Shown here: positions 1-64,000 of the stretch, piece by piece | Layout of the letters: the number at the start of each line of letters is the position of its first letter | Numbering within the stretch: position 1 is the stretch's first letter | NCBI GenBank assembly: GCA_020831625.1 | Contig: JAFIGD010000028.1 | Location: 1-64,000 of the forward strand | DNA length: 64,000 nucleotides | Origin: Verrucomicrobiota bacterium | GTDB taxonomy: Bacteria > Verrucomicrobiota > Kiritimatiellia > SS1-B-03-39 > UBA6053 | Direction of reading: 5' to 3' | Program-made: the position numbers and the translations under genes | Notes under the pieces: model-generated | Databases searched by the model: none | Told to the model about the DNA's origin: nothing | The model's input: the letters and a program-made list of their open reading frames with translations, nothing else

Positions 1-378
1 AGGGGGTGTTTGGGGGTCAAGAGGCTCAAGCAGAACTGCCCACAGCTTGAGTGTCTCAATTCCCTGTCGGGAAAGGGGGTGTTTGGGGGATGGGCGTTGC
101 GGTTATATTTGCGGGGGATGCGGAGCGTCTCAATTCCCTGTCGGGAAAGGGGGTGTTTGGGGGGTGTGGGCAAACTGGAATAACGAAATTGCGCAAGATG
201 TCTCAATTCCCTGTCGGGAAAGGGGGTGTTTGGGGGAACAAAAGGAAAAGACAATGAACGATGAAACCGTGTCTCAATTCCCTGTCGGGAAAGGGGGTGT
301 TTGGGGGACGAAATGAATATCAGATGTAACGACTACAGAATGTCTCAATTCCCTGTCGGGAAAGGGGGTGTTTGGGGG
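1..378 (-). CRISPR. CRISPR array (leader-proximal end, partial)
   Basis: Five complete 37-bp direct repeats lie at 53-89, 127-163, 200-236, 271-307 and 342-378, with a repeat fragment at 1-16. They separate spacers of 36, 37, 36, 34 and 34 bp. All five full copies are identical. On the minus strand the repeat ends in ATTGAGAC, which resembles the ATTGAAAC/G 3' end that becomes the crRNA 5' handle in type III systems. It also contains a TTCCC-GACA-GGGAA hairpin. Together with cas2 ending on the right, this indicates leftward transcription with the leader on the right. The array continues beyond the left edge. The strand is inferred; the repeats are certain. Confidence 0.97.
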
Positions 379-509
379 AGTATGTTGTAAATAGCACGAT
401 CAATGCAAGTCAGAAAGAGGGGTTTAGACAAATGGAAAAATAGGGTGCGTTCTGTTGCAAGAATGCTAGAGGGTTATGATTCATAAGATGTTCCTTTGAA
501 TGTTTTTAT
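379..509 (-). promoter_or_regulatory. CRISPR leader region
   Basis: This non-coding, comparatively AT-rich stretch lies between the last repeat and the cas2 terminator, where the leader and crRNA promoter should be. On the minus strand a TTGCAT (-35-like) and a CATACT (-10-like) are separated by 18 bp, the latter touching the first repeat. That match is weak, so the exact promoter is uncertain. No ORF of interest is present. Confidence 0.6.
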
Positions 510-556
510 GAAAATGACAAACCTGCGGCTGTTTGGTGTTGTTCGGAGGTTTGTCA
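510..556 (-). terminator. Rho-independent terminator of cas1-cas2
   Basis: Perfect 10-bp inverted arms (TGACAAACCT at 515-524, AGGTTTGTCA at 547-556) are followed on the minus strand by TTTT. The right arm includes the cas2 stop codon. The terminator separates cas1-cas2 transcription from the array, so the array probably uses its own promoter. Confidence 0.75.
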
Positions 557-829
557 GATGACGTAACAAATGACTTTTTCGGGGCGCACGCCCACGCCTT
601 TGGTTTTGACGCGTTGCAGACAGCTTTTGCAGATGACGTAGGCCACGAGAAAGTCTTCGTTCGGCTCCATTTCCGAACCCAGTTCGGCCCAGAAGGTTTT
701 AAAGCTTTCGGGTTCGAGTTCGGCTTCGAACACACTTTTTTGGACGCGCAGTCCGTAATCTTCGCAGACTTTGGCGATGTGGCGGAGGCGTTTGACATCG
801 CAGACATCATAGGCCACGAGGTAGGTCAT
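554..829 (-). CDS. cas2: CRISPR-associated endoribonuclease/integrase subunit Cas2
   Basis: A 91-residue protein beginning MTYLVAYDVCD. It has the Cas2 ferredoxin-fold opening beta strand and its conserved Asp (D8), followed by 'LRVQKSVFEAEL', typical of Cas2 (RVQxSVFE). Cas2 dimers bridge two Cas1 dimers during spacer integration. I chose the start at 829 because GGGAGG lies about 10 nt upstream and the family normally begins directly with this beta strand. The same frame stays open upstream to 928, but that extension is not Cas2-like. cas1 ends 67 nt upstream, so the two genes form one transcription unit ended by the hairpin overlapping the stop codon. Confidence 0.95.
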   Translation of the reverse strand: MTYLVAYDVCDVKRLRHIAKVCEDYGLRVQKSVFEAELEPESFKTFWAELGSEMEPNEDFLVAYVICKSCLQRVKTKGVGVRPEKVICYVI

Positions 830-896
830 ATCGCGGTTCCCTCCCCGTTCTCTGGGGCCAGGAATGACGGTTTGTCCCAGTTCGTAGACCTGGTGC

Positions 897-1916
897 TCAG
901 GGCATGAGGTAAGGGTGGAGTTTTCCATTGCATCGTATGGCTTTGATCAGGTCCTGCACGGTATCGCGGAAGAGGCCGCGGATGGTGGTGTGGGTTTGGG
1001 ACTGCCGGGTTTTGAACCAGCGTTCCATGCGTTGTTCGTATTGCCGGAAGTAGCGTCCGATGCTGTCGTCTTTGATGCGGGTGCCGCCGGAGTCGGAGTC
1101 AATTTCGAAGTCATCCGGGGAAAAGATGCCGAGTCCGAGGAGCCGGAGGACGAGCATATCGGCGACGGGGGCGCGGAAGGGTTCAACGAGGTCGAGGGCC
1201 AAAGTGGGGCGGCCCTGGGCGGGTTGGTGCAGAATTCCAAGTCCGGGTTCGAGACCGGCGGCGAGAATGGCTCCACGGATTTCCTGGGTGAGCATGGAGT
1301 AGGTCAGGGACAGCAGCGCGTTGACGGGGTCGGTGGGCGGGCGTCGGTTCCGGACCTGAAAGCGGAAGGGTTCGGGGATGAGGGCGTGAAAACCGCGAAA
1401 GTATGCTGCGGCTCCGAGTCCTTCGCATCCGCGGACTTCGTCGAGGGTGTCGGCTTTGAGGGTTTGCAGGCTCATGCGGTGGAGAATGGAAACCGCTTTT
1501 TTGAGGTCGTTGTTTTCCGGGGGATCTTTTTTGGACGCGGAGACTTTTTGAAGGACGCGGCGTCCGTTGCGCAATTTCGCATGGACAAGCAGTTTGGCGT
1601 TATCGAGACACCAGTCCGCTTGTTGGAGGGTATCGAACTGGCGTATTTTCAGGTGGGTGTCGGTTTCGTGATAGGGCATAAAACCGCCCTCGTATTTTCC
1701 GGTGCGTTTGAGGAAGTAGACCGGGATTTGGCGGGAAAGCCATTTGCGGATCAGCGGGGAGCCCACGCGGGTGGCGCCCATGAGGACGACGCGGTCGATT
1801 TCGAAAAGCGGGATGCGCCGGAGGTGTTTTTCGGTATCATTCGGATGGCGGATGACGATGTGCCGCTGTTCGAGGCGAACATCGGCGTCGGGCGAAGTGA
1901 TGTACAGGGTGGGCAT
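897..1916 (-). CDS. cas1: CRISPR-associated integrase Cas1
   Basis: A 339-residue Cas1 integrase that inserts new spacers at the leader end of the array. The N-terminal beta domain (about 1-85) includes 'FEIDRVVLMG'. The helical catalytic domain carries the metal-binding set: E165 in 'VRGCEGLGAAAYF', H230 in 'GLGILHQPAQGRPTLALDL', and D242/E245 after it. The length matches the family. The ATG at 1916 has no obvious Shine-Dalgarno sequence. The gene starts about 40 nt downstream of the palindrome at 1956-1975 and is followed by cas2. It is not translationally coupled to the Csx3-like gene upstream (gap 83 nt), so it probably has its own promoter. Confidence 0.97.
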   Translation of the reverse strand: MPTLYITSPDADVRLEQRHIVIRHPNDTEKHLRRIPLFEIDRVVLMGATRVGSPLIRKWLSRQIPVYFLKRTGKYEGGFMPYHETDTHLKIRQFDTLQQADWCLDNAKLLVHAKLRNGRRVLQKVSASKKDPPENNDLKKAVSILHRMSLQTLKADTLDEVRGCEGLGAAAYFRGFHALIPEPFRFQVRNRRPPTDPVNALLSLTYSMLTQEIRGAILAAGLEPGLGILHQPAQGRPTLALDLVEPFRAPVADMLVLRLLGLGIFSPDDFEIDSDSGGTRIKDDSIGRYFRQYEQRMERWFKTRQSQTHTTIRGLFRDTVQDLIKAIRCNGKLHPYLMP

Positions 1917-1955
1917 GGGTCCACACTACACCGTAGCGAGGAGAAGGGACGAGGG

Positions 1956-1975
1956 AATTGACGTCAATTGACGTC
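1956..1975. promoter_or_regulatory. Palindromic operator candidate upstream of cas1
   Basis: A perfect 16-bp palindrome (GACGTCAATTGACGTC, 1960-1975) made of overlapping TTGACGTCAA units lies 40-60 bp upstream of the cas1 start and 25-44 bp beyond the Csx3-like stop. The same element occurs at 10838-10857 upstream of cas10. I noticed no other copy in the window. Recurrence at two cas promoters suggests a shared regulator. Its identity is unknown. Confidence 0.65.
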
Positions 1976-1999
1976 CTGCAAAATTATGAGCCACCGGTT

Positions 2000-2242
2000 T
2001 TAATCCGGCGAATGATCGAAAATAAGGACGGACCCGGTGACCGGGGACTCGTAATGGAGCGTGCGGGCAATTCCATGAAGGGTGTGGGCGAGGCGGAGGT
2101 AGAGCCAGACCGGCGCTGGGCCTGTGAGGGTGACCCGACTGCCGGGAGGGACTTGCTTAAGAACGGCGGATTCATAGTCAGGGAGGTTCACCAGTTTGGC
2201 GGTTTTTGTTGAAGCGTAGAGTTTCGAAAGGTCAATGATCAC
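2000..2242 (-). CDS. Small Csx3-like protein (putative cA4 ring nuclease, Crn3 type)
   Basis: An 80-residue protein containing 'VTLTGPAPVWLYLRLAHTLHG', which closely follows the Csx3 signature (SGRGPIWLY..L.H..H). Possible metal/catalytic ligands are H53, H56, D76 and H77. Csx3 proteins cleave cyclic tetra-adenylate and so switch off type III signalling; they are usually about 100 residues, so this is a compact version. It starts with GTG, overlapping the Card1 stop in a GTGA coupling, so effector and putative off-switch would be made together. The family assignment rests on motif recall only; structure prediction would settle it. Ring-nuclease activity is inferred. Confidence 0.7.
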   Translation of the reverse strand: MIIDLSKLYASTKTAKLVNLPDYESAVLKQVPPGSRVTLTGPAPVWLYLRLAHTLHGIARTLHYESPVTGSVLIFDHSPD

Positions 2243-3276
2243 GTGCGGGGCTCCAGGATTTCGGCCAAGCCCTCCACCAAGGAATGCCGATCAACATATT
2301 GAATGCCATAATCCCGTGCGAAGAGTTGCTGCCCGACAGTGAATCGGGCTTTGCGAACACAGATGATTTTCGCATCCAAACCGCCGAGGGCGCGGGCGCC
2401 GCTGACATCCTCCATAAGGGCTTTGTAGCCGGTGTCGCGGTATTTACCGCCTTCGGCGCGGTCTTTGCAGTCGACCAGCCAGAGCCGGCCCTGATGGAGA
2501 AAGAGCAGATCGACTTCCTGGAAGCTTTCGCTGTTGCGCTGGTCGTCGGTTTCGGAGGCCTTGAGGCGGAGGCTGCGGCTGACCATGGGGATGCCGAGTT
2601 TGAGCAGGGCGGCGGCGCATTGCATTTCGAGAAGATCTCCGGTTTTGGCTTCCTCGTCCGCATCGCCGAGAATGTTCAGCCACTCGAGGCAGTCGTTTCC
2701 GCCCGCAATGGCTTTGGCGAGTTCTTTCCGGCCTTTGCGTTGGCCGGTGTCGCTAAGCAGGATCAGTTCGCCGGGGCGTTCGATTTCGCCCTCGCTGAGT
2801 TGACAGCGAACGGTTTCGGTGGGATCCAGAGCGGAAAGCGTTGAGACATCCGCGTCCATGTTCCGGGACTGAATCCCGGACGGTGTGAAATCCAGTTGGA
2901 CAAATCCCAGTTCCCGTTCACGGTACAGAACCGGAATCCTGCGGCGTTGGGCCCAGTCAAAGGCAGCAAAGCCCATGAGTTTGTTGCCGCCGGTAAGATG
3001 CAGGAGATCGGGAGGATGGGGAAGTGATTCCAGTGAGGCCTGAATGGCGGAAACATCATGGTCCGAAATTTCCACACAGTCCACTTGGCCCGGTGCCCAG
3101 TCCAGATTGAGATCGTTGCGCCAGCGGGTGAGCTGGTTTTGCAGTCGCGAGGCCGGCCCCAGGCCATGCTTGGGGTTTGAGGAATGCAGCAACACCAGGC
3201 GTTCGGGTTTCACCAGGGGCAAAGCGTGGAGTTGAGGCCAGATTTGCTGGCTGACGAGGGTTGCGAGAGTTTTCAT
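2239..3276 (-). CDS. Card1/Can2-like CARF-PD-(D/E)XK nuclease
   Basis: A 345-residue protein with an N-terminal CARF domain (about 1-140, containing the ligand-loop-like T95-G-G-N-K 'LHLTGGNKLMGFAAF') and a C-terminal PD-(D/E)XK nuclease domain. Visible nuclease residues are E217, D256 ('EVDLLFL') and D269-C-K271 ('LWLVDCKDR'). This is the architecture of Card1/Can2 (DUF1887) effectors, dimers activated by cyclic tetra-adenylate to cut nucleic acids non-specifically; Card1 is about 375 residues. I prefer the ATG at 3276: it overlaps the stop of the RHH gene (ATGA) and has GAGG upstream. A start at 3300 would lie inside that gene. The downstream partner is the Csx3-like gene. Confidence 0.85.
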   Translation of the reverse strand: MKTLATLVSQQIWPQLHALPLVKPERLVLLHSSNPKHGLGPASRLQNQLTRWRNDLNLDWAPGQVDCVEISDHDVSAIQASLESLPHPPDLLHLTGGNKLMGFAAFDWAQRRRIPVLYRERELGFVQLDFTPSGIQSRNMDADVSTLSALDPTETVRCQLSEGEIERPGELILLSDTGQRKGRKELAKAIAGGNDCLEWLNILGDADEEAKTGDLLEMQCAAALLKLGIPMVSRSLRLKASETDDQRNSESFQEVDLLFLHQGRLWLVDCKDRAEGGKYRDTGYKALMEDVSGARALGGLDAKIICVRKARFTVGQQLFARDYGIQYVDRHSLVEGLAEILEPRT

Positions 3277-3554
3277 AGGCTTGCCTCTTGATTTCGCCAT
3301 TCCCGCCGATCCCGGCGTATATCCTCCAAATGGGCCTCCACCTTATCACGGTCTAATCCGCTCCGGTTCTCATGCAGGTATTTCAAAACGTCTGGAGGGT
3401 TGGTTTCCTTTAACCGGAGAGAGGATTCGGCCAATTCCACCAAGCGGCGCACTACGACTGACTCTGAAACATTCCAATCAAGGGAAAGACGCTCCAAACG
3501 CTGTGCGGTGGTTTTATCCAACGTGATTGTGGATTTATATTTTTTTTGGGCCAT
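3273..3554 (-). CDS. Ribbon-helix-helix (CopG/Arc-type) regulator in CRISPR ancillary cassette
   Basis: A protein of about 93 residues with an N-terminal RHH fold: a beta strand 'YKSTITLD' (residues 6-13) followed by 'AQRLERLSLDWNVSESVVVRRLVELA'. The C-terminal half is charged and helical ('VEAHLEDIRRDRREWR'). RHH proteins bind DNA as dimers and commonly autoregulate small operons, including toxin-antitoxin pairs. The gene is first in a coupled RHH-Card1-Csx3 cassette. The upstream spacer carries a long inverted repeat that could be its operator. The start is uncertain: ATGs at 3554 and 3566 and a TTG at 3590 are all in frame, none with a good ribosome binding site. I use 3554. Confidence 0.7.
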   Translation of the reverse strand: MAQKKYKSTITLDKTTAQRLERLSLDWNVSESVVVRRLVELAESSLRLKETNPPDVLKYLHENRSGLDRDKVEAHLEDIRRDRREWRNQEASL

Positions 3555-3632
3555 ATGAAATACCATGTCATTAAACGTAAACCGCTGCAATGGTTGTTTT
3601 ATCTAAAATGCGCAAGGCTTCATTCTGAACTG

Positions 3633-3668
3633 GGCGTAAATTATACTCTGTTCTGTATATTTTACGCC
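3633..3668. promoter_or_regulatory. Inverted repeat upstream of the RHH-Card1-Csx3 cassette
   Basis: Arms GGCGTAAATTATA (3633-3645) and TATATTTTACGCC (3656-3668) are inverted with one mismatch over 13 bp and a 10-nt centre. Extra half-sites occur at 3576-3581 (CGTAAA) and 3692-3697 (TTTACG). The surrounding 190 bp (3555-3746) are markedly AT-rich compared with the neighbouring genes and contain no gene. This is a plausible operator/promoter for the RHH regulator. Confidence 0.6.
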
Positions 3669-3746
3669 AAAATGCGGCCGTTGCTTTATAATTTACGTTG
3701 CTATGGTTTTAAAAAGGATAATGGTCTGAATTCTGGATAATGGGCG

Positions 3747-4508
3747 TCAAAACACAGATTCCCACGCTAAATTGCAGAGCGGCTTTGCAGGACCACTACC
3801 GCGAGGAGCTTCGAGGGCCGCCAATGCATCTTCCCACATTCTTTTTTGCGGCGCAAAAATGAGAAGATGGGGTACCCCACCCAACTCCAGTGCTTTGAAT
3901 TTGATGGGGGAGTCTTTGCGGGGAGAAATGCCGCCCAGCAGATGATCCACCCCTTTAACCGTATCGGAGGCGATGGAACGTCCCCGGTCGAACGACTCGA
4001 CCGGAGCGACCCGGATATCCCATGCAGGGGGCAGATTGAGCCCGGCAAGGGTTTCACGCAGGGCGGTCGCGGAATCGGGGGCTCCGTCTCGAAACCACAC
4101 CGAACCCGCCGCGCGGTTTCCCCGGGCACCCAAAGTGCCCAGCAACACCCAAATCCGAACCGCCCGATCCACATCGGCGAAGGTTTCGTCCTGACAGCGG
4201 CAAATCAGATCAACGTCCTGCGGGGTCAATGCGGGGCGTGGAACGCCCTGGTTTTTGTGTGGAAGCATGGAAACCTTTTGTTGAGACCGGGGCTGTTCAC
4301 AAGTGCGAAAGGTCACTGAGGAACGATTCGCTCTTCCGGACACGCCACCAAAAAGGATTTGTTCCATTCCATTCGGGGTGGCTTCCCGGTACCACCAACG
4401 GATTTTCCCCCGGATCGATGGCACACGCAGTTCCGCGAACGTGATTGGGTCGGCCCCGCCGTTAAAACAGGGTGTGAGCAATTGCAGGGCATAGGTTTCG
4501 TTTCTCAT
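3747..4508 (-). CDS. cmr1: Type III-B RAMP protein Cmr1
   Basis: A 253-residue RAMP-family protein. The N-terminus 'YALQLLTPCFNGGADPITFAELRVPSIRGKIRWW' has the Cmr1 pattern (TP..GG......R.PS.RG.LRWW), including the glycine-rich SIRGK segment. Cmr1 sits near the 3' end of the crRNA in the Cmr effector complex. Many Cmr1 proteins exceed 300 residues, so this is a short form. The start overlaps the cmr6 stop (ATGA). It is the last gene of the cmr run; 190 bp of AT-rich non-coding DNA follow before the RHH cassette. I see no clear terminator there. Confidence 0.88.
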   Translation of the reverse strand: MRNETYALQLLTPCFNGGADPITFAELRVPSIRGKIRWWYREATPNGMEQILFGGVSGRANRSSVTFRTCEQPRSQQKVSMLPHKNQGVPRPALTPQDVDLICRCQDETFADVDRAVRIWVLLGTLGARGNRAAGSVWFRDGAPDSATALRETLAGLNLPPAWDIRVAPVESFDRGRSIASDTVKGVDHLLGGISPRKDSPIKFKALELGGVPHLLIFAPQKRMWEDALAALEAPRGSGPAKPLCNLAWESVF

Positions 4509-5644
4509 GACAGCTCCACTTTGTGTTTCGCGGCGAGCTGGGTCAGCACATCCACCACTGTTTGGTCTTTGGGATCTTTTTTTGCGCGTTTTTTCTTACC
4601 CTTCCACCAGTCTTTTTTCTCCCGGGAAGCCACCACCAGCAGGAAAGCCTTTTGTTTGTCTGTCTCGAAGTTTCCGACCTCTTTTGCTGCATGGGCAAAG
4701 GGCTCTGGGCCCATGGCCAGAAAGTCTTCTTTGAATTGATCCACAGGGGAAAGGGCTGCAAGACGTTCCGCCTCCGCGCGTTCTTTTTCAAGACGATCCT
4801 GTTCCGCTTGGGACTCCTGATCTTTGCGTTCGGCAATCTCGATATTTTCAACAAACCAGCCATAGCCCGCCGAGGTCTTCGCTCCAATCCCGTCTTCGGT
4901 CAGAGCCTCCCGCAGCCAGGATTGCGCCAGGGTCCAGAGTTGCTCCCGCTTTTCCAGTGAAAAAGCAGCCAGCCGCCGCCCCGGCAACAGGGCGAAAACG
5001 AAGGTTGCCCCTGCGGCAACAGCGGGGAATACATTGGGCACCGGGTTTCGTCCTGTGTGCGGGGTAAGGATTTCCTCCTCCAGTCTTGCGTTATCAAGCG
5101 GATGCGCATCCAGAAAGACAATCGAACCCGCCAAATGGGATTCATCCTTGAAATTCGGGTTCTGATCCATGAGAAACGCATCGAGAGATTTGTCCCCGGT
5201 GGGGTATCCGAACACTTCGGCCACAGAAAGGGCCAGGGCCGCTTTTAAAGTGGGGTCGGTTTCCTCCTTCCACATTCGCCAGGCGGCATGACGAGCCACA
5301 CCTTTGACCGCTGAACCGGGAAGGTACGGCTGACTGGTCAGGGGATGTAGATTCAGATTGCCATTTTCAATCACACCTCCGGCCATGTTGATCATGAGGC
5401 GTGATTTAAGCGTCATGTAAAGGACATGTGACTCAGGATGAGCAATCCAAACCGGAACGGATTTCGGAGTCAGTGGAACCGCTTTGCAAACAGCTTTCAC
5501 GGCTCGAGTCCTGGGAGGAACTTCTTTGTACCCTTTCGCTTTGCCCACTTGCGCGTATTTCGACAGCAACAGACTCGGGGTAAGCGTTGGCGAGTTTTTG
5601 ATGAAATCCAGCACCTGGGCCTGGACGAAATTGGGACCACTCAT
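4505..5644 (-). CDS. cmr6: Type III-B RAMP protein Cmr6 with C-terminal extension
   Basis: A 379-residue protein. The central RAMP domain contains 'LPGSAVKGVARHAAW' (the glycine-rich loop of Cmr6) and 'GIGAKTSAGYGWF' (the G-rich RAMP signature). Cmr6 caps the backbone next to Cmr1. I chose the start at 5644 because AAGGAG lies 6 nt upstream; the frame is open to 5668, inside cmr5. After about residue 275 an extension of some 100 residues follows: first a charged coiled-coil-like segment (QDRLEKERAEAERLAAL), then a lysine-rich tract (WWKGKKKRAKKDPKD). This exceeds the usual Cmr6 length of 250-300 residues. Confidence 0.88.
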   Translation of the reverse strand: MSGPNFVQAQVLDFIKNSPTLTPSLLLSKYAQVGKAKGYKEVPPRTRAVKAVCKAVPLTPKSVPVWIAHPESHVLYMTLKSRLMINMAGGVIENGNLNLHPLTSQPYLPGSAVKGVARHAAWRMWKEETDPTLKAALALSVAEVFGYPTGDKSLDAFLMDQNPNFKDESHLAGSIVFLDAHPLDNARLEEEILTPHTGRNPVPNVFPAVAAGATFVFALLPGRRLAAFSLEKREQLWTLAQSWLREALTEDGIGAKTSAGYGWFVENIEIAERKDQESQAEQDRLEKERAEAERLAALSPVDQFKEDFLAMGPEPFAHAAKEVGNFETDKQKAFLLVVASREKKDWWKGKKKRAKKDPKDQTVVDVLTQLAAKHKVELS

Positions 5645-5654
5645 AGACAACTCC

Positions 5655-6029
5655 TTATTTTTTCGCAAAACGCCGGAAATAATTCAGATACGCCAAGGTT
5701 TCCCCGGTCACAACACGGAGAAGCATTGAATCCGCCTGTGTCAGATGGTCTAACGCCGATTCCAACCCCGTGGGAATTTCTTTCCACCGTTCATGCAGGT
5801 GTGGCAGAATGGCTTTTTCGAATATATCCTTTCTGCCTTGGTATTCTTCTTTATTCCCTTTGCTTGCCTGATCGATGGCAAAAGCGGCGGACCCCAACAA
5901 ACCGTTGGTGCGGATTTCCATGGGGATCTTTTTTGCGATTTCCCCGCCGCCTTTTCCTGCGAAGTGCTGACTTGCGGCGGCACGGAGGGCGTTCCCTGCT
6001 CTGAGTTGATCGAGATTTTGCACACTCAT
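5655..6029 (-). CDS. cmr5: Type III-B small subunit Cmr5
   Basis: A 124-residue, largely helical protein in the position and size of Cmr5, the small subunit that forms the inner helical filament along the crRNA-target duplex. The segment 'EIRTNGLLGSAAFAIDQASKG' matches the family pattern (ping..GL...laf). The sequence carries several basic residues. The start overlaps the cmr4 stop (ATGA), and cmr6 begins 10 nt after its stop. Identity rests mostly on context and size, because the small subunits diverge quickly. Confidence 0.85.
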   Translation of the reverse strand: MSVQNLDQLRAGNALRAAASQHFAGKGGGEIAKKIPMEIRTNGLLGSAAFAIDQASKGNKEEYQGRKDIFEKAILPHLHERWKEIPTGLESALDHLTQADSMLLRVVTGETLAYLNYFRRFAKK

Positions 6030-6898
6030 GCCGCACCTCCAACCGAATGCAGATGGAGGGTGGTTTGGCCGAGGCCGATAGTTTCATCTCCGCCAAGCTG
6101 GATGAGATTCGCCTGATCCTTGATTTTGGAGGCCAGGGTCGCCACGGCTTCGGCTTGTTCAGCGCGGCGGGTTCCGAGGGTTCCGGTGAGCAGGCATTCG
6201 CTGGGGAGTTGTTCCTGGTTGAACAACGCGCCCTGGGCGACGGTACCGCTTTCGTCGTCGATGCGCACGCGGGTGACGACCTCGCAGGTGTGCTCGACGT
6301 AGTACTGGAACATTTCGTCGGAGACGATGGCGAGGTGTTTTCCGAGGTCGCCCCAGAGCGGGTCGCCGGGGACGAGATCGCTGAGCATGGCAAGAACACC
6401 CGCCGGAGGTTCCGCTTGCACCTCGTGGAGGTATTCCTCCAGGACCATTTGTTGGTTGTGAACCAGGGTTTTTACGGCCAGAGCCATCATGTCCTGCAAT
6501 TCCGGTAAATCGAGGGGCGGCAACCCGCGGTCACGGGCCAGGCGCTGCAGACTGAGGGGGCAGGTGACCCAGGCGAAGGCGCCCTTGGCGGCGCGCACGG
6601 GAAAGGCGGTGACTCTGCACTCACCAACAACCAGGGAGCCGGCGTACATGTCGTCATCGCGGTCGCTCCCAAAGAGCCGGTCGAGGTCCGAGCTTTTGAC
6701 TCGCTTGCGGTCCCTGCCGCTGCCTTCGAGTCCGTCGCGGAAAAGATCGGCGAGTACGCCTTTGAGAGAACTGCCGGGTACGATGGGGATGCGGGTGTGG
6801 CGTTCGCGCTGGATGGGGGCGTCAATGGCGCCCACGCTGTTACCCGCGCCGAGATGCATGGGGCTGCGGGTGAAAAGACTGATGAGGTGTTGGTTCAT
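6026..6898 (-). CDS. cmr4: Type III-B backbone RAMP protein Cmr4
   Basis: A 290-residue Cmr4 (Cas7 family), the repeated backbone subunit that cleaves target RNA at 6-nt intervals. The N-terminus 'LISLFTRSPMHLGAGNSVGAIDAPIQRERHTRIPIVPGSSLKG' is diagnostic: HLGAG, then D at about 26, the position of the catalytic aspartate in Cmr4, then IPGSSLKG. The length is normal. The start at 6898 lacks a Shine-Dalgarno sequence; the 54 nt upstream are a CU-rich repetitive spacer rather than the tight coupling seen between other cmr genes. Confidence 0.95.
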   Translation of the reverse strand: MNQHLISLFTRSPMHLGAGNSVGAIDAPIQRERHTRIPIVPGSSLKGVLADLFRDGLEGSGRDRKRVKSSDLDRLFGSDRDDDMYAGSLVVGECRVTAFPVRAAKGAFAWVTCPLSLQRLARDRGLPPLDLPELQDMMALAVKTLVHNQQMVLEEYLHEVQAEPPAGVLAMLSDLVPGDPLWGDLGKHLAIVSDEMFQYYVEHTCEVVTRVRIDDESGTVAQGALFNQEQLPSECLLTGTLGTRRAEQAEAVATLASKIKDQANLIQLGGDETIGLGQTTLHLHSVGGAA

Positions 6899-6952
6899 AG
6901 TGAGGTCCGAGGTTGGAGGGTAGAGGTCAGGGTTGAGGGTAGAGGTGAGAGG
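6899..6952 (-). repeat. Pyrimidine-rich repetitive spacer between cmr3 and cmr4
   Basis: On the plus strand this 54-bp gap is a degenerate tandem of GAGGTTAGAG/GAGGGTAGAG-like units. The cmr mRNA therefore carries CU-rich repeats just before the cmr4 start, where a purine-rich ribosome binding site would be expected. It is the only sizeable gap in the cas10-cmr1 run. Confidence 0.6.
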
Positions 6953-8173
6953 TTAGAGTTCGGTCAGGGTCCAGCTTGAGCAAAGACCGTAGCCGTATCC
7001 TTTTTCGCCGAGGGAGTCGGAGCGGGGCGTGCCGTTGAGGGCTTGGGTTAACAACTGAGCTTGTTCGGGGGTATCGGCTTCGAAATAGTAGACACTGCCC
7101 GCTTCCACGAGGCGTTCGGTCTTTTTGGGGCCGCCATCCGCACCGGCCCGCCAGCCGGAGACGTGGCGGGGGGAGGGGAGTAAAGCGGCGACCAGTCGGG
7201 CGGCGATGGGTGGAACGTGTTTCAGGCGTTCGCGCCATTCCTCGCGCCGTTCGCCGGGCTCCCGCTCACAGGGGGCGGCGGGGAGGCAAACCTGTCCGGT
7301 GTCGTCGACCCAGGCGGGTTGCCATCCCTTGCGAAAGAGCGCGGGGGTGATGAGGGTCCACTTGACGCGGGTTCCCTGAATCTTCAGGGGGGATACAAAG
7401 GGAGCGTTTTGATCTATTTTCCGCAAACCGGATGAGGTGACCACACTGCTTTCCCCGCCAAAGGTGATGTTAATGTTTTGTTGGAACACGTCCGAGAGCA
7501 CATCCGGACCGGAACCCGCCAGCGCCGCGAAGGCGCGGAAATGAACGTCATCCATCAGGCGCATTTTTTCGGCCTGGTAGAGCATTCCTTCGCGGGTAGC
7601 TCCAGTTCGATCGTCCAAGGCAATGCCCACGGTGCGTTCCACCTGCCAGAGTTCACCGGAATCTTTCAAGGCAACGGGTTCTCCCCGCAAATAGTTGAAG
7701 AATTCAGACAGAGAAATCCACGCCGGAAGCGGGTCCTTGCTGGGTTTGCCTTTGCGCGCCACCGGATAGATAAGTGGGGAGGGCAGATCATTTTTCCACG
7801 GGCCGGGAAGCCTCACAGGCTCGAAGCCCACGGCGGCCTTTTCTTTTTCCTGGTCATAGACCAGATCCCGGGGGGCGGGAACGAACACGGTATCCTCAGA
7901 GGCCGGGAAAGGCCCCACACTGCGCAGGTTGCCAAAACGCATGTCGGTGGTTTTTTCCGCAGCCTGGGCCACCTTTCGTTTGGGACGATGCCATGAGGTT
8001 TCCCAGTTCTGCCGTTCGGGAAGGGTTTGATACAGGGCGGTGTGCAGGGCTCCGTGCAGGGTATGCGGCAGGGGCCAGTTGCCGCCCTGACCAATGCCGC
8101 CGCCCGACATGGGACGGGCATCGCGGAAAAACAGCAGGTCACGCGGGGTCAGGTTGATTTCGTGCCAGTTCAT
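6953..8173 (-). CDS. cmr3: Type III-B RAMP protein Cmr3
   Basis: A 406-residue Cmr3 (Cas5 group), which binds the crRNA 5' handle and contacts Cas10. The opening 'INLTPRDLLFFRDARPMSGGG' is the hallmark of the family (P.DvlfFRdgRPf), and the C-terminus 'GTPRSDSLGEKGYGYGL' is the glycine-rich RAMP loop. It overlaps the cas10 stop by 4 nt (ATGA), indicating translational coupling. The length agrees with known Cmr3 proteins. Confidence 0.95.
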   Translation of the reverse strand: MNWHEINLTPRDLLFFRDARPMSGGGIGQGGNWPLPHTLHGALHTALYQTLPERQNWETSWHRPKRKVAQAAEKTTDMRFGNLRSVGPFPASEDTVFVPAPRDLVYDQEKEKAAVGFEPVRLPGPWKNDLPSPLIYPVARKGKPSKDPLPAWISLSEFFNYLRGEPVALKDSGELWQVERTVGIALDDRTGATREGMLYQAEKMRLMDDVHFRAFAALAGSGPDVLSDVFQQNINITFGGESSVVTSSGLRKIDQNAPFVSPLKIQGTRVKWTLITPALFRKGWQPAWVDDTGQVCLPAAPCEREPGERREEWRERLKHVPPIAARLVAALLPSPRHVSGWRAGADGGPKKTERLVEAGSVYYFEADTPEQAQLLTQALNGTPRSDSLGEKGYGYGLCSSWTLTEL

Positions 8174-10770
8174 GCGTCTTCTCCCTGTTGGCGGGTCATA
8201 AAGGCGGAGGCGAGGAAAAGTTTGAGGATGTCGTCCACCCGTTTTTCAATCGGCTCCGGTTTGGATGGCGGAGTTTGGGGGGGCGGTTGCCAAGTCAATG
8301 CCGTTTCAAAGCGGCGCAGTAGATTTTCTTTTTCGACCTGCGACAGGCCTTCGCCCTGTCGTTGAAGCACATCCTGGAACTCAACTCGTATGAGATCGGG
8401 CAGGCTTTGCAGAAAGGCCGGGGCATAATCGGTTTTGCGGCTGCCCAGAAAACCATGGGCGGTGAACCGTTGCGCCAGTGCGCTTGGGAATTTTCCGGAG
8501 ATTTTTCCTTCATCCAGCGAGAGATCGCTGAAGACCTGATACAGCTCTATGGCTCCTGACTTCCATTTGAAGCCCCAGTGGATCTCCTCACCGCCCCGTT
8601 TCAGGAGGCGAACCTGACAGGCGGCGCGGCCATAGTCATTCTTTGCGGCTTTTTCCGCAGATTGGGCGGCTTGGATCATGTGCTGGAGCGGGTGGCTTTT
8701 ATGCGCCACGGCAATGCCCACGCTGACATCGGCGTTCAGTCCCGGCATGGCTCTGGGGACCTCTTTTCCGTCAATGGTTTCTTCCGCCCAGCCCCCGTGT
8801 AATCCATCCCACGGGTCAAAGGGAATGTCCCAGGCCTGGTTCAGGGTTTCCCGTTGGAAGCGCGGGCTGGCTTTGAAGAGTTCATCGGGTGATTTGCCCC
8901 GAAACGCGGCCCGCAGCATGACCGCGCAGGAAAGGGCTTTGTCCGCGGGCAGCATGGCGAGCACATCATCACCGCCGGCCAGGATCAATTGCCCGCCGCA
9001 GTCCCGCACAATGGGATCCACAAAGCGGGTGGCGAAGGTGGCCAGGGCCTCGCTGAACTGCAGGTGGTATCCCGGAGACAGGGGACGCTTCACGTCCTCA
9101 ATACGGTCCCCGTAATGTGTCAGAGCTTCTTTGGAGAGTACCTCTTTCAGCAGGGGCGCGTTTTCTCCGCTCATCCATTTGCCCATTTCGTCTCCGTCCA
9201 GTGCGAGGATGGCGATATATGGGTTATTGGGATTGTAGTTTCTTTCAGCAATTTTTTCAGTGTCTTTCACATGCAGGGTGTCAATCAACTCGCGGTCCGA
9301 AAAACCAAGTCTTTGATTCAGAAAGCCGGTTTCGGAGCGGCACCAGAGGCGTTTGATGATGCTCATGGCCCCCAGGCCGGAGTTTTCTTTTTCAAAAACC
9401 TTGTCGTTTTGAAGGGCAGTCCACAGTTCTCGTCCGCCAACAATCTCTTCGCGACCGTTGAGGGGGTCTTTGGGGGAATCCTCCTGATGCGCGTCGGTGT
9501 CATATGCGGAAAATTCACGCGTATTGCGGCGCGCGGCAAGGGCATAATCACTCAGAGCCACATACACGGGCCAGTGAAGCCCCTGTTGTGAACCGGGTTT
9601 GTCGCTGTAAGGCGTTCCTTTGCCGAGTTCGATGATTTTTTCGAGATTCAGGATGGGAGCAGGGTCTTCCTGTCGAATTTTTTTCCACATGTCCCGCGCA
9701 GTTTCCGGTTGATTCCAAGGCATGACCTGCCAGGTGATCTGCGGCCAGAGTTCCACCTGGCGGTCGAAGCGTTTCCGAACATCGGAAGAGAGGGGGTATC
9801 CGTTTTCCGAAGCTCGGAAATCGAATTGCTTCCATACGGTTTCGGAAATTTTCTTGAGTTCGCCGATAAAAGCGGCTTTGGCCGCTTTGGCGATCTCCTC
9901 GACGCGGTCTGCGGGCACCACGGCGAGAAAGCGGTTGGGGATGGTGGGGGCGGTGAGGCGTTGGGCTTCGGTTTTGGCTCCGTCCGGAAACATTCGGCTC
10001 CAGAGGGAGTCTTTGCCGAAACGAATTTTGTCCCACATGGGCTTGTTCATCACGTCCAGCAGCGGAAGGCCGCGCAGGGCGGGAAAGATCACGCTGTCGG
10101 GGCCGGCTTGTGTTGCCACCTCGTGCAGGGCGCTGGCCATGAGCCATGAAAGCAGGTAGCTGCCGCTCCACAGATCGCGGGTGCTGCGGGCCTCGGAAAT
10201 AAAACTTTGCACGGGGCCGGCCTGAAACATGAGAAAAGCGGGTTTTAATTCCCGACCTACGCGGCAAGTCTCCAAGGCCGAAACGGTGCTGTTGTGGTTC
10301 CAAATGGTGTGGTCAGGGATGCGTGTGTCGGCAGGAAGAAACGCAAGACGGGGGTCCTGTAGCGCTGCCTGCTCGGGCCAGCGTCGCCAGAGCAACCAGA
10401 ACTTCTCCTGCCAAGAGTCGACACCCTGAATTCCATCGCCGGTGAAGGATTTATTGGCTTCCTCTTCCGCTACAGCCGCGCCCGCAAACGGTTTATCCAT
10501 TTGCAGATCCTCCCCTCCGAAAGGATGTCGGAAAGGCGAATCCTTTCCACCTGTAAAATCGGAGCGGAAGACCGAGTGATGGGGAAATGGGAAGCGGTCC
10601 GCGGAGGCGGCCACATGGTCGGCCGCATGTTCCGGGAAATCCTTGTGTGTAAGGCCGAAATTCCGCATGAGACTTTCCGATGCAAAATAATGTCCGGCAA
10701 TGTCAAAGGCTTTGCCCGGCGGATCGTGGAGCCAGGCAGCAAGTTTCAATTTCCAGGTTTCTTCAGTCAT
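8170..10770 (-). CDS. cas10: Type III-B large subunit Cas10 (Cmr2)
   Basis: An 866-residue Cas10/Cmr2. The N-terminal HD nuclease motif is intact (H15-D16 in 'AAWLHDPPGKAF'). The Palm-domain cyclase motif G599-G600-D601-D602 is intact in 'LILAGGDDVLAML'. The protein should therefore both degrade ssDNA and synthesise cyclic oligoadenylate when target RNA is bound, feeding the CARF-type proteins encoded nearby. A C-terminal helical region follows. It is the first gene of the cmr operon; the ATG at 10770 has a weak purine-rich site. A TTGACA with TTATCG 18 bp further on forms a candidate promoter, and the tandem palindrome at 10838-10857 lies just upstream of it. Confidence 0.97.
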   Translation of the reverse strand: MTEETWKLKLAAWLHDPPGKAFDIAGHYFASESLMRNFGLTHKDFPEHAADHVAASADRFPFPHHSVFRSDFTGGKDSPFRHPFGGEDLQMDKPFAGAAVAEEEANKSFTGDGIQGVDSWQEKFWLLWRRWPEQAALQDPRLAFLPADTRIPDHTIWNHNSTVSALETCRVGRELKPAFLMFQAGPVQSFISEARSTRDLWSGSYLLSWLMASALHEVATQAGPDSVIFPALRGLPLLDVMNKPMWDKIRFGKDSLWSRMFPDGAKTEAQRLTAPTIPNRFLAVVPADRVEEIAKAAKAAFIGELKKISETVWKQFDFRASENGYPLSSDVRKRFDRQVELWPQITWQVMPWNQPETARDMWKKIRQEDPAPILNLEKIIELGKGTPYSDKPGSQQGLHWPVYVALSDYALAARRNTREFSAYDTDAHQEDSPKDPLNGREEIVGGRELWTALQNDKVFEKENSGLGAMSIIKRLWCRSETGFLNQRLGFSDRELIDTLHVKDTEKIAERNYNPNNPYIAILALDGDEMGKWMSGENAPLLKEVLSKEALTHYGDRIEDVKRPLSPGYHLQFSEALATFATRFVDPIVRDCGGQLILAGGDDVLAMLPADKALSCAVMLRAAFRGKSPDELFKASPRFQRETLNQAWDIPFDPWDGLHGGWAEETIDGKEVPRAMPGLNADVSVGIAVAHKSHPLQHMIQAAQSAEKAAKNDYGRAACQVRLLKRGGEEIHWGFKWKSGAIELYQVFSDLSLDEGKISGKFPSALAQRFTAHGFLGSRKTDYAPAFLQSLPDLIRVEFQDVLQRQGEGLSQVEKENLLRRFETALTWQPPPQTPPSKPEPIEKRVDDILKLFLASAFMTRQQGEDA

Positions 10771-10837
10771 GGTTTCTCTTTCGTTCAGGTGGCGATAAGG
10801 GGGTTATCTCATAGAATGTCAATTGAAGGCAACTGGA

Positions 10838-10857
10838 TTGACGTCAATTGACGTCAA
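10838..10857. promoter_or_regulatory. Tandem palindrome upstream of cas10
   Basis: TTGACGTCAATTGACGTCAA is a perfect 20-bp palindrome and equally two tandem copies of the 10-bp palindrome TTGACGTCAA, one helical turn apart. It overlaps the stop codon of the Cas_NE0113 gene and lies 68-87 bp upstream of the cas10 start, about 15 bp upstream of the candidate -35 box (10817-10822). An almost identical element precedes cas1. Confidence 0.7.
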
Positions 10858-11849
10858 GAAATCTCTAAGCCTTCGGGCGGCCATTGCGGCGGGGGAGGGT
10901 CGCCTCTGAATTTTGGCAGGATTCGTTGAATTTCCGGCAAAGAAATGTGGGCCGCCTGCAATTTGCGGCGGACGCGTTCCGCAGCCTTCCGGCAGTCTTC
11001 GGGATCGAGGTTGTCAGCGAATTCTTTCCATGTTGCCGGAAAGAGTTTGCGTGTCCACAGTTGTTCCAACACCTGGACATCCATTTCGCTGAGTTTGATT
11101 TCGTTTTCATCCGCGATTAGTCTTTTTTCAGATCTTAAAAGTGTTACCGGGCTCACATACTCTGGATTCATGATATTCTGAAAAGACCTCACCATCTCTG
11201 AAAAAGAGGCGGTGCTTTTCCCCCAGTACGCATTGTACAGACGTTGAAGAGGAATAAACGGCATGTCGATCAAGGTGATCGGGACATTTTCTCCGGGTAC
11301 GCTGTCACCTTCGGGTGTAAGATGGTGTTTCACCTGTCCTGGATAGAGAAACGGCGGTTTCAAGGGGCGGTCGTACGGGGAGGGAACATGCACATGTACC
11401 ATGCGGTCGCAGGGGCGGCCGAGCAGCGTCATGCAGGTGGTCAGTAGCGAAGTCATGCTTTTGCGGCCGCCGCTGATCGAGGCGATGACGCGGTTGTTTT
11501 CTTCCAGCACAAAACCTCTGACCCAGCGGAGCATCAAGTCGCCTGCGTCCTCCACATCCTCCCGTGATTGCAGGTCGACCAGTTCTTCCAGATTGTCGCG
11601 CGATGGAAACACATACAGCGTGGTCCGGGGCAAAGGCAGGTCGGCCTGGAATTCTTTGCGAAGCTTTTGAATAAGGGCGGGGAGGATTCTGGGGGCGAGC
11701 TGACGTTTGAGAATTTCACGTCCCCGCAGAGTGGTCAGAATCGAAATTTCGGAGGGGAACTGGTCCGGGGCGGTCCTGGCCAGTTCCCAAAGGGTTTCGG
11801 TCAGTACACCCGGGGATTCGCCGAGAATGGCCAGAAGAATGGTTTTCAT
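10854..11849 (-). CDS. CRISPR-associated Cas_NE0113-family protein (putative cOA-binding ring nuclease)
   Basis: A 331-residue protein beginning 'MKTILLAILGESPGVLTETLWELA' with an internal 'VIASISGGRKSMTSLLTTCMTLLG'. Both are hallmark blocks of the Cas_NE0113 family (often annotated as Csm6-like CRISPR ring nuclease), whose N-terminal Rossmann fold resembles CARF domains. The glycine-rich SGGRKS is the likely ligand-binding loop. The C-terminal third is helical. Function is inferred: binding and possibly degrading cyclic oligoadenylate from Cas10. I chose the ATG at 11849 by family similarity; another lies at 11861. It ends inside the palindrome upstream of cas10 and starts 43 nt after the CPBP protease gene on the same strand. 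Confidence 0.78.
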   Translation of the reverse strand: MKTILLAILGESPGVLTETLWELARTAPDQFPSEISILTTLRGREILKRQLAPRILPALIQKLRKEFQADLPLPRTTLYVFPSRDNLEELVDLQSREDVEDAGDLMLRWVRGFVLEENNRVIASISGGRKSMTSLLTTCMTLLGRPCDRMVHVHVPSPYDRPLKPPFLYPGQVKHHLTPEGDSVPGENVPITLIDMPFIPLQRLYNAYWGKSTASFSEMVRSFQNIMNPEYVSPVTLLRSEKRLIADENEIKLSEMDVQVLEQLWTRKLFPATWKEFADNLDPEDCRKAAERVRRKLQAAHISLPEIQRILPKFRGDPPPPQWPPEGLEIS

Positions 11850-11892
11850 TATAGGTGTCATCTTTCCGGGTGAGCGAAAACCCTCATGGATT

Positions 11893-12618
11893 TCAGGCCC
11901 AGAATTCCCATTTGCCGCTCATGAGGACGTAGAGGCCGAGGACGAGGTTGGTGACGACGTGGGCGATGCTGACGGCCCAGATGTCGCGGGTGCGGATATA
12001 ATAGTAGCCGTAGACGAGGCCGCAGAGGAGGCCGACGAACCATTCGTTGTGGATGCTGGCGAACATGACGGCGGTGATCCAGAAGGCTTTGCGTTCGAAG
12101 ACGCCGGGGTCGACGGAGAGGAAATCCTCTTTCTGCACCCAGCGGTAGAGCCAGCCGCGCCAGAAGAATTCTTCGATAACCGCGATGACAAAGGCGGAGC
12201 CTCCGAGGCGGGTGAGGGCGAAGAACCAGCCCTCCATGTCGGGAGCGTAGCGGACGCGGTCAAGCGGCGGGGTGAGTTCCCAGGGCATGAGGATGCCGTA
12301 GGTCATGTAGAGACGGTGGGCGGTTTCGAAGCGGGCAAAGAAGTCAGTTTGCGGAAAGACCCAGAAGGCGAAGACAAAAAGGCCGACCCCGACTGCGGGC
12401 AGAATATTGCGGGGGTTGAGGCGGGGGTAGTTCCAGGTCCAGGGTTTGAGGTAGAGGAAAAGCGCGAGGCAGACGAAGGTGCGGACGGCGTATTTCCAGC
12501 CGGCGGGATCGCCGAGGAGGCCCATGATGAAGATCCAGGCGACGAAAGGAACGAGATGGGAGATCCACGCGTTGCGGTGTTCCTCGGGAATGGCTGCGGG
12601 GACAGATTCGGGGCTCAT
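11893..12618 (-). CDS. CPBP-family intramembrane glutamic endopeptidase (CAAX-protease related)
   Basis: A 241-residue multi-pass membrane protein with the CPBP/ABI motifs: E149-E150-xxx-R154 ('VIEEFFWRGWLYRW'), H190 ('MFASIHNEWF') and H220-xxx-N224 ('SIAHVVTNLVLG'). These place catalytic Glu and His within the membrane. It resembles the CAAX-protease-related family often found in genomes with PEP-CTERM/exosortase systems, and two PEP-CTERM proteins are encoded 7 kb away, but a role in that sorting is inference. The start at 12618 overlaps the aguB stop (ATGA). The frame stays open far upstream antisense to aguB, but that extension is arginine/proline-rich shadow sequence. Confidence 0.85.
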   Translation of the reverse strand: MSPESVPAAIPEEHRNAWISHLVPFVAWIFIMGLLGDPAGWKYAVRTFVCLALFLYLKPWTWNYPRLNPRNILPAVGVGLFVFAFWVFPQTDFFARFETAHRLYMTYGILMPWELTPPLDRVRYAPDMEGWFFALTRLGGSAFVIAVIEEFFWRGWLYRWVQKEDFLSVDPGVFERKAFWITAVMFASIHNEWFVGLLCGLVYGYYYIRTRDIWAVSIAHVVTNLVLGLYVLMSGKWEFWA

Positions 12619-13484
12619 GCGTTCTCCAAAAAACGTTGGGTGAGGCCTGCATAGGCGTCGATGCGGCGGTCGCGGAAGAAGGGCCACATGCGGCGGTGGT
12701 CTTCGAGGGCTTTGAGGTCGCAGTCGGCGAGGAGAATCTCCTCGCGGTCTGTGGCTCCTTCGGCGAGGAGGGTGCCGGTGTAGTCGGAGACGAAGCTGGT
12801 GCCCCAGAATTCGGTTTGGCCCTCGGTTCCGGTGCGGTTGACGGCGGCGTAGTAGCAGCCGTTGGCGACGGCGTGGCCCTGCTGGACGCGGAGCCAGGCG
12901 TTGCGCTGGGCTTCGCCGAGGGTCGGTTTTTCTTCGGGCAGCCAGCCGATGGCGGTGGGGCAGAAGATGATCTCCGCGCCCTGCATGGCGGTGAGGCGGG
13001 CGGATTCGGGGTACCACTGGTCCCAGCAGATGATGACCCCGATGCGGCCGAAGGCGCAGTCCCAGGCGCGGAAGCCGAGGTCACCGGGGGTGAAATAGAA
13101 TTTCTCCTCGAAACCGGGATCCTGGGGGATGTGCATTTTGCGGTAGCGGCCGAGGAGGGCGCCGTCGGCGTCGAGAATCGCGGCGGTGTTGTGATAAAGA
13201 CCGGCGGCGCGTTTCTCGAAAAGCGAGAGGATGAGGGTGACACCGAGTTCTTTGGCGACGGACTGAAAGCGTTGCGTCGAGGGCCCGGGAATGGGTTCCG
13301 CGAGGTCGAAGAGGGCGGGATCCTGGGAGCGGCAGAAGTAGGGGGTGGTGAAGAGTTCCTGGGTGCAGAGAACCTGCGCGCCCTGCGCGGCGGCTTCGCG
13401 GATGAGTTCTTCGGTGCGGTCGAGCGCGGCGGGAGTGGTTTCCCGGGCGGCGGATTGGAGGCAGGCGATGCGGACGGATTGCAT
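12615..13484 (-). CDS. aguB: N-carbamoylputrescine amidase (nitrilase superfamily)
   Basis: A 289-residue carbon-nitrogen hydrolase with the nitrilase triad E43 ('CTQELF'), K116 ('YRKMHIP') and C153 ('IICWDQWYPE'). The blocks 'YRKMHIPQDPGFEEKFYFTPGD' and 'PTAIGW' are characteristic of N-carbamoylputrescine amidase, which converts N-carbamoylputrescine to putrescine, CO2 and ammonia after agmatine deiminase. No aguA is in the window. It starts 9 nt after the hisF stop and overlaps the CPBP gene, so hisF-aguB-CPBP look co-transcribed although functionally unrelated. Confidence 0.9.
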   Translation of the reverse strand: MQSVRIACLQSAARETTPAALDRTEELIREAAAQGAQVLCTQELFTTPYFCRSQDPALFDLAEPIPGPSTQRFQSVAKELGVTLILSLFEKRAAGLYHNTAAILDADGALLGRYRKMHIPQDPGFEEKFYFTPGDLGFRAWDCAFGRIGVIICWDQWYPESARLTAMQGAEIIFCPTAIGWLPEEKPTLGEAQRNAWLRVQQGHAVANGCYYAAVNRTGTEGQTEFWGTSFVSDYTGTLLAEGATDREEILLADCDLKALEDHRRMWPFFRDRRIDAYAGLTQRFLENA

Positions 13485-13493
13485 AAAGGCTTC

Positions 13494-14252
13494 TCAGAGG
13501 CGGACTTCAATGCCCTGGTTGCGGAGAAATTCTTTGGTTTCGCGGATGGTGAAGGTGCCGAAGTGGAAGATGCTGGCGGCGAGAACGGCGTCGGCTTTGC
13601 CGAGAGTGAGGGCGTCGGCGAGGTGCTGAAGGGTGCCGGCGCCGCCGGAGGCGATGACGGGCACGCCCACGGCTTCGGCGACGGTGCGGGTGAGTTCGAG
13701 ATCGTAGCCGTCCTTGGTGCCGTCGGCGTCCATGCTGGTGAGCAGGATTTCTCCGGCACCGCGTTCAACCACTTCGCGGGCCCAGGCGACGGCGTCGCGT
13801 TCGGTGGGTTTGCGGCCGCCGTGGGTGTAGACGGTCCATCCGCCCCGGTCATTGCGGCGGGCGTCGATGGCGACGACGATGCATTGGCAGCCATAAAAGG
13901 CGGCGGCCTCGTCGATGATGCCCGGATCGAGGAGGGCGGCGGTGTTGATGGAGACCTTGTCGGCGCCGGCGTTGAGCATGCGGCGGACATCGGCGGCGGA
14001 GCGGATGCCGCCGCCGACGGTCATGGGCATGAACACCTGTTCGCCGACGCGCCGGACGAGATCGACAACGGTGTCGCGGGCCTCGTGGGAGGCGGTGATA
14101 TCGAGAAAGGTGAGTTCGTCGGCGCCCTGGGCCTCATAGGCGGAGGCCTGCTCCACGGGGTCGCCGGCGTCGATGAGATCCACAAAATTGACGCCCTTGA
14201 CGACGCGGCCGTTGGAGATGTCGAGACAGGGAATGATACGTTTGGCAAGCAT
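13494..14252 (-). CDS. hisF: Imidazole glycerol phosphate synthase cyclase subunit HisF
   Basis: A 252-residue TIM barrel that uses ammonia from HisH to form imidazole glycerol phosphate and AICAR in histidine biosynthesis. Catalytic D11 ('[18 protein letters not shown]') and D130 ('IVVAIDARR') are present, with the phosphate-binding 'VGGGIRS' and 'ASGGAGT' loops. The length is standard. Its partner hisH and hisB lie 36 kb away at 49.9-51.1 kb, so the his genes are scattered. A hairpin lies about 20 nt upstream of the start. Confidence 0.97.
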
Positions 14253-14271
14253 GAGGATGGTTTAAGACGGG

Positions 14272-14298
14272 AAAGCCCGGATGGCAATCACGGGCTTT
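14272..14298 (-). promoter_or_regulatory. Hairpin in the hisF leader
   Basis: AAAGCCCG (14272-14279) and CGGGCTTT (14291-14298) form a perfect 8-bp stem with an 11-nt loop between the divergent hisF and ABC-transporter starts. There is no clear U-tract on either strand, so it may be a leader structure or a chance stem. The rest of 14253-14414 shows no gene. Confidence 0.35.
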
Positions 14299-14414
14299 GG
14301 AAAATTTCAGGGATTAAAGTAAACCGGAAGGAGAATGGCAACAGTGTATCGGAGGGTCCCCCCCTTTGTCTTCGATTCCGGGTAATGTTTCAGGGCCTCG
14401 CGCGATTAGGCGGT

Positions 14415-15089
14415 ATGACAGCTTATGTGACGTTAGAGCATGTGTCGAAATCGTATGGTGACCGCGAGGTGCTTGCGGGCGTGTCGCTGGTGATCTCCGC
14501 CGGAGAGCGGGTGGCGCTGATGGGGCCTTCTGGCTCGGGTAAAAGTACCCTGCTGAATTGTTTGGGGGGCATTGACCGCTTCGACCGCGGTGTCATCCGG
14601 ATCGGGGATGTGGACCTGGGTTCGGCGTCCGGGGAGGCTCTGACCCGTCTGCGCCGCAAACAGATTGCGACGGTGTTTCAGTTTTTTCACCTGTTGCCGA
14701 CCTTGTCGGTTCTGGAAAATGCGGCCTTTCCGCTGTTACTGAACGGGATCCCGGAAAAAGAGGCGCTGGCCAAAGGGCGCGAGTGGATGGAGCGGACGGG
14801 ATTGACCCACCGGATGACGGCATATCCGGATCAGTTGAGCGGCGGCGAAATGCAGCGCTGCGCCATCGCCCGGGCACTGGCGGCGGGTCCGAAGTTGTTG
14901 CTGGCCGATGAGCCGACCGGGAATCTGGATTCGTCCACCGGCGATAAAATTCTGGATTTGCTGGAAACCCTGACCCGCGAGCAGGGGATCACGCTGGTGA
15001 TGGTGACGCACAGTGAGACAGCGACCCGGATTTGTGACCGGACGGTGCACATGCTGGACGGCAAGGTGGTGGAGCCGGTGACCGCATGA
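14415..15089 (+). CDS. ABC transporter ATP-binding protein (LolD/MacB-like)
   Basis: A 224-residue ATPase with Walker A 'GPSGSGKST' (about 37-45), Q-loop 'FQFFHLLPTLSVLENAAFP', signature 'LSGGEMQRCAIARAL' and Walker B 'LLLADEPTGNLD'. The 'TLSVLENAAFPLLLNG' block is typical of the LolD/FtsE/MacB group, which powers lipoprotein or periplasmic-substrate release rather than import. The start chosen (14415) gives the usual MxxxVxLEHVSKSYG opening; an in-frame ATG at 14382 is possible. The stop overlaps the permease start by 4 nt. Confidence 0.92.
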   Translation: MTAYVTLEHVSKSYGDREVLAGVSLVISAGERVALMGPSGSGKSTLLNCLGGIDRFDRGVIRIGDVDLGSASGEALTRLRRKQIATVFQFFHLLPTLSVLENAAFPLLLNGIPEKEALAKGREWMERTGLTHRMTAYPDQLSGGEMQRCAIARALAAGPKLLLADEPTGNLDSSTGDKILDLLETLTREQGITLVMVTHSETATRICDRTVHMLDGKVVEPVTA

Positions 15090-17653
15090 CGGGAGGGGCG
15101 GCTCTGTTTTGGCGGTACTTCACTCTGCGGCACTGGCGCCGTTCGCCGGGGAGTCACGCGGTGCTGGTGGTGCTGTTGGGGGTCGGCGTGGCGGCATTCC
15201 TGGGCATTCGGCTGGCGAACCGCTCCGCGACCGCTGGATTTGAGGTGTTCACCGAAACGCTGGGGGCCGGGGCTCCGGTCACGGTGGAATCCGCGGCGGG
15301 CGCGATCCCGGTGGATCAATTGCGCGGGATCCGCGCTGCCTTCGGTGTGCGGTCGGTGGTCCTGCTGCCTTCGGTGCAGACATCGGTTCGGTTGGGCGAC
15401 GGATCGGTGGATTTGGTGGGGATTGATGTGGTGGCGGTGCGGAATCTGCCGGAGGCGGCGGGCGATGACGGGAGTCTGGTGCCCCGGACGGATGCGGAAT
15501 CGGCGGTGTTTCAGGATGCGCTGCGCGGAGAGCCGGTGTTGCTGATCAGTCCCACCGCCGCGCGCCGCTTTGGATTGTCGGTGGGCGATGCGCTGACGCT
15601 GGGTTCGGATTCGGGGGCGTTTGCCTGGCGGGTGGGGTTTATTTTGCCGGAGGCGTTGGACCGGGGGGCGGCCATTTTTCTGGGGGATCTCCGCACGGTT
15701 CAGGAGCGGACCGGCCGCGAGAAATCTGTGGACCGGGTGGATGTGTTTCCGATGCCGGGGGTGGACATGGGCGAATCGGTACGGACCGCGGTGCAGGCCG
15801 CCCTTCCGCCGGGACTTCTTCTGAGCACGCCGGGCGAGCGGCAGTCGGTTTCGCAAACCTTGTCGGCGGCGTTTCGGATGAATCTTTCGGCCTTGTCGCT
15901 GCTGGCGCTGCTGGTGAGTTTGTATCTGATTTTGCAGTCGCTGGACGCGGCGGTGGTGCGGCGGCGGGAGGAGATCGCGGTGCTGCGGTCGCTCGGGGTT
16001 CGGGCGGAACAGATCAAGGCCGCCTGGATGCTGGAGGCGCTGACCCTGGGGATCGCGGGCAGTGCGGTCGGAATTCTGATGGGGGTTCTGCTGGCGCGGG
16101 TGAGTGTGGGGGCGGTCACGGAGACGCTGGGCAATCTCTATGTGCAGGGGCTGAGCCGCGGCGCGCTATGGTCCGGACGTGAGGTGTTGACGGCCTTCGG
16201 GCTGGGGGTGGGCGCGAGTCTGCTGGCGGGCTGGCTTCCGGCCCGTGATGCGGCCATGACCCCGCCGGCGCAGTCGCTGGGTCGGGGCGGGAGATCCTTG
16301 CCGATTCAGTTGCTGGATCATCCCCTCTACGCGGTGTTGGCACTGGGCGTGGGCGCGGTTTTTCTTCGCTTCCCGCCGTTGGTGCTGGCGGGCGGGGTGC
16401 GGTTTCCGTTGTTCGGCTATTTGGGAGCGACCGCCTTCGCAGTGGGGATGTCGATTCTGGTGTGCCTGCTGCCGCCCCGGGTGGCGAAGGGGGTGCAGAA
16501 CCTGCGGCGCGAGGATGCGATGCTGCGCCTGGCGGCCTCCCAATTGCGGCGCTTGTCGGGACGGCATAAACTGGCGCTGGCGGGGCTGATGATCGCCACC
16601 GCGATGGCCGGCGGGATTTCCCTGCTGGTGCACAGCTTCCGGGGAACGGTTACGCAATGGCTGGACGGTCAGTTGGAGGCGGATTTGTTTATTTCGGCCA
16701 GGGGGTTTCAGCATCCGGGCAGTCCGGTGCGGATTCCGACAGAGAGCCGGGATCTGCTGCTGCGCCACGCCTCGGTGGCGGATGCGGAATATGCGCTGAT
16801 GCAACGGATTCGGTATCAGGATCAATCAGCAGTGCTGGTGGGGCTTTCTGCGCGGCGGGAGGGCTCGGAGCGGATATGGCTTCACCGGCCCGCAGACGGG
16901 CTGGCGGTGTTGCGGGAACGCGGAGAGCGGGTGCCGGTGTTGGTGAGTGAACCCTGGCTGCGGCGTTTCGGAACCGGGGTGGGGGATGTCGTGCGGATCG
17001 AGGCCGGGGGACGCACCCTTGAGGGCATCATCCGCGGGGTCTTCGCGGATTATGCCAATGAACACGGCTCGGTGGTGGCGGATGCGGGGGTTGTGGCGGC
17101 GTTTCTGGGAGAGGACCGCACCGCGACGCTGGGACTGTTTTTACGGAACGACGAGGATGTGCGGGCGGTGCGGGATGAACTCCAGACGGCATTCCCGGCC
17201 TTGAACGTTCGCGATCAGCGGGCGCTTCGGGAGGAGGTGTTCACGATTTTTCAACAGACCTTTTCGGTAACCGCCGCCCTGAAATTCATCGGGGTTGCGG
17301 TGGCGGTGGCGGGATTGCTGCTTTCGCAGATCAGTCTTTTTCTGGAGCGGCGCAGTGAATTGCGGGTCCTCAAAGAGCTGGGCTGCGGCCGGCGGGAACT
17401 TATGGCCGCCGGGGCGTGGGAAAGCGGCATTCTCGCTCTCACCGGCGGGACGTCGGGCTTGTTGACTTCGCTGGGCCTGGGATGGATTCTGATTTATGTG
17501 ATCAACAGGCAGGCCTTCGGTTGGACGCTTCGCTATGCGGTGCCTTTGGGGTCCTTTCTTGCTTTTCTGATCGCGATCGTTTTCGCCGGTGCGCTGGCGG
17601 GCGGCATCTCAGGACATAAAGCGGCAAGCCTGCCGGTGGAGAATGAAGAATGA
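15086..17653 (+). CDS. FtsX-family ABC transporter permease
   Basis: An 855-residue permease with an N-terminal membrane segment (about 24-44), a periplasmic MacB_PCD-like domain, an FtsX block near 268-380 ('LSLLALLVSLYLILQSLDAAVVRRREEIAVLRSLG'), a second periplasmic domain, and a second FtsX block near 730-845 ('QISLFLERRSELRVLKELGCGRRELM'). The duplicated FtsX architecture belongs to the LolCE/'AttF-AttG'-type permeases. It is coupled by ATGA overlaps to both the ATPase and the lipocalin-like gene, indicating one complex. The substrate is unknown; lipids or lipoproteins are likeliest for this family. Confidence 0.9.
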   Translation: MTGGAALFWRYFTLRHWRRSPGSHAVLVVLLGVGVAAFLGIRLANRSATAGFEVFTETLGAGAPVTVESAAGAIPVDQLRGIRAAFGVRSVVLLPSVQTSVRLGDGSVDLVGIDVVAVRNLPEAAGDDGSLVPRTDAESAVFQDALRGEPVLLISPTAARRFGLSVGDALTLGSDSGAFAWRVGFILPEALDRGAAIFLGDLRTVQERTGREKSVDRVDVFPMPGVDMGESVRTAVQAALPPGLLLSTPGERQSVSQTLSAAFRMNLSALSLLALLVSLYLILQSLDAAVVRRREEIAVLRSLGVRAEQIKAAWMLEALTLGIAGSAVGILMGVLLARVSVGAVTETLGNLYVQGLSRGALWSGREVLTAFGLGVGASLLAGWLPARDAAMTPPAQSLGRGGRSLPIQLLDHPLYAVLALGVGAVFLRFPPLVLAGGVRFPLFGYLGATAFAVGMSILVCLLPPRVAKGVQNLRREDAMLRLAASQLRRLSGRHKLALAGLMIATAMAGGISLLVHSFRGTVTQWLDGQLEADLFISARGFQHPGSPVRIPTESRDLLLRHASVADAEYALMQRIRYQDQSAVLVGLSARREGSERIWLHRPADGLAVLRERGERVPVLVSEPWLRRFGTGVGDVVRIEAGGRTLEGIIRGVFADYANEHGSVVADAGVVAAFLGEDRTATLGLFLRNDEDVRAVRDELQTAFPALNVRDQRALREEVFTIFQQTFSVTAALKFIGVAVAVAGLLLSQISLFLERRSELRVLKELGCGRRELMAAGAWESGILALTGGTSGLLTSLGLGWILIYVINRQAFGWTLRYAVPLGSFLAFLIAIVFAGALAGGISGHKAASLPVENEE

Positions 17654-18780
17654 AAATTACAGTGATCGTTTTGTTGCTGTTGTGTCCGTGGGCCCGGGCG
17701 GAAACGGTGCCGCCTTTCACCCCCGACGGATTTCGCGTGCCGCAGCCGGGGCAGGTGCTGGATTTCCCCCGCAATCACGGGAGTCATCCGGATTTTCGTC
17801 TGGAATGGTGGTATGTCACCGGGCACCTGACCGACGATCAGGGAGCGTCGCACGGCTTTCAATTGACGTTTTTCCGGAATGCGCTGCGGCCGTTTCCCGA
17901 GCAGCAGGACGACGGGGAGGCGTTCGGCCGGGATCAGTTGCACATGGCGCACAGCGCCTGGGTGGAGGTGGACGCGGACCGGTTTCATTCCGAGGAGCGT
18001 CTGGCGCGCGGCGGCTGGGACGCGGGGGCGTCGGTGACCGGCCTGAATCTGTTTCAGGGCAATTGGCGGCTGGCGGCGAGGACTGGCGACGCGAACCCGG
18101 TGATGGACGCGTTTTTCACAGTGGATACGGGGCCGAGGGCCCTGCTGACGCTGGAGCCGGAGAAGCCCTTTGTCCGGTTTGGCGAGAACGGGGTGGAGCG
18201 CAAAGGCAAAGATCCCACGGCGGCGAGTTTGTATATCACCTGGCCGCGGCTGAAGGTGACCGGGCTGATTGAGATTGAAGGTCAGCCGCGGCGGGTCCTG
18301 GGCACCGCCTGGATGGACCATGAGATCAGCAGCAGTCAGTTGGAGGCGGGCCAGGCGGGCTGGGACTGGGCCAGTATTCATTTGGACGACGGCCGGGAAA
18401 TCATGATGTATATTCTGCGGAGGGATGACGGCAGCAAAGACCCGTACAGCGTACTGTATTGGATCGACCGCGAAGGGGGGCTGACCCTGGTGCGTCCAGC
18501 GGATTTCCGGTGGCGGGCGGCGCGGACCTGGACCAGTCCGGCAAGCGGCGGCACCTATCCGATCGACTGGCTGCTGGCGGTGCGTGATCCCGAAAGCGGG
18601 GAGGCGGTGCGTCTGCGGGTCCGGCCACTTCGGGACGCGCAGGAGCACAGCGGGGCTCTCAGTGGTATTCCGTATTGGGAAGGCGCTTGTGTGGTGGAGC
18701 GCGATGGACGGGTTGTCGGACGGGCGTATGTGGAACTCACCGGATACGCAAAAGCGCTTGAGGCGGTCAGAGGAAGATAG
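17650..18780 (+). CDS. AttH/CrtC-like secreted lipocalin-fold protein
   Basis: A 376-residue protein with a signal peptide (MKITVIVLLLLCPWARA) and the AttH/CrtC family motifs 'DFPRNHGSHPDFRLEWWYVTGHL' and 'GTAWMDHEISSSQL'. The family consists of two lipocalin-like barrels. Relatives encoded with an FtsX permease and an ABC ATPase are called AttH and are thought to handle lipid-like ligands in the periplasm. The name carotenoid 1,2-hydratase applies to one branch only, and no carotenoid gene is nearby. It overlaps the permease gene by 4 nt. Confidence 0.85.
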   Translation: MKITVIVLLLLCPWARAETVPPFTPDGFRVPQPGQVLDFPRNHGSHPDFRLEWWYVTGHLTDDQGASHGFQLTFFRNALRPFPEQQDDGEAFGRDQLHMAHSAWVEVDADRFHSEERLARGGWDAGASVTGLNLFQGNWRLAARTGDANPVMDAFFTVDTGPRALLTLEPEKPFVRFGENGVERKGKDPTAASLYITWPRLKVTGLIEIEGQPRRVLGTAWMDHEISSSQLEAGQAGWDWASIHLDDGREIMMYILRRDDGSKDPYSVLYWIDREGGLTLVRPADFRWRAARTWTSPASGGTYPIDWLLAVRDPESGEAVRLRVRPLRDAQEHSGALSGIPYWEGACVVERDGRVVGRAYVELTGYAKALEAVRGR

Positions 18781-18928
18781 CGTGGCTGTGGGGCAGGGGG
18801 CCTGAAGGCAGGGACAGGTCTTGCACGGAGGCAAAGGGACACAGCCAAAGGGACACAGGGGAATGAATTGAAAATAGCGAAAAAAACTGAATGATTTTGC
18901 GAAAAATAACTTTTTTTGAACATTTTTC

Positions 18929-18974
18929 TTGCGGGATTGAAAAAGTCTGTGGTATTTTTAAATCGTTTTAATAA
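18929..18974 (+). promoter_or_regulatory. Promoter with LacI-like operator upstream of first PEP-CTERM gene
   Basis: TTGCGG (18929-18934) and TATTTT (18953-18958) are separated by 18 bp. They are followed directly by the imperfect palindrome TTTTAAATCGTTTTAATA centred on CG at 18964-18965 (7 of 9 outward positions pair). The same placement of operator after -10 recurs at 20.8 and 30.6 kb. The remaining bases of 18781-18928 show no gene. Confidence 0.55.
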
Positions 18975-19006
18975 CTCAAACCCCCTCGTGAGAGAAGGAG
19001 ATGCTG

Positions 19007-19678
19007 ATGAATAAGAACATGATGTGCGCAGCGGTGATGGTGACCAGCTTGGTTTTGGCTGGGAATGTTTTTGGGGCTTCAGGTTACTTCAATAATGCAT
19101 ATGTTGTCATTAATGATGGAACCGGTAACACCTTTCACCAAATCACACAACCAGCCAATGATCTCCTGAATGCCAATCAGGGATTTAACCTGACACCGGA
19201 CGGCGTGAATCCTTCATTCAGTGTGAATCTGGGAGAATTTGACTTGAGCACCGATTCGCTGATTCTGAATGGATTTGAAATTAATACATTTAACGCTGAC
19301 GGAGATAATATTACGAATGCAATTCTTTGGTATCGTGTTACCAAAGATGGAGATACGCCTGGCAGCTTTTCATCCATAGAGTTGACGAGCCCGAACTCAA
19401 TATCAGGAAATGACAAATTTTGGCAGATTACCAATGCTAATTCTAATCTTTTGAGTGGTTTGGACATCGGAGATTATTCGCTGGATGTATATTTCCGTCA
19501 CAATGCAACATTTACCGGCGGCGGCGGCGGAACCTTTGAAATGGGGAACTGGAGTCCGTCAAACAATCCCACCGCAACCTTCACTGTCATCCCCGAGCCC
19601 TCGTCCATCATTATGATGGGGTTGGCGGGACTGGCGGCGGGCGGACTGACGGTGCTGAAGCGCCGGAAACGCGCGTAA
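19007..19678 (+). CDS. PEP-CTERM sorting-domain protein
   Basis: A 223-residue secreted protein with a signal peptide (residues 1 to about 22, ending VFGAS) and a C-terminal PEP-CTERM tripartite signal: 'VIPEPSS', a hydrophobic helix 'IIMMGLAGLAAGGLTVL', and the basic tail KRRKRA. Exosortase would process it at the envelope. The mature part is a beta-rich domain of unknown function. I chose the ATG at 19007 because AAGGAG lies 6 nt upstream; the ATG at 19001 directly abuts it. It is preceded by a promoter/operator of the same type as the amylase genes and followed by a strong terminator, so it is transcribed alone. No exosortase gene is in the window. Confidence 0.88.
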   Translation: MNKNMMCAAVMVTSLVLAGNVFGASGYFNNAYVVINDGTGNTFHQITQPANDLLNANQGFNLTPDGVNPSFSVNLGEFDLSTDSLILNGFEINTFNADGDNITNAILWYRVTKDGDTPGSFSSIELTSPNSISGNDKFWQITNANSNLLSGLDIGDYSLDVYFRHNATFTGGGGGTFEMGNWSPSNNPTATFTVIPEPSSIIMMGLAGLAAGGLTVLKRRKRA

Positions 19679-19693
19679 GCGTTTAGTTGATTG

Positions 19694-19728
19694 CCCCGGC
19701 GGATGTTGTCCGCCGGGGTTTGTTTGCG
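19694..19728 (+). terminator. Rho-independent terminator
   Basis: CCCCGGCGGA (19694-19703) and TCCGCCGGGG (19709-19718) form a perfect 10-bp GC stem with a 5-nt loop, followed by TTTGTTTGCG. It lies 15 nt after the first PEP-CTERM stop codon. Confidence 0.92.
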
Positions 19729-19734
19729 TTTTGA

Positions 19735-19750
19735 ATCAGAACGTTTGAAT
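19735..19750 (+). promoter_or_regulatory. LacI-like operator upstream of second PEP-CTERM gene
   Basis: CAGAACGTTTGAAT shares the AACGTTTGAA core with the operators at 20834 and 30600 and lies directly before the GGAG ribosome binding site. The left half-site is degenerate, and no good promoter is visible between it and the terminator just upstream. Confidence 0.4.
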
Positions 19751-19760
19751 GGAGACAATC

Positions 19761-20537
19761 ATGAAAAAAACAGCACAATGGATTTTAGGATTCGCGATGA
19801 TTTCGGGGATGGTGTCGGGGCAGATTGCGTTTGACAGCGCGGGGAATTATGAAGCCTGGGGGGACGGAATGAATAATGGCGACGGGTTCCTGGCCTGGGC
19901 GATCAGTTCCGGTGGTGGAGATTCCGGTTTTGCGGGTGTGTTTCTTGGAGATTCCACGGACGGTGCCGGTGACATCAATTCCGATGGGCAGTCTTTTGGA
20001 TTGTTCGCCAACCAGGACCCGGGTGCATTTGTGAATGCGGACCGGGGATTTGAAACGGCACTGACGGTGGGGGATGTGTTCTCGTTTGATCTGGCATTGA
20101 ACTTTGACAACGGCAACAAGGGGTTCAATCTCTTCGCCGGGACTCAGGGTGAAGTGTTTAATTTCAATGTCGGCAGTGGAGGGGGCGTTTCAAGCAATAA
20201 TGCGACGCTGAACCACGGGGTCGAAGCGGGGTATGACTATGGCGGCAATGACGCGGTGCTCAACTTTTCCTTTGGTGTTCTTTCCGCCGAAGTTGTGAGT
20301 TATTCCATCAGCCGCAGTTCCGCGCAAGGGAATCAGGGGGTGTTGTTCTCAGGAACGGTTTCCAATTTATTCGACGCGGTCTCAGGATTCCGGTTCTACA
20401 ATTCCGCAACAGATAACGGTGACGCGCAGAACAACCTTTATTTTAACAACCTGCAGGTTGTTCCCGAGCCCGGGACGGCGTTGTTGCTGGTGGGCGGTCT
20501 GGGGATGCTGGCCTGGCTGCGGCGTCGGCGGGGGTGA
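19761..20537 (+). CDS. PEP-CTERM sorting-domain protein
   Basis: A 258-residue secreted protein. The signal peptide (to about residue 20, 'MISGMVSGQ') is followed by a glycine/asparagine/aspartate-rich beta domain ('GGDSGFAGVFLGDS', 'FDNGNKGFNLFAG'). A C-terminal sorting signal closes it: 'VVPEPGT', a hydrophobic helix and the tail RRRRG. The domain type recurs in PVC surface proteins but has no assigned function that I know. I chose the ATG at 19761 because GGAG lies 6 nt upstream. It sits between the first PEP-CTERM gene and the giant amylase gene, with a terminator on each side. Shared operator-like sequence suggests co-regulation with the starch enzymes. Confidence 0.88.
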   Translation: MKKTAQWILGFAMISGMVSGQIAFDSAGNYEAWGDGMNNGDGFLAWAISSGGGDSGFAGVFLGDSTDGAGDINSDGQSFGLFANQDPGAFVNADRGFETALTVGDVFSFDLALNFDNGNKGFNLFAGTQGEVFNFNVGSGGGVSSNNATLNHGVEAGYDYGGNDAVLNFSFGVLSAEVVSYSISRSSAQGNQGVLFSGTVSNLFDAVSGFRFYNSATDNGDAQNNLYFNNLQVVPEPGTALLLVGGLGMLAWLRRRRG

Positions 20538-20566
20538 AGGAGCGGGAGGTGCATGGGGGGATGGAT

Positions 20567-20705
20567 CGGACAAATCAGGACACCTCTGACACCTCTGACG
20601 CGTGCTTGGGCACGGTTGCCTCGGACAAATCAGGACACCTCTGACACCTCAGACGCGTGCTTGGGCACGGTTGCCTCGGACACATCAGGACACCTTAGAC
20701 GCTTC
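20567..20705. repeat. 55-bp tandem repeat, about 2.5 copies
   Basis: Units beginning CGGACAAATCAGGACACC start at 20567, 20622 and 20677, exactly 55 bp apart; the third is truncated and diverged. Each contains GCGTGCTTGGGCACGG. The repeat sits in the 330-bp gap between the second PEP-CTERM gene and the amylase gene; the rest of the gap holds a terminator and a promoter. An open frame passes through it, but nothing supports translation. Confidence 0.85.
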
Positions 20706-20761
20706 TGAACGGTTGGAGGGGATGAGGTTGTTAGGACGTTGTGCCAAGCATGGTGTTTACG

Positions 20762-20790
20762 GCCCGTCGGAAACCCCGGCGGGCTTTTGT
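20762..20790 (+). terminator. Rho-independent terminator
   Basis: GCCCGTCGG (20762-20770) pairs with CCGGCGGGC (20776-20784), with one G-T wobble, followed by TTTTGTTTGCG. It resembles the terminator at 19694 in sequence and in its T-rich tail, and it insulates the amylase promoter from upstream transcription. Confidence 0.8.
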
Positions 20791-20802
20791 TTGCGTTTTT
20801 AT

Positions 20803-20847
20803 TTAACATTTCCCGGTTTCTGCTGTAGGTTTATTCAAACGTTTGAA
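20803..20847 (+). promoter_or_regulatory. Promoter with perfect LacI-like operator upstream of GH13-GH57 gene
   Basis: TTAACA (20803-20808) and TAGGTT (20826-20831) are separated by 17 bp. They are followed at once by the perfect palindrome TTCAAACGTTTGAA (20834-20847). The central CG and A/T-rich flanks are typical of LacI-family operators. Its position over the expected start of transcription suggests repression. Confidence 0.7.
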
Positions 20848-20865
20848 AGTTTTGGAGGCAATACC

Positions 20866-23800
20866 ATGCGCAAATTACCATTGATGTGGACTTTTTTTAT
20901 TTTATGGACCCTGCTTGCAGGGTTGTTTGCGCGTGCGGAGGTGATTCTTCAGTATTTTCAAATGCCCTGGCGGTCGATGACGCAGAAGATGCCGGAGCTG
21001 GCGGAGGCGGGGTATACGGCGCTGTGGCTGCCGCCTCCGACGAAGGCGAGCGGCGGGCTGTCGGTGGGTTACGACTTGTGGGATCCGTTTGATCTGGGCA
21101 ACAAGGATCAGCGGGGCGGGGTGCGCACGTTCTACGGCACCAAAGAAGAATTGCTGGAGATGATGGAGACCGCGCACCGTTTCGGGATCCGGGTGTATTT
21201 TGACAATATTATGAACCACCGGGCCTTTGACGTGCCGGGGTTCAATGAGAGCACGCCGATCGATATTTATCCGGGGATGCGCCCGGAGGATTTTCATTTG
21301 CGGGTGACCGAGGACGGTTTTTACCGGAAATGGGACAACACCCGGAACTGGAACGACGAGTGGCAGGTGCTGCATCTGGGGCTGTCGGATTTGATTGATA
21401 TCGCCCACGAGGCGGGCATGGGCGGGTGGAACCACAATTTCGGGCCGACCGAAGGCTCACACCATCCGGGGATCTCTTTCGTGCGGCATCCCGAGAATCC
21501 CGACTATTACGATTATGCGCCGAACGGGGATTTTGTGGGTTTCGGCAATGTGACCCAGGAGATGCTGGACAACAACCCCGGGGCCTACACCGAGAACGTG
21601 AACGCGTATCTGATGCGGGCGGTGCGCTGGAAAATGGCGGTGACCCGCGCGGACGGTCTGCGGCTGGACGCGGTGAAGCATGTGCCGGCAATTTTTTTCG
21701 GGGCAATGCCGAATGAGGATCAGTTTGTGGGCTATACCGGCAATATTCAGTTGTCGTTCATGCGGACGCGGGGATTTGATCCCGGGTCGAACCCGCGTGA
21801 AAGCCTGTTTGACATCAACAAGCCCCGCAACAGCGCCATGATTTTTGGAGAGCATCTTGGCACCCCGCCCGCGTTTGAGCCTTACATTGACCGGGGCATG
21901 CGGTTGAAGGACGCGCCGCTGCGGGACAGTCTGAACGGATTTTTGGGACAACCCTGGGGAAACCTTTCCGGGATGGATCAGCCGGGCTTCAGCGGTCATC
22001 CGGCGTTTAATCAGCACACAGGGGTGAGCTTTCCGCACAGTCACGACAGCGATTTCGCGAGTGCCCGCGAGTTGCAGTACGCCTACATCATGACCCGGGA
22101 AGGGTTGCCGATCGTGTACACGGACGGGTATTTCAAGGCGGGCACGCTGCAGGACAGCGGCGGAGCCTTTCCGCGTCACGCAAACACGAATTTTCTGGGA
22201 CAGTTTAATGATCCGCGGCTGCCGAATCTGGCCTATATCCGCGAGCATTTCGCGCGGGGCGGTCAGCTGGCCCACTGGTCCGACAACGACGTGGTGGCGT
22301 ATTCGCGGATCGACAAGCGGGACAGCGGCTGGGGTCAGCGGAATATTGGTGACGGCGACGGGTTCACGATGCTGTTCATGATGAATGACAATTATGCCGA
22401 CGGACAGGCGCGCGCGATTGGCCCGCTTCCGATTGCGGCCACGTCCGGCGGGTCCGACACCTGGCTGGTGAATTATTCGACCTATGGCGGGCCGTTTGGT
22501 GTCTGGGCTTCGCAAATTGCAAATGGCGAGGTGATCATCCCACCGGGCGGCTATCTGATTTTCTCCTTCCGCACCCCGGAGGGCTCCAGTCTTTGGGGTG
22601 GGAATGAAATCCGCATTTACCAGGACGGGGAAGAGCCGGACACGGTGCGGGTGACGCGGCGGGACGGTCCCAACGGTGACGCGTCGTTCAATCCCTACGG
22701 ATTGCCCAACCGCGGGTTTCCCGACGGGGACACTCCGGAACCGTTCCGGTATCAGATGAGCGTGCCCCGGATCACCTCGGGCGAAAATCTCCGCTTTGTG
22801 GCCCGGGCCAACGGGCTGACGGAAAACGTGATGATGAAACTCAACGGAGGGATTGATCTGAATTCGCAGATGGACATGGGGGTGACCGATGTGATTGGAA
22901 ACCGCGACAATCCGCCCGGGGCGACGAACGACACCTTTCTGGGATGGGAGCAGGCGAGATTTGTGCACCGTCAGCACGCGGAGAAATTTGCGGCGGCGGA
23001 CAGCACCCGCAATCAGATCGGTTCCGCCGGGGCGGAAACCTATCACTGGAACGGCGGAACGGATTTCACCATCGTGCAGGGGCCTGATGGGGCGAATCCT
23101 GAACCATTTAATAATTTCGGCGGAACAAGGGCCTCGTTTATTTTTCATAATCCGGCCGGGGATGTGGGCGGAAACGATCCGGGGCATCCGGGAGAGGACG
23201 ACAAACAGTTTGAAGAAGGTGCGGAGGCGATCACCCTTTGGGCCAAAACCAACTCCGTGGGCGGCGGTTTCCGCATGGTTGTGTACTATACGATGGACGG
23301 AACGAACCCCGAAGGAGCGGGCGGCGAGGGATTGGGGTCCACCCGCGCGGTGGCGATGAGCTACAGCCATGACGAGAGCGGCGACGACTGGTGGGGCACA
23401 GCCACGCTGCCGCTGCCGGAATCCGGTGAACAGCTTCGCTACAAAATCGGGATTTTCCGGGATGAAGTCGGCGGCTTTCCGGTCTCTTCAAATTTTCCCA
23501 CTGACCCGGATACCATCAGTTTTTCGCAGTCGATGCTGACCGTGTTTGAGGTGGACGGATTCGACGCCACCACCATCGAATATTTCCCCCACAACGACTG
23601 GGCGACGGACACGGTGCGGACCGGTTTGCAGGAGGGCATGAATTTCATTCAGGCGCGGGCGTTCTTGAACCGTTCCAACGGCGCGGCGTTGTACAACACC
23701 TTCAAACAGACTTTTTATCTGGATTTGGAGCGGCCGACCGGTGAGGTGGTGTTTCCGGCGGAGAACGATACCCTTTCTGATCAGGAATACGGTGTGGTGG

Positions 23801-26800
23801 TGCGCACCGACCGGACGGTGACCGAGGTCTGGTTCAACATTGTGGATTCGGAGGCCGGCAATGATGACGAAGTTACCGGCATGCTGAACGGAAACGGGCT
23901 GGGCGAAGATGAGGAGAGCAGTTGGGTTCGAGCGATTGAGACGCGGACGCCGAGTTTGGATGTTAACAGTGCGTATCCCCGCGAATGGCGCTTCAGTTAC
24001 CGCAATATTCCCGACGACGGTTCGGCCACGATCCGGGTGCGGCTGGTGGAGCTGAGTTCCACGCCGAGGGAGGAATGGACCGACACGATGTCGGATGTGG
24101 ACGGACATTTCACCACGTTGGAACGGACCGTGGACACCCGCGGTCCGGTGCAGCGCCTGTTTGCGGCCTGGCCGCAGAACGACGGGGATCTGGTGGGGGA
24201 AGGGTACGGGTTCAAGGCCTATTTCACCCAGGCGATGGCCGACGGCACGAATGAAGAGGAGCTGATTGAGCGCTTCACGATTTTCATCAACGGCAGTGCT
24301 CTGGGAAGATCGGACTACAGTATTGTGTATGGTGAGACATCCGACTACCACGCGCTGGCGTATGATTTGCCGAACCTGTTTGACGGCGATCCAGAAACGC
24401 TGCATGAAATCGAGGTGCGGTACAGTCACGACGGCGTGGTGCTGGAGGCCACCCGGCTGGTGCGGGCGGTGCCGACCCCGATTCCGCCGAATGTGGTGAT
24501 TGTCGATCCGGAGCAGTTCGATTCCAACGGGCGGCAGACCGAGATTATTCTGCCGGATGTGGCGAGTCCGACGCCGGAGGACCGCCAGTACCTTGTTCGG
24601 GTGGACACCGACATCTCGATTGAACATGTGTGGATCGAGTTCGCGAACGATGCGGGGACGGTCACCCAGCAGGGAAGTCCGGTCACCAGCGGCTCCAACC
24701 GGACCTGGACCTTTGTGTGGTCGGACATGGAGCCAGGCACCTATACCTTTACCGCCTACGGCAGCGAAACCGAAGGCGGGCCGGCTCTGAACAGTTCCAT
24801 GCGGACGATTCCGGTGCGGTTCCGTCAGATGGCGGACGCGGACAGCAGCGGCGATTCCGATAACGACGGACTGCCGGATGACTGGGAAATCACGCAGCGG
24901 CCGCTGCCGGAGACCGACAGTGAGGGGTGGAATAACGGCGATGTGCATGTGTGGATGATGAGCGGGCGGACGAATCCGCTGATGCCGGTGACCGACGGCG
25001 GCGGGCTGCCCGACGGGCTGCAGGTCGGGCTGACGGGGCCGATTGATCCCGCCGCAACCGACATCACCGTCGACACCAACGGCGACGGCTTCCCGAATTT
25101 CATTCCCGATTTGGATCCGCCGATTTTCAATACGCTGGACAACAGTGGTCACCCCCGGTTCAACTTCAACCGTTCCCGCACTGATTTGATCGGCGGGTCG
25201 ATGACCGATCCCTCCCGCGCCGACACCGACAACGACGGGCTGCGGGATTCGGAAGAGGATTTGAACCGCAACGGACGCGTGGACATCGGGCTGCTGGGTC
25301 CGGATGGTAAGGTCGAGGCCATTCTGATGCATCCGAACATCCCCACGGTCTACAACACTTCGCGGGTGGACCGGGAGGCGCTGCCGTCCAATGCGGTCTT
25401 CCTGGAAACCGATCCCAACAGCGCCGACACCATCGGCGACGGACTGCTGGACGGTCAGGCGGACCTCGCCCGCAACGGCCGGGTGAACCTGTATTTGCTT
25501 CATGAAAACGACAGTGTTGAGGTTCTGGATTATACCGACTGGAACAATCCGGATCACTTCGCATACAACCGGATGCCCAATGATTTGGATATTCTTTATT
25601 GGGACAACAACAATCCGCCGGCGCATATTCCGGACGCGTCGCAATACGATTTCGCTCCCATCCTGTCCCGCGCGGTGCATTGGGACGCGCTTTTCGCCGC
25701 GTACAACCGCGAGGGCACCGGCACCGCGCAGAGCGGTGGCTGGCCGAGGCTGCTGATCACGGAGACCGATCCGCTGGTGATCGACACGATTGGCGACGGG
25801 CTTCCCGATGGCTGGAAGGTCCGCTACGGACTCGATCCGCTGGATGACGGGGTGTACAACTGGCGCACCGGGGACGCGGGCGACCCGCGCAACGGTCCCG
25901 CAGGCGATCTGACCGGTGACGGGGTCACGAACCTGCAGCACTTCCTCGCCGGGACCGATCCGCGCATTGCGGTGACCGGTGTTGAGCCGCCCGAGGACAG
26001 CATCATTCTGGGGGCCGGGCCGGAAATCGGCGAGGTGAACGGCGTGACCCGCTTCGAGGAATTCATGGACTGGACCTGGGAGGATCTGCGGGCGCTGGAC
26101 GCCTTTGAAGGCGGCGGCTCCAATCATCAGGGCGGGGACATTTATCCGGCCTTTGACGGATGGGACTCCTCCCGCGACATGACCGCGTTTTATGTGCGGG
26201 ACGGCGGTCCTTCCTCTGCGGGCGGGGACGACCGGATCTATTTCCGCGTCGATTTCCATGATCTGCAGGCTTTCGCCGAGCAGGGGAATTTGGATCTGTA
26301 CGTGGCAATCAATTTCGGAGATACCCAGAATCCGCTGGGCGAACGGGTGTTGCCCGACGAGGTGGACACGCTCACCGACATGCGCTGGCGCGCGGTGGTG
26401 GCCGTGTACGAGTCGGCATCGGGCACGGTGTATGTGGACACCGATCCGAACAATAACACCACCACGTTCGGTCAAAGCCTCACCGCAAACGGCGTGGTGT
26501 CCCGTCCGGACTATTTCATCGGAGCGTATTTCAACTCCGAACTCGACGCGGTGGAGTTCGCGATTGACCGGCAGGCGGTTCTCGACGCGGGCTGGCTGGG
26601 AGATCCGGCCCAGTTGCGCTATCAGGTTTATACCACCAAGAGCGGCACGCAGAACAGTCCGCAGGGCCCGGGGGACATCGGCGGGCGGAGCGATATCCGC
26701 GATTCGATTATGAACGATTTCATTGCCGAGAACCACTGGTTCGCGCAGCAGGGGCTTCAGGGTGCGGGCAGCGTGCTGAATCAGTGGATTCCGGGCGACG

Positions 26801-29280
26801 CCTGGGCGGGCCGGGTGAAGGTGGCGCTGGTGGTGCACGGGAATCAGTCCATCCGCCGCGGGCAGGAGATTCAGGATCTGATCAACAACGGTCAGGGTGC
26901 GGGGTATTTCCGGCCGCTGGACACGCATGAGGTCTACGGTGTGCCGTTGAACCTGCACATCACCCCGACGCTGGCGGCGGCGATTCAGTGGGCCGCGTCG
27001 GATGTGTCCTGGCGCGACGGCCCCGCCTTTAATGAACGGCTTGGCGGTCTGATCCGCGACGGCGTGGTCCAGTTGTTCGGCACCACGTTCTCGGATCATA
27101 TTCTCGCGTATTTCGACAACAACTACAACGCCGACAACGTGGCGCTGGCGCACCGGATTCTCGAAGAGATTTATGATGTGGATATGAGCGGCGTTCAGGT
27201 GTTTTATCCGCCGGAACGGGTGCTGGACGACGGCGTGCTCGGGAAAATCCGCGATCTGGGCTTCAATTTCACCCTGGTGGATCAGATGATGCATATCCGT
27301 CACTGGTTCGGCCGCGAGGCGGCGCTGGGGACGGACGGGTACCGGATCAACAACATTCACGATGTGGGCACCTTTGCTCTCAACGACCGGGCGGGCAATG
27401 TAAAATTCGACATGCACGACAGCGGGGCGCCGATGGCGCTGCGGCGTCAGATGAACCGCATGGCCCGCAGCGGCACGCAGGATCAGGTGCTGGTGATTCA
27501 CAGCGCCTGGGAGGATTTTCTGGATGCGGACAACGCGGCGGCGTATGACGCGCTGGTGCGCTGGATGGCGAACCGGCCCTGGGTGGAGATCGTGACCCTG
27601 GAGGACATTGCCGCCGGGGAGGTGGATTTGAGCCGGGACGGGCAGGGAGATTCCTGGTGGCAGATTGACCGCGGTTCTCCCGCGCTCGACAAAATCGCGC
27701 AGGAGTGGATCCATTTCGCGAGCCGGGAGGACTATGACAACTGGTATGTGGGGGAGGACGGGTTCCGGCAGGGGCTGGACGGATTCCGCTTCCAGCGCCG
27801 TCCGGGAGAGGATGTGGAAATGGATTACGGGATGCAGGCCGCGAATACCGGCATTGCCGGCGCGGCGTGGACCGCGGTGAACGGGATTCAGAACGAGGAT
27901 CTTCGACTTCTCGCATCGGGCGTGCTTCACGCCTCGACGTTTATTACCGCGTTCCATGATCAACCGACGGTGGATCTGCGGAAGTTCAGTGACGGAAGTT
28001 ATATTTTCCCCGACGGCGGCTTCCGGGAACTGGCCGCTTTCGCGCGGCACAATCAGGCCCAGACCCGCCGGGCGGCGATTTACGCCCGCGTGGATCAGTG
28101 GGCGGTGAATCCGCCTGCGACCACACAGACTGCAGCGGAGAACATTGATCTCGACGGCGAGAACGAGTACCTGCTTTACAACCACCGGCTTTTCGCGGTG
28201 ATGGAGCGGACGGGCGGCCGCATGATCGCCGCCTGGATGCGGCATCCCGAGTCGGGGCGCGTTTTTCAGGTGGTGGGCAATCTCATGAACTACGCCGGAT
28301 CGGACACCGAAGCGGTGGGAACCACGCACGCCTCCGCATACCGCACCTCGGCGCTGAACGACTGGTGGGCAGGCACTTCGGAGTATGTGAACGATGTGTA
28401 CACGTTTGCGCCAACCTCCAACGGCTGGACGGCCACCTCGTCGGACGGCAACATCGTCAAAACCGTCACCCTGGCGGATGAGGCGGACACCTTTGAGGTG
28501 ATCTATGATGTGGATTCCGCTCTGAACAGCGGCACGCTGTTCGTGCGCCACGGGTTGTCGCCGGATCTGTTCAGCCTTCTAATTCATGGTCAGAACCGGC
28601 TCAGCAGTGAAGAGCACGAGGCCGGGGTGATGACCCTGCGGCAGGGGCTGGCGAATGATTTCCAGGTGGTGTCCCGAATCGATACCGGCGATCTTAATGT
28701 GTCCTTCCAGACCAGTGCCTCCGATGTGCCCGACGGCGAGACGTTTACTACGGTGAACATGCGCAATCAGGCGCAGACGCATCAGGTGGAGCTGGAGGGG
28801 CAGGGGACGTTCGGTTTCACGATGTCGTTCAGTCTGGAGACCGGACCCTGGTTCGATTCGGACAGCGACGGACTGCCGGACTGGTGGGAGGAGGAATACT
28901 TCGGCGGGCCGACCGCGGTGAGCGATCCTCAGGTGTTGGCCGCCAACGGCGTGAACACGATCATGCAGGCGTTTATTGCCGGGCTGGATCCGACCGATGC
29001 GCAGGCGCGTTTTGCCACGCCGATGCCGGAACCGCAGACCGGCGGCACGCAGAACGGAGTGCTGCTGCGGCTGCCGTTCGCGATTCAGGGACGGCGGTAC
29101 ACCATTTGGTACACGGATGATTTGATGGATCCCGAGTGGTTCATCGCCGCCGCGATCGAGGCCGCCGAACCGGAAGAGGAAACAGTCTGGCTGGATCAGG
29201 GGGATCAGAACCGCGACAATCCGCTGGATGTCGGCAAACGGTTCTATCATATCGAGGTTGAGTTGGCGCCGCCGGAGTGA
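20866..29280 (+). CDS. Giant secreted alpha-glucan hydrolase: GH13 plus GH57-like domains
   Basis: A 2,804-residue protein starting after GGAGG at 20866, with a signal peptide (about 1-25). The GH13 alpha-amylase domain shows region I D113/H118 ('DNIMNH'), nucleophile D268 ('LRLDAVKH'), acid E329 ('IFGEHLG') and H393-D394 ('HSHDSDF'). Beta-sandwich modules follow, then several DxDxDG calcium-type spacers (about 1324-1700) and a glucodextranase/DOMON-like module (about 1700-1945). A GH57-like barrel comes next: H1991 in 'VALVVHGNQS', nucleophile-type E2117 in 'YPPERVLDDGVL', D2139 in 'LVDQ'. Last is a GH57-style beta domain ('DLDGENEYLLYN', about 2365-2660) and a final 'DSDSDGLPDWWEEEYFGG' segment. 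The usual GH57 fourth motif (DDGEKFG) is not obvious, so activity of that half is uncertain. Confidence 0.88.
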   Translation: MRKLPLMWTFFILWTLLAGLFARAEVILQYFQMPWRSMTQKMPELAEAGYTALWLPPPTKASGGLSVGYDLWDPFDLGNKDQRGGVRTFYGTKEELLEMMETAHRFGIRVYFDNIMNHRAFDVPGFNESTPIDIYPGMRPEDFHLRVTEDGFYRKWDNTRNWNDEWQVLHLGLSDLIDIAHEAGMGGWNHNFGPTEGSHHPGISFVRHPENPDYYDYAPNGDFVGFGNVTQEMLDNNPGAYTENVNAYLMRAVRWKMAVTRADGLRLDAVKHVPAIFFGAMPNEDQFVGYTGNIQLSFMRTRGFDPGSNPRESLFDINKPRNSAMIFGEHLGTPPAFEPYIDRGMRLKDAPLRDSLNGFLGQPWGNLSGMDQPGFSGHPAFNQHTGVSFPHSHDSDFASARELQYAYIMTREGLPIVYTDGYFKAGTLQDSGGAFPRHANTNFLGQFNDPRLPNLAYIREHFARGGQLAHWSDNDVVAYSRIDKRDSGWGQRNIGDGDGFTMLFMMNDNYADGQARAIGPLPIAATSGGSDTWLVNYSTYGGPFGVWASQIANGEVIIPPGGYLIFSFRTPEGSSLWGGNEIRIYQDGEEPDTVRVTRRDGPNGDASFNPYGLPNRGFPDGDTPEPFRYQMSVPRITSGENLRFVARANGLTENVMMKLNGGIDLNSQMDMGVTDVIGNRDNPPGATNDTFLGWEQARFVHRQHAEKFAAADSTRNQIGSAGAETYHWNGGTDFTIVQGPDGANPEPFNNFGGTRASFIFHNPAGDVGGNDPGHPGEDDKQFEEGAEAITLWAKTNSVGGGFRMVVYYTMDGTNPEGAGGEGLGSTRAVAMSYSHDESGDDWWGTATLPLPESGEQLRYKIGIFRDEVGGFPVSSNFPTDPDTISFSQSMLTVFEVDGFDATTIEYFPHNDWATDTVRTGLQEGMNFIQARAFLNRSNGAALYNTFKQTFYLDLERPTGEVVFPAENDTLSDQEYGVVVRTDRTVTEVWFNIVDSEAGNDDEVTGMLNGNGLGEDEESSWVRAIETRTPSLDVNSAYPREWRFSYRNIPDDGSATIRVRLVELSSTPREEWTDTMSDVDGHFTTLERTVDTRGPVQRLFAAWPQNDGDLVGEGYGFKAYFTQAMADGTNEEELIERFTIFINGSALGRSDYSIVYGETSDYHALAYDLPNLFDGDPETLHEIEVRYSHDGVVLEATRLVRAVPTPIPPNVVIVDPEQFDSNGRQTEIILPDVASPTPEDRQYLVRVDTDISIEHVWIEFANDAGTVTQQGSPVTSGSNRTWTFVWSDMEPGTYTFTAYGSETEGGPALNSSMRTIPVRFRQMADADSSGDSDNDGLPDDWEITQRPLPETDSEGWNNGDVHVWMMSGRTNPLMPVTDGGGLPDGLQVGLTGPIDPAATDITVDTNGDGFPNFIPDLDPPIFNTLDNSGHPRFNFNRSRTDLIGGSMTDPSRADTDNDGLRDSEEDLNRNGRVDIGLLGPDGKVEAILMHPNIPTVYNTSRVDREALPSNAVFLETDPNSADTIGDGLLDGQADLARNGRVNLYLLHENDSVEVLDYTDWNNPDHFAYNRMPNDLDILYWDNNNPPAHIPDASQYDFAPILSRAVHWDALFAAYNREGTGTAQSGGWPRLLITETDPLVIDTIGDGLPDGWKVRYGLDPLDDGVYNWRTGDAGDPRNGPAGDLTGDGVTNLQHFLAGTDPRIAVTGVEPPEDSIILGAGPEIGEVNGVTRFEEFMDWTWEDLRALDAFEGGGSNHQGGDIYPAFDGWDSSRDMTAFYVRDGGPSSAGGDDRIYFRVDFHDLQAFAEQGNLDLYVAINFGDTQNPLGERVLPDEVDTLTDMRWRAVVAVYESASGTVYVDTDPNNNTTTFGQSLTANGVVSRPDYFIGAYFNSELDAVEFAIDRQAVLDAGWLGDPAQLRYQVYTTKSGTQNSPQGPGDIGGRSDIRDSIMNDFIAENHWFAQQGLQGAGSVLNQWIPGDAWAGRVKVALVVHGNQSIRRGQEIQDLINNGQGAGYFRPLDTHEVYGVPLNLHITPTLAAAIQWAASDVSWRDGPAFNERLGGLIRDGVVQLFGTTFSDHILAYFDNNYNADNVALAHRILEEIYDVDMSGVQVFYPPERVLDDGVLGKIRDLGFNFTLVDQMMHIRHWFGREAALGTDGYRINNIHDVGTFALNDRAGNVKFDMHDSGAPMALRRQMNRMARSGTQDQVLVIHSAWEDFLDADNAAAYDALVRWMANRPWVEIVTLEDIAAGEVDLSRDGQGDSWWQIDRGSPALDKIAQEWIHFASREDYDNWYVGEDGFRQGLDGFRFQRRPGEDVEMDYGMQAANTGIAGAAWTAVNGIQNEDLRLLASGVLHASTFITAFHDQPTVDLRKFSDGSYIFPDGGFRELAAFARHNQAQTRRAAIYARVDQWAVNPPATTQTAAENIDLDGENEYLLYNHRLFAVMERTGGRMIAAWMRHPESGRVFQVVGNLMNYAGSDTEAVGTTHASAYRTSALNDWWAGTSEYVNDVYTFAPTSNGWTATSSDGNIVKTVTLADEADTFEVIYDVDSALNSGTLFVRHGLSPDLFSLLIHGQNRLSSEEHEAGVMTLRQGLANDFQVVSRIDTGDLNVSFQTSASDVPDGETFTTVNMRNQAQTHQVELEGQGTFGFTMSFSLETGPWFDSDSDGLPDWWEEEYFGGPTAVSDPQVLAANGVNTIMQAFIAGLDPTDAQARFATPMPEPQTGGTQNGVLLRLPFAIQGRRYTIWYTDDLMDPEWFIAAAIEAAEPEEETVWLDQGDQNRDNPLDVGKRFYHIEVELAPPE

Positions 29281-29288
29281 GTGCGACG

Positions 29289-29378
29289 ATGAAAGACCAC
29301 GGATGCTTGGGGCAGGGTGTGGAGAGACCACGGATGAAAGACCACGGATGCTTGGGGCAGGGTGTGGAGAGACCACGG
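29289..29378. repeat. 45-bp direct repeat, two copies
   Basis: The unit beginning ATGAAAGACCACGGATGC occurs at 29289 and again at 29334. It belongs to the 'ACCACGGATGA' family seen further along this gap and at 37.6 kb. Confidence 0.8.
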
Positions 29379-29460
29379 ATTAACATGGATGAGGAACGGG
29401 GGGATAAACCACGGATAGCCTTGCCGGACCACGGATACGCCTTTCTTAATCATAATCGAT

Positions 29461-30364
29461 TTCGTGCAGGCTGAGCTTGGTCGGCCGACCGCACGCATCT
29501 CATATTAGGACAGGATGGGCAATAAACACCGCGCATCGAGCTTGCTCGTTGCGCGGAAGTATCTCATACCGCTGGATAAGATGGGTTGCGCTCCACGAGC
29601 AAGCTCGAAGAGCGCATATTTTTTGAGGGGGGGCTGGACGTGGAATGAGATGATTGCGCCCTTTGTCCCGAGCAAGCTCGTAGGGCGCGGAAGAGACCAC
29701 GGATAGAAGACCACGGATAAAGATTGGGGGAGTTCCAACGGATAGCTTGCGCCGGACAACGGATGAATGCGGGGAAAGAACCACGGATTGCCTTGCCGGA
29801 CCACGGATGTTGCTTCTTAATCTTAATCTTAATCTTAATCTTAATCTTAATCTTAATCTTAATCGTAATCGATCCCAATCAAAAGGGCCTTAATTTTGAG
29901 GGACTTCGTGCAGGCTGAGCTTGCTCGGCCGACCGCACGCATCTCATTTCAGGACCGCATGGCCAAAAGACACCGCGCAGCGAGCTTGCTCGTTGCGCGG
30001 AATCATTTCATCTTTCTGACAGGATAAGATGGGTTGCGCTCCCCGAGCAAGCTCGGAAATCGCTTTTATTGGGGGGGAGCGGGCGGTTCGTGGTATGAAA
30101 TGGTTGCGCTCCCCGAGCAAGCTCGGAGAGCGCGAAAGAGACCCCGGATAGAAGACCGCGAATGAAAATGGAGGAGTCCAAAACGGACGTGTGCGCCGAA
30201 GCCGGAGGCGTAGTTGCATGGCTTGCGCCGGACAACGGATGAATGCGGGAAGGAAACCCTGCAAATGGCCTTGCCGTCCCGCGAATGGGTATGGAGGAGT
30301 CTAAAACGGACGTGTGCGCCGAAGCCGGAGGCGTAGGTGCATGGCTTGCGCCGGACAGCGAATG
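29461..30364. repeat. Duplicated repeat modules in a 1.35-kb gene-free region
   Basis: A module of about 260 bp occurs at about 29463-29720 and, diverged, at about 29907-30180. Both start GTGCAGGCTGAGCTTG and contain several CGAGCAAGCTCG or CGAGCTTGCTCG palindromes next to GCGC motifs. A shorter unit containing GACGTGTGCGCCGAAGCC and GGCTTGCGCCGGACA occurs at about 30183-30243 and 30308-30358. The whole gap 29281-30568 contains no convincing gene; its short open frames are repeat-derived. Confidence 0.75.
29815..29870. repeat. TTAATC hexanucleotide microsatellite
   Basis: About nine uninterrupted CTTAAT units lie between the two larger repeat modules, ending in a variant CGTAATCG. Hexamer arrays of this kind change length by slippage. 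No coding role is seen. Confidence 0.9.
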
Positions 30365-30568
30365 GATATGGGGCAAAGGGGTGGCATCCCTCAGGATGCG
30401 CATTGTATGGTGAACAGGTCAAAGGGAGGAATGAAAGAGGGGGAGGAATGAAAGAGGGGTTTAAACAGGAGGCAGCAGAGAAAACAGAGCAAATTTAACG
30501 CATTTCCACTCTGCTCTCTGTTAACAGAAGTGGTTTCAGCAGCCACGCAGGAATTTTTAAACTCTCCC

Positions 30569-30613
30569 TTGACAAGTTCACCTCTTTCCGTGTAGATTAT
30601 TAAAACGTTTGAA
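30569..30613 (+). promoter_or_regulatory. Promoter with LacI-like operator upstream of GH13 gene
   Basis: A consensus TTGACA (30569-30574) and TAGATT (30593-30598) are 18 bp apart. They are followed at once by TTAAAACGTTTGAA (30600-30613), which pairs at seven of eight outward positions around the CG. The architecture is the same as at 20.8 kb. Confidence 0.75.
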
Positions 30614-30634
30614 TTTACCAGCCGGAGACACAGA

Positions 30635-33600
30635 ATGAATACCAACCTTTTGAAGAAAATTGTACTAATCCCGTTGATGCTGTGGGCGGTGGTTTTGGGG
30701 CAGGTGGCGAATGTCTGGCATTTGCCCGCGACCTTTGAGGCGCAAATTGAAAGCACCATGCGGGCACCATTGTACGAGGTCAAAGACAATGATGTGTTGA
30801 TTCACCAAGGCTTTTTCAAAGACGGCGGCTCGGGGGGGGACCAGATCGGAGGCGAAGTCAAGTATCGTGTGGTTTCCCGGGACGGAACGGAGGGAAGCTG
30901 GCAGTCGGTTGGGTTGGGTTTCGGCTCAGATGTGGGTGGAAACCAATATTGGAACGCTACCATTCCGACCTCCGATATCGATGCGAAGGATGTGATTGAG
31001 TATTATGTCGTCACAACATTTTCCGATCGTGACACGACGTATCTGTACGGTCCGGATATTGGAGGCAGCTCCACCACCGATGATGAAGAAACGGCGCAAT
31101 CAAACCCCTTTTCCATCCGCAACCGTCCAGGCTGGATTTTTTACGGCAACAACCGGATTGTTTCCGGCAACACGATTCAAGTGAGGCTTCGGAGCGGGTA
31201 TATCGGTCCAGATAATGATCCGGCCGGCCGCTGGTCCACACACGGAGCGATCTATTTCACCACCGACGGCACGGATCCGCAGGGTTCATTGGGCGTTGCC
31301 TCCGGCAGCACGACGGCGGTCGCGTTGATTGCGGACGGAACCGAACCGGACGGCAGCGGCAACGGGAATGCGCTCTGGTGGCAGGGGAGCATGGTGGACG
31401 TGCTGGATGGCCTGGAGTTCGGGGATGAGGTCCGTTATCGCATCGGTCTTTGGCACGAGGACACACTGGAAGAGAAGTTTGCCGATCATGCCGCCGGACC
31501 GGACAATCAGATATTCACGTTTCAAAACGGTATTCCCGGGAATCCGTCACTGGAAGTCAACGGCATCAATGCCGATTACGGGGTGTTGAATTTTTACATT
31601 GATGAGGTTCAGGATACGGAGTTTCCCGAGTTGAATATCACCCTGTATCCGGGAGAAAGCGCCACTCAGGTGGAGGTTTACACTAATCTCAACAACCGGG
31701 ACCGGGCGCACCTGGATTACAACAACGACGGATATGAGGACGGAATCATTCCGGTCGACGGAAACACCATAACAGTTTCTGACACGGAGGCCTATTTTCA
31801 AGCCTACACGATGACACCGGACGGCCCCGGAACCTTTCGGTTGACCTTGCCGGTCAACAAAACCGGTGCCTACCGGCTGACGGCACGTTTTCGGGAGGAT
31901 GAGAACGCTCCCTGGACCTGGCTGGGGGATTCCGGCTACCGCGATCTCGCGATTGTGGTGGCCCCCCGTATTGCCCGGGACATGATTATGTATGAGCTGC
32001 ATGTGACCAATGCGAACGCGACCGGGCCCACGTTTGCCCAGCGTGGGACCTTTGAAGACCTGCATGATCCCAATAACGACCGCATCACCTTGACGTGGAT
32101 GCGGGACATGGGGATCAACTGGATCTGGTTTCAGCCGTTTCATCCGCAGGGGCTGGACGGGAAAGACCTTGATCCGGTTACAGGTCAGGAATTTGACCCG
32201 GGCAGTCCGTATTCCATTCGGAATTTTTGGGAGATCAATCCGCTGTATACGCGGGAGTGGGATGACAGCCTTCCCGGCGCGATTACCCATCCCGACAATT
32301 TTTCCGCCGCGATGCAGGCGTTTCAGGATTTTGCGGTGGCTGCGGATGAGAAGGGCGTATACCTGATGCTCGATTTTCCGTTTAACCACACCGCCCCGGA
32401 TGTGGTGCTGGCGGACAAGGGAATCGAGCTGTTCGCGCCCGAGGGGCATGACTGGCAGGCGGGAGATTTAATCCGGGACCGGGTTCCGGGGTTCTTTTCC
32501 ACCGCCGGAGGCAGCGGACCCGCATACTCTGCACCCGCAAGCGGGCCGGGTGATATCGCGGTCGCACCCGACCGGAATGATTTTGGCAAGTGGACGGATG
32601 TGCGGGATGTGTTTTTCGGAAATTACGCCACGTTAGTGACGGGAAACCCCGATGCGGGCACCAGCCGGTCCGTTGTGCAGAACGAAGAGGATTGGATGGA
32701 TTATGGATCCCTGCTGAACTCCCCGGACCAGGTCACGCTGAATGTCTGGCGCTATTTCGGTGAAGTGCTTCCGTATTGGATTGAGCAGTCCGGGCACCGC
32801 GGGAATAACGATGGAGATCCCTCCTGGGATCTGGAGACCCGGCTGGCGGAGGATGCCAGAGGGATTGACGGATTGCGCAAGGACTTCGGGCAGGGACTGC
32901 CCCCGCAGGCGATGGAGTATATCATCAACCGCACCCACAGTGTGAAATGGAACTTTGTCTTCATGAGTGAAAGTTTGGACGGCGGGGCGGTGACCTATCG
33001 CTCCAGCCGTCATTTCGCGGTGTTGAATGAAAATATCGTCTTTCCCTTGTCGGTGGCGAACACGGCGCCAGCCTATCGTCAGATTTTTGATGACCGCCGA
33101 AACGCGTACGGGCAAAGTCTGGTGTTGCTGAACAATCTCTCCCATGACGAGCGTCCGTATGACGATCCGTGGGAGGCGCTGATCCGGTATGCCACGGTCA
33201 GCACCAACGACGGATCGCCAATGATCATGTACGGTCAGGAAATCGGCGCGGCCGCCTTGGATGAGGGCAGCGGGATCGGATCCTGGGATCATTATGAGTT
33301 AAATTTCGGGAAAAACATTCCGCATTTTAAAAAATGGAATTCCATGCAGCCCCAGTGGAACGCCTGGGCGGATAATGAGCTGGGTGTTCGGTTTCTGCGT
33401 CCGGTGTACGCCGCGATCGGGCAGGCCCGGGAGTTCAGTCCGGCGCTGCGGTCGAGCAACCGCTGGTTTTTGAACCGTCATGCCGACGATGCGCCCCGGA
33501 ACGAGATCTTCTCGGTGGCAAAGTATACAGAGCCCTTCACCCCACTGGCGCATCAGGATGTGGTGCTGGCGTTTACCAATCTGACCCGGAATTCCGGTCA

Positions 33601-34531
33601 ATCGGACACCTTCGGGATCCCGGGCGCGCTGGCGGATCGTCTTGGCCTTGCGGATGGGCGGATCTATAACGTGCGGAATATCGCGGCGTATATCGGGGAG
33701 AACAATCAGTTCGCGGCGCGTCGGGATGTGGGGCTGTGGGGGGGCGGCAGGGACAGGACTGACATGATTGACAATGGGGTGTTTGTGTCGCTGAATCCGG
33801 TGCCCTCCATTAACAATGACCCTTGGACCGGAGCAAATGACACTCCGCTCGCCCCTTACGAGGCGCAGTTCCTGAAGGTCTATGATGTGACTCCGCCGCC
33901 GGGGGCGGCTTCCGCGCCAGCCACGCAGGATAATTTGACTTATTCCGCCACCGGCGAGCTGGTGATGACCTGGGACACCGACTTCGGGCCTCACGACAAT
34001 GTGGCGGCGAATGAGGTGGTGATTCGGGATGACGAAAACAACGTGATTTTCGAAGGCGTGCTGGAAGGAGCGAACGCATTCGTGTGGGAGGTGCCCTCCG
34101 AACACTACGGCAAGACGGTCACGGTGCAGGTGACCCCGGTGTCGGTTGCCGGAATTTCCGCCGAGACCGCCAGCAGTGTCAGCAGCACGGTGGTGTTGCT
34201 GGATCCGGACGGAGACGAAGATAACAACGGGGTCAGCAATTTCGCTGAATACATCGCCGGCACGGATCCCTTTGACGCGGAGAGTGTGCTTCGCGCCGAA
34301 AACATCGCCGTGACCGGCTCGGTGTCGGCGGTGTCTTTGCAGGGGGTGGCCGGCCGCCGATACCGGCTGGAGTACAGCGAGGATTTTCTGGCGGGCGCGC
34401 CGGAACCGACCTGGCTGGACGCGTCCGGCTGGGTGGAGGTCAATGAGAACGGCCTCGTGGTGCTGGAGGATCTTGAAGAGGATCCGCCCAGCCGGATTTA
34501 CCGCATTGTGGTGCAGCGCACCGAAATTTAA
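30635..34531 (+). CDS. Secreted multidomain GH13 glycosidase
   Basis: A 1,298-residue protein with a signal peptide (about 1-22). N-terminal beta domains (about 30-450) include 'IYFTTDGTDPQ', which closely parallels a segment of the 2,804-residue neighbour ('YYTMDGTNPE'). The GH13 barrel follows: D580/H585 ('LDFPFNH'), nucleophile D750 ('LRKDFGQ'), acid E779 ('FMSESLDGG') and H837-D838 ('LSHDERP'). A fibronectin-like region and a DxDxDN spacer 'DPDGDEDNNGVSNFAEYIAGTDP' precede a C-terminal domain common in PVC secreted enzymes. It probably acts on starch or related alpha-glucans; exact specificity is not readable. The pullulanase gene starts 28 nt downstream, so both share the operator-controlled promoter. 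Confidence 0.87.
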   Translation: MNTNLLKKIVLIPLMLWAVVLGQVANVWHLPATFEAQIESTMRAPLYEVKDNDVLIHQGFFKDGGSGGDQIGGEVKYRVVSRDGTEGSWQSVGLGFGSDVGGNQYWNATIPTSDIDAKDVIEYYVVTTFSDRDTTYLYGPDIGGSSTTDDEETAQSNPFSIRNRPGWIFYGNNRIVSGNTIQVRLRSGYIGPDNDPAGRWSTHGAIYFTTDGTDPQGSLGVASGSTTAVALIADGTEPDGSGNGNALWWQGSMVDVLDGLEFGDEVRYRIGLWHEDTLEEKFADHAAGPDNQIFTFQNGIPGNPSLEVNGINADYGVLNFYIDEVQDTEFPELNITLYPGESATQVEVYTNLNNRDRAHLDYNNDGYEDGIIPVDGNTITVSDTEAYFQAYTMTPDGPGTFRLTLPVNKTGAYRLTARFREDENAPWTWLGDSGYRDLAIVVAPRIARDMIMYELHVTNANATGPTFAQRGTFEDLHDPNNDRITLTWMRDMGINWIWFQPFHPQGLDGKDLDPVTGQEFDPGSPYSIRNFWEINPLYTREWDDSLPGAITHPDNFSAAMQAFQDFAVAADEKGVYLMLDFPFNHTAPDVVLADKGIELFAPEGHDWQAGDLIRDRVPGFFSTAGGSGPAYSAPASGPGDIAVAPDRNDFGKWTDVRDVFFGNYATLVTGNPDAGTSRSVVQNEEDWMDYGSLLNSPDQVTLNVWRYFGEVLPYWIEQSGHRGNNDGDPSWDLETRLAEDARGIDGLRKDFGQGLPPQAMEYIINRTHSVKWNFVFMSESLDGGAVTYRSSRHFAVLNENIVFPLSVANTAPAYRQIFDDRRNAYGQSLVLLNNLSHDERPYDDPWEALIRYATVSTNDGSPMIMYGQEIGAAALDEGSGIGSWDHYELNFGKNIPHFKKWNSMQPQWNAWADNELGVRFLRPVYAAIGQAREFSPALRSSNRWFLNRHADDAPRNEIFSVAKYTEPFTPLAHQDVVLAFTNLTRNSGQSDTFGIPGALADRLGLADGRIYNVRNIAAYIGENNQFAARRDVGLWGGGRDRTDMIDNGVFVSLNPVPSINNDPWTGANDTPLAPYEAQFLKVYDVTPPPGAASAPATQDNLTYSATGELVMTWDTDFGPHDNVAANEVVIRDDENNVIFEGVLEGANAFVWEVPSEHYGKTVTVQVTPVSVAGISAETASSVSSTVVLLDPDGDEDNNGVSNFAEYIAGTDPFDAESVLRAENIAVTGSVSAVSLQGVAGRRYRLEYSEDFLAGAPEPTWLDASGWVEVNENGLVVLEDLEEDPPSRIYRIVVQRTEI

Positions 34532-34559
34532 GTTTAATTCAAGATAAGGAATCAGATTC

Positions 34560-37500
34560 ATGGCATCGAAACAACCGAAACCCGCGCCGTTTATTCACCC
34601 CGTCTCATTGGCCATTACCATCAGCCTGCTGTTCGCGTTCGGCTTCCTGTGGTTCACCCGGCAACCCGATTCCGGCGAAACGGCTCCGATGGAGCCGATT
34701 GTGATTGGGACTTCCGGGGTTGTGGACGATCGGACAAATCAGACGGATCAGACAAATCCGACTGATCAGACCGATCCGTCGGATCGGACGGATCAGTCGG
34801 ATGTGGTGGCAGACGCGCCGGTTGTGCTTCCGCCGCGCCCGGATTTGTTGGACACCATTCTGCGGCCGGATCATCGGGAGATTCCGGGTATGGTGGCGAC
34901 GAACTGGCTCTATTACCGCAATGACACCGGCGGTGAAATCCGCGTCGCGGGCTCCTGGGACGGATGGGAGGGGCGGTTTGCGTTGACGCCGGTCGCGCGG
35001 GGGCTGTACGCGTTTGATGTGAGCGGATTTGATGTGCCCTTCGGCCGCTATGAGTTTAAATTTATTGTGGACGGCCAGTGGGAGCCGGGCGAGAACCGTC
35101 TTTTGCATTTGAATGAGCACGGGCTGATTGAACGGCCGCCGCAGGTGATCGCGCAGGCCCTGATTGAAGAGGACCGGCTGATTCGTATCCGTCTGAACGA
35201 AATCCCGGAAGCGCGGGAGGATGTTTCGATTGAAATGGAGCCGGATTACGGCGTGGCCCGGTTGGAATGGGTGGAACCCGAAGTGGCGCCGCATGTGGTC
35301 GGATACCGCTTTGAAGATCATGATGTCGAGTTTGTCTTCTCGCCTGAAACTTACGGTCTTTCCGCCGATGCGGTGCAGTGGGTCAGTGTCGCGGGGGCGT
35401 TCAACGGATGGGATCCCAATACGGAACATACCCGGATGCGTCGCACGGAGGATGACGAGTGGACGGTGCGAATTCCCTACGCCTACATTGACGGCAAGAT
35501 CACTGAAGAGCACATTTTCTTTAAATTTGTGGTGAACGGCGAGTGGATGAACCCGCCCGCGGACGCGCCGAATGCGCAGGTGCAGCCGGGTACGCCACAC
35601 ATGAACCTGACGCTGCCTCGGGGCGGGGCGGGACGGCCGGAACTGCTGATTCATACGGTGCGCGACATCGATCTGCGCGATCCGCCGGGGCTGATTTTCG
35701 ACGGACTGCACGAGCGGCGTTTGCGCGCTCGCCCCAGTCCGGACACGATTCTGAACCGGTATGTTTCCGACAAGGCACTGGGTGCCACCCTGGACCGTGA
35801 AGCCGATGAGACGCATTTCCGGCTGTTCTCTCCGCGGGCGGTTCAGGTGGATCTGGGGCTGTTTGACGGACCCTATCACCGCACCGCCGATGATGTGGCG
35901 GTGGAGCCCGCGGAAATTCTGCCGATGACGCGGGACGGGGACGGCGTCTGGGAAATCGCGCTGGACGGTCTGCGGATTGGCCAATATTACGCCTTCCGGG
36001 TGTCGGGACCGCGCGGGGACGGGGAGGGGTTCAATCCGAACCGCTGGCTGGGCGATCCTTACGCGTTTGCGGTTTCGCTGGCGGAGGGCAACAGTATTGT
36101 CACGGATCTGAGCACGCCGCAGGCGCCATGGCGGGGATGGACGCCGGAGGCGCGCGCTTTGCGGATTCCCTGGGAGGACATGGTGATTTACGAGACCCAT
36201 GTGCGTCACTTCACCTGGGACGATTCCTCGAAGGTTCAGGCGGATCTGCGCGGAAACTATCTCGGGTTTCTGGCCACAGAAGGCCTCGGCACCGGACTGG
36301 ATCATCTGAAAGCGCTGGGGGTGAATGTGGTGCAGTTCATGCCGATTCATGAATTCCCGAACGGCTTCGAGGTTCGGCATGACTGGGGATACGCGACGGA
36401 TTTCTTTTTCGCGCCGGAATCCTCCTTCGCGCAGAATCCCCGAGAGGGTTCTCAGGTGTGGGAGTTCCGTCACGTGGTGAACGAACTCAAGGAACACGGG
36501 TTCGCGGTGTTTCTGGACGTGGTGTATAATCACATCGGCGGGGTGAATATGTTCAACGCGATTGACCGCCTGTACTATTTCCGCCTGAACCCCGACTTCA
36601 CCAACATGAACTTCAGCGGGGTGGGAAATGATGTGCACAGTGAGCGGCCGATGGTTCGTCGGCTGATTGTGGAGAGTGTGCTGTTCTGGGTGGAGGAATA
36701 TGGGATCGACGGCTTCCGCTTTGATTTGGGCGAGTTGATCGACGACGACACGCTGCTGGAGATTGAGCGGGAAATCCGCGCCAAATATCCGCATGTGGTG
36801 CTGCATTCCGAGCCATGGAGTTTTAGGGGACATCACAAAGACTTCATCGGACGCACTACCTGGGGCGCGTGGAACGATGAGTTCCGCGAACCCGCGAAGC
36901 GTTTTGTCTCCGGGCGCGGGGATGTGGAAAACATGATGCGCGGTATCCGCGGCAGCGTGGAGGGCTGGGCGCAGCATCCGCTGCAGAGCGTGAACTACAT
37001 GGAGAGTCACGACGACTATTCCCTGGTGGACGAGCTGACCTCGAATCCCGAACGGGACGGGCGTGAGCTGTCGTACCGCGACGAGCGGATCCACAAGCTG
37101 GCGGCGACGCTGATTATGGGGTCGCTGGGAACCCCGATGATCACCGAGGGTCAGGACTGGATGCGCAGCAAGCACGGCATCCGCAACACCTACAATCAGG
37201 GTGATGAACTCAACGCGCTGCGCTGGGATGAGCGGGACCGGCCGCACGCCCGGGAGGTGACCGACTATTACGCGCAGATGATTCATTTCCGGCTGAGCGA
37301 CGCCGGCCGCGCCCTGCGGGTGGCGGAGAATCCGGGTATGGACTATGTGCGGTTCATTCATGACGGATCCGAAACCGCGCTGGGATGGATTGTCAATGCC
37401 AACAATGAGCGGCCGGATGTGCCGGCGGTCATGATTCTGATGAACGCCGGAGAGCATGAGGCCATCTTTGAGGCCCGGTTGCCGAGCGGCCGCTGGATTC

Positions 37501-37625
37501 AGGTCGGTGACGGCGATCAGGTGGTTTCCGACGGAGTTCCCGGCGGGGTCATGTTCAACGGCGGCCGCACGCAATCCTTCACCGTGCCCGCGCGGACGGC
37601 GCATATTTTCCGCAACGGGCTTTGA
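34560..37625 (+). CDS. Membrane-anchored type I pullulanase-like GH13 enzyme
   Basis: A 1,021-residue protein with one N-terminal membrane segment (about 13-33) and a polar linker rich in TDQT/SDRT repeats (about 57-82). Two AMPK/CBM48-like glycan-binding modules follow ('VAGSWDGW' near 129, 'VAGAFNGWD' near 279), then a CBM48 domain ('THFRLFSPRAVQVDLGLFDG') and the GH13 barrel. Catalytic residues are D722 ('FRFDLGE'), E751 ('HSEPW') and H817-D818 ('ESHDDY'), with 'DVVYNHIGG' as region I. This is the layout of pullulanases/debranching enzymes (GH13_14), which cut alpha-1,6 branches. It follows the GH13 gene by 28 nt in the same operon and would act at the outer face of the inner membrane. Confidence 0.9.
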   Translation: MASKQPKPAPFIHPVSLAITISLLFAFGFLWFTRQPDSGETAPMEPIVIGTSGVVDDRTNQTDQTNPTDQTDPSDRTDQSDVVADAPVVLPPRPDLLDTILRPDHREIPGMVATNWLYYRNDTGGEIRVAGSWDGWEGRFALTPVARGLYAFDVSGFDVPFGRYEFKFIVDGQWEPGENRLLHLNEHGLIERPPQVIAQALIEEDRLIRIRLNEIPEAREDVSIEMEPDYGVARLEWVEPEVAPHVVGYRFEDHDVEFVFSPETYGLSADAVQWVSVAGAFNGWDPNTEHTRMRRTEDDEWTVRIPYAYIDGKITEEHIFFKFVVNGEWMNPPADAPNAQVQPGTPHMNLTLPRGGAGRPELLIHTVRDIDLRDPPGLIFDGLHERRLRARPSPDTILNRYVSDKALGATLDREADETHFRLFSPRAVQVDLGLFDGPYHRTADDVAVEPAEILPMTRDGDGVWEIALDGLRIGQYYAFRVSGPRGDGEGFNPNRWLGDPYAFAVSLAEGNSIVTDLSTPQAPWRGWTPEARALRIPWEDMVIYETHVRHFTWDDSSKVQADLRGNYLGFLATEGLGTGLDHLKALGVNVVQFMPIHEFPNGFEVRHDWGYATDFFFAPESSFAQNPREGSQVWEFRHVVNELKEHGFAVFLDVVYNHIGGVNMFNAIDRLYYFRLNPDFTNMNFSGVGNDVHSERPMVRRLIVESVLFWVEEYGIDGFRFDLGELIDDDTLLEIEREIRAKYPHVVLHSEPWSFRGHHKDFIGRTTWGAWNDEFREPAKRFVSGRGDVENMMRGIRGSVEGWAQHPLQSVNYMESHDDYSLVDELTSNPERDGRELSYRDERIHKLAATLIMGSLGTPMITEGQDWMRSKHGIRNTYNQGDELNALRWDERDRPHAREVTDYYAQMIHFRLSDAGRALRVAENPGMDYVRFIHDGSETALGWIVNANNERPDVPAVMILMNAGEHEAIFEARLPSGRWIQVGDGDQVVSDGVPGGVMFNGGRTQSFTVPARTAHIFRNGL

Positions 37626-37644
37626 CAGATGCAGGAGAATCAAA

Positions 37645-37681
37645 CCACGGATGAACACGGATGAACACGGATAAACACGGA
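37645..37681. repeat. ACACGGATGA short tandem repeat
   Basis: Four consecutive units of ACCACGGATGA/ACACGGATAA type, belonging to the same dispersed family as the 29.3-29.8 kb copies. They begin 20 bp after the pullulanase stop codon. Confidence 0.8.
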
Positions 37682-37753
37682 ATAACGAACAGTGAAAAAG
37701 TCAGGATGATACGAAGACATCACTGTTAATCAGTTTTAATCAGTCGTTAAAAT

Positions 37754-37927
37754 TTACATGTTTATGTTGCAGGAATTCTCACCATCACGTTCACCTTCGC
37801 GCAGCTCATTCATCCAATCCTGCGTGCTGCGGCCAGGTTCACCCCGAAGTTTCGGGCCGTACCCTAACATCTTCACGGGGTCGGCTTCCGGTTTTTTGTC
37901 ATCTAAAGTGTTTCCTGTGCATTCCAT
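37754..37927 (-). CDS. Small hypothetical protein, possibly an antitoxin remnant
   Basis: A 57-residue frame (start ATG at 37927, stop TAA) in the otherwise gene-free interval 37626-37972. The middle, 'MLGYGPKLRGEPGRSTQDWMNELREGERDGE', vaguely resembles the C-terminal tails of VapB-like antitoxins. There is no ribosome binding site and no partner toxin, and a competing out-of-frame ATG with AGAGGA upstream exists. Its amino-acid composition is plausible for a real protein, but function is unknown and it may be decayed. Confidence 0.3.
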   Translation of the reverse strand: MECTGNTLDDKKPEADPVKMLGYGPKLRGEPGRSTQDWMNELREGERDGENSCNINM

Positions 37928-37972
37928 GATGTAAAAATACCATATGTTAGTCCTCTAAAAAAATAAATTCTT

Positions 37973-39427
37973 ATGAATCATTATCAAGTTAATTTACGAT
38001 CGATCGCCTGCACCGCTCCGCGCAATCCTTTGGAGGCGCTGCGTGAGTTCCGGGACGGAGCGCCTCCCCGGGTGTCGCCGCTGGCGGGGCTGGCGGAGGG
38101 TCTGGAGCTGATTGCGGATCTGGGGGTGGAGCTGCTGCATGTGATGCCGCCGTTTCAGATGGGACAGCTCGGACGCAAGGGGATCGGCTCTCCGTATGCG
38201 GTGTCGGATTATTCCGTCATCGATCCGGAGTTCGGCACGGCTGCCGAGTGGTATGAGGTGGTCCGCCGCGCGCACGCCTTTGGCATGAAGGTGATTCTCG
38301 GCTATGTGCCCAACCACACCGCGCGGGATCATGTCTGGACCCGGGGCGATCCGGAAAACTATATCCGCGACGAAAACGGTGAGCTTGGATATGACTTCGA
38401 CTGGTCGGACACTGCCAAGCTGAATTACCGCCATCCGCCCCTGCGCCGTGCGGTGACGGACATGTTGAAGCAGTGGCTTCAGGGCGAATGCGCCGAAAGC
38501 GGCGTGGACGGTTATCGGGTGGACATGGCCCACATGATCAATGATCTGGGGTTCTGGAACGAGTGCATTCCCGAGCTGGAGGCGGCGGCGGGGGACCGAG
38601 GACTGCTGCTGATGGCGGAATGCTACGGGTTCGACCGCAATGTGGATTTGTTCAGGCGCGGGTTTCAGGCCGCCTATGATGATGATTTTTACAAAATCGC
38701 CCAGTACGGATACGGGCGGGACGCGCAGGGGAACAGTCTGCTCATGCTGGATCCGGAGGCCGCGAACAACGGCGACTTCGCGCCGAGGCTGGCGGAATGG
38801 AAACGGGGCGGCATCGCGGCGGCGGTGCGCGGGCTGATTCAGGCGTATCAGGATCAGGCGCCGGACCGGTGGCTCGCGCGCTATGTGGACAACCATGACG
38901 AGGGCAGGGGATTGTACCGTTTCGGGGAGGGCGCGTGCCGGGTGATGATGGATCTGGCGGCCTGTATGCCGGGATCGATTGTGTTCACGCTGGCGGGTCA
39001 GGAGGCCGGAGCCCTCAACCGGCCGCCGATTCATGAATACATCGGCCTGTGCGACAAGGGATACCGCACGCCGGACGGCGGGCGGGTGGACGGCATTGAA
39101 TTCGAGGGAAATCTGTTTTTCCGAACCTCGGAAGAGCGGGGGAGGCTGATTTCCGAGACTCGGAAACGCTTCGCGCTCCGCTGTGAGCATCCGGCGTTGG
39201 TTTCCGGTTCGGTTTCGTTCATTGATGTCGGCGAACAGGCCCCGGAGCCGGAGCGGACGGTGGCCGCGTTTGTGCGGGCGGGAGACGGGGAACGTCTGGC
39301 CTGTCTGTTCAATTTGGGGCATGAGGCCCGTACCCTGGCGAATCCGCCTTCCGGCAAAATTGTATATGGTGAAAATGGAGACGGGATCCTGCCCGCTTTT
39401 TCTTGCCGGATTCTCCACATGCCCTAA
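37973..39427 (+). CDS. Cytoplasmic GH13 alpha-amylase-like enzyme
   Basis: A 484-residue GH13 enzyme without a signal peptide. Region I is 'GYVPNHTARDHVW', nucleophile D184 ('YRVDMAHM'), acid E216 ('LMAECYGF') and H308-D309 ('VDNHDEGR'). A short beta C-domain follows ('FNLGHEARTL'). It would hydrolyse or rearrange imported maltodextrins inside the cell, next to MalQ, encoded 40 nt downstream. The 'NHTARDHVW' and 'SDTAKLNY' blocks are common to many small GH13 enzymes, so subfamily and product are uncertain. No LacI-like operator precedes it. Confidence 0.88.
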   Translation: MNHYQVNLRSIACTAPRNPLEALREFRDGAPPRVSPLAGLAEGLELIADLGVELLHVMPPFQMGQLGRKGIGSPYAVSDYSVIDPEFGTAAEWYEVVRRAHAFGMKVILGYVPNHTARDHVWTRGDPENYIRDENGELGYDFDWSDTAKLNYRHPPLRRAVTDMLKQWLQGECAESGVDGYRVDMAHMINDLGFWNECIPELEAAAGDRGLLLMAECYGFDRNVDLFRRGFQAAYDDDFYKIAQYGYGRDAQGNSLLMLDPEAANNGDFAPRLAEWKRGGIAAAVRGLIQAYQDQAPDRWLARYVDNHDEGRGLYRFGEGACRVMMDLAACMPGSIVFTLAGQEAGALNRPPIHEYIGLCDKGYRTPDGGRVDGIEFEGNLFFRTSEERGRLISETRKRFALRCEHPALVSGSVSFIDVGEQAPEPERTVAAFVRAGDGERLACLFNLGHEARTLANPPSGKIVYGENGDGILPAFSCRILHMP

Positions 39428-39467
39428 AGACGACATTCTTTCTAAACCGTGAACACCTTGAATCCTT

Positions 39468-40991
39468 ATGAATTTTCCACGTAAATCAGGACTTTTATTA
39501 CACCCGACCTCCCTGCCCGGTCCGTACGGCATGGGGGAGATCGGCCCCCGGGCCCGGGCGTTTCTTCACACCCTCAAGGCCGCGGGCCAGAGCTACTGGC
39601 AGGTGTTGCCGCTGGGGCCGACGGGGTACGGCGACTCGCCGTATCAGTGTCTCTCGACCTTCGCGGGCAATCCCATGCTGATCTCGTTTGACGATCTGGT
39701 GGAGGACGGGCTGCTGAAGCCGGCGGAGCTTGAGGACTTTCCTGATTTTCCGACGGACCGGATTGATTATGGTCCGGTGCTGCAGGCGCGTCAGCAGGTG
39801 CTTGTCAAGGTCTGCAAGTTGTTTTCGCGGCGGGCCGCTCCAGAGTTGAAAGCGGGGTTTGATGAATTCTGCGCGAAAAACGTGGACTGGCTGGATGATT
39901 ATGCCGAGTTTTTCGCGTTGAAAGAAGAGCGGGATCTGCGGCCCTGGGTGGAATGGGAACTGGACCTGGCCACGCGCGACGAAGGGGCGCTCAAGCGGAT
40001 TCGCAAGGATCTGGCGACGCCGATCCGGTTTGCGAAGATCCGGCAGTTTCTCTTTGACCGCCAGTGGCGCCGTCTGCGGGCGGAGGCGCATGATCTGGGC
40101 ATTCAACTGATCGGGGATATTCCGATTTTCGTGTCGCACGACAGCGCGGATGTGTGGGCGAACCAGCATTTGTTTTCGCTGGATGACCGCGGGTTTCCGA
40201 CGGTGGTGGCGGGGGTGCCGCCGGACTATTTCAGCGCCACGGGTCAGTTGTGGGGCAATCCGCTGTACCGCTGGGATGTGCATCAGGAAAGCGGCTTCGC
40301 CTGGTGGATGAAGCGGATGCGGCACATGACCGAAATGGTGGACATCGTCCGCATCGACCACTTCCGCGGGTTCGCGGCCTACTGGGAGATCCCGGCGGGA
40401 GAGGAGACCGCGATGAACGGTCAGTGGGTTGAAGCACCCGGCCACGCCTTTTTCCAGGCTTTAAAAGAAGAGTTGGGGGAGATCCCGGTGATTGCCGAGG
40501 ATCTGGGGCTGATCACCGAGGATGTGGACGAGCTGCGGGACGCCTTTGACCTGCCGGGGATGCGGATTCTGCAGTTTTCGTTTTCGGATGATTTGAAGCC
40601 GCATTTGAAACCGGAGGGCTTTCCTGAAAACTGCGTGGTGTACACCGGAACGCACGACAACGACACGACGGTGGGATGGTTCTGGCGCAAACCGGGTGAA
40701 AACAACACCGAGACCGAAGAACTGATCCAGGCGGAGCGTCAACAGGTGCTGGAAACGGTGCATACGGACGGCAGTCAGATTCAGTGGGACATGATCGCGC
40801 TGGCGGCCAGGCTCAAACCGCACACGGCGGTGTATCCGCTGCAGGATGTGATGGGCCTGGGAACAGAGGCGCGGATGAATGTGCCCGGCCGCATGGACGG
40901 GAACTGGGCCTGGCGTTTTCGGGAGCATGATTTGAAACCCGACGATTTGAAGCGGCTTCGGGACATCACCGAATGGGCCGGGCGGTTATAG
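39468..40991 (+). CDS. malQ: 4-alpha-glucanotransferase (amylomaltase)
   Basis: A 507-residue GH77 enzyme. The N-terminus 'RKSGLLLHPTSLPGPYGMGEIG' and 'GPTGYGDSPYQCLSTFAGNP' are diagnostic. Catalytic residues are D297 ('VRIDHFRGF'), E344 ('VIAEDLG') and D397 ('TGTHDND'). MalQ transfers alpha-1,4-glucan segments between maltodextrins and releases glucose. The length matches the family (about 500). It lies 40 nt downstream of the cytosolic GH13 gene and completes the intracellular part of the alpha-glucan pathway. Confidence 0.97.
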   Translation: MNFPRKSGLLLHPTSLPGPYGMGEIGPRARAFLHTLKAAGQSYWQVLPLGPTGYGDSPYQCLSTFAGNPMLISFDDLVEDGLLKPAELEDFPDFPTDRIDYGPVLQARQQVLVKVCKLFSRRAAPELKAGFDEFCAKNVDWLDDYAEFFALKEERDLRPWVEWELDLATRDEGALKRIRKDLATPIRFAKIRQFLFDRQWRRLRAEAHDLGIQLIGDIPIFVSHDSADVWANQHLFSLDDRGFPTVVAGVPPDYFSATGQLWGNPLYRWDVHQESGFAWWMKRMRHMTEMVDIVRIDHFRGFAAYWEIPAGEETAMNGQWVEAPGHAFFQALKEELGEIPVIAEDLGLITEDVDELRDAFDLPGMRILQFSFSDDLKPHLKPEGFPENCVVYTGTHDNDTTVGWFWRKPGENNTETEELIQAERQQVLETVHTDGSQIQWDMIALAARLKPHTAVYPLQDVMGLGTEARMNVPGRMDGNWAWRFREHDLKPDDLKRLRDITEWAGRL

Positions 40992-41014
40992 ACGCAATCC
41001 GTTCACACTGAAAT

Positions 41015-41030
41015 TTCGCGGCACCGCGAA
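41015..41030. terminator. Hairpin after malQ
   Basis: TTCGCGG-CA-CCGCGAA forms a perfect 7-bp stem 24 nt after the malQ stop. It lacks a T-tract on the plus strand, so intrinsic termination is doubtful. Confidence 0.35.
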
Positions 41031-41102
41031 GAAAAAAGAGGGTTGACGCATTTGCCTGATCGGGTACGTGTCGGTCTCTTTGCAGTGTAAATCGGATTAG
41101 TC

Positions 41103-43250
41103 ATGAAAAACATTTATCGAGTCTTCTTGTATTGTTGTGTCTGTTTGTCGGCGGCCGGGTTGCGGGCCCAGCCTGCCTGGATCGCGGTGGAAATCTCCCT
41201 GCGGAACGGGGACGGGGTTGAGCGGATTGAGGGGTATCTGCATTTTGACCGGCTTCCGGTGGAGCGGGAGCGGACGGGAAATTTCCATATCACCAATCTG
41301 GTCCCCCTGAACGCCGGGGAGATCCGCGTGGATTTTCGGGACGCGGATGCGGAGTTTCCGTTTGTTTTGACGGATTATCAGGGGGAGCATCCGTTCCGCT
41401 GGGCGGATGGATATTTACCGGTTCAGGCCCGACGCTCCGATGCTCCGGAACCCGGGAGCGCTGCCGGGCGGGAGGAGGATCTTTTAGCGCCCTCCTTCGG
41501 GATGGAGGCGGAGGAACCGGAAGAATCCGCGCCTTTCTCTTTAGAGGTGAGCGGCACGCCTTCGGTCAGCCGGATTCCGCTGTCCTCGGTGCGCACGATC
41601 CGGTTCACCCCCCGGACGGAAGGCGGATTCCGCCGGGAGGAATACAGTGGACGTTTCGTTCAATACAGCCGTGAGGCCAAAGGCGACAACGGCACCGTCC
41701 GGCCTCTGGCGGCGACGTTTTTCGGCGGGGAGGGGGACGAGCGGTTCACGGCGGGCGGCTTTCTGGCGGACGGCCGGATTTTCGCGGGCGGAACGTTCGC
41801 ATCCGACGTGTTTGACGCGGCGGCGGAGATTCAGGTGTTGCTGGAGGATACCCGGCATGCGGATTTTCCGCCGGAAGAGCGGACCGACCGCCGGGGGCGT
41901 ACCCGCACGGTCACTCCGGCGAACACGCCCCTGTTGGGGGTGTTTTCGCCTGACCTCTCCCGTTTGGAGCGGCTCTACCGCTTTCCGTGGGGATCTGGTA
42001 ATTTGCAGGCGGTTTTGGCGGATGATGAAGAGGATGCGCTGTATGTGGTGATTCAATCGGGAGCGGCCGCGGAGCATCTTTTCGGTCAGTTGGCGATCAC
42101 GCACACGGTTGAAAACGAGGCGCATGTGCGTCAGGTCCGTGAACGGGCGGCGGCGCGGAATGAGGAACCCCGGTTTTCCAACGATTCGCTGGTTCTCCGC
42201 TTTGCCCCCTCATCGGGACGGATTGAATGGGCGGTTCGCTTTAAACACGGATGGCTGGATCCGGTGTTGACGCCCGACGGGCAAATGATGGTGCGCAGAG
42301 GACAGGAGCTTTTTCGTCTTTCCCGTGCGGACGGTCGGTTGATGGATCAAGGGAGTGTGAACATCGGCAGCACTCATACCGGAATGGTTGTCGATCCCCG
42401 GGACGGAAGCCTTTTTTTTGGCGGGGAGTATCACAGTCACACCGGACTGGAACCCTGGCGCTGTCCGTTTTTGCGGAAATTTTCTCCGGAGGGGGAGCCG
42501 GTGTGGTCGGCGTATGACTGGACCGGGCCGATTGTGGGAACGCAGTTCCTGCGGTGGGTGTCGGATTCGGCGATTACCGGCGCGCAAATGGACAGCGAGG
42601 GGCGCTTATTGCTCAGCGGCTGGTCGGACGGGGGGAACTCGGTGTTGACCCGGCAGCCGTATGATCTGCGGGAGGGCATTCAGGTGGGCGGGCAGGCCGG
42701 CTCGATCTGGGGCGCGGGCGTCCTTGGCGTTTCGTATCTGATTCAGATGGACGCGGACACCATGGAGGTCTCCGGGGTGACGCGCTTCATGAGTTATCTG
42801 CCGACATCCAATACGCCGAACAGCGTGTCGATCCGGGATTTTGAACGGCTGGACAACGGAAGTGTGGCGATCACCGGCGGTTCCGCATTCGCGCTGATCG
42901 AAACCCATGACGCCTGGTTCGAACCCTGGTATTCGCAATGGCGGACGAACCGACACGCTCAGGCCCGCGGGGGACCGTATCTGGCGGTGTATGCCGACGA
43001 TCTCAACCGTCTGCGGCTCAGCACGGTGTTGCCCGGGGTTCAGCACGCGCAACTGGCGTCTCAAGGCGACCGCCTGCTGGTCTTCGGCTCCGCGAGGGCC
43101 CGGAACAGCGCCTATGGCGACGAGACCCCGACCTTGTTGAAAAACGCGGTGCAGTCCGTTTTCGGCGGCGGGGAAACCGACGCCTATCTGCTGTTGGTGG
43201 ACACCGCCGCCGAACCCCGTCCGATTGAACTTCCGGAGAAAACCTGGTGA
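41103..43250 (+). CDS. Secreted protein of unknown function with possible beta-propeller repeats
   Basis: A 715-residue protein with a signal peptide (to about residue 22, 'AAGLRAQP'). Residues 25-180 are beta-rich with an acidic, low-complexity insertion ('AEEPEESAPF'). From about 200 onward, recurring segments such as 'GGFLADGRIFAGGTF', 'PRDGSLFFGGEYHS', 'MDSEGRLLLSGWSDGG' and 'LDNGSVAITGGSAF' look like blades of a propeller (SBBP-like). I recognise no catalytic motif. It overlaps the next secreted gene by 4 nt, so the two are co-translated and may form one envelope complex. It follows the starch genes but has no operator of that type. Confidence 0.75.
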   Translation: MKNIYRVFLYCCVCLSAAGLRAQPAWIAVEISLRNGDGVERIEGYLHFDRLPVERERTGNFHITNLVPLNAGEIRVDFRDADAEFPFVLTDYQGEHPFRWADGYLPVQARRSDAPEPGSAAGREEDLLAPSFGMEAEEPEESAPFSLEVSGTPSVSRIPLSSVRTIRFTPRTEGGFRREEYSGRFVQYSREAKGDNGTVRPLAATFFGGEGDERFTAGGFLADGRIFAGGTFASDVFDAAAEIQVLLEDTRHADFPPEERTDRRGRTRTVTPANTPLLGVFSPDLSRLERLYRFPWGSGNLQAVLADDEEDALYVVIQSGAAAEHLFGQLAITHTVENEAHVRQVRERAAARNEEPRFSNDSLVLRFAPSSGRIEWAVRFKHGWLDPVLTPDGQMMVRRGQELFRLSRADGRLMDQGSVNIGSTHTGMVVDPRDGSLFFGGEYHSHTGLEPWRCPFLRKFSPEGEPVWSAYDWTGPIVGTQFLRWVSDSAITGAQMDSEGRLLLSGWSDGGNSVLTRQPYDLREGIQVGGQAGSIWGAGVLGVSYLIQMDADTMEVSGVTRFMSYLPTSNTPNSVSIRDFERLDNGSVAITGGSAFALIETHDAWFEPWYSQWRTNRHAQARGGPYLAVYADDLNRLRLSTVLPGVQHAQLASQGDRLLVFGSARARNSAYGDETPTLLKNAVQSVFGGGETDAYLLLVDTAAEPRPIELPEKTW

Positions 43251-43951
43251 AAACAGTACGAACCTTATTATTAGTAAGCCTGACGGCGTCCGCCCTGTAT
43301 GCGCAAAGCCCGCTGCGACAGCATGAATCGGCGGCGCTCGCGGTCTCCGGCGTCTACCGCATGGCGGAAGAGATCCGCCGCTTTCCGCATTTGATTGTAA
43401 TGGAACAGGCGGGGCTTCGCTTTCCGAGTTACTGGACGGGCTCCCATGCCGACGAGCCCCTGACCTTCCGGGCGGAAGAGGATCTTCTATCCGGGGATTT
43501 GCTGATCACGCATGAAGGAAAACTGGTGCTGGAACTGACGCACAGCACGCGGAAACACGGCATGGAGGATCAACTCCCCGCCGGACACTGGATGCAAAAC
43601 ACGGCGGACCGGAAGATCCGCTTCACTTACACGCATTTTGAAAACGGGCGGAGAGACGGGGAGGAGCGCGGACGGAATGAAACCCGGTACCGGGTGGTGT
43701 TTGAAGTGAAGGGCACCGTGACCGCGGACGGTAAAGAAACCCCGTTCACGGGGGAGGCGGCAGTGTTGTTTTCCTCCAGGGTTCCCACGTTCCGGTTCAC
43801 GTCGAAGATCGAATTTTCCGGAGCCGGACTCGGATTTGAAGGTGTGCAGGCGGGCGCGATTCAAGCGCATGTTCAGACCCTCTCGCCGACGGGGGCTCCT
43901 CTGCCACCCCCGGAGGATTCCGGTGATATGCTCATGGAGTTGGGTTTTTAG
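43247..43951 (+). CDS. Secreted hypothetical protein coupled to the upstream gene
   Basis: A 234-residue protein with a signal peptide (about 1-18, 'LLLVSLTASALYAQS') and a beta-rich mature part. No family recognised. It starts with GTG, overlapping the stop of the 715-residue gene (GTGA). Coupled expression and shared secretion suggest a joint role with that protein; nothing in the sequence indicates an enzyme. Confidence 0.65.
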   Translation: MKTVRTLLLVSLTASALYAQSPLRQHESAALAVSGVYRMAEEIRRFPHLIVMEQAGLRFPSYWTGSHADEPLTFRAEEDLLSGDLLITHEGKLVLELTHSTRKHGMEDQLPAGHWMQNTADRKIRFTYTHFENGRRDGEERGRNETRYRVVFEVKGTVTADGKETPFTGEAAVLFSSRVPTFRFTSKIEFSGAGLGFEGVQAGAIQAHVQTLSPTGAPLPPPEDSGDMLMELGF

Positions 43952-44002
43952 GGGGCGGGATACGGGGGCGTCTGGCCTGGAAAGAAACGTTGTTCGGCGC
44001 AG

Positions 44003-45121
44003 CTATCCGTTGGAATGCGCTGATTCGGTGAAATCCGGGGGGCGATCGAGGCAGTAGGCGATGATCTCCGGCAGTTGGACGGGGCGAACGCCTTTCCAGA
44101 ACACGGTCCAGCGTCCTTCGGTATGATGGCCGCTGGCGTGGCGTTCGTACCATTGGTTGACGGGATTGTCCGCGCGTGAGCGCCAGAAGAGGGCGGGTTG
44201 CGGTTCGCAGGCCTGATCCCACAGCTCCTGGGCGAGGCCTTCGCCGCGGGCTTCGGTGCCGACTGCGAATTTGGAGAGGTATTTGCCGGCGGGATGGGGC
44301 TCAAGCAGCACCGCGCCCCGGTAACGGGTTTCGAGGTGCAGGTCGCAGGCCGCCATCAGGGAGTCGGCGGACCGGAGCGGCTTCCCGAAGGCTTCGGTGA
44401 TCAGCTTCGAGAGCTGGTTCAGGTCCACGGCGTCGAGCGCGCGGTGGTGTTCGATCACACTGCCCGGCCGGACAATGCTGCCCATGCCGCGCACGGTGAA
44501 CATTTCCTGAAGCAGGTGGAGCGGGGAGGCGATGCTGATGTGAAGCTGCGGATCATGGGCCAGCCAGGCCTCGGCGAGACGGATGACCTCCGAATCCTGC
44601 GGGTCAAGCACGTGCGGATTGCCGCGGCGGGTGTAGTGATAGAAGATTTTTTCGTTGTCCGCGCCGTGCAGCATGCCGCGGACGCGGAGGAGATGAATCC
44701 GCCGGGCGATGCGGGGGCAGAGTTCCTGAACGGTGCGGCCGAGGGGCACGCCGGGGGTCAGCCAGATGGGAATCTGTTCCCGGGCGTAGCAGGCCTGCAA
44801 GGCCTCCCGCCAGGCGGTGTCGGAGGCGTTCAGATCGAGATCTTTCAGCAGCGAGTAATCGCCGTAGGCGCTGAGGGAGGCTGCGTTTTGTACCGCGTCT
44901 TCTCCCGCCAGCACCACCAGCGGGGTCAGGTCGAGGCGGATCAGAAACTGCAGATCAAAGGTCATGAGGTCGCCGGACTGCTCCACGGCGGGGGTGTCGG
45001 GCGCGACCAGGGCAAAACAAACGGAGCGTTCCGCCTGGAATTTCCGCAGGTAAAATTCGTATTCCTCGCGCCGGCCGATGCTGTCGAGAAACAGGCGCAG
45101 GGTTTTGGAGAGGGTGGACAT
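44003..45121 (-). CDS. N-acetylglutamate synthase-like protein (amino-acid-kinase-like plus NAT domain)
   Basis: A 372-residue protein. Residues 1-210 resemble a degenerate amino-acid-kinase fold. The C-terminal part (about 225-365), with 'ALFWRSRADNPVNQWYERHASG' and 'RWTVFWKGV', matches the NAT domain of vertebrate-type and bifunctional N-acetylglutamate synthases/kinases, which acetylate glutamate with acetyl-CoA for arginine synthesis. Kinase-type catalytic motifs are not evident, so only synthase activity is plausible. I chose the start at 45121 because the upstream frame reads through the promoter of the divergent regulator gene. No other arg gene is nearby. Confidence 0.65.
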   Translation of the reverse strand: MSTLSKTLRLFLDSIGRREEYEFYLRKFQAERSVCFALVAPDTPAVEQSGDLMTFDLQFLIRLDLTPLVVLAGEDAVQNAASLSAYGDYSLLKDLDLNASDTAWREALQACYAREQIPIWLTPGVPLGRTVQELCPRIARRIHLLRVRGMLHGADNEKIFYHYTRRGNPHVLDPQDSEVIRLAEAWLAHDPQLHISIASPLHLLQEMFTVRGMGSIVRPGSVIEHHRALDAVDLNQLSKLITEAFGKPLRSADSLMAACDLHLETRYRGAVLLEPHPAGKYLSKFAVGTEARGEGLAQELWDQACEPQPALFWRSRADNPVNQWYERHASGHHTEGRWTVFWKGVRPVQLPEIIAYCLDRPPDFTESAHSNG

Positions 45122-45201
45122 GGATTGTTTTATAAAGATCCCCGGGGGCTTTGACAATCCCGCAGACGGGTTACTCCGCTTCGAAAAGTTTGAATTCAGA
45201 C

Positions 45202-45235
45202 TTGATTCGTTTCTGATGTCACTATATAAGTGACA
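45202..45235 (+). promoter_or_regulatory. Promoter with palindrome upstream of the IclR-type gene
   Basis: TTGATT (45202-45207) and TATAAG (45225-45230) are 17 bp apart. A perfect 7-bp inverted repeat, TGTCACT-ATATA-AGTGACA (45217-45235), covers the -10 box. It is a likely autoregulatory operator. Transcription would start only a few bases before the ATG at 45240. Confidence 0.6.
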
Positions 45236-45239
45236 AATA

Positions 45240-45950
45240 ATGAAAACCTTACCCGCACAACCGAACAAGAGTCTGATTGAAGGACTGGAGGTTTTGCTTG
45301 CCCTGGTGCAGCGGGGGGAGTCGGCGGGGGTGCGGGAGCTGGCGCGGGAGCTGGGGATGACCCCGACGCGGCTGCAGCGGTATGTGGCGACGCTGGCGCA
45401 TTTGGGGTTTGCGGCCCAGGGGGAGGACCGCCGATACGGTCCGGGGTCGGGGGTGCATGTGCTGTCGGCGATGTCGCTTTCGGCTTCGGGGCTGGCGGGC
45501 AGGGCGCTGGAGGTGTTGCCGTCGCTGAATGATCTGGGGGTGATTGTGGCCTTGGGGATGTTGTGGCGGCGGACGGTGAGTTATGTGTATTTCAGCCGTC
45601 CGGGGATGCCGGTGGCGCGGGCGTTGGGCAACGACACGGGATGGCCGGCGCGGGAGTCGGTGATCGGGCTTATGCTGCTGGCGCACGCGCCGGAGGCGGC
45701 GGTGTTGGCGGATTTTGCGGAGGAGGCGGATGAATTGGCTCCGATTTTGGCGGAGACGCGCGCGCGGGGCCACGCCCGGCGGGTGAATGAGAAGGGGGAG
45801 CTCAGTCTCGCGGTGCCGGTGGGGAGTCCGCCGGTTGCGGGACTGGCGGTGTCGGGCGTGCGGTGTGATCAGGATGAGCAAATGATTTTAGAGCGATTAA
45901 ACCAGGCCGCAGCGCGTTTGTCCGGCGAAACGAACGGAGAATTAACATGA
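45240..45950 (+). CDS. IclR-family transcriptional regulator
   Basis: A 236-residue protein whose opening 'NKSLIEGLEVLLALVQRGESAGVRELARELGMTPTRLQRYVATLAHLGF' is an IclR-type winged helix (HTH about 29-57). A diverged effector domain follows, with a short final segment 'LAVPVGSPPVAGLAVSGV' like the IclR C-terminus. IclR proteins sense small metabolites. The gene overlaps the FAD oxidoreductase by 4 nt (ATGA) and has a palindrome over its own -10 box, so it probably controls this two-gene operon. No Shine-Dalgarno sequence precedes the ATG, and the mRNA may be nearly leaderless. Confidence 0.8.
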   Translation: MKTLPAQPNKSLIEGLEVLLALVQRGESAGVRELARELGMTPTRLQRYVATLAHLGFAAQGEDRRYGPGSGVHVLSAMSLSASGLAGRALEVLPSLNDLGVIVALGMLWRRTVSYVYFSRPGMPVARALGNDTGWPARESVIGLMLLAHAPEAAVLADFAEEADELAPILAETRARGHARRVNEKGELSLAVPVGSPPVAGLAVSGVRCDQDEQMILERLNQAAARLSGETNGELT

Positions 45951-48301
45951 AGAAGCCAGTTGAACAGTTTGATGTGGTGGTGTTGGGCGGAGGCTTGTCC
46001 GGATTTTGTGCGGCGGTTGCGGCGGCCCGCGAGGGGGCGAAGACCTGTTTGATTCACAACCGTCCGGTTCTGGGCGGCAACGCGTCCAGCGAGGTGCGGG
46101 TGACGGTGCACGGCGCGGCGTGTCATCATGCTTACGCGCGGGAAACCGGAATCGTGGGGGAGGCCATGCGGCTGGAGCGGTCGCGGAATCACATTTTCCC
46201 CATTGAGAACGGCTGGACGAACAGCGTGTTCGACATGTCGCTGTATGATATGGCGATGCGGGAGGAGAATCTGACCCTGCATCTGAACACGGATGTGTTT
46301 GATGTGGAACTGGAGGACGGCACCCGGGGGCTGGAGGCGCTGGGGCGTTGGCCGGTGGCGACGGATGAGCGGGGCTATTGGCTTCGTCCGGCGTGTGAAC
46401 AAGGGAAATCGATTTCGGCGGTGTTCGCGCGGGTGCAGAACGCGGAGGTGGAACTCCGCGCGGAGGGGAAGGTGTTTATCGATTGCACCGGTGACGCGCT
46501 GGTGGGGCATTTGGCGGGATGCGAATGGCGGATGGGGAGCGAGTCCCGGGAGGAGACAGGCGAGGTGCACGCCGCGGCGGCGGCGTCAAAAGACACCATG
46601 GGCAACAGCATTCATATCCGGTGTATCGATACCGGACGTCCGGCGCCGTTTAAGGCCCCGGAATGGGCGGTACATTATGAGGATGCGGACTTTTTCTACA
46701 AGCAGGGCCGGAAGCCGAACGAACCCGAGGGCGGATACTGGTGGCTGGAGATCGGGGTGCCGTGGGACACGATCCATGACAATGAGACGATCCGTCACGA
46801 GCTGACCCGGCACGCGCTGGGGGTCTGGGACTGGATGAAAAACAAAGATCCGAACATGATGGACCGCTGTCGGAATTATGCGCTGGAATTCATCGGCCAG
46901 GTGCCCGGCAAGCGGGAAAGCCGCCGGATTATCGGTCGGCATTTTCTCAATGAGAACGAGTTGCAGTCCCGGGAGGACTTTGAGGACGAGGTGGCGTTCG
47001 GCGGCTGGTTTATTGATCTGCACACGCCGGGCGGATTGTTGGCTGAAAACAGCGAGCCGGCGAGCGCGGTGGGATATGATGCCTCGATTAAAGATGTGGC
47101 GCTGAAGTATATCGGGCCGTACGGGATTCCGCTGCGGTCGTTGATCAGCAGGGACGTTCCGAATCTGATGATGGCGGGGCGGAACATTTCGGTGACGCAC
47201 GCGGCGCTGGGGACGGTGCGGGTGATGGCCACCTGCGGGTTGATGGGCGAGGGTGCCGGCACCGCGGCGGCCCTGGGGGTTTCGCGCGGCTGGCTTCCGG
47301 GAGAGGTGGCGGAGCGGGCTTCGGAGGAACTGAAAAACCGTCTGTTGTGGAAAGGCTGTTTTCTGCCGCACGCCAGTCTGCGCGAGCCGAAGTTGGCCGG
47401 AAAGGCGGAGGCATCCTCCTCGGCCCGGTTTTCAGGGATCGGCGCCTGGGAGAAAGACCCGGATGTCAATTTGCGGGAATGGATCTGGCAACAATGCCGG
47501 GGGATGACCACCGATCTTTCGCTGGCGCCGTGCAACTGGTTTTTTGCGGATGCGGGGGCTTTGGAGTCGCTCGCGGTTCATCTGGTGAGCGAAACCGGCG
47601 GAAAGGCTTCGGTCTGTCTGCGCAAGGTGGAGCAACTTTGGGAATACGGGCGTGATCCGGGCGGTGTGGTTTGGCGGACAGAGGTCGCGGTGCCCGCGGG
47701 CTGTGATGATTTGTTGCGGCTTTCCACGGACGGATTGATTCTGGAGGCGGGCTGTTACCGACTGGAGGTTGAAGGGGATAAAACCATCGCCTGGCGGATG
47801 TCCGGGCGGCATCCCTGGGGCGTTGTCGGCGGTCATACAGTCGGCTCCGGGCGCTATCACTGGAACCGGATTCCGGGTGAGTACGCGTTCCAGGTTTCTC
47901 CCGCGTTGAACATTTACAGCGCCGATCAGGTGCTTTCAGGCGGACACCGTCCGCAGGCGCAGAGCAACGTCTGGTTTGCGGACGGGGCGCTCCCGCAGTG
48001 GGTGGGGGTGCAATGGGAGGCACCGCGGGTGCTGGACGAGGTGGCGGTGACCTTTCCGGATCAATTGATGATGGAGCTGCACTGGGAGAATCCGTTCTAC
48101 GTGGCCCCGCATATTGCCAAACGCTATAAGCTCTTAGCCCGGGTCAACGGGGAATGGGAAACGGTGGCGGAGGAAACTGAAAACGTGCAATCCCGCCGTG
48201 TGCACAGCCTCGGCGGCATCCAGGCGGACGGGCTGCGGGTTGAGGTCGAGGAAACACACGGCGGCTGCGCCGCGGTGTGTTCGATCCGGGTCGAGGGTTA
48301 G
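45947..48301 (+). CDS. FAD-dependent oxidoreductase (FAD_oxidored family)
   Basis: A 784-residue protein. The N-terminal FAD-binding motif 'VVVLGGGLSGFCAAVAAAREGAKTCLI' (GxGxxG near 14-19) and 'PVLGGNASSEVR' are typical of the FAD_oxidored group expanded in PVC bacteria. A second conserved block is 'RNISVTHAALGTVRVMATCGLMGEGAGTAAAL' (about 410-445). The C-terminal 240 residues form a beta-rich domain, perhaps carbohydrate binding. No signal peptide is visible. Substrate unknown; such genes often sit with sugar or sulfated-glycan catabolism genes. It is coupled to the IclR-type regulator. Confidence 0.85.
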   Translation: MKKPVEQFDVVVLGGGLSGFCAAVAAAREGAKTCLIHNRPVLGGNASSEVRVTVHGAACHHAYARETGIVGEAMRLERSRNHIFPIENGWTNSVFDMSLYDMAMREENLTLHLNTDVFDVELEDGTRGLEALGRWPVATDERGYWLRPACEQGKSISAVFARVQNAEVELRAEGKVFIDCTGDALVGHLAGCEWRMGSESREETGEVHAAAAASKDTMGNSIHIRCIDTGRPAPFKAPEWAVHYEDADFFYKQGRKPNEPEGGYWWLEIGVPWDTIHDNETIRHELTRHALGVWDWMKNKDPNMMDRCRNYALEFIGQVPGKRESRRIIGRHFLNENELQSREDFEDEVAFGGWFIDLHTPGGLLAENSEPASAVGYDASIKDVALKYIGPYGIPLRSLISRDVPNLMMAGRNISVTHAALGTVRVMATCGLMGEGAGTAAALGVSRGWLPGEVAERASEELKNRLLWKGCFLPHASLREPKLAGKAEASSSARFSGIGAWEKDPDVNLREWIWQQCRGMTTDLSLAPCNWFFADAGALESLAVHLVSETGGKASVCLRKVEQLWEYGRDPGGVVWRTEVAVPAGCDDLLRLSTDGLILEAGCYRLEVEGDKTIAWRMSGRHPWGVVGGHTVGSGRYHWNRIPGEYAFQVSPALNIYSADQVLSGGHRPQAQSNVWFADGALPQWVGVQWEAPRVLDEVAVTFPDQLMMELHWENPFYVAPHIAKRYKLLARVNGEWETVAEETENVQSRRVHSLGGIQADGLRVEVEETHGGCAAVCSIRVEG

Positions 48302-48458
48302 CATTCCTCCGCCCTCCGATCTGGAGGCCTACAGGCCCGAAACAGCCCGCTGAATATGGGATCTGAGCCCCGACTTCGCCAAGGCTATGGCTGACAGGTA
48401 ATGGGATATGCGATAGCTTCGTCCGTTGGAGATGGAGCGTGTGGAAGCGTGTTCAGCA
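48302..48458. other. Gene-free interval after the FAD oxidoreductase
   Basis: The 157 bp before the antitoxin promoter contain the phrase CTTCGCCAAGGCTATGGC, which I have the impression recurs in intergenic regions of other bacteria. No terminator or gene is seen. Confidence 0.35.
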
Positions 48459-48486
48459 TTGAATTTTGCATGGCATCCTGTATGAT
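48459..48486 (+). promoter_or_regulatory. Promoter of the toxin-antitoxin remnant
   Basis: TTGAAT (48459-48464) and TATGAT (48481-48486) are separated by 16 bp. The antitoxin ATG lies 6 bp after the -10 box, suggesting a leaderless transcript. Confidence 0.5.
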
Positions 48487-48492
48487 GAATCT

Positions 48493-48753
48493 ATGACAAC
48501 CTTGGAAATACCTGTGCCGGACAATTTAGATTTGCTGTTGGGGTGCGACAGTCCGGCCTCCCTTGCGATGGAGGCGCGTTTTCTTTTGGCTGCAAAATTG
48601 TATGAGAGCGGGCGACTCAGCTCGGGGCCCTGCGCGGAAATCGCGGGTTGCGGGAAACGGGAATTTCTTTTGAGATTGCATCTTGCGGGCGTTAACGTGG
48701 TCAATTGGGATGCTGAGGATTTGCAAGCGGAACAGCAGACCGAATTGCGATGA
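48493..48753 (+). CDS. UPF0175-family antitoxin-like protein
   Basis: An 86-residue protein. The block 'AMEARFLLAAKLYESGRLSSGPCAEIAGCGKREFLLRLHLAGVNVVNWDAEDL' is the UPF0175 signature: a helix, an HTH-like 'AEIAGCGKREF', then 'V..(W/Y)D.EDL'. UPF0175 proteins are antitoxins usually paired with PIN-domain (DUF3368) toxins. Here the stop overlaps the start of exactly such a toxin, which is truncated. I chose the ATG at 48493; an in-frame start at 48466 would lie upstream of the -10 box. The gene is intact but has lost its partner. Confidence 0.8.
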   Translation: MTTLEIPVPDNLDLLLGCDSPASLAMEARFLLAAKLYESGRLSSGPCAEIAGCGKREFLLRLHLAGVNVVNWDAEDLQAEQQTELR

Positions 48754-48809
48754 ACCCGGTAAGTTTGGTTTGCAACACGGGTCCCTTGATCGCGCTGTAT
48801 GCCCTTTGA
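48750..48809 (+). pseudogene. Truncated PIN-domain (DUF3368) toxin
   Basis: A 19-residue reading frame, MNPVSLVCNTGPLIALYAL then TGA, starts with an ATGA overlap on the antitoxin stop. 'VCNTGPLIAL' is the conserved first strand of DUF3368 PIN toxins (v.DTSPLIAL), including the position of the first catalytic Asp, here Asn. Everything beyond this strand is missing; the M42 peptidase gene ends 23 bp later on the other strand. The pair looks like a toxin-antitoxin module inactivated by deletion. Confidence 0.7.
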
Positions 48810-48832
48810 ACTCTATCTCCATTCTGCATTTT

Positions 48833-49897
48833 TTAAGGAACTTCGCGGTCGAATCCGTAGTCGCGGTCCGCGCCGGCGGATTGGAGGTAGACCGCGAGGA
48901 GATCGATGGCGGACTGAACATCGCTTTGGTTGACCATCTCGTTGACGGTGTGGATGTAGCGGGTGGGAACGCTGAGGGTGATGCCGGCGCAGCCGGAGGC
49001 GGAGCGCTGGAGGGCGCCGCCGTCGGTGCCGCCGCGGGGAAGGATTTCGAGCTGGTGGGGGATCCTGTTTTCGACCGCGAGTTCGCGGAGGTGTTTGACG
49101 AGCAGGGGGTGGCTGATCATGGCGCCGTCCATGAGCTTGATGCCGACCCCGTTGCCGAGGGCGGTGACCTGGGCGTCGGGGGTGCTGCCGGGGTAGTCGG
49201 CGGCGATGGTGGTGTCGAGGGCGATGCCGATGAGGGGCTGGACGCGGAAGGCGGCGGTGGTGGCTCCGCGGAGTCCGATCTCCTCCTGGGTGGTGGCCAC
49301 GGCGACGACGGTGTAGCCGGAGGTTTTGAGTTTGCGGAGGGCCTCGATCATGACGAAGACGCCGACGCGGTTGTCGAGGCTCTTGGCGGCGATGTTGTCC
49401 CCGCATTCCACGAGGTCGCGGTCGAGGGTGACCATGCCGCCGATTTCGAAGGTGTCTTTGACGGTTTCGAGGGACATGCCGGTGTCGACGAAAAACTGTT
49501 CGATTTCCGGTTGTTTTTCGTCAGGTTTGGCGAGGAGGTGGGGCGGTTTGGTGGCGTAGCAGAGAACGCCGGGAACGACGTCGCCGGTTTTGGTGGAGAC
49601 GCGGACGCGCTGGGCGAAAAGCTGGCGGGGATCAAAGCCGCCGAGCGGCTGAATGCGGAGGAAGCCCTTGTCGTCGATGTGTTTGATGATGAAGCCGATT
49701 TCGTCCATATGGGCGGCGATCATGATGCGCTCCTCGCGGTCGCCGGGAAAGGTGGCGTAGAGGTTGCCCATGGGGTCGGTGGTGACGGAGGCGGGCTTGA
49801 GGGCGTTGAGTTCGCGGCGGACGATGCGGCGGATGTCGGTTTCCTGACCGGGCACGCCCCGGGCTTCGCAGAGTTCTTTGAGGAGGGGGATGTTCAT
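48833..49897 (-). CDS. M42-family metalloaminopeptidase
   Basis: A 354-residue M42 (glutamyl/deblocking aminopeptidase, FrvX-like) protein. Metal ligands lie in 'IAAHMDEIGFII' (H and D), 'KSLDNRVGVF' (bridging D), 'TTQEEIGLRGA' (catalytic and metal-binding Glu pair), 'LDTTIAADYPG' (D) and the C-terminal 'TRYIHTVNEMV' (H). The family forms dodecameric tetrahedral particles that trim peptides in the cytoplasm. It starts with an ATGA overlap on the hisH stop. The open frame extending into hisH is arginine-rich shadow and not part of the protein. Confidence 0.93.
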   Translation of the reverse strand: MNIPLLKELCEARGVPGQETDIRRIVRRELNALKPASVTTDPMGNLYATFPGDREERIMIAAHMDEIGFIIKHIDDKGFLRIQPLGGFDPRQLFAQRVRVSTKTGDVVPGVLCYATKPPHLLAKPDEKQPEIEQFFVDTGMSLETVKDTFEIGGMVTLDRDLVECGDNIAAKSLDNRVGVFVMIEALRKLKTSGYTVVAVATTQEEIGLRGATTAAFRVQPLIGIALDTTIAADYPGSTPDAQVTALGNGVGIKLMDGAMISHPLLVKHLRELAVENRIPHQLEILPRGGTDGGALQRSASGCAGITLSVPTRYIHTVNEMVNQSDVQSAIDLLAVYLQSAGADRDYGFDREVP

Positions 49898-50523
49898 GAG
49901 GCGGCGGGGAGGGTGTTGACGCGGTCGGCGAAGGCGCGGAGCAGGGCCAGACCGTCGGATTGACTTTTTTCGGGGTGAAACTGGACCGCGTGGCATTCGC
50001 CGAAGGAGACGGCGCTGACGTAGTCGCAGCCATAGGCGGTGAGGCCGCGGACCCAGGGCTGTTCGCAGACCGGGACGTAATAGCTGTGGACGAAGTAGAA
50101 GTGGCGGTTGTGGAGTTCGTCGGGAAAGACCGGGCCGGGGGCGGTCCAGCGGACGCGGTTCCAGCCCATGTGCGGGACTTTGAGGGTGTCGTGTGGTTTG
50201 AAGCGGCGGACGATGCCGGGGAGAACGCCGAGGCCGTCGATGCCCGGGCTTTCCTCGCTGCCCTCGAAGAGGACCTGCAGGCCCATGCAGATGCCGAAGA
50301 AGGGGCGGTCGGCGGCAATCCAGTCGCGGAGCGGGTCGATGAATCCGTGGTCGCGTAGGTGGCTCATGCAGTCTCGGAACGCGCCCTGACCGGGCATGAG
50401 GATGCCGTCGAGGCCCTCGAGGCCCTCGGGACGTTCAACGCGGACGGCTTCCACGCCGAGGGCTTTGCAGGTGTTGAAGACGCTGCCGAGATTGCCCATG
50501 CCGTAATCGAGAACGCCAATCAT
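49894..50523 (-). CDS. hisH: Imidazole glycerol phosphate synthase glutaminase subunit HisH
   Basis: A 209-residue class I glutamine amidotransferase with catalytic C79 ('FFGICMGLQVLFEGSEE') and H183/E185 ('QFHPEKSQSDG'). 'LDYGMGNLGSV' at the N-terminus is the HisH hallmark. It channels ammonia to HisF, encoded far away at 13.5 kb. I chose the ATG at 50523, with GAGGTG upstream; an in-frame GTG at 50532 is less likely. It lies 10 nt downstream of hisB and overlaps the M42 gene. Confidence 0.96.
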   Translation of the reverse strand: MIGVLDYGMGNLGSVFNTCKALGVEAVRVERPEGLEGLDGILMPGQGAFRDCMSHLRDHGFIDPLRDWIAADRPFFGICMGLQVLFEGSEESPGIDGLGVLPGIVRRFKPHDTLKVPHMGWNRVRWTAPGPVFPDELHNRHFYFVHSYYVPVCEQPWVRGLTAYGCDYVSAVSFGECHAVQFHPEKSQSDGLALLRAFADRVNTLPAAS

Positions 50524-50533
50524 ACGCGGCACC

Positions 50534-51124
50534 TCAGATCAGGTCTTTGCTGGAGGGAACGCCTTTGACCCGCGGGTCGTGTTGTTTGGCGTAGTCGAGG
50601 GCTTTGGCGACGCCTTTGAACACGGCCTCGTGGGCGTGGTGGACATCTTTGCCGTAGAGCTGGGCGATGTGAAGGTTCATGCGGGCCTGGGTGCTGAAGG
50701 CGCGCCAGAATTCCTCCAGGAGCTGGAGGTCGAAATCCTTGATGTGGGTGGCGGGGTGGTCGATATCATAGACCAGGAAGGGGCGTCCGCCGAGATCAAG
50801 GGCGACGCGGGCCATGGCCTCGTCCATGGGGAGAAGGGCCCAGCCGTAGCGGCGGATGCCTTTGCGGTCGCCGAGCGCCTCGTTGAGGGCTTCTCCGAGT
50901 ACAATGCCGACATCCTCAACGGTGTGGTGATCGTCGACATGGAGGTCGCCTTTGGCCTCGACGGTGAGGTCGAGCAGGGCGTGTTTGGTGAGCAGTTCGA
51001 GCATGTGGTCGAGAAAGCCCACGCCGGTGGTGATGTTTGCGACACCGGAGCCGTCCAGGTTCAGGGTGAGAGTGATGTCGGTTTCGCGGGTCTTGCGATG
51101 TTTTGAAGCGGTGCGTGTGTTCAT
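50534..51124 (-). CDS. hisB: Imidazoleglycerol-phosphate dehydratase
   Basis: A 196-residue monofunctional HisB with the duplicated metal-binding motif: 'HVDDHHTVEDVG' (HHxxE) and 'KDVHHAHEAVFKG'. 'TGVGFLDHMLE' and 'YDIDHPATH' are further family blocks. It performs the dehydration step directly after HisF/HisH. I chose the start at 51124 because it gives the normal length (about 195); the upstream open frame to 51340 is not conserved in kind. First gene of hisB-hisH-M42. Confidence 0.96.
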   Translation of the reverse strand: MNTRTASKHRKTRETDITLTLNLDGSGVANITTGVGFLDHMLELLTKHALLDLTVEAKGDLHVDDHHTVEDVGIVLGEALNEALGDRKGIRRYGWALLPMDEAMARVALDLGGRPFLVYDIDHPATHIKDFDLQLLEEFWRAFSTQARMNLHIAQLYGKDVHHAHEAVFKGVAKALDYAKQHDPRVKGVPSSKDLI

Positions 51125-51491
51125 GAGCGGTGCTATGTTGGAAAAATTCAAAGGAACCAAGAAAAAACGGGTTTTATCAGGTTGTTTTGGGCCGGAGCCA
51201 TTGTTTGCGGGGCGGGATTCTAATCCCGGATCCTGAACCGCGGGTCCGGGGCGTTGGTAGTGAGTGCAGCCTCTTGTGATCGCCAATTGAATCCAATGCG
51301 CCTCATCCGGAAAGCCCAGTCGTCTAAGCTTTCGGCGCAAAGGAGAAAGATGCTGGGTTTAGCCGAGGGCTTTAGCGAGTGTTTTCATGTTTCAGAGGGA
51401 TATTCACTTCTGCCAAGTCTAGAAGCCACGCCGACTGAATCAAGAGAATTTCTTCTTTTCATTTACGGGATTTCCCCGTAGCGTTTAGCGC
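51125..51491. other. Gene-free interval between hisB and the ebo-like genes
   Basis: These 367 bp separate divergent operons. They hold a small hairpin (GGGATT-CT-AATCCC near 51218-51231) and a GC inverted segment (ACCGCGGGT) but no supported gene; a 75-residue frame at 51254-51481 has neither ribosome binding site nor family resemblance. Confidence 0.5.
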
Positions 51492-51731
51492 ATGGCATCC
51501 TTAAAATCAGCACCGGAATTGTTGGACATGTTTTATTTGCATATGCGGTCGGCTTTGATCGAGACGGCGGCGACGTTTGACCGCATTCAGGCGGCGGAGG
51601 GGGCGGACGCGGTCTGGCGGGACCGTCGGCTGGAGAAACTGCGGGAGGCGGCGGGCTTTCTGCAGTCGGATGAGCCGCAGCGGGCCCGCCGGATTCTGGA
51701 GTCGCTTTCCGGGGAGGGGCCGGACGCATGA
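51492..51731 (+). CDS. Small helical protein coupled to the TatD-like hydrolase
   Basis: A 79-residue, mostly helical protein rich in Ala, Glu, Arg and Leu, without cysteines or membrane segments. No family recognised. It overlaps the TatD-like gene by 4 nt (ATGA), so it is probably its partner. In ebo clusters the equivalent hydrolase follows EboA, a larger helical protein; whether this is a reduced EboA cannot be told from the sequence. Confidence 0.6.
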   Translation: MASLKSAPELLDMFYLHMRSALIETAATFDRIQAAEGADAVWRDRRLEKLREAAGFLQSDEPQRARRILESLSGEGPDA

Positions 51732-52537
51732 AGATTATTGAGCCGCATGTCCACATGATCGCCCGCACGGTGCAGGACTACGAGCGCATGGCGCGCATGC
51801 ACACGGTTGCCATTTGCGAGCCGGCTTTCTGGGCGGGGTATGACCGGACCTCGCCGCAGGCGTTTCACGATTATTTCACGCATATTTCCGAGTTTGAGCC
51901 CACGCGGGCGGCGCAGTATCTGATCCAGCATTACTGCTGGGTCTGCATCAATCCGAAAGAGGCCGAAGATGTGGGGTTCAGCCGGGAGGTGATTTCGTTT
52001 ATTCCGGAGTTTCTCAAGAAACCCACGGTGCTGGGGCTGGGCGAAATCGGCCTGCATTTGAGCACGAAGAACGAAATGACGATTTTCGCGGAGCAGGTGG
52101 AACTGGCGCTCAAACACGATCAGTTGATCTGGATTCACACCCCGCACCTGAACGACAAGCTGCGGGGCACCAAATTGATGCTGGATTATCTGACGGGTCA
52201 CGGCGGGGTGGATCCGGATCGGGTGATGTTTGATCACATGGAGGAGCACACGCTGCCGCTGGTGCTGGAGCACGGCTTCTGGGCGGCGATGACGGTGTAT
52301 CCGGTCACCAAAAACTCGCCACAGCGGGTGATTGACGCGATTGAAACCTACGGCCCGGACCGCCTGGTGGTGGACGCCAGCGGGGACTGGGGGCCGTCGG
52401 ATCCCGCGACACTGCACGACACAATTTTCGAAATGCGCATGCGGGGTCACAGTGACAAAGCGGTGGAGCGTATTTTTTACAACAACCCGTGTCAATTTTT
52501 ACGCCAGAGCGGAAAATTCCGGCTTGAGATGATGTAA
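51728..52537 (+). CDS. TatD-family metal-dependent hydrolase (ebo-cluster type)
   Basis: A 269-residue TIM-barrel hydrolase with H7-x-H9 ('IIEPHVHM'), 'LGLGEIGLHL' (metal Glu), 'LIWIHTPHLND' (H), 'VMFDHMEEHT' (H) and 'VVDASGDWGPSDP' (D). The blocks 'EPAFWAGYDRTSPQAFHDYF', 'HYCWVCINPKEA' and 'NNPCQFLRQSGK' match the branch found in ebo clusters, which help export specialised metabolites, rather than DNase TatD itself. The substrate is unknown. Located between the small helical protein and an SSS symporter whose ATG directly follows its stop codon. Confidence 0.8.
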   Translation: MKIIEPHVHMIARTVQDYERMARMHTVAICEPAFWAGYDRTSPQAFHDYFTHISEFEPTRAAQYLIQHYCWVCINPKEAEDVGFSREVISFIPEFLKKPTVLGLGEIGLHLSTKNEMTIFAEQVELALKHDQLIWIHTPHLNDKLRGTKLMLDYLTGHGGVDPDRVMFDHMEEHTLPLVLEHGFWAAMTVYPVTKNSPQRVIDAIETYGPDRLVVDASGDWGPSDPATLHDTIFEMRMRGHSDKAVERIFYNNPCQFLRQSGKFRLEMM

Positions 52538-54460
52538 ATGGCCGCTTCCGACGCATCTTCTCAGGCGCCGATTTACCTTGAACCGCTGGACTGGGCGGTG
52601 ATCGGTCTGTATGGCGTGTTCATTTTCGCGATTGCGTTCTGGGCCTGCCGTAAAATCAAAGACTGCGGCGGGTACCTGATGGGGTCGCGGCGGCTGGGGA
52701 AATGGATGATGATGGCCTCCGCCTTCGCGGGGGGGACCAACGCCAATCAACCGGTGGCGGTGGCGGCGGCGGCCTTTCAACGGGGGCTTTCGGGGATTTG
52801 GCTTCATCTGACCTGGATGCTGATCACGCCCTTTTTCTGGCTGTATCCGCCGCTGGTGCGTCGGCTGCGGATTGTGACCATGGCCGACGCGGTCCGCATG
52901 CGGTTTGGTCCCTTCATGAATTATCTGTTTAAGATCATCAGTCTGATTCTGGTGCCGATCAGCATGGGGCTGGGGCTGAAATCCGCGGCGGTCGTGCTGG
53001 AGATCATGACCGGCGGCGCGGTGAGCGGTGTCTGGGCGCTGGCGGCCATCGCGGTTCCGACGCTGTGCTACACGCTGCTCGGCGGGGTGATCGCGGCCTA
53101 TGCCACCGATGTCTGGCAAAGTCTGCTGATTGTGGTGCTTTCTTTTTTGCTGATCCCGTTTGCGATTCATTCCGCAGGCGGACCGGCGGAGCTGGAGGGC
53201 CGGATTTCCGAGGAGTTCACCCGACTGTTCAGCAGTGTCGGCGGCGACTTCGGTTTCTGGTGGATCGTCTGGTTCGGTATCGGGATCACCTTTTCCGCGG
53301 TGTTGAGTTCGGTGGGGGGCGCTTCGGCGGCGGCCACGGAGCTGGATGCGCGGATGGGGGTGATCGGCAGTGTGGTGAAGCGGTTTTGCATCGCGGGGTG
53401 GGGGCTGGTGGGCCTTTTCGGGATTGTGCTGTTCAGCGGGCATCCGCTGGTCACTCCTGAATCGGGGTTTCCCGGCGCCTCGCCCGACAATATTTTTCCG
53501 CTGGTGTCGGCGCAGCTGCTGCCGGCGGGGTTGCGGGGGCTGATGGTGGCCTCGATGCTGGCGGCGGTGATGTCGAGCCTGGACGCGGGGCTGTTGAATT
53601 TCAGCGGCATGTTCGTGAACAATTTTTATCAGGAGCACTGGGTGAAGCATGCTTCGCCGCGGCATTATCTGCGGGTCACCCGGGGCATGGCGTTTGTGGG
53701 GCTGGCGTTCGGCTGGTACATCGCGGCGGGGATCGGGGATCTGGTGGAGTTCACCACCATTGTGGAACCGCTTAATTCCCTGACGGGCGTGGCGATTCTC
53801 ACGGCGCTGATGTGGCGGCGGGTGACCGGGGCGGGAGCGATCGCCTCAGTGCTGGTGGCCACGCCGCTTTTTTTGGCGGTGAACCGGCCGGACTGGCCGC
53901 AGTGGGCCTGGTTGACCCATCTTGCCGGTCAGGAGGTTTCCCTGTTTGAGCTGTTCAACCTGCGGCCGGTGGCCGAATGGCTGTCGGGGCTCTACGGCTT
54001 TGAGCTTTCGGATCCCGCGCTGGGGTATCTGAATGAGTTCGGCGGTGTCGCGCGTCTTCCGGTGCAGGTGCGGTATCCCATGTATTTGATCCCGACGCTG
54101 TTCACGCTGGCGGGGGTGTCGCTGCTGACCAAACAGCATAACCCCCGCGCTGTCGCGGAGTTTTACTGCCGGCTGGACACCCCGGTCGGCGAGGAGCACA
54201 AAATCCGGGAAGCCGGCTTTGAGGTGGATCAGTTGGAGCACCTCGATTTGAAAGATCCGGAGTTGGTGATGGAAAAGATCCGCAAGTCCGGTCACGGACG
54301 GCTGTTAATGGCGGATTTGTTTTATTTGCCCCGGCTGTTGCGGACGAAGACCGTGAAACTGTCCGATTACAAGCAGGACTGGATCGGAATCGGGGCCAGT
54401 CTGGTGTTTATCGTGGTGTTTCTTTTCGGGTTGGACGGTTTGGTCCGCTGGTTGTTTTGA
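52538..54460 (+). CDS. Sodium:solute symporter (SSS family)
   Basis: A 640-residue transporter with about 13-14 predicted membrane segments. The opening region contains 'GSRRLGKWMMMASAFAGGTNANQPVAVAAAAFQRGLSGIW', typical of SSS proteins (sodium-coupled uptake of sugars, amino acids or similar). A cytoplasmic C-terminal part with 'QLEHLDLKDPELV' precedes the last membrane helix. The ATG follows the TatD-like stop without a gap, so the two are co-translated. Given the D-lyxose isomerase and aldolase genes beyond the tmRNA gene, a sugar substrate is possible but unproven. Confidence 0.9.
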   Translation: MAASDASSQAPIYLEPLDWAVIGLYGVFIFAIAFWACRKIKDCGGYLMGSRRLGKWMMMASAFAGGTNANQPVAVAAAAFQRGLSGIWLHLTWMLITPFFWLYPPLVRRLRIVTMADAVRMRFGPFMNYLFKIISLILVPISMGLGLKSAAVVLEIMTGGAVSGVWALAAIAVPTLCYTLLGGVIAAYATDVWQSLLIVVLSFLLIPFAIHSAGGPAELEGRISEEFTRLFSSVGGDFGFWWIVWFGIGITFSAVLSSVGGASAAATELDARMGVIGSVVKRFCIAGWGLVGLFGIVLFSGHPLVTPESGFPGASPDNIFPLVSAQLLPAGLRGLMVASMLAAVMSSLDAGLLNFSGMFVNNFYQEHWVKHASPRHYLRVTRGMAFVGLAFGWYIAAGIGDLVEFTTIVEPLNSLTGVAILTALMWRRVTGAGAIASVLVATPLFLAVNRPDWPQWAWLTHLAGQEVSLFELFNLRPVAEWLSGLYGFELSDPALGYLNEFGGVARLPVQVRYPMYLIPTLFTLAGVSLLTKQHNPRAVAEFYCRLDTPVGEEHKIREAGFEVDQLEHLDLKDPELVMEKIRKSGHGRLLMADLFYLPRLLRTKTVKLSDYKQDWIGIGASLVFIVVFLFGLDGLVRWLF

Positions 54461-54471
54461 GGCAGGGAGAA

Positions 54472-54826
54472 TGGTGGAGGCGGGGGGAATCGAACCCCCG
54501 TCCGAATACGAATCACGCCGATCTCTACGTGTGTAGTTCCCGATTGAATTTCGCGTGGAGCTGCCCGGGAACGGGCCACTTTTCGGCTAGGCACCTGTTG
54601 AGTTTCAGTTCGCGGCCCGGTGTCCCGGCCTTGAACCTAGCCCTGCTGTCGGCGCTCCGATCCGCCTAGCAGGTGTTGGCGGGGGAACGGGCGGCATTAC
54701 TTATGCAGCCAGTGCGTACTGTTCGTTGGCACTTATTTTGGTTTCCTATTCGATATTTGCGAGGACAAATAGGACCCTCGACACGCAACCGTCGCTTCAA
54801 CGTACCCGTCGAAACCTGTCGCCCCC
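54472..54826 (-). ncRNA. ssrA: tmRNA (ssrA)
   Basis: Transfer-messenger RNA that rescues stalled ribosomes. On the minus strand the 5' end GGGGGCGACAGGTTTCGACGG begins at 54826. The 3' end reads TTCGATTCCCCCCGCCTCC followed by ACCA, ending at 54472. The two ends pair as a 7-bp acceptor stem (GGGGGCG with CGCCTCC, one wobble), and CCA is encoded. The tag frame at 54730-54701 encodes ANEQYALAA followed by TAA, with the usual YALAA degradation signal. Length about 355 nt. It is antisense to the flanking symporter and aldolase-like genes and separates them. Confidence 0.97.
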
Positions 54827-54965
54827 GAAATCGGGTGGTTGTGGTCTGGCGTTTCACGTCAGCAACTGATTGAGTGTCTTTATATGCGCTTCTACCGATA
54901 TGTCAATCTCTGCGCGGGTTTGGCTTGCCCGGGGCGTTGTGAAATGGCATGGAGATGTTCCTCCT

Positions 54966-56021
54966 ATGAACACACTTAAACGGCTTGATCAAAAACTTGC
55001 GGCGATTCACGCCGATCCTCACACGTGCAAAGAATTTATCATCGCGGACGCAAAGGACGCGGATATGGCGTTCGGCATCACCGCGCCCGGGCCCGACCGG
55101 AACACGTGCCGTCACGGGTTTAATGAATCCGAGGGGTGTTTCAAAACCCTGGCGGACTATCGGGACCAGATTCGGGATGTGATCCGTCAGGATCTGGTGG
55201 ACATTGTTTTGCTGTCCGCCTCGAATCTGGAGCAGTTGGGCATGAAAGAGAAGCTGTTTGAGAACAGTCCGATCACCCCGGCCGCCCGCGCGAACGACAC
55301 TTCGGATATCTGGGTGGTCCGCGGGGGGAAATATCCGACGGATTATCCTTCCAGGACCTTCCGGACCGCCACACTGGATCACATCAAGTACGGGCGGATC
55401 ACCGGGGACCATTCGCAGCCGTTTATCGGCGCGGATCTGGGCCTGTACTCGATCACCTTCACCAACAATCTGGATTATGATCATCAGGCGCTGATGGCGT
55501 TTCAGGACTTCCGGATCGAAGCCGAGAAAAAGAAATTCCGCTATTTTCTGGAGCTGTTCAATCCCAATGTGGATCCGGGCCTTTCCGATAAACAGGTGGC
55601 CTCTTTTCTGAATGATCATATTGTGCGGACGCTGGCGGGGGTCACGGAGGCCGGCCGTCCGGTGTTTCTGAAAATTCCTTATAACGGGCCGGGTCCGCTG
55701 GAGGAACTGGTGTCGTATGATCCTCAGTTGATTGTCGGGATTCTGGGCGGCAGTTCGGGGACGACGATGGATGCGTTCCAATTGATTTATGACGCGCAAA
55801 AATACGGGGCGCGGGTGGCGCTGTTCGGCCGCAAAATCAATTTATCCGAACATCCGCTGGCGTTTATTGAACTGTTGCGGCGGATTGTGGAGGGTGAGGT
55901 CGGGCCCAGGGAGGCGGTGAAAGCGTATCACGGCGTGCTCCAGAAGCTCGGCATCAAGCCGATCCGCACCTTGCAGCAGGATCTTTTGCTTTCGAAAACC
56001 TCAACCAGCTATAAATCATGA
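54966..56021 (+). CDS. TIM-barrel protein resembling class I (DeoC/LacD-type) aldolase
   Basis: A 351-residue predicted TIM barrel. Three C-terminal elements fit the class I aldolase layout: K236 at the end of a strand ('PVFLKIPYNG', Schiff-base position), the phosphate-loop-like G261-G262 ('VGILGGSSGTTMDAF'), and 'ALFGRKINLS' (G288-R289), as in DhnA/LacD aldolases. The function is inferred from this pattern, not from close similarity. It overlaps the D-lyxose isomerase gene by 4 nt, so a shared sugar pathway is likely. I chose the ATG at 54966; the open frame upstream enters the tmRNA promoter region. Confidence 0.65.
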   Translation: MNTLKRLDQKLAAIHADPHTCKEFIIADAKDADMAFGITAPGPDRNTCRHGFNESEGCFKTLADYRDQIRDVIRQDLVDIVLLSASNLEQLGMKEKLFENSPITPAARANDTSDIWVVRGGKYPTDYPSRTFRTATLDHIKYGRITGDHSQPFIGADLGLYSITFTNNLDYDHQALMAFQDFRIEAEKKKFRYFLELFNPNVDPGLSDKQVASFLNDHIVRTLAGVTEAGRPVFLKIPYNGPGPLEELVSYDPQLIVGILGGSSGTTMDAFQLIYDAQKYGARVALFGRKINLSEHPLAFIELLRRIVEGEVGPREAVKAYHGVLQKLGIKPIRTLQQDLLLSKTSTSYKS

Positions 56022-56587
56022 AACGATCTGAAATTAATCAAGTGATCCGGGACGCGCAGCGCTGTTTCGCCGCCAACGGATGGACCCTGCCGCCGAATCC
56101 GAAATGGGATGTCACCGACTTCGGACTGGGGGATTTCAAGGCCCACGGTCTGACGCTGATCAATCTGGCGGAGGAGCCGGAGTATTGTGAGAAGCTGATG
56201 TATGCCCGGAAAGATCAGGTGACCCCCGCGCACACGCACGCTCAGAAAAAAGAGGACATCATCGCGCGGACGGGATCGCTCACGTTGCGCCTTTGGGCTG
56301 GAAAGCCCGGCGAGGTTGACGGGCAGCCCTGCACGGTGAATGTGTGCGGTGAACCGGTGACGATCGCCTCCGGCGAGACCTTGACCCTGTCTGCGGGCGA
56401 GCGGGTGACGCTGTGTCCGGGAACGTACCACGCGTTCTGGGTGTCGACCGACGAGGCGGTTATCGGCGAGGTGAGCACGGCCAATGATGACGCGAATGAT
56501 AATTTTTTCGTGGATCCGGATATCGGCCGGTTTCCGGACGTGGAAGAGGACGAGCCCGCGATCCTGAAGCTGTTGTCAGACGTCTGA
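56018..56587 (+). CDS. D-lyxose/D-mannose ketol-isomerase
   Basis: A 189-residue cupin-fold isomerase. The N-terminus 'MKRSEINQVIRDAQRCFAANGW' and 'DVTDFGLGDF' match D-lyxose isomerases (DUF1498). Metal ligands are H72, H74 and E79 in 'VTPAHTHAQKKEDII', and H138 in 'CPGTYHAFW'. It interconverts D-lyxose with D-xylulose, and often D-mannose with D-fructose. The family usually measures about 180-230 residues. It is coupled (ATGA) to the aldolase-like gene. The stop codon lies inside a tandem repeat shared with the convergent anti-sigma gene. Confidence 0.88.
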   Translation: MKRSEINQVIRDAQRCFAANGWTLPPNPKWDVTDFGLGDFKAHGLTLINLAEEPEYCEKLMYARKDQVTPAHTHAQKKEDIIARTGSLTLRLWAGKPGEVDGQPCTVNVCGEPVTIASGETLTLSAGERVTLCPGTYHAFWVSTDEAVIGEVSTANDDANDNFFVDPDIGRFPDVEEDEPAILKLLSDV

Positions 56588-56622
56588 TTCGTCAGGCATC
56601 TGATTCCTCAGGCATCTGAATT
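56577..56622. repeat. 16-bp tandem triplicate spanning two convergent stop codons
   Basis: CAGACGTCTGATTCGT (56577), CAGGCATCTGATTCCT (56593) and CAGGCATCTGAATT (56609) are diverged tandem copies. The D-lyxose isomerase stop (56585-56587) and the anti-sigma stop (56608-56610) both fall inside. Confidence 0.75.
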
Positions 56623-56898
56623 TTCGGCGGCGGCCCGCAGCGCCGCTTTAATTTTCTCCCGTTTTTCGGCTTCGAGACGGGGCGCGTCCGGGCTTTCGGC
56701 TTCCAGCATCTCCTCCTGGCGGGTCCGGAATTTGCGGGCCATGTCCTGAAATTTCATGACCTGACGGTTGTAGGCCCCGCAAACCGGGCAGATGAGCACG
56801 TGAAATTTGAGGGAAAGCTTCCCCATCGGGGACAGTTTCTCGTAGTCCTCTTTTGAGAGGTGATTGCTGACTTGTTTGCAGGTGAAAAAGAGGGGCAT
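56608..56898 (-). CDS. Putative zinc-finger anti-sigma factor
   Basis: A 96-residue cytoplasmic protein with 'LKFHVLICPVCGAYNRQV', the HxxxCxxC zinc-binding motif of ZAS-type anti-sigma domains (zf-HC2). It starts 27 nt after the ECF sigma gene. ZAS proteins sequester their sigma factor and release it on a signal. No membrane segment follows, so this would be a soluble sensor. A charged helical tail ends the protein. I chose the ATG at 56898 ('MPLFFTCKQVSNHLS'); the frame upstream overlaps the sigma gene. Confidence 0.75.
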   Translation of the reverse strand: MPLFFTCKQVSNHLSKEDYEKLSPMGKLSLKFHVLICPVCGAYNRQVMKFQDMARKFRTRQEEMLEAESPDAPRLEAEKREKIKAALRAAAENSDA

Positions 56899-56924
56899 GG
56901 TTTGGAGGGGGCTTTGATTAGGAA

Positions 56925-57503
56925 CTAGGAAACGGCCCACTTGCTTTCGAGGCAGGTTTTGAGCTGGGACCGGGCGCGATGAAGCATCACCCATAGATAA
57001 TTATCACTGATCTCCAATTCCTTACAAATATCTTCGGTGTCCTGTTCTTCGAGCATTTTCAGGGTGAAGGCGGTTTTCATCGGATCTTTGAGGCTGTCGA
57101 TGCAGGATTGAAAGGCGGCCCAGAATTCCTCCTGGGCGAAGGCGTCGTCCGGATTGAAGGCCCAGGGCTTGGGCCGGGTCGTGGGCACGCCCGAGGCTTT
57201 GTAGAGGAAGCGGTCGATGACATCGTGGGCCTCCTCCTCCTGCAGTTTCTTCCGCCGCACGGATTTACGGATATGATCCACGATTTTGTTCCGCAGGATG
57301 CCCCGGAGCCAGTATTTGACATCCACGCGGCCGTCGAACTGTTGCAGGTTTTTGAGGGCAGCCAGAAAGGTTTCCTGGACCGCGTCTTCGGCGACGGTGG
57401 GGTCCCGGAGGCGCATCAGGGCGTAGCGGTAGAGGTAATCGCTGTATTTATCGACCCATAATTCGGTTTCGAAGCGGTCGTTCAGATCTGCGTTTTCGGT
57501 CAT
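56925..57503 (-). CDS. ECF-type RNA polymerase sigma factor
   Basis: A 192-residue sigma-70 family protein with region 2 ('YRYALMRLRDPTVAEDAVQETFLAALKNLQQFDGRVDVKYWLRGILRNKIVDHIRK') and region 4 ('TAFTLKMLEEQDTEDICKELEISDNYLWVMLHRARSQLKTCL'). An insertion of about 40 residues between them is rich in Lys/Glu, then Pro/Thr. It directs transcription of a small, unknown regulon and is probably held by the zinc-finger protein encoded just downstream. It lies 34 nt behind accA on the same strand. Confidence 0.92.
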   Translation of the reverse strand: MTENADLNDRFETELWVDKYSDYLYRYALMRLRDPTVAEDAVQETFLAALKNLQQFDGRVDVKYWLRGILRNKIVDHIRKSVRRKKLQEEEAHDVIDRFLYKASGVPTTRPKPWAFNPDDAFAQEEFWAAFQSCIDSLKDPMKTAFTLKMLEEQDTEDICKELEISDNYLWVMLHRARSQLKTCLESKWAVS

Positions 57504-57537
57504 GCGGGGCTTTCTAAAGGGTATGGGGGTGCCGGGG

Positions 57538-58506
57538 TCAGCTGTTCACGGCCTCGTCGTACACCCCGATGGCCCGGAATTTGTCGTATCGGTCCTGTAT
57601 ACGCTCCTCGATGGTCATGGCGTCGAGTTCGGCCAGATGTTTGGCGACGAGGGTGGCGATGGATTTCGCGGTGGCCTCGGGGTTCTGGTGGGCGCCGCCG
57701 AGGGGTTCGGGGACCACGTCGTCGGCGATTTTCAGATCGATCAGGTCGGTGGCGGTCAGTTTCAGGTTTTCCGCGGCTTTGTCGGCATAGGCGCGGTCTT
57801 TCCAGAGAATGGCGGCGCAGCCTTCGGGGCTGATGACGGAGTAATAGCTGTGTTCGAGCACCAGGATCCGGTTGCTGACACCGATGCCGAGGGCGCCGCC
57901 GCTGCCGCCTTCACCGATGACGATGGAGATGAAGGGCACTTTGAAGAGGAAGGCCTCGCGGAGGTTGACGGCGATGGCCTCGGCGACGTGGCGCTCTTCG
58001 GATTCAAGTCCGGGATAGGCTCCGGGGGTGTCGATGAAGCTGATGATGGGCATGCCGAATTTATCAGCCATTTTCATGAGACGGAGGGCTTTGCGGTACC
58101 CTTCGGGATAGGGGCATCCGAAATTGCATTCGAGATTGCTTTTGGTGTCGCGCCCTTTCTGGGTGCCGATGACCATGACCGCGCGGCCGTTGAAGCGGGC
58201 GACACCGCCGATGATGGCGCGGTCGTCACGGTAGAGGCGGTCGCCGTGGAGTTCCTGAAAATCGGTGGTGATGAGGTTGATGTAATCCCGGGTGTAGGGA
58301 CGCATCGGGTGGCGGGCCATCTGGACTTTCTGCCAGGGGGACATGCCCGAATAAATTTTTTGTTTGGTTTCCAGAATTTTCTGTTCGATCCGTTCCACCT
58401 CGCTTTTCATGTCGATGTTTTGATCCTCGCTGAAGGAGCGGAGTTCAGACATTTTCTTTTCGAGTTCGAGGATGGGCTTTTCGAAGGGAAGAACGTAGTT
58501 GGACAT
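57538..58506 (-). CDS. accA: Acetyl-CoA carboxylase carboxyltransferase subunit alpha
   Basis: A 322-residue AccA, the alpha half of the carboxyltransferase that makes malonyl-CoA for fatty-acid synthesis. Signature blocks are 'WQKVQMARHPMRPYTRDYI', 'FQELHGDRLYRDDRAIIGGVARF', 'FIDTPGAYPGLESEERHVAEAIA' and 'IGEGGSGGALGIGVSN'. The length is standard (about 319). accD is not in the window. It lies between the kinase-like gene (46 nt upstream) and the ECF sigma gene. Confidence 0.97.
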   Translation of the reverse strand: MSNYVLPFEKPILELEKKMSELRSFSEDQNIDMKSEVERIEQKILETKQKIYSGMSPWQKVQMARHPMRPYTRDYINLITTDFQELHGDRLYRDDRAIIGGVARFNGRAVMVIGTQKGRDTKSNLECNFGCPYPEGYRKALRLMKMADKFGMPIISFIDTPGAYPGLESEERHVAEAIAVNLREAFLFKVPFISIVIGEGGSGGALGIGVSNRILVLEHSYYSVISPEGCAAILWKDRAYADKAAENLKLTATDLIDLKIADDVVPEPLGGAHQNPEATAKSIATLVAKHLAELDAMTIEERIQDRYDKFRAIGVYDEAVNS

Positions 58507-58552
58507 AGGGGTTCAGGATTCGGGGTTGGACAGATTAGAGCCGGGAGTCACG

Positions 58553-59365
58553 TTAGAGCAGGGAATCAAGGTCGCGTTTGACCAGCGCCATACTGGGGTA
58601 GCGTAATTCGACCTTTTTAGAAAGGCATTTCATGACGATGTCTTCAAGCTTTTTGGAAATATCTTTGCGGTGTTCATGGACGGGGTAGGCCTTCACACGA
58701 GGGTCCACCACCGCGCGTTTGTATTCGGTGACGCTGTTGGCTTCAAAGGGTTTGTGGCTGCACAGCAGCTCGTAGGCGGCCACGCCGAAGGCGAACACCT
58801 CTGAACGTTCGTCCACAATCCGGTGCACCAGGGTTTCCGGAGCGAGGTAGGTGGGGGTTCCGGGAAGAATTTTCATTTTCACGGGACGGGAGCCCCGGTG
58901 TTTCATGCAAAGGTCAAAGTCAATCAGCAGCAGGTCAATGCTGGGTTTGATCAGCATATTTTCGGGTTTGAGATCCATGTGGAGGTAGCCGCGGCTGTGG
59001 ACGTAGGCCAGAGCGGCGGCCAACTGGCGGACGAGTGTGAGCGAATGCTGCCTTAAAATCGGGTCCTGGTGCAGGATGCATTCCCGCAGGTTGTCGGATT
59101 CGTGGTATTCGATCACCATATAGGGCATGCCCTTGACTTTTCCGTCCTCCAGCACTTTGACCACACCGGGGTGATTGAGTTCTTTGAGAATGTTCAATCC
59201 CTTGGTGAACGTTTTGCGCATGTGGCGGTCTGTCTTATATTGCTCCTTGATAAACCGCACCACGACCCGCTTCCCGTCGGGCTGTGAACATACGTAAAGA
59301 TCGGTTAGTCCCCCTTTGGGAATCTTCCGAATCATGCGAAACTGTGGCAGGTCCTGAATTTGCAT
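58553..59365 (-). CDS. Serine/threonine protein kinase-like protein with altered catalytic motifs
   Basis: A 270-residue kinase fold without a membrane segment or sensor domain. The glycine loop 'IPKGGLTDLYVC' is relaxed. The beta-3 Lys of VAxK is R37 ('VVVRFI'), and the position expected for the alpha-C Glu is G56. The catalytic loop reads H129-M-D131-LKPEN (HMD for HRD), and DFG is D149-F-D151. The APE motif (175-177) and 'SEVFAFGVAAYELL' are present. The catalytic Asp and metal Asp remain, but the ATP-positioning Lys-Glu pair appears lost, so it may be weakly active or a pseudokinase. It leads a run with accA and the ECF sigma pair. Confidence 0.85.
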   Translation of the reverse strand: MQIQDLPQFRMIRKIPKGGLTDLYVCSQPDGKRVVVRFIKEQYKTDRHMRKTFTKGLNILKELNHPGVVKVLEDGKVKGMPYMVIEYHESDNLRECILHQDPILRQHSLTLVRQLAAALAYVHSRGYLHMDLKPENMLIKPSIDLLLIDFDLCMKHRGSRPVKMKILPGTPTYLAPETLVHRIVDERSEVFAFGVAAYELLCSHKPFEANSVTEYKRAVVDPRVKAYPVHEHRKDISKKLEDIVMKCLSKKVELRYPSMALVKRDLDSLL

Positions 59366-59427
59366 GGACGAAGTCTATCAAAATGTTAAGGTCTTGTACA
59401 TAGGCATTCTCCCGGTTTGTGTAAAAA

Positions 59428-60261
59428 ATGAAAATCAGTCTTCCCAACGATCCATGGCTTCCCGCGTCTCCGGTTACCCGGAGCCTTATTTTATTGAATT
59501 TACTGGTGTGGCTGACGGGCTCGCTCGGGGATGTTTTCCGGATGGAGGCTTTCAACACGGAGTCCATTTTGCTCACGTTCGGCCTGTTTCCGCAGTCGGT
59601 GGCCGGGGACGGAACCCTGTGGACACCGTTCACGCACATGTTTTTGCACGGAAACGGAACCCATTTGCTGGTGAACATGCTGGGGCTGTTTTTGCTGGGA
59701 CCGGATTTGGAGCGCACCTTTGGGACGGTGTCCTTCCTGTTGCTGTATTTGCTCAGCGGTCTGGTGGGCGGGGTGGGGTATATGCTGTTCTCGTTTCTGG
59801 TGCTGGGTCAGCTTCACCCGGTGGTGGGCGCCTCGGGGGCGATTATGGGCATTCTCGGCGCGATTGTGGCGCTTTTTCCCGGGCGGGTGTATGTGATTCT
59901 GCCGCTGATGATTCCTCTGCGGGCCTCCACGCTGGCGGTGTTGATGCTGACCGCGCATGTGTTTTTCATGTTCACGCCCTACGGCGGACGGGTGGCGTAT
60001 GATGTGCATTTGTACGGCGGGTTGACCGGATACGGTTTTGCATGGTGGGTTTCCCGACGCCACATGCGCCGGGTCCGCGCCCGGTCACCGGAGCTGGATC
60101 CGGCCCGGGATGCGGCCGAGCTGGAGGGCCTGGTGGTGCGCCGGGCCCGGGGGACCGAACCGCTCTCCGATGAGGAGCTTCAACGCTATGCGTTTCTGAA
60201 AGAGGCCCTGCGGTATGAGGACGTGCTGACGCTCGAGGAGCTTGAGGGTCAGGAGGTCTGA
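59428..60261 (+). CDS. Rhomboid-family intramembrane serine protease
   Basis: A 277-residue membrane protein with six predicted helices. The catalytic serine is S136 in 'VVGASGAIMGILGA'. The partner histidine is H194 in 'AYDVHLYGGLTGYGF', in the HxxxG arrangement typical of rhomboids. 'WTPFTHMFLHGNGTHLLVNMLGLFLLG' is the first conserved block (H..N). A soluble, charged C-terminal tail of about 70 residues follows. It cleaves transmembrane substrates within the bilayer. Its end overlaps the 3' end of the convergent rnc gene by 13 bp. Confidence 0.93.
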   Translation: MKISLPNDPWLPASPVTRSLILLNLLVWLTGSLGDVFRMEAFNTESILLTFGLFPQSVAGDGTLWTPFTHMFLHGNGTHLLVNMLGLFLLGPDLERTFGTVSFLLLYLLSGLVGGVGYMLFSFLVLGQLHPVVGASGAIMGILGAIVALFPGRVYVILPLMIPLRASTLAVLMLTAHVFFMFTPYGGRVAYDVHLYGGLTGYGFAWWVSRRHMRRVRARSPELDPARDAAELEGLVVRRARGTEPLSDEELQRYAFLKEALRYEDVLTLEELEGQEV

Positions 60262-60947
60262 AGCACGGCCAGGGCTTTGCGGGCGGCGTCCACTTCGGCG
60301 GCGCGTTTGCTGGCCCCTTCGCCGCGGGCGAGTTCCTCGCCGTCCCAGGTGACACTTGCGAGGTAGGTGCGGTCGTGGGCGGGGCCGGTTTCCTCGAGAA
60401 TGGTGTATTCGGGGTTGGTCTGTCGTTCCCGCTGGGTGAATTCCTGGAGGGTGCCTTTGGGATTGTCGACATCCGGGCTTTGCACCAGGCGGTGTTCGAG
60501 GCGGGGAACGAAATGCCGGGAGAACACTTTGGCGGCGGCTTTGTGTCCGCCGTCCTCGTACACCGCGCCCAGGACCGCCTCCACGGCGTCGGCGAGATTG
60601 GACTCTTTGGACGCGCCGCCGGAGCGGGCCTCGCCGCGTCCCATGCGGAGCAGTTCGCCGATCCCCCAGGCCGCGCCGACCCGGGCGAGACCGCTCCGGT
60701 TGGTGACGGTGCTGCGGAATTTGGTCATATCCCCCTCGTTCATGTCGTTGGCGTGGGCGTAGAGGTGTTCGGCCGCGAGAAGTCCCACAACCGCGTCCCC
60801 GAGAAACTCCAGCCGCTGATTGTCGGCGCAGGTTTCATGGCCTTTTTCGTTCCGGTAGCTGGGGTGGGTGAGCGCGGTGGTCAGGCGGTCCTTGGATTTA
60901 AACCGGTATCCGAGGGTTTTTTCGAGGGATTTATAGGGGGATTTCAT
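60249..60947 (-). CDS. rnc: Ribonuclease III
   Basis: A 232-residue RNase III. The catalytic signature 'NQRLEFLGDAVVGLL' (E47, D51) and the second acidic cluster 'ADAVEAVLGAVYEDGG' are followed by a C-terminal dsRNA-binding domain ('PEYTILEETGPAHDRTYLASVTWDGEELARGEGASKRAAEVDAARKALAVL'). It processes rRNA precursors and other double-stranded RNA. It starts 2 nt after the xerD stop, so the two are co-transcribed. Confidence 0.96.
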   Translation of the reverse strand: MKSPYKSLEKTLGYRFKSKDRLTTALTHPSYRNEKGHETCADNQRLEFLGDAVVGLLAAEHLYAHANDMNEGDMTKFRSTVTNRSGLARVGAAWGIGELLRMGRGEARSGGASKESNLADAVEAVLGAVYEDGGHKAAAKVFSRHFVPRLEHRLVQSPDVDNPKGTLQEFTQRERQTNPEYTILEETGPAHDRTYLASVTWDGEELARGEGASKRAAEVDAARKALAVLQTS

Positions 60948-60949
60948 GA

Positions 60950-61840
60950 TCAGGCGCGGGGATGAAAGGCGTGGTGGACCTGGCGGAGGCGCTGCTGGTC
61001 AACGTGGGTGTAGATCTGGGTGGTGCTGATATCGGCGTGCCCGAGCATTTCCTGAATGGCGCGCAGCGGGGCGCCGGCGGAGAGGAGATGGCTGGCGAAG
61101 CTGTGCCGCAGCGAGTGGGGATGCGGGGTGCCGGGCAGATTGAGTTCGCGGGCGTAATCCCGGATCATCTGCCAGATGCGGGCCCGGGTCAGGGGAAGGC
61201 CGTTCACGGAGAGAAAGACCTCGGGGGTGTCCGGGGCGTTGGCCAGGAGGACGGGGCGCACGGTTTCGATGTAGAGGGTGACGTGTTTGGCGGTGGCGCG
61301 GGCCACGGGCACGAGCCGCTGTTTGCGTCCTTTGCCGGTGACACGCAGGTAGCCCTGGTCGAAGTGGAGATTGTCGAGGGTGAGGTGGACCAGTTCGCTG
61401 ACCCGCAGGCCGCAGGCGTACATGAGGTCGAGAATCGCGCGGTCCCTTTTTCCGAGTTCGGTTTTGGGGCTGGGGGCTTTCAGAAGCCGGGAAACATCGT
61501 CCGGGGAGAGAATTTCGGGCAGGTGCCGCCAAAGCGACGGACTGTCCATGCTGTCGGTGAGGTCGGTTTTCAGAATACCTTCCTGGGTGAGGAAGCGGAA
61601 AAACATTTTGATGGAGACGAGACGGCGGGCGAGGGTGGCGGGTTGGAGTCCCTGTTTGCGGCCCCGCATCAGGAAATCCACCATGCGGGCCCGGGTGATG
61701 GAGGAGAGGTCCCGCTGCTCACCGGGGGTGAGAAAGGCCTGAAACGCTTTGAGGTCGTTGGCATAGGCCTCGCCGGTGCGGGGGGAGAGACCGCGTTCGA
61801 TCAGCATCGAATCGAGAAAAAGGCGAATCTCCTGGTCCAT
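60950..61840 (-). CDS. xerD: Tyrosine recombinase XerD/XerC
   Basis: A 296-residue tyrosine recombinase with an N-terminal SAM-like DNA-binding domain and catalytic residues R146 ('CGLRVSEL'), K170 ('VTGKGRKQR'), H242 and R245 ('HPHSLRHSFASHLL'), H268 ('LGHADISTTQIYTHV') and nucleophile Y277. The length fits XerD (298), and 'HVDQQRLRQVHHAFHPRA' is the usual XerD C-terminus, so dimer resolution at dif is the likely role. XerC is a close alternative. I chose the start at 61840; the frame upstream is shadow of the TPR gene. Confidence 0.94.
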   Translation of the reverse strand: MDQEIRLFLDSMLIERGLSPRTGEAYANDLKAFQAFLTPGEQRDLSSITRARMVDFLMRGRKQGLQPATLARRLVSIKMFFRFLTQEGILKTDLTDSMDSPSLWRHLPEILSPDDVSRLLKAPSPKTELGKRDRAILDLMYACGLRVSELVHLTLDNLHFDQGYLRVTGKGRKQRLVPVARATAKHVTLYIETVRPVLLANAPDTPEVFLSVNGLPLTRARIWQMIRDYARELNLPGTPHPHSLRHSFASHLLSAGAPLRAIQEMLGHADISTTQIYTHVDQQRLRQVHHAFHPRA

Positions 61841-61854
61841 GTTGGCGGGTCCGT

Positions 61855-64000
61855 TCAGTCGGTTGCGGACGGAAAAGGATTCAGGCCCCGGTCCATGAGC
61901 GCCAGCGCGTTGCGGGCGCGGCGGCCCATATCCGGGTAGCCTTCCTCGAAGATGTCGATGAATTCCTCGAGTGCATCCCGGGCCGCGTCGAGGTCTCCGA
62001 GACGCCAGTGGACCTGCGCGAGGTTCCAGTGGGCGGTGGGGAGGATGAGGTCCTGATCGAGTTCGACCGCGCGCAGGAGATCCTCCCGCGCGGCTGCGAG
62101 CTTGTTTTGACGGGCCCGCACGTTTCCGCGCTGGGCGAAGTAGGTGAGGTGAAAGGTGGGACGCCGGGTGCGGTTGATCAGTTCGGTGTACACCTCTTCC
62201 GCCTCGGCGTAGCGGCCCAGGGCGATCATGGTTTCGCCGTGACCCGAGAAGCTTTGTTCCTGTTGGACGCTGTAGTGGGGACGGAGAGCGAAAAAGAGGC
62301 CGAGGGTGATGGGAATGACAATCGCGAGGGTGGCGGCGGTGCCGATGATGGATCCCCGCTGGCGTTCCAGAAAGCGGACCCAGCCCGGATACCGGCCGAG
62401 TTCGAGATCCTCCTTGGCGTGAAGGGGGGCGAACCGCAGGCAAAAGGCGGCGGTGAGCGGATGCCAGCCCCGGGAGTCCCCGTCCCATTCGAGGGGGAAG
62501 CCGCGCCCCGTCTTTACGTGATCATCCAGGGCCCGCGCCCAGGAAAGGCCCATCTGCGTGCGGATATCGACCGGGGCATCCAGGAGCAGGGGGCGCATAA
62601 AGAGGTGCTGGGAGAGGGTGCGGACCGGCGCGGGCGCGGGATCATCCTCTCTCGGTTCCCATTGCAGGAGGCCCTTGTCGCCCCGAAGCCCTTTGGATTG
62701 GGAGAGGGCCCGGTAGAGTCCCCGTTGATGTTCCTCGGGCAAATCATGCCACAGCAGAGGCAAAAGACCGCCGAGGGTCATCCGTTTGGTCAGCGCGCCG
62801 TCGCGGGTGCGGTCGAGAAAGACGGCCCGGGGGGCGGACCAGTGGTGTTCGAGCAGGTGCGCGCGCCAGCGTTCGCGGACCTCTTTGAATGCGGATGAAT
62901 TCTTTGAGAGATCGCGGTAGGCGTCGATTTCGGCGATCAACAGCGCCGCCAGATCGCACAGATCGACGTCCTCATCGACGATTTCGGGGGTGAAAGCCGT
63001 GTCCGCGTCCGGCCAGACGGGGAGGGGGCCCTTTCCGTCGGTGAGTTCAATCCACGCGCGGATATGGCTCTCCAGCCGGGGAAGCAGCGCGGAGGGAAGG
63101 GGGAGGGGCGCGTCGCCCTTGCGGGCGGTGCGGACGGCGATGGCGAGCGCCGGCCATGCGGGGACGGCGGTTTCGGCTTCGGCGCCGTTCAGCGGGGCGA
63201 AGGCGGGCAGGGCTCCGTTCGGGAACGGGGCGATATGGCAAAGGGTTTCCAGGAGCGCGCCGGCGGATTCGGGCTCCATCCGGGTCAGCGCCGGAAGCAG
63301 ACCGGGCAGGTCGAGCAGATTGAGGCCGGGGGGCGTGACACCGGGTTCGCTTAGACTTTCGGCCGGAAACGTCCCGGCGGGCGGATGCAGACCGGATTCC
63401 AGAACCTCCAGGGCCAAATCAAAGAGCACCGGACGCTCCTCGGCTTTCATGCGGGTCAGCCAGAGCATGCGCTGCTTCCAGAGATCGGTCCAGAGCGCGC
63501 GCAGGTCGGTTTCGGGCTCCGGGGCGGCGTCGGCCGGGTCACCCTTATGAGGGTCACCGATCTGAACGGTGAGCCGAACCCAGCGGCGGTTTTCGCGGAC
63601 ATCCTGGGTCAGTTCAATCGTGTGCTCCCCCAGTTGAAGGGTGCTGCGGGGGCCCTCCTCGGTGACCGTCTGGCGGGTGCAGAACAGTTCCGGAACTGCG
63701 GAGACCGGGAAATTGCCCAGAAACACGCCGGGGCGGACCTGAAAGAAGAGAAGGTCCACCTCGTCAGCGGACACCAGCCGATAGCCGCAGTTCAGCAAAT
63801 GGAGGGTCTGCAGGTCGTATCCAGGCGGAAGACCCGGTTCAAAAGACCAGCTTCCTCCGGGGGAGGCGCCGGTGATGCCGCCGAGGGTGCGCGCGGTTTG
63901 GAACGAGGCGGCCAGGGCGTGTTCCGGGTCGCGGCCGGGACGGTGCGCGACCAGGGGAAGATCCTGATGCCAGGTGTCGGAATAATGCTGAAGATCGGTT
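61855..64000 (-). CDS. Large TPR membrane protein of unknown function (partial)
   Basis: The frame runs in from the right edge with no start inside the window; at least 714 residues are visible. A soluble N-terminal part of about 530 residues includes the W-rich 'GGSWSFEPGLPPGYDLQTLHLLNCGYRL' and a proline/leucine-rich middle, matching no family I know. One membrane helix follows ('GSIIGTAATLAIVIPITLGLFFAL', about 150 residues before the end). The C-terminal TPR-like helices ('GRYAEAEEVYTELINRT', 'AAREDLLRAVELDQDL', 'GDLDAARDALEEFIDIF') would lie on the other side of the membrane. xerD begins 14 nt downstream, so TPR-xerD-rnc form a run. Confidence 0.7.
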   Translation of the reverse strand, partial: TDLQHYSDTWHQDLPLVAHRPGRDPEHALAASFQTARTLGGITGASPGGSWSFEPGLPPGYDLQTLHLLNCGYRLVSADEVDLLFFQVRPGVFLGNFPVSAVPELFCTRQTVTEEGPRSTLQLGEHTIELTQDVRENRRWVRLTVQIGDPHKGDPADAAPEPETDLRALWTDLWKQRMLWLTRMKAEERPVLFDLALEVLESGLHPPAGTFPAESLSEPGVTPPGLNLLDLPGLLPALTRMEPESAGALLETLCHIAPFPNGALPAFAPLNGAEAETAVPAWPALAIAVRTARKGDAPLPLPSALLPRLESHIRAWIELTDGKGPLPVWPDADTAFTPEIVDEDVDLCDLAALLIAEIDAYRDLSKNSSAFKEVRERWRAHLLEHHWSAPRAVFLDRTRDGALTKRMTLGGLLPLLWHDLPEEHQRGLYRALSQSKGLRGDKGLLQWEPREDDPAPAPVRTLSQHLFMRPLLLDAPVDIRTQMGLSWARALDDHVKTGRGFPLEWDGDSRGWHPLTAAFCLRFAPLHAKEDLELGRYPGWVRFLERQRGSIIGTAATLAIVIPITLGLFFALRPHYSVQQEQSFSGHGETMIALGRYAEAEEVYTELINRTRRPTFHLTYFAQRGNVRARQNKLAAAREDLLRAVELDQDLILPTAHWNLAQVHWRLGDLDAARDALEEFIDIFEEGYPDMGRRARNALALMDRGLNPFPSATD

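Follow-up and report, generated by a model that had tools for sequence, protein, structure and literature searches.

A GH13-GH57 fusion of Verrucomicrobiota whose GH57-type unit mostly lacks the canonical proton donor

Background

Comparable in overall build to the protein reported here are the bifunctional amylopullulanases, long secreted alpha-glucan enzymes provided with accessory domains. To our knowledge, each of them carries one catalytic family, either GH13 or GH57, and never both. In the open literature searched no paper on GH13-GH57 fusions was found, and only a genome paper names the two families side by side. The proton donor of GH57 enzymes is an aspartate at strand beta-7, at position 20 of the conserved regions (CSR-4; PMC6037648). 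The same source describes GH57 'like' groups devoid of one or both catalytic residues, in which typical GH57 action is judged very probably impossible; the GH57 groups tabulated there are 443-728 residues long.

The locus described here lies in a 64,000-nucleotide stretch of verrucomicrobial DNA (hereafter the window), and encodes a chain in which both families occur. Its GH13 module shares the catalytic barrel and the triad with the alpha-amylases 1mwo (Pyrococcus woesei) and 1hvx, which are among its strongest matches, but carries additional segments in the barrel region and is followed by a C-terminal extension of ~2,200 residues. The GH57-type unit resembles the T. litoralis 4-alpha-glucanotransferase (1k1w/1k1x) in fold, in the succession of barrel and beta domain, and in the nucleophile Glu placed after strand beta-4. 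In contrast to that enzyme, to which it is 12% identical, it has Ala2214 in place of the donor Asp, and is part of a secreted-type chain of 2,804 residues including GH13. With the 'like' groups it shares the GH57 fold and an incomplete catalytic machinery; unlike the tabulated groups, the domain is joined to an intact GH13 module via long spacers.

The gene and the GH13 module

The gene spans positions 20866-29280 of the forward strand, on which the modules and neighbouring genes given below also reside, and translates without stops as one intact frame into a product of 2,804 residues, with a calculated mass of about 310 kDa and a pI of 4.4. The single polypeptide proposed in the first-pass annotation is thereby confirmed, and all the residues cited there (D268, E329, D394, H1991, PPERV at 2115 including E2117, DLDGENEYLL at 2428) are located as claimed. 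A GGAGG sequence is found a few bases 5' of the ATG at 20866, and the ATG is followed by a hydrophobic N-terminus which by inspection resembles a signal peptide (residues 1-24, 20866-20937, MRKLPLMWTFFILWTLLAGLFARA); this giant starch-cutting protein is probably exported to the outside. The program-listed ORF starts at an alternative GTG at 20602, and would encode 2,892 residues. The ATG is the better start, because the GTG-started extension passes through 55-nt direct repeats. These are present in three tandem copies at 20559-20723, directly upstream of the gene, and overlap the extension in part.

Residues 25-580 (20938-22605) match GH13 enzymes in Pfam (6e-10), NCBIfam and the PDB (GH13 amylases, 9e-24). 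The nucleophile D268 (21667-21669), the acid/base E329 (21850-21852) and the third acid D394 (22045-22047) fall in regions II, III and IV and are unchanged in 42 of 42 fusions. Sequence match and D/E/D triad both place the module in GH13, and the catalytic set is complete, as initially read. The module may be taken as an active alpha-amylase cutting alpha-glucan.

Residues 581-1325 (22606-24840) form a series of Ig-like beta domains (AlphaFold2, pLDDT 81.1), for which Foldseek returned mainly multi-Ig and cadherin-type proteins. Residues 1326-1711 (24841-25998) make up a TSP3-type spacer, putatively calcium-binding. A motif scan identified five DxDxDG-type motifs within 1330-1648, and one more at 2664; in the homologue at locus L123 a weak TSP3_bac match stays under the cut-off. 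The calcium-type spacers noticed earlier are hence real as motifs, and are preceded by the Ig-like stack. A conserved beta-rich module (residues 1712-1960, 25999-26745) connects to the GH57-type barrel, and is found before GH57 in unfused relatives too. The chain ends with a TSP3-like motif and a small tail (residues 2661-2804, 28846-29280; motif scan, by eye).

Fold of the second barrel

The second barrel (residues 1961-2270, 26746-27675) lies about 1,700 residues after GH13, and its assignment to GH57 is borne out by Pfam, profile-profile and structural comparisons. PF03065 is above the cut-off in the search of the own genome (E 1.3e-4). The isolated domain scores 22.7 bits against a cut-off of 21.2, while the whole 2,804-residue protein scores 17.1 bits, under the cut-off. 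Matches to the Pfam GH57 family at E<=0.01 were obtained with 22 of 30 homologous domains, and a profile of the family aligns to canonical GH57 members from its own phylum with an hhalign E of 4.7e-8. A model of residues 1712-2661, predicted from 65 sequences (pLDDT 93.9, pTM 0.92), shows a (beta/alpha)7 barrel followed by a segment with several helices (residues 2271-2420, 27676-28125) and by a beta domain (residues 2421-2660, 28126-28845), as expected of the GH57 fold. The beta domain belongs with the barrel, as formerly suggested, and the match to 1k1x is long. In Foldseek the best solved structure is the T. litoralis 4-alpha-glucanotransferase (1k1x/1k1w, E 4.9e-20), followed by GH38 mannosidases, which belong to a related superfamily, and by GH57 amylopullulanases; in fold, the barrel is not better matched by another family. 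The superpositions have low TM-scores (0.31/0.45) and a high rmsd, plausibly because the domains of the multi-domain query are differently arranged. Run against PDB sequences, the GH57 profile gave only a marginal match to GH57 (7e1y, E 0.066), a result superseded by the fold search, and both a group of GH57 proteins of ~725 residues and single sequences were discarded as alignment templates, matches being too weak.

Catalytic residues of the GH57-type unit

Two of the hallmarks of GH57 are in place. H1991 (26836-26838) stands at the end of strand beta-1 in HGNQ, a degenerate form of the HxHxP motif of CSR-1, and E2117 (27214-27216), in PPERV, is the glutamate nucleophile at strand beta-4. Both are unchanged in all alignable fusions and in all unfused relatives, and the pocket residues H2031, D2139, H2143 and W2147 are invariant as well. 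The donor is missing, position 2214 (27505-27507) being Ala. Three observations locate the donor at this position. Profile alignment pairs HSAWEDF of the window with FMDYETF of canonical GH57 proteins; these columns hold FDDWEA in unfused relatives, in parallel to DDGE; in the model, residue 2214 (model residue 503) ends strand beta-7. The profile of unfused relatives alone gave no usable alignment with canonical GH57, and the donor column rests therefore on joint profile, shared motif and model.

Column 2214 is highly variable among the alignable fusions (15 N, of which one, at L152, stems from poor alignment, 13 D, 11 M, 3 A, 3 H, 2 R, 1 S, 1 P). In turn, D is found in 12 of 12 genuinely unfused ORFs ('DDWEA'), a count from which L127 and L145 were left out, as their GH13 part sits in an adjacent frame. 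The closest kin of the window have A, R, S or H, a pattern that reads as that of a site free of catalytic constraint. The most frequent residue, N, reproduces the D352N exchange used for substrate-complex structures of a GH57 amylopullulanase, as the entry titles indicate. Since 2214 is not conserved among the fusions, no plausible canonical acid/base takes the place of the missing DDGE(KFG) motif, and what the first-pass annotation had set as an objection to its own proposal largely holds for catalysis, not for the fold. Membership in GH57 by fold stands; the full catalytic definition (PMC6037648) does not apply, the nucleophile being present and the donor absent. Of the 'two activities' originally proposed, the GH13 one is backed by an intact triad, and the invariance of E2117 and H1991 favors the other; the unconserved donor column speaks against it. 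Labelling fusions of this sort as bifunctional amylases is to be avoided.

We favor, with a probability of about 0.55, the reading that a degenerate GH57 unit which binds glucan is linked to an active GH13 amylase by the Ig-like and TSP3 spacers. In the model proposed, an exported multi-domain protein would degrade alpha-glucan through its N-terminal module, and the Ig-like domains and TSP3 spacer would hold GH13 apart from the C-terminal unit (beta module, GH57 barrel and beta domain). The latter derives from a GH57 enzyme and in this protein has no donor, but has kept the nucleophile and the other pocket residues; it would grip alpha-glucan chains without useful turnover, keeping substrate near the GH13 site. 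The unit is most likely a binder because the proton donor is missing and the rest of the pocket is retained; the protein would most likely work as an amylase to which a very large starch-binding part is attached. Both halves might conceivably act on one starch granule. The full invariance of E2117, and the large invariance of E2216 (27511-27513), the conserved Glu two residues past 2214 which alignment and profile equate with the E of DDGE/DYET, would seem to exceed the apparent needs of binding. More tentatively, the GH57 lineage fused to active GH13, with its nucleophile and other pocket residues but no proton donor, could be viewed either as a specialised device gripping or feeding alpha-glucan or as a catalyst that works without a donor, such as a site which traps glucan covalently or transfers it.

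That both halves are active, the GH57 acid/base being non-canonical (E2216, the fusion-specific D2121, or water), is unlikely. Such hypothesis may draw on the invariance of E2117, on the retention of E2216 in 41 of ~49 fusions, on the strong purifying selection reported below, and on D2121, four residues past the nucleophile, which is acidic and fusion-specific in 54 of 57 sequences; the P. furiosus GH57 alpha-galactosidase exemplifies that the identity of the donor can be uncertain within the family (PMC6037648). However, the eight residue types of differing chemistry found at 2214 imply that no replacement acid is shared there, and E2216 has its counterpart in a conserved Glu that is not the donor in canonical motifs.

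Distribution and evolution of the fusion

A scan of 84,980 species genomes yielded 120 encoding stretches, of which 79 loci were kept. In about 50 of these GH13 and GH57 lie in one frame, and homologous fusion ORFs of about 2,600-3,300 residues, with the same full-length architecture, occur in many genomes of Kiritimatiellae, Lentisphaerae, Opitutia (including the isolate Cerasicoccus arenae), Spartobacteria, Akkermansiaceae and unclassified Verrucomicrobia. The survey for similar fusions advised at the outset was thus fruitful, and the notion that the two families are rarely fused must be revised within this group, where the architecture is widespread and of common origin. These loci document that two unrelated alpha-amylase families are joined in a fusion conserved across a whole lineage. 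Unfused relatives reside in Planctomycetota, Sumerlaeia, Phycisphaerae, Gemmatimonas and Eisenbacteria, and paralogues in some Kiritimatiellae. In the class of the window, 54 of 288 genomes host a family member, either fused or unfused.

In the tree, fusions form one clade, cleanly apart from unfused GH57 relatives. Donor states were mapped on a tree built without the donor-motif columns. D-bearing fusions are restricted to one supported group (17 rows, three of them H or N), mostly of Opitutia and Verrucomicrobiae, and at least four changes of state are required, loss and regain being indistinguishable on the tree. Members of this subclade, with D at 2214, may be catalytically complete in the GH57 half, so that degeneracy need not accompany the fusion in every case. 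Every unfused relative has the donor, most fusions do without it, and a single fusion subclade carries it; this natural experiment makes the transition from a catalytic to a binding module directly testable.

Purifying selection acts on both halves. Values of dN/dS were obtained by plain Nei-Gojobori counting, synonymous sites being partly saturated. Between the window and close homologues they are 0.06-0.10 in the GH57 barrel and 0.04-0.07 in GH13, and reach 0.18 for the barrel against a more distant homologue. Loss of the donor is therefore not simple decay, and the barrel has been kept for function. GH13 and GH57 distances co-vary (r 0.61; shuffle maximum 0.20). Recent decay of the GH57 half into a remnant, or a fusion produced by faulty assembly, is highly improbable: though the donor residue is missing, and the fusion is split into separate frames at L127 and L145, either view is already contradicted by the identical fusion in dozens of independent assemblies, by dN/dS values well under 1, and by the covariation of distances.

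Additional loci deserve mention. In L127 (2152-10849) and L145 (4238-12763) the GH13 and GH57 frames overlap or adjoin, by frameshift error or genuine split. L116, L122 and L133, apparently from genomes G005, G010 and G007 of the family of the window, do not group with the window copy but within the Opitutia-rich subclade that bears D; horizontal transfer or ancient paralogy are suggested as alternatives. L104 (1-12499) hosts a tandem pair of fusion-type GH57 genes, the first cut at the contig end, with Met and Asn in the donor column. In L163 (2642-12121) an unfused-type GH57 ends a frame of 3,160 residues from which this GH13 is absent; a chondroitinase B-like gene is adjacent. A further group of frames of 1,250-1,600 residues with GH57 matches occurs in the same class (contigs G127:C45, G033:C1, G023:C9 and others). 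A frame of 26,627 residues including the fusion (L106; G188:C61, MHBK01000061.1) was rejected as an artefact, 72,000 of 80,708 bases being masked N.

Genomic neighbourhood

The gene sits in a starch-degradation cluster. It is followed by genes for a GH13-like protein of 1,298 residues with a signal-peptide-like leader (30635-34531), a pullulanase-type GH13 with CBM48 and a glycogen-binding domain (34560-37625), a GH13 enzyme (37973-39427) and a GH77 4-alpha-glucanotransferase (malQ, 39468-40991). Homologues of the 1,298-residue protein, which by eye ends in a TSP3-like motif and tail comparable to those of the fusion, lie close to it in some ten further loci. The pullulanase, GH13 and GH77 neighbours support alpha-glucan as the substrate, to which the family assignment also points.

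It is rather improbable, and more so than activity of both halves, that the GH57-like half, as a relative within the GH38/GH57 superfamily, binds or acts on another sugar, such as an alpha-galactoside or an algal glycan, and thereby directs the amylase to mixed biomass. The GH38 alpha-mannosidases returned by Foldseek would fit, as would the varied neighbours of the unfused relatives sampled, among which chondroitinase B and mannonate dehydratase, alpha-glucan genes being absent nearby. On the other hand, GH57 alpha-glucan enzymes rank first in both the structural and the profile comparisons, and alpha-glucan genes adjoin the window fusion and several other fusion loci.

The intergenic region 3' of the gene (29288-30400) is itself rich in direct repeats, and includes a 45-nt tandem pair, a 123-nt pair, an array of the 12-nt sequence TCTTAATC, and copies of GGTTGCGCTCCCCGAGCAAGCTCGGAGAGCGC.
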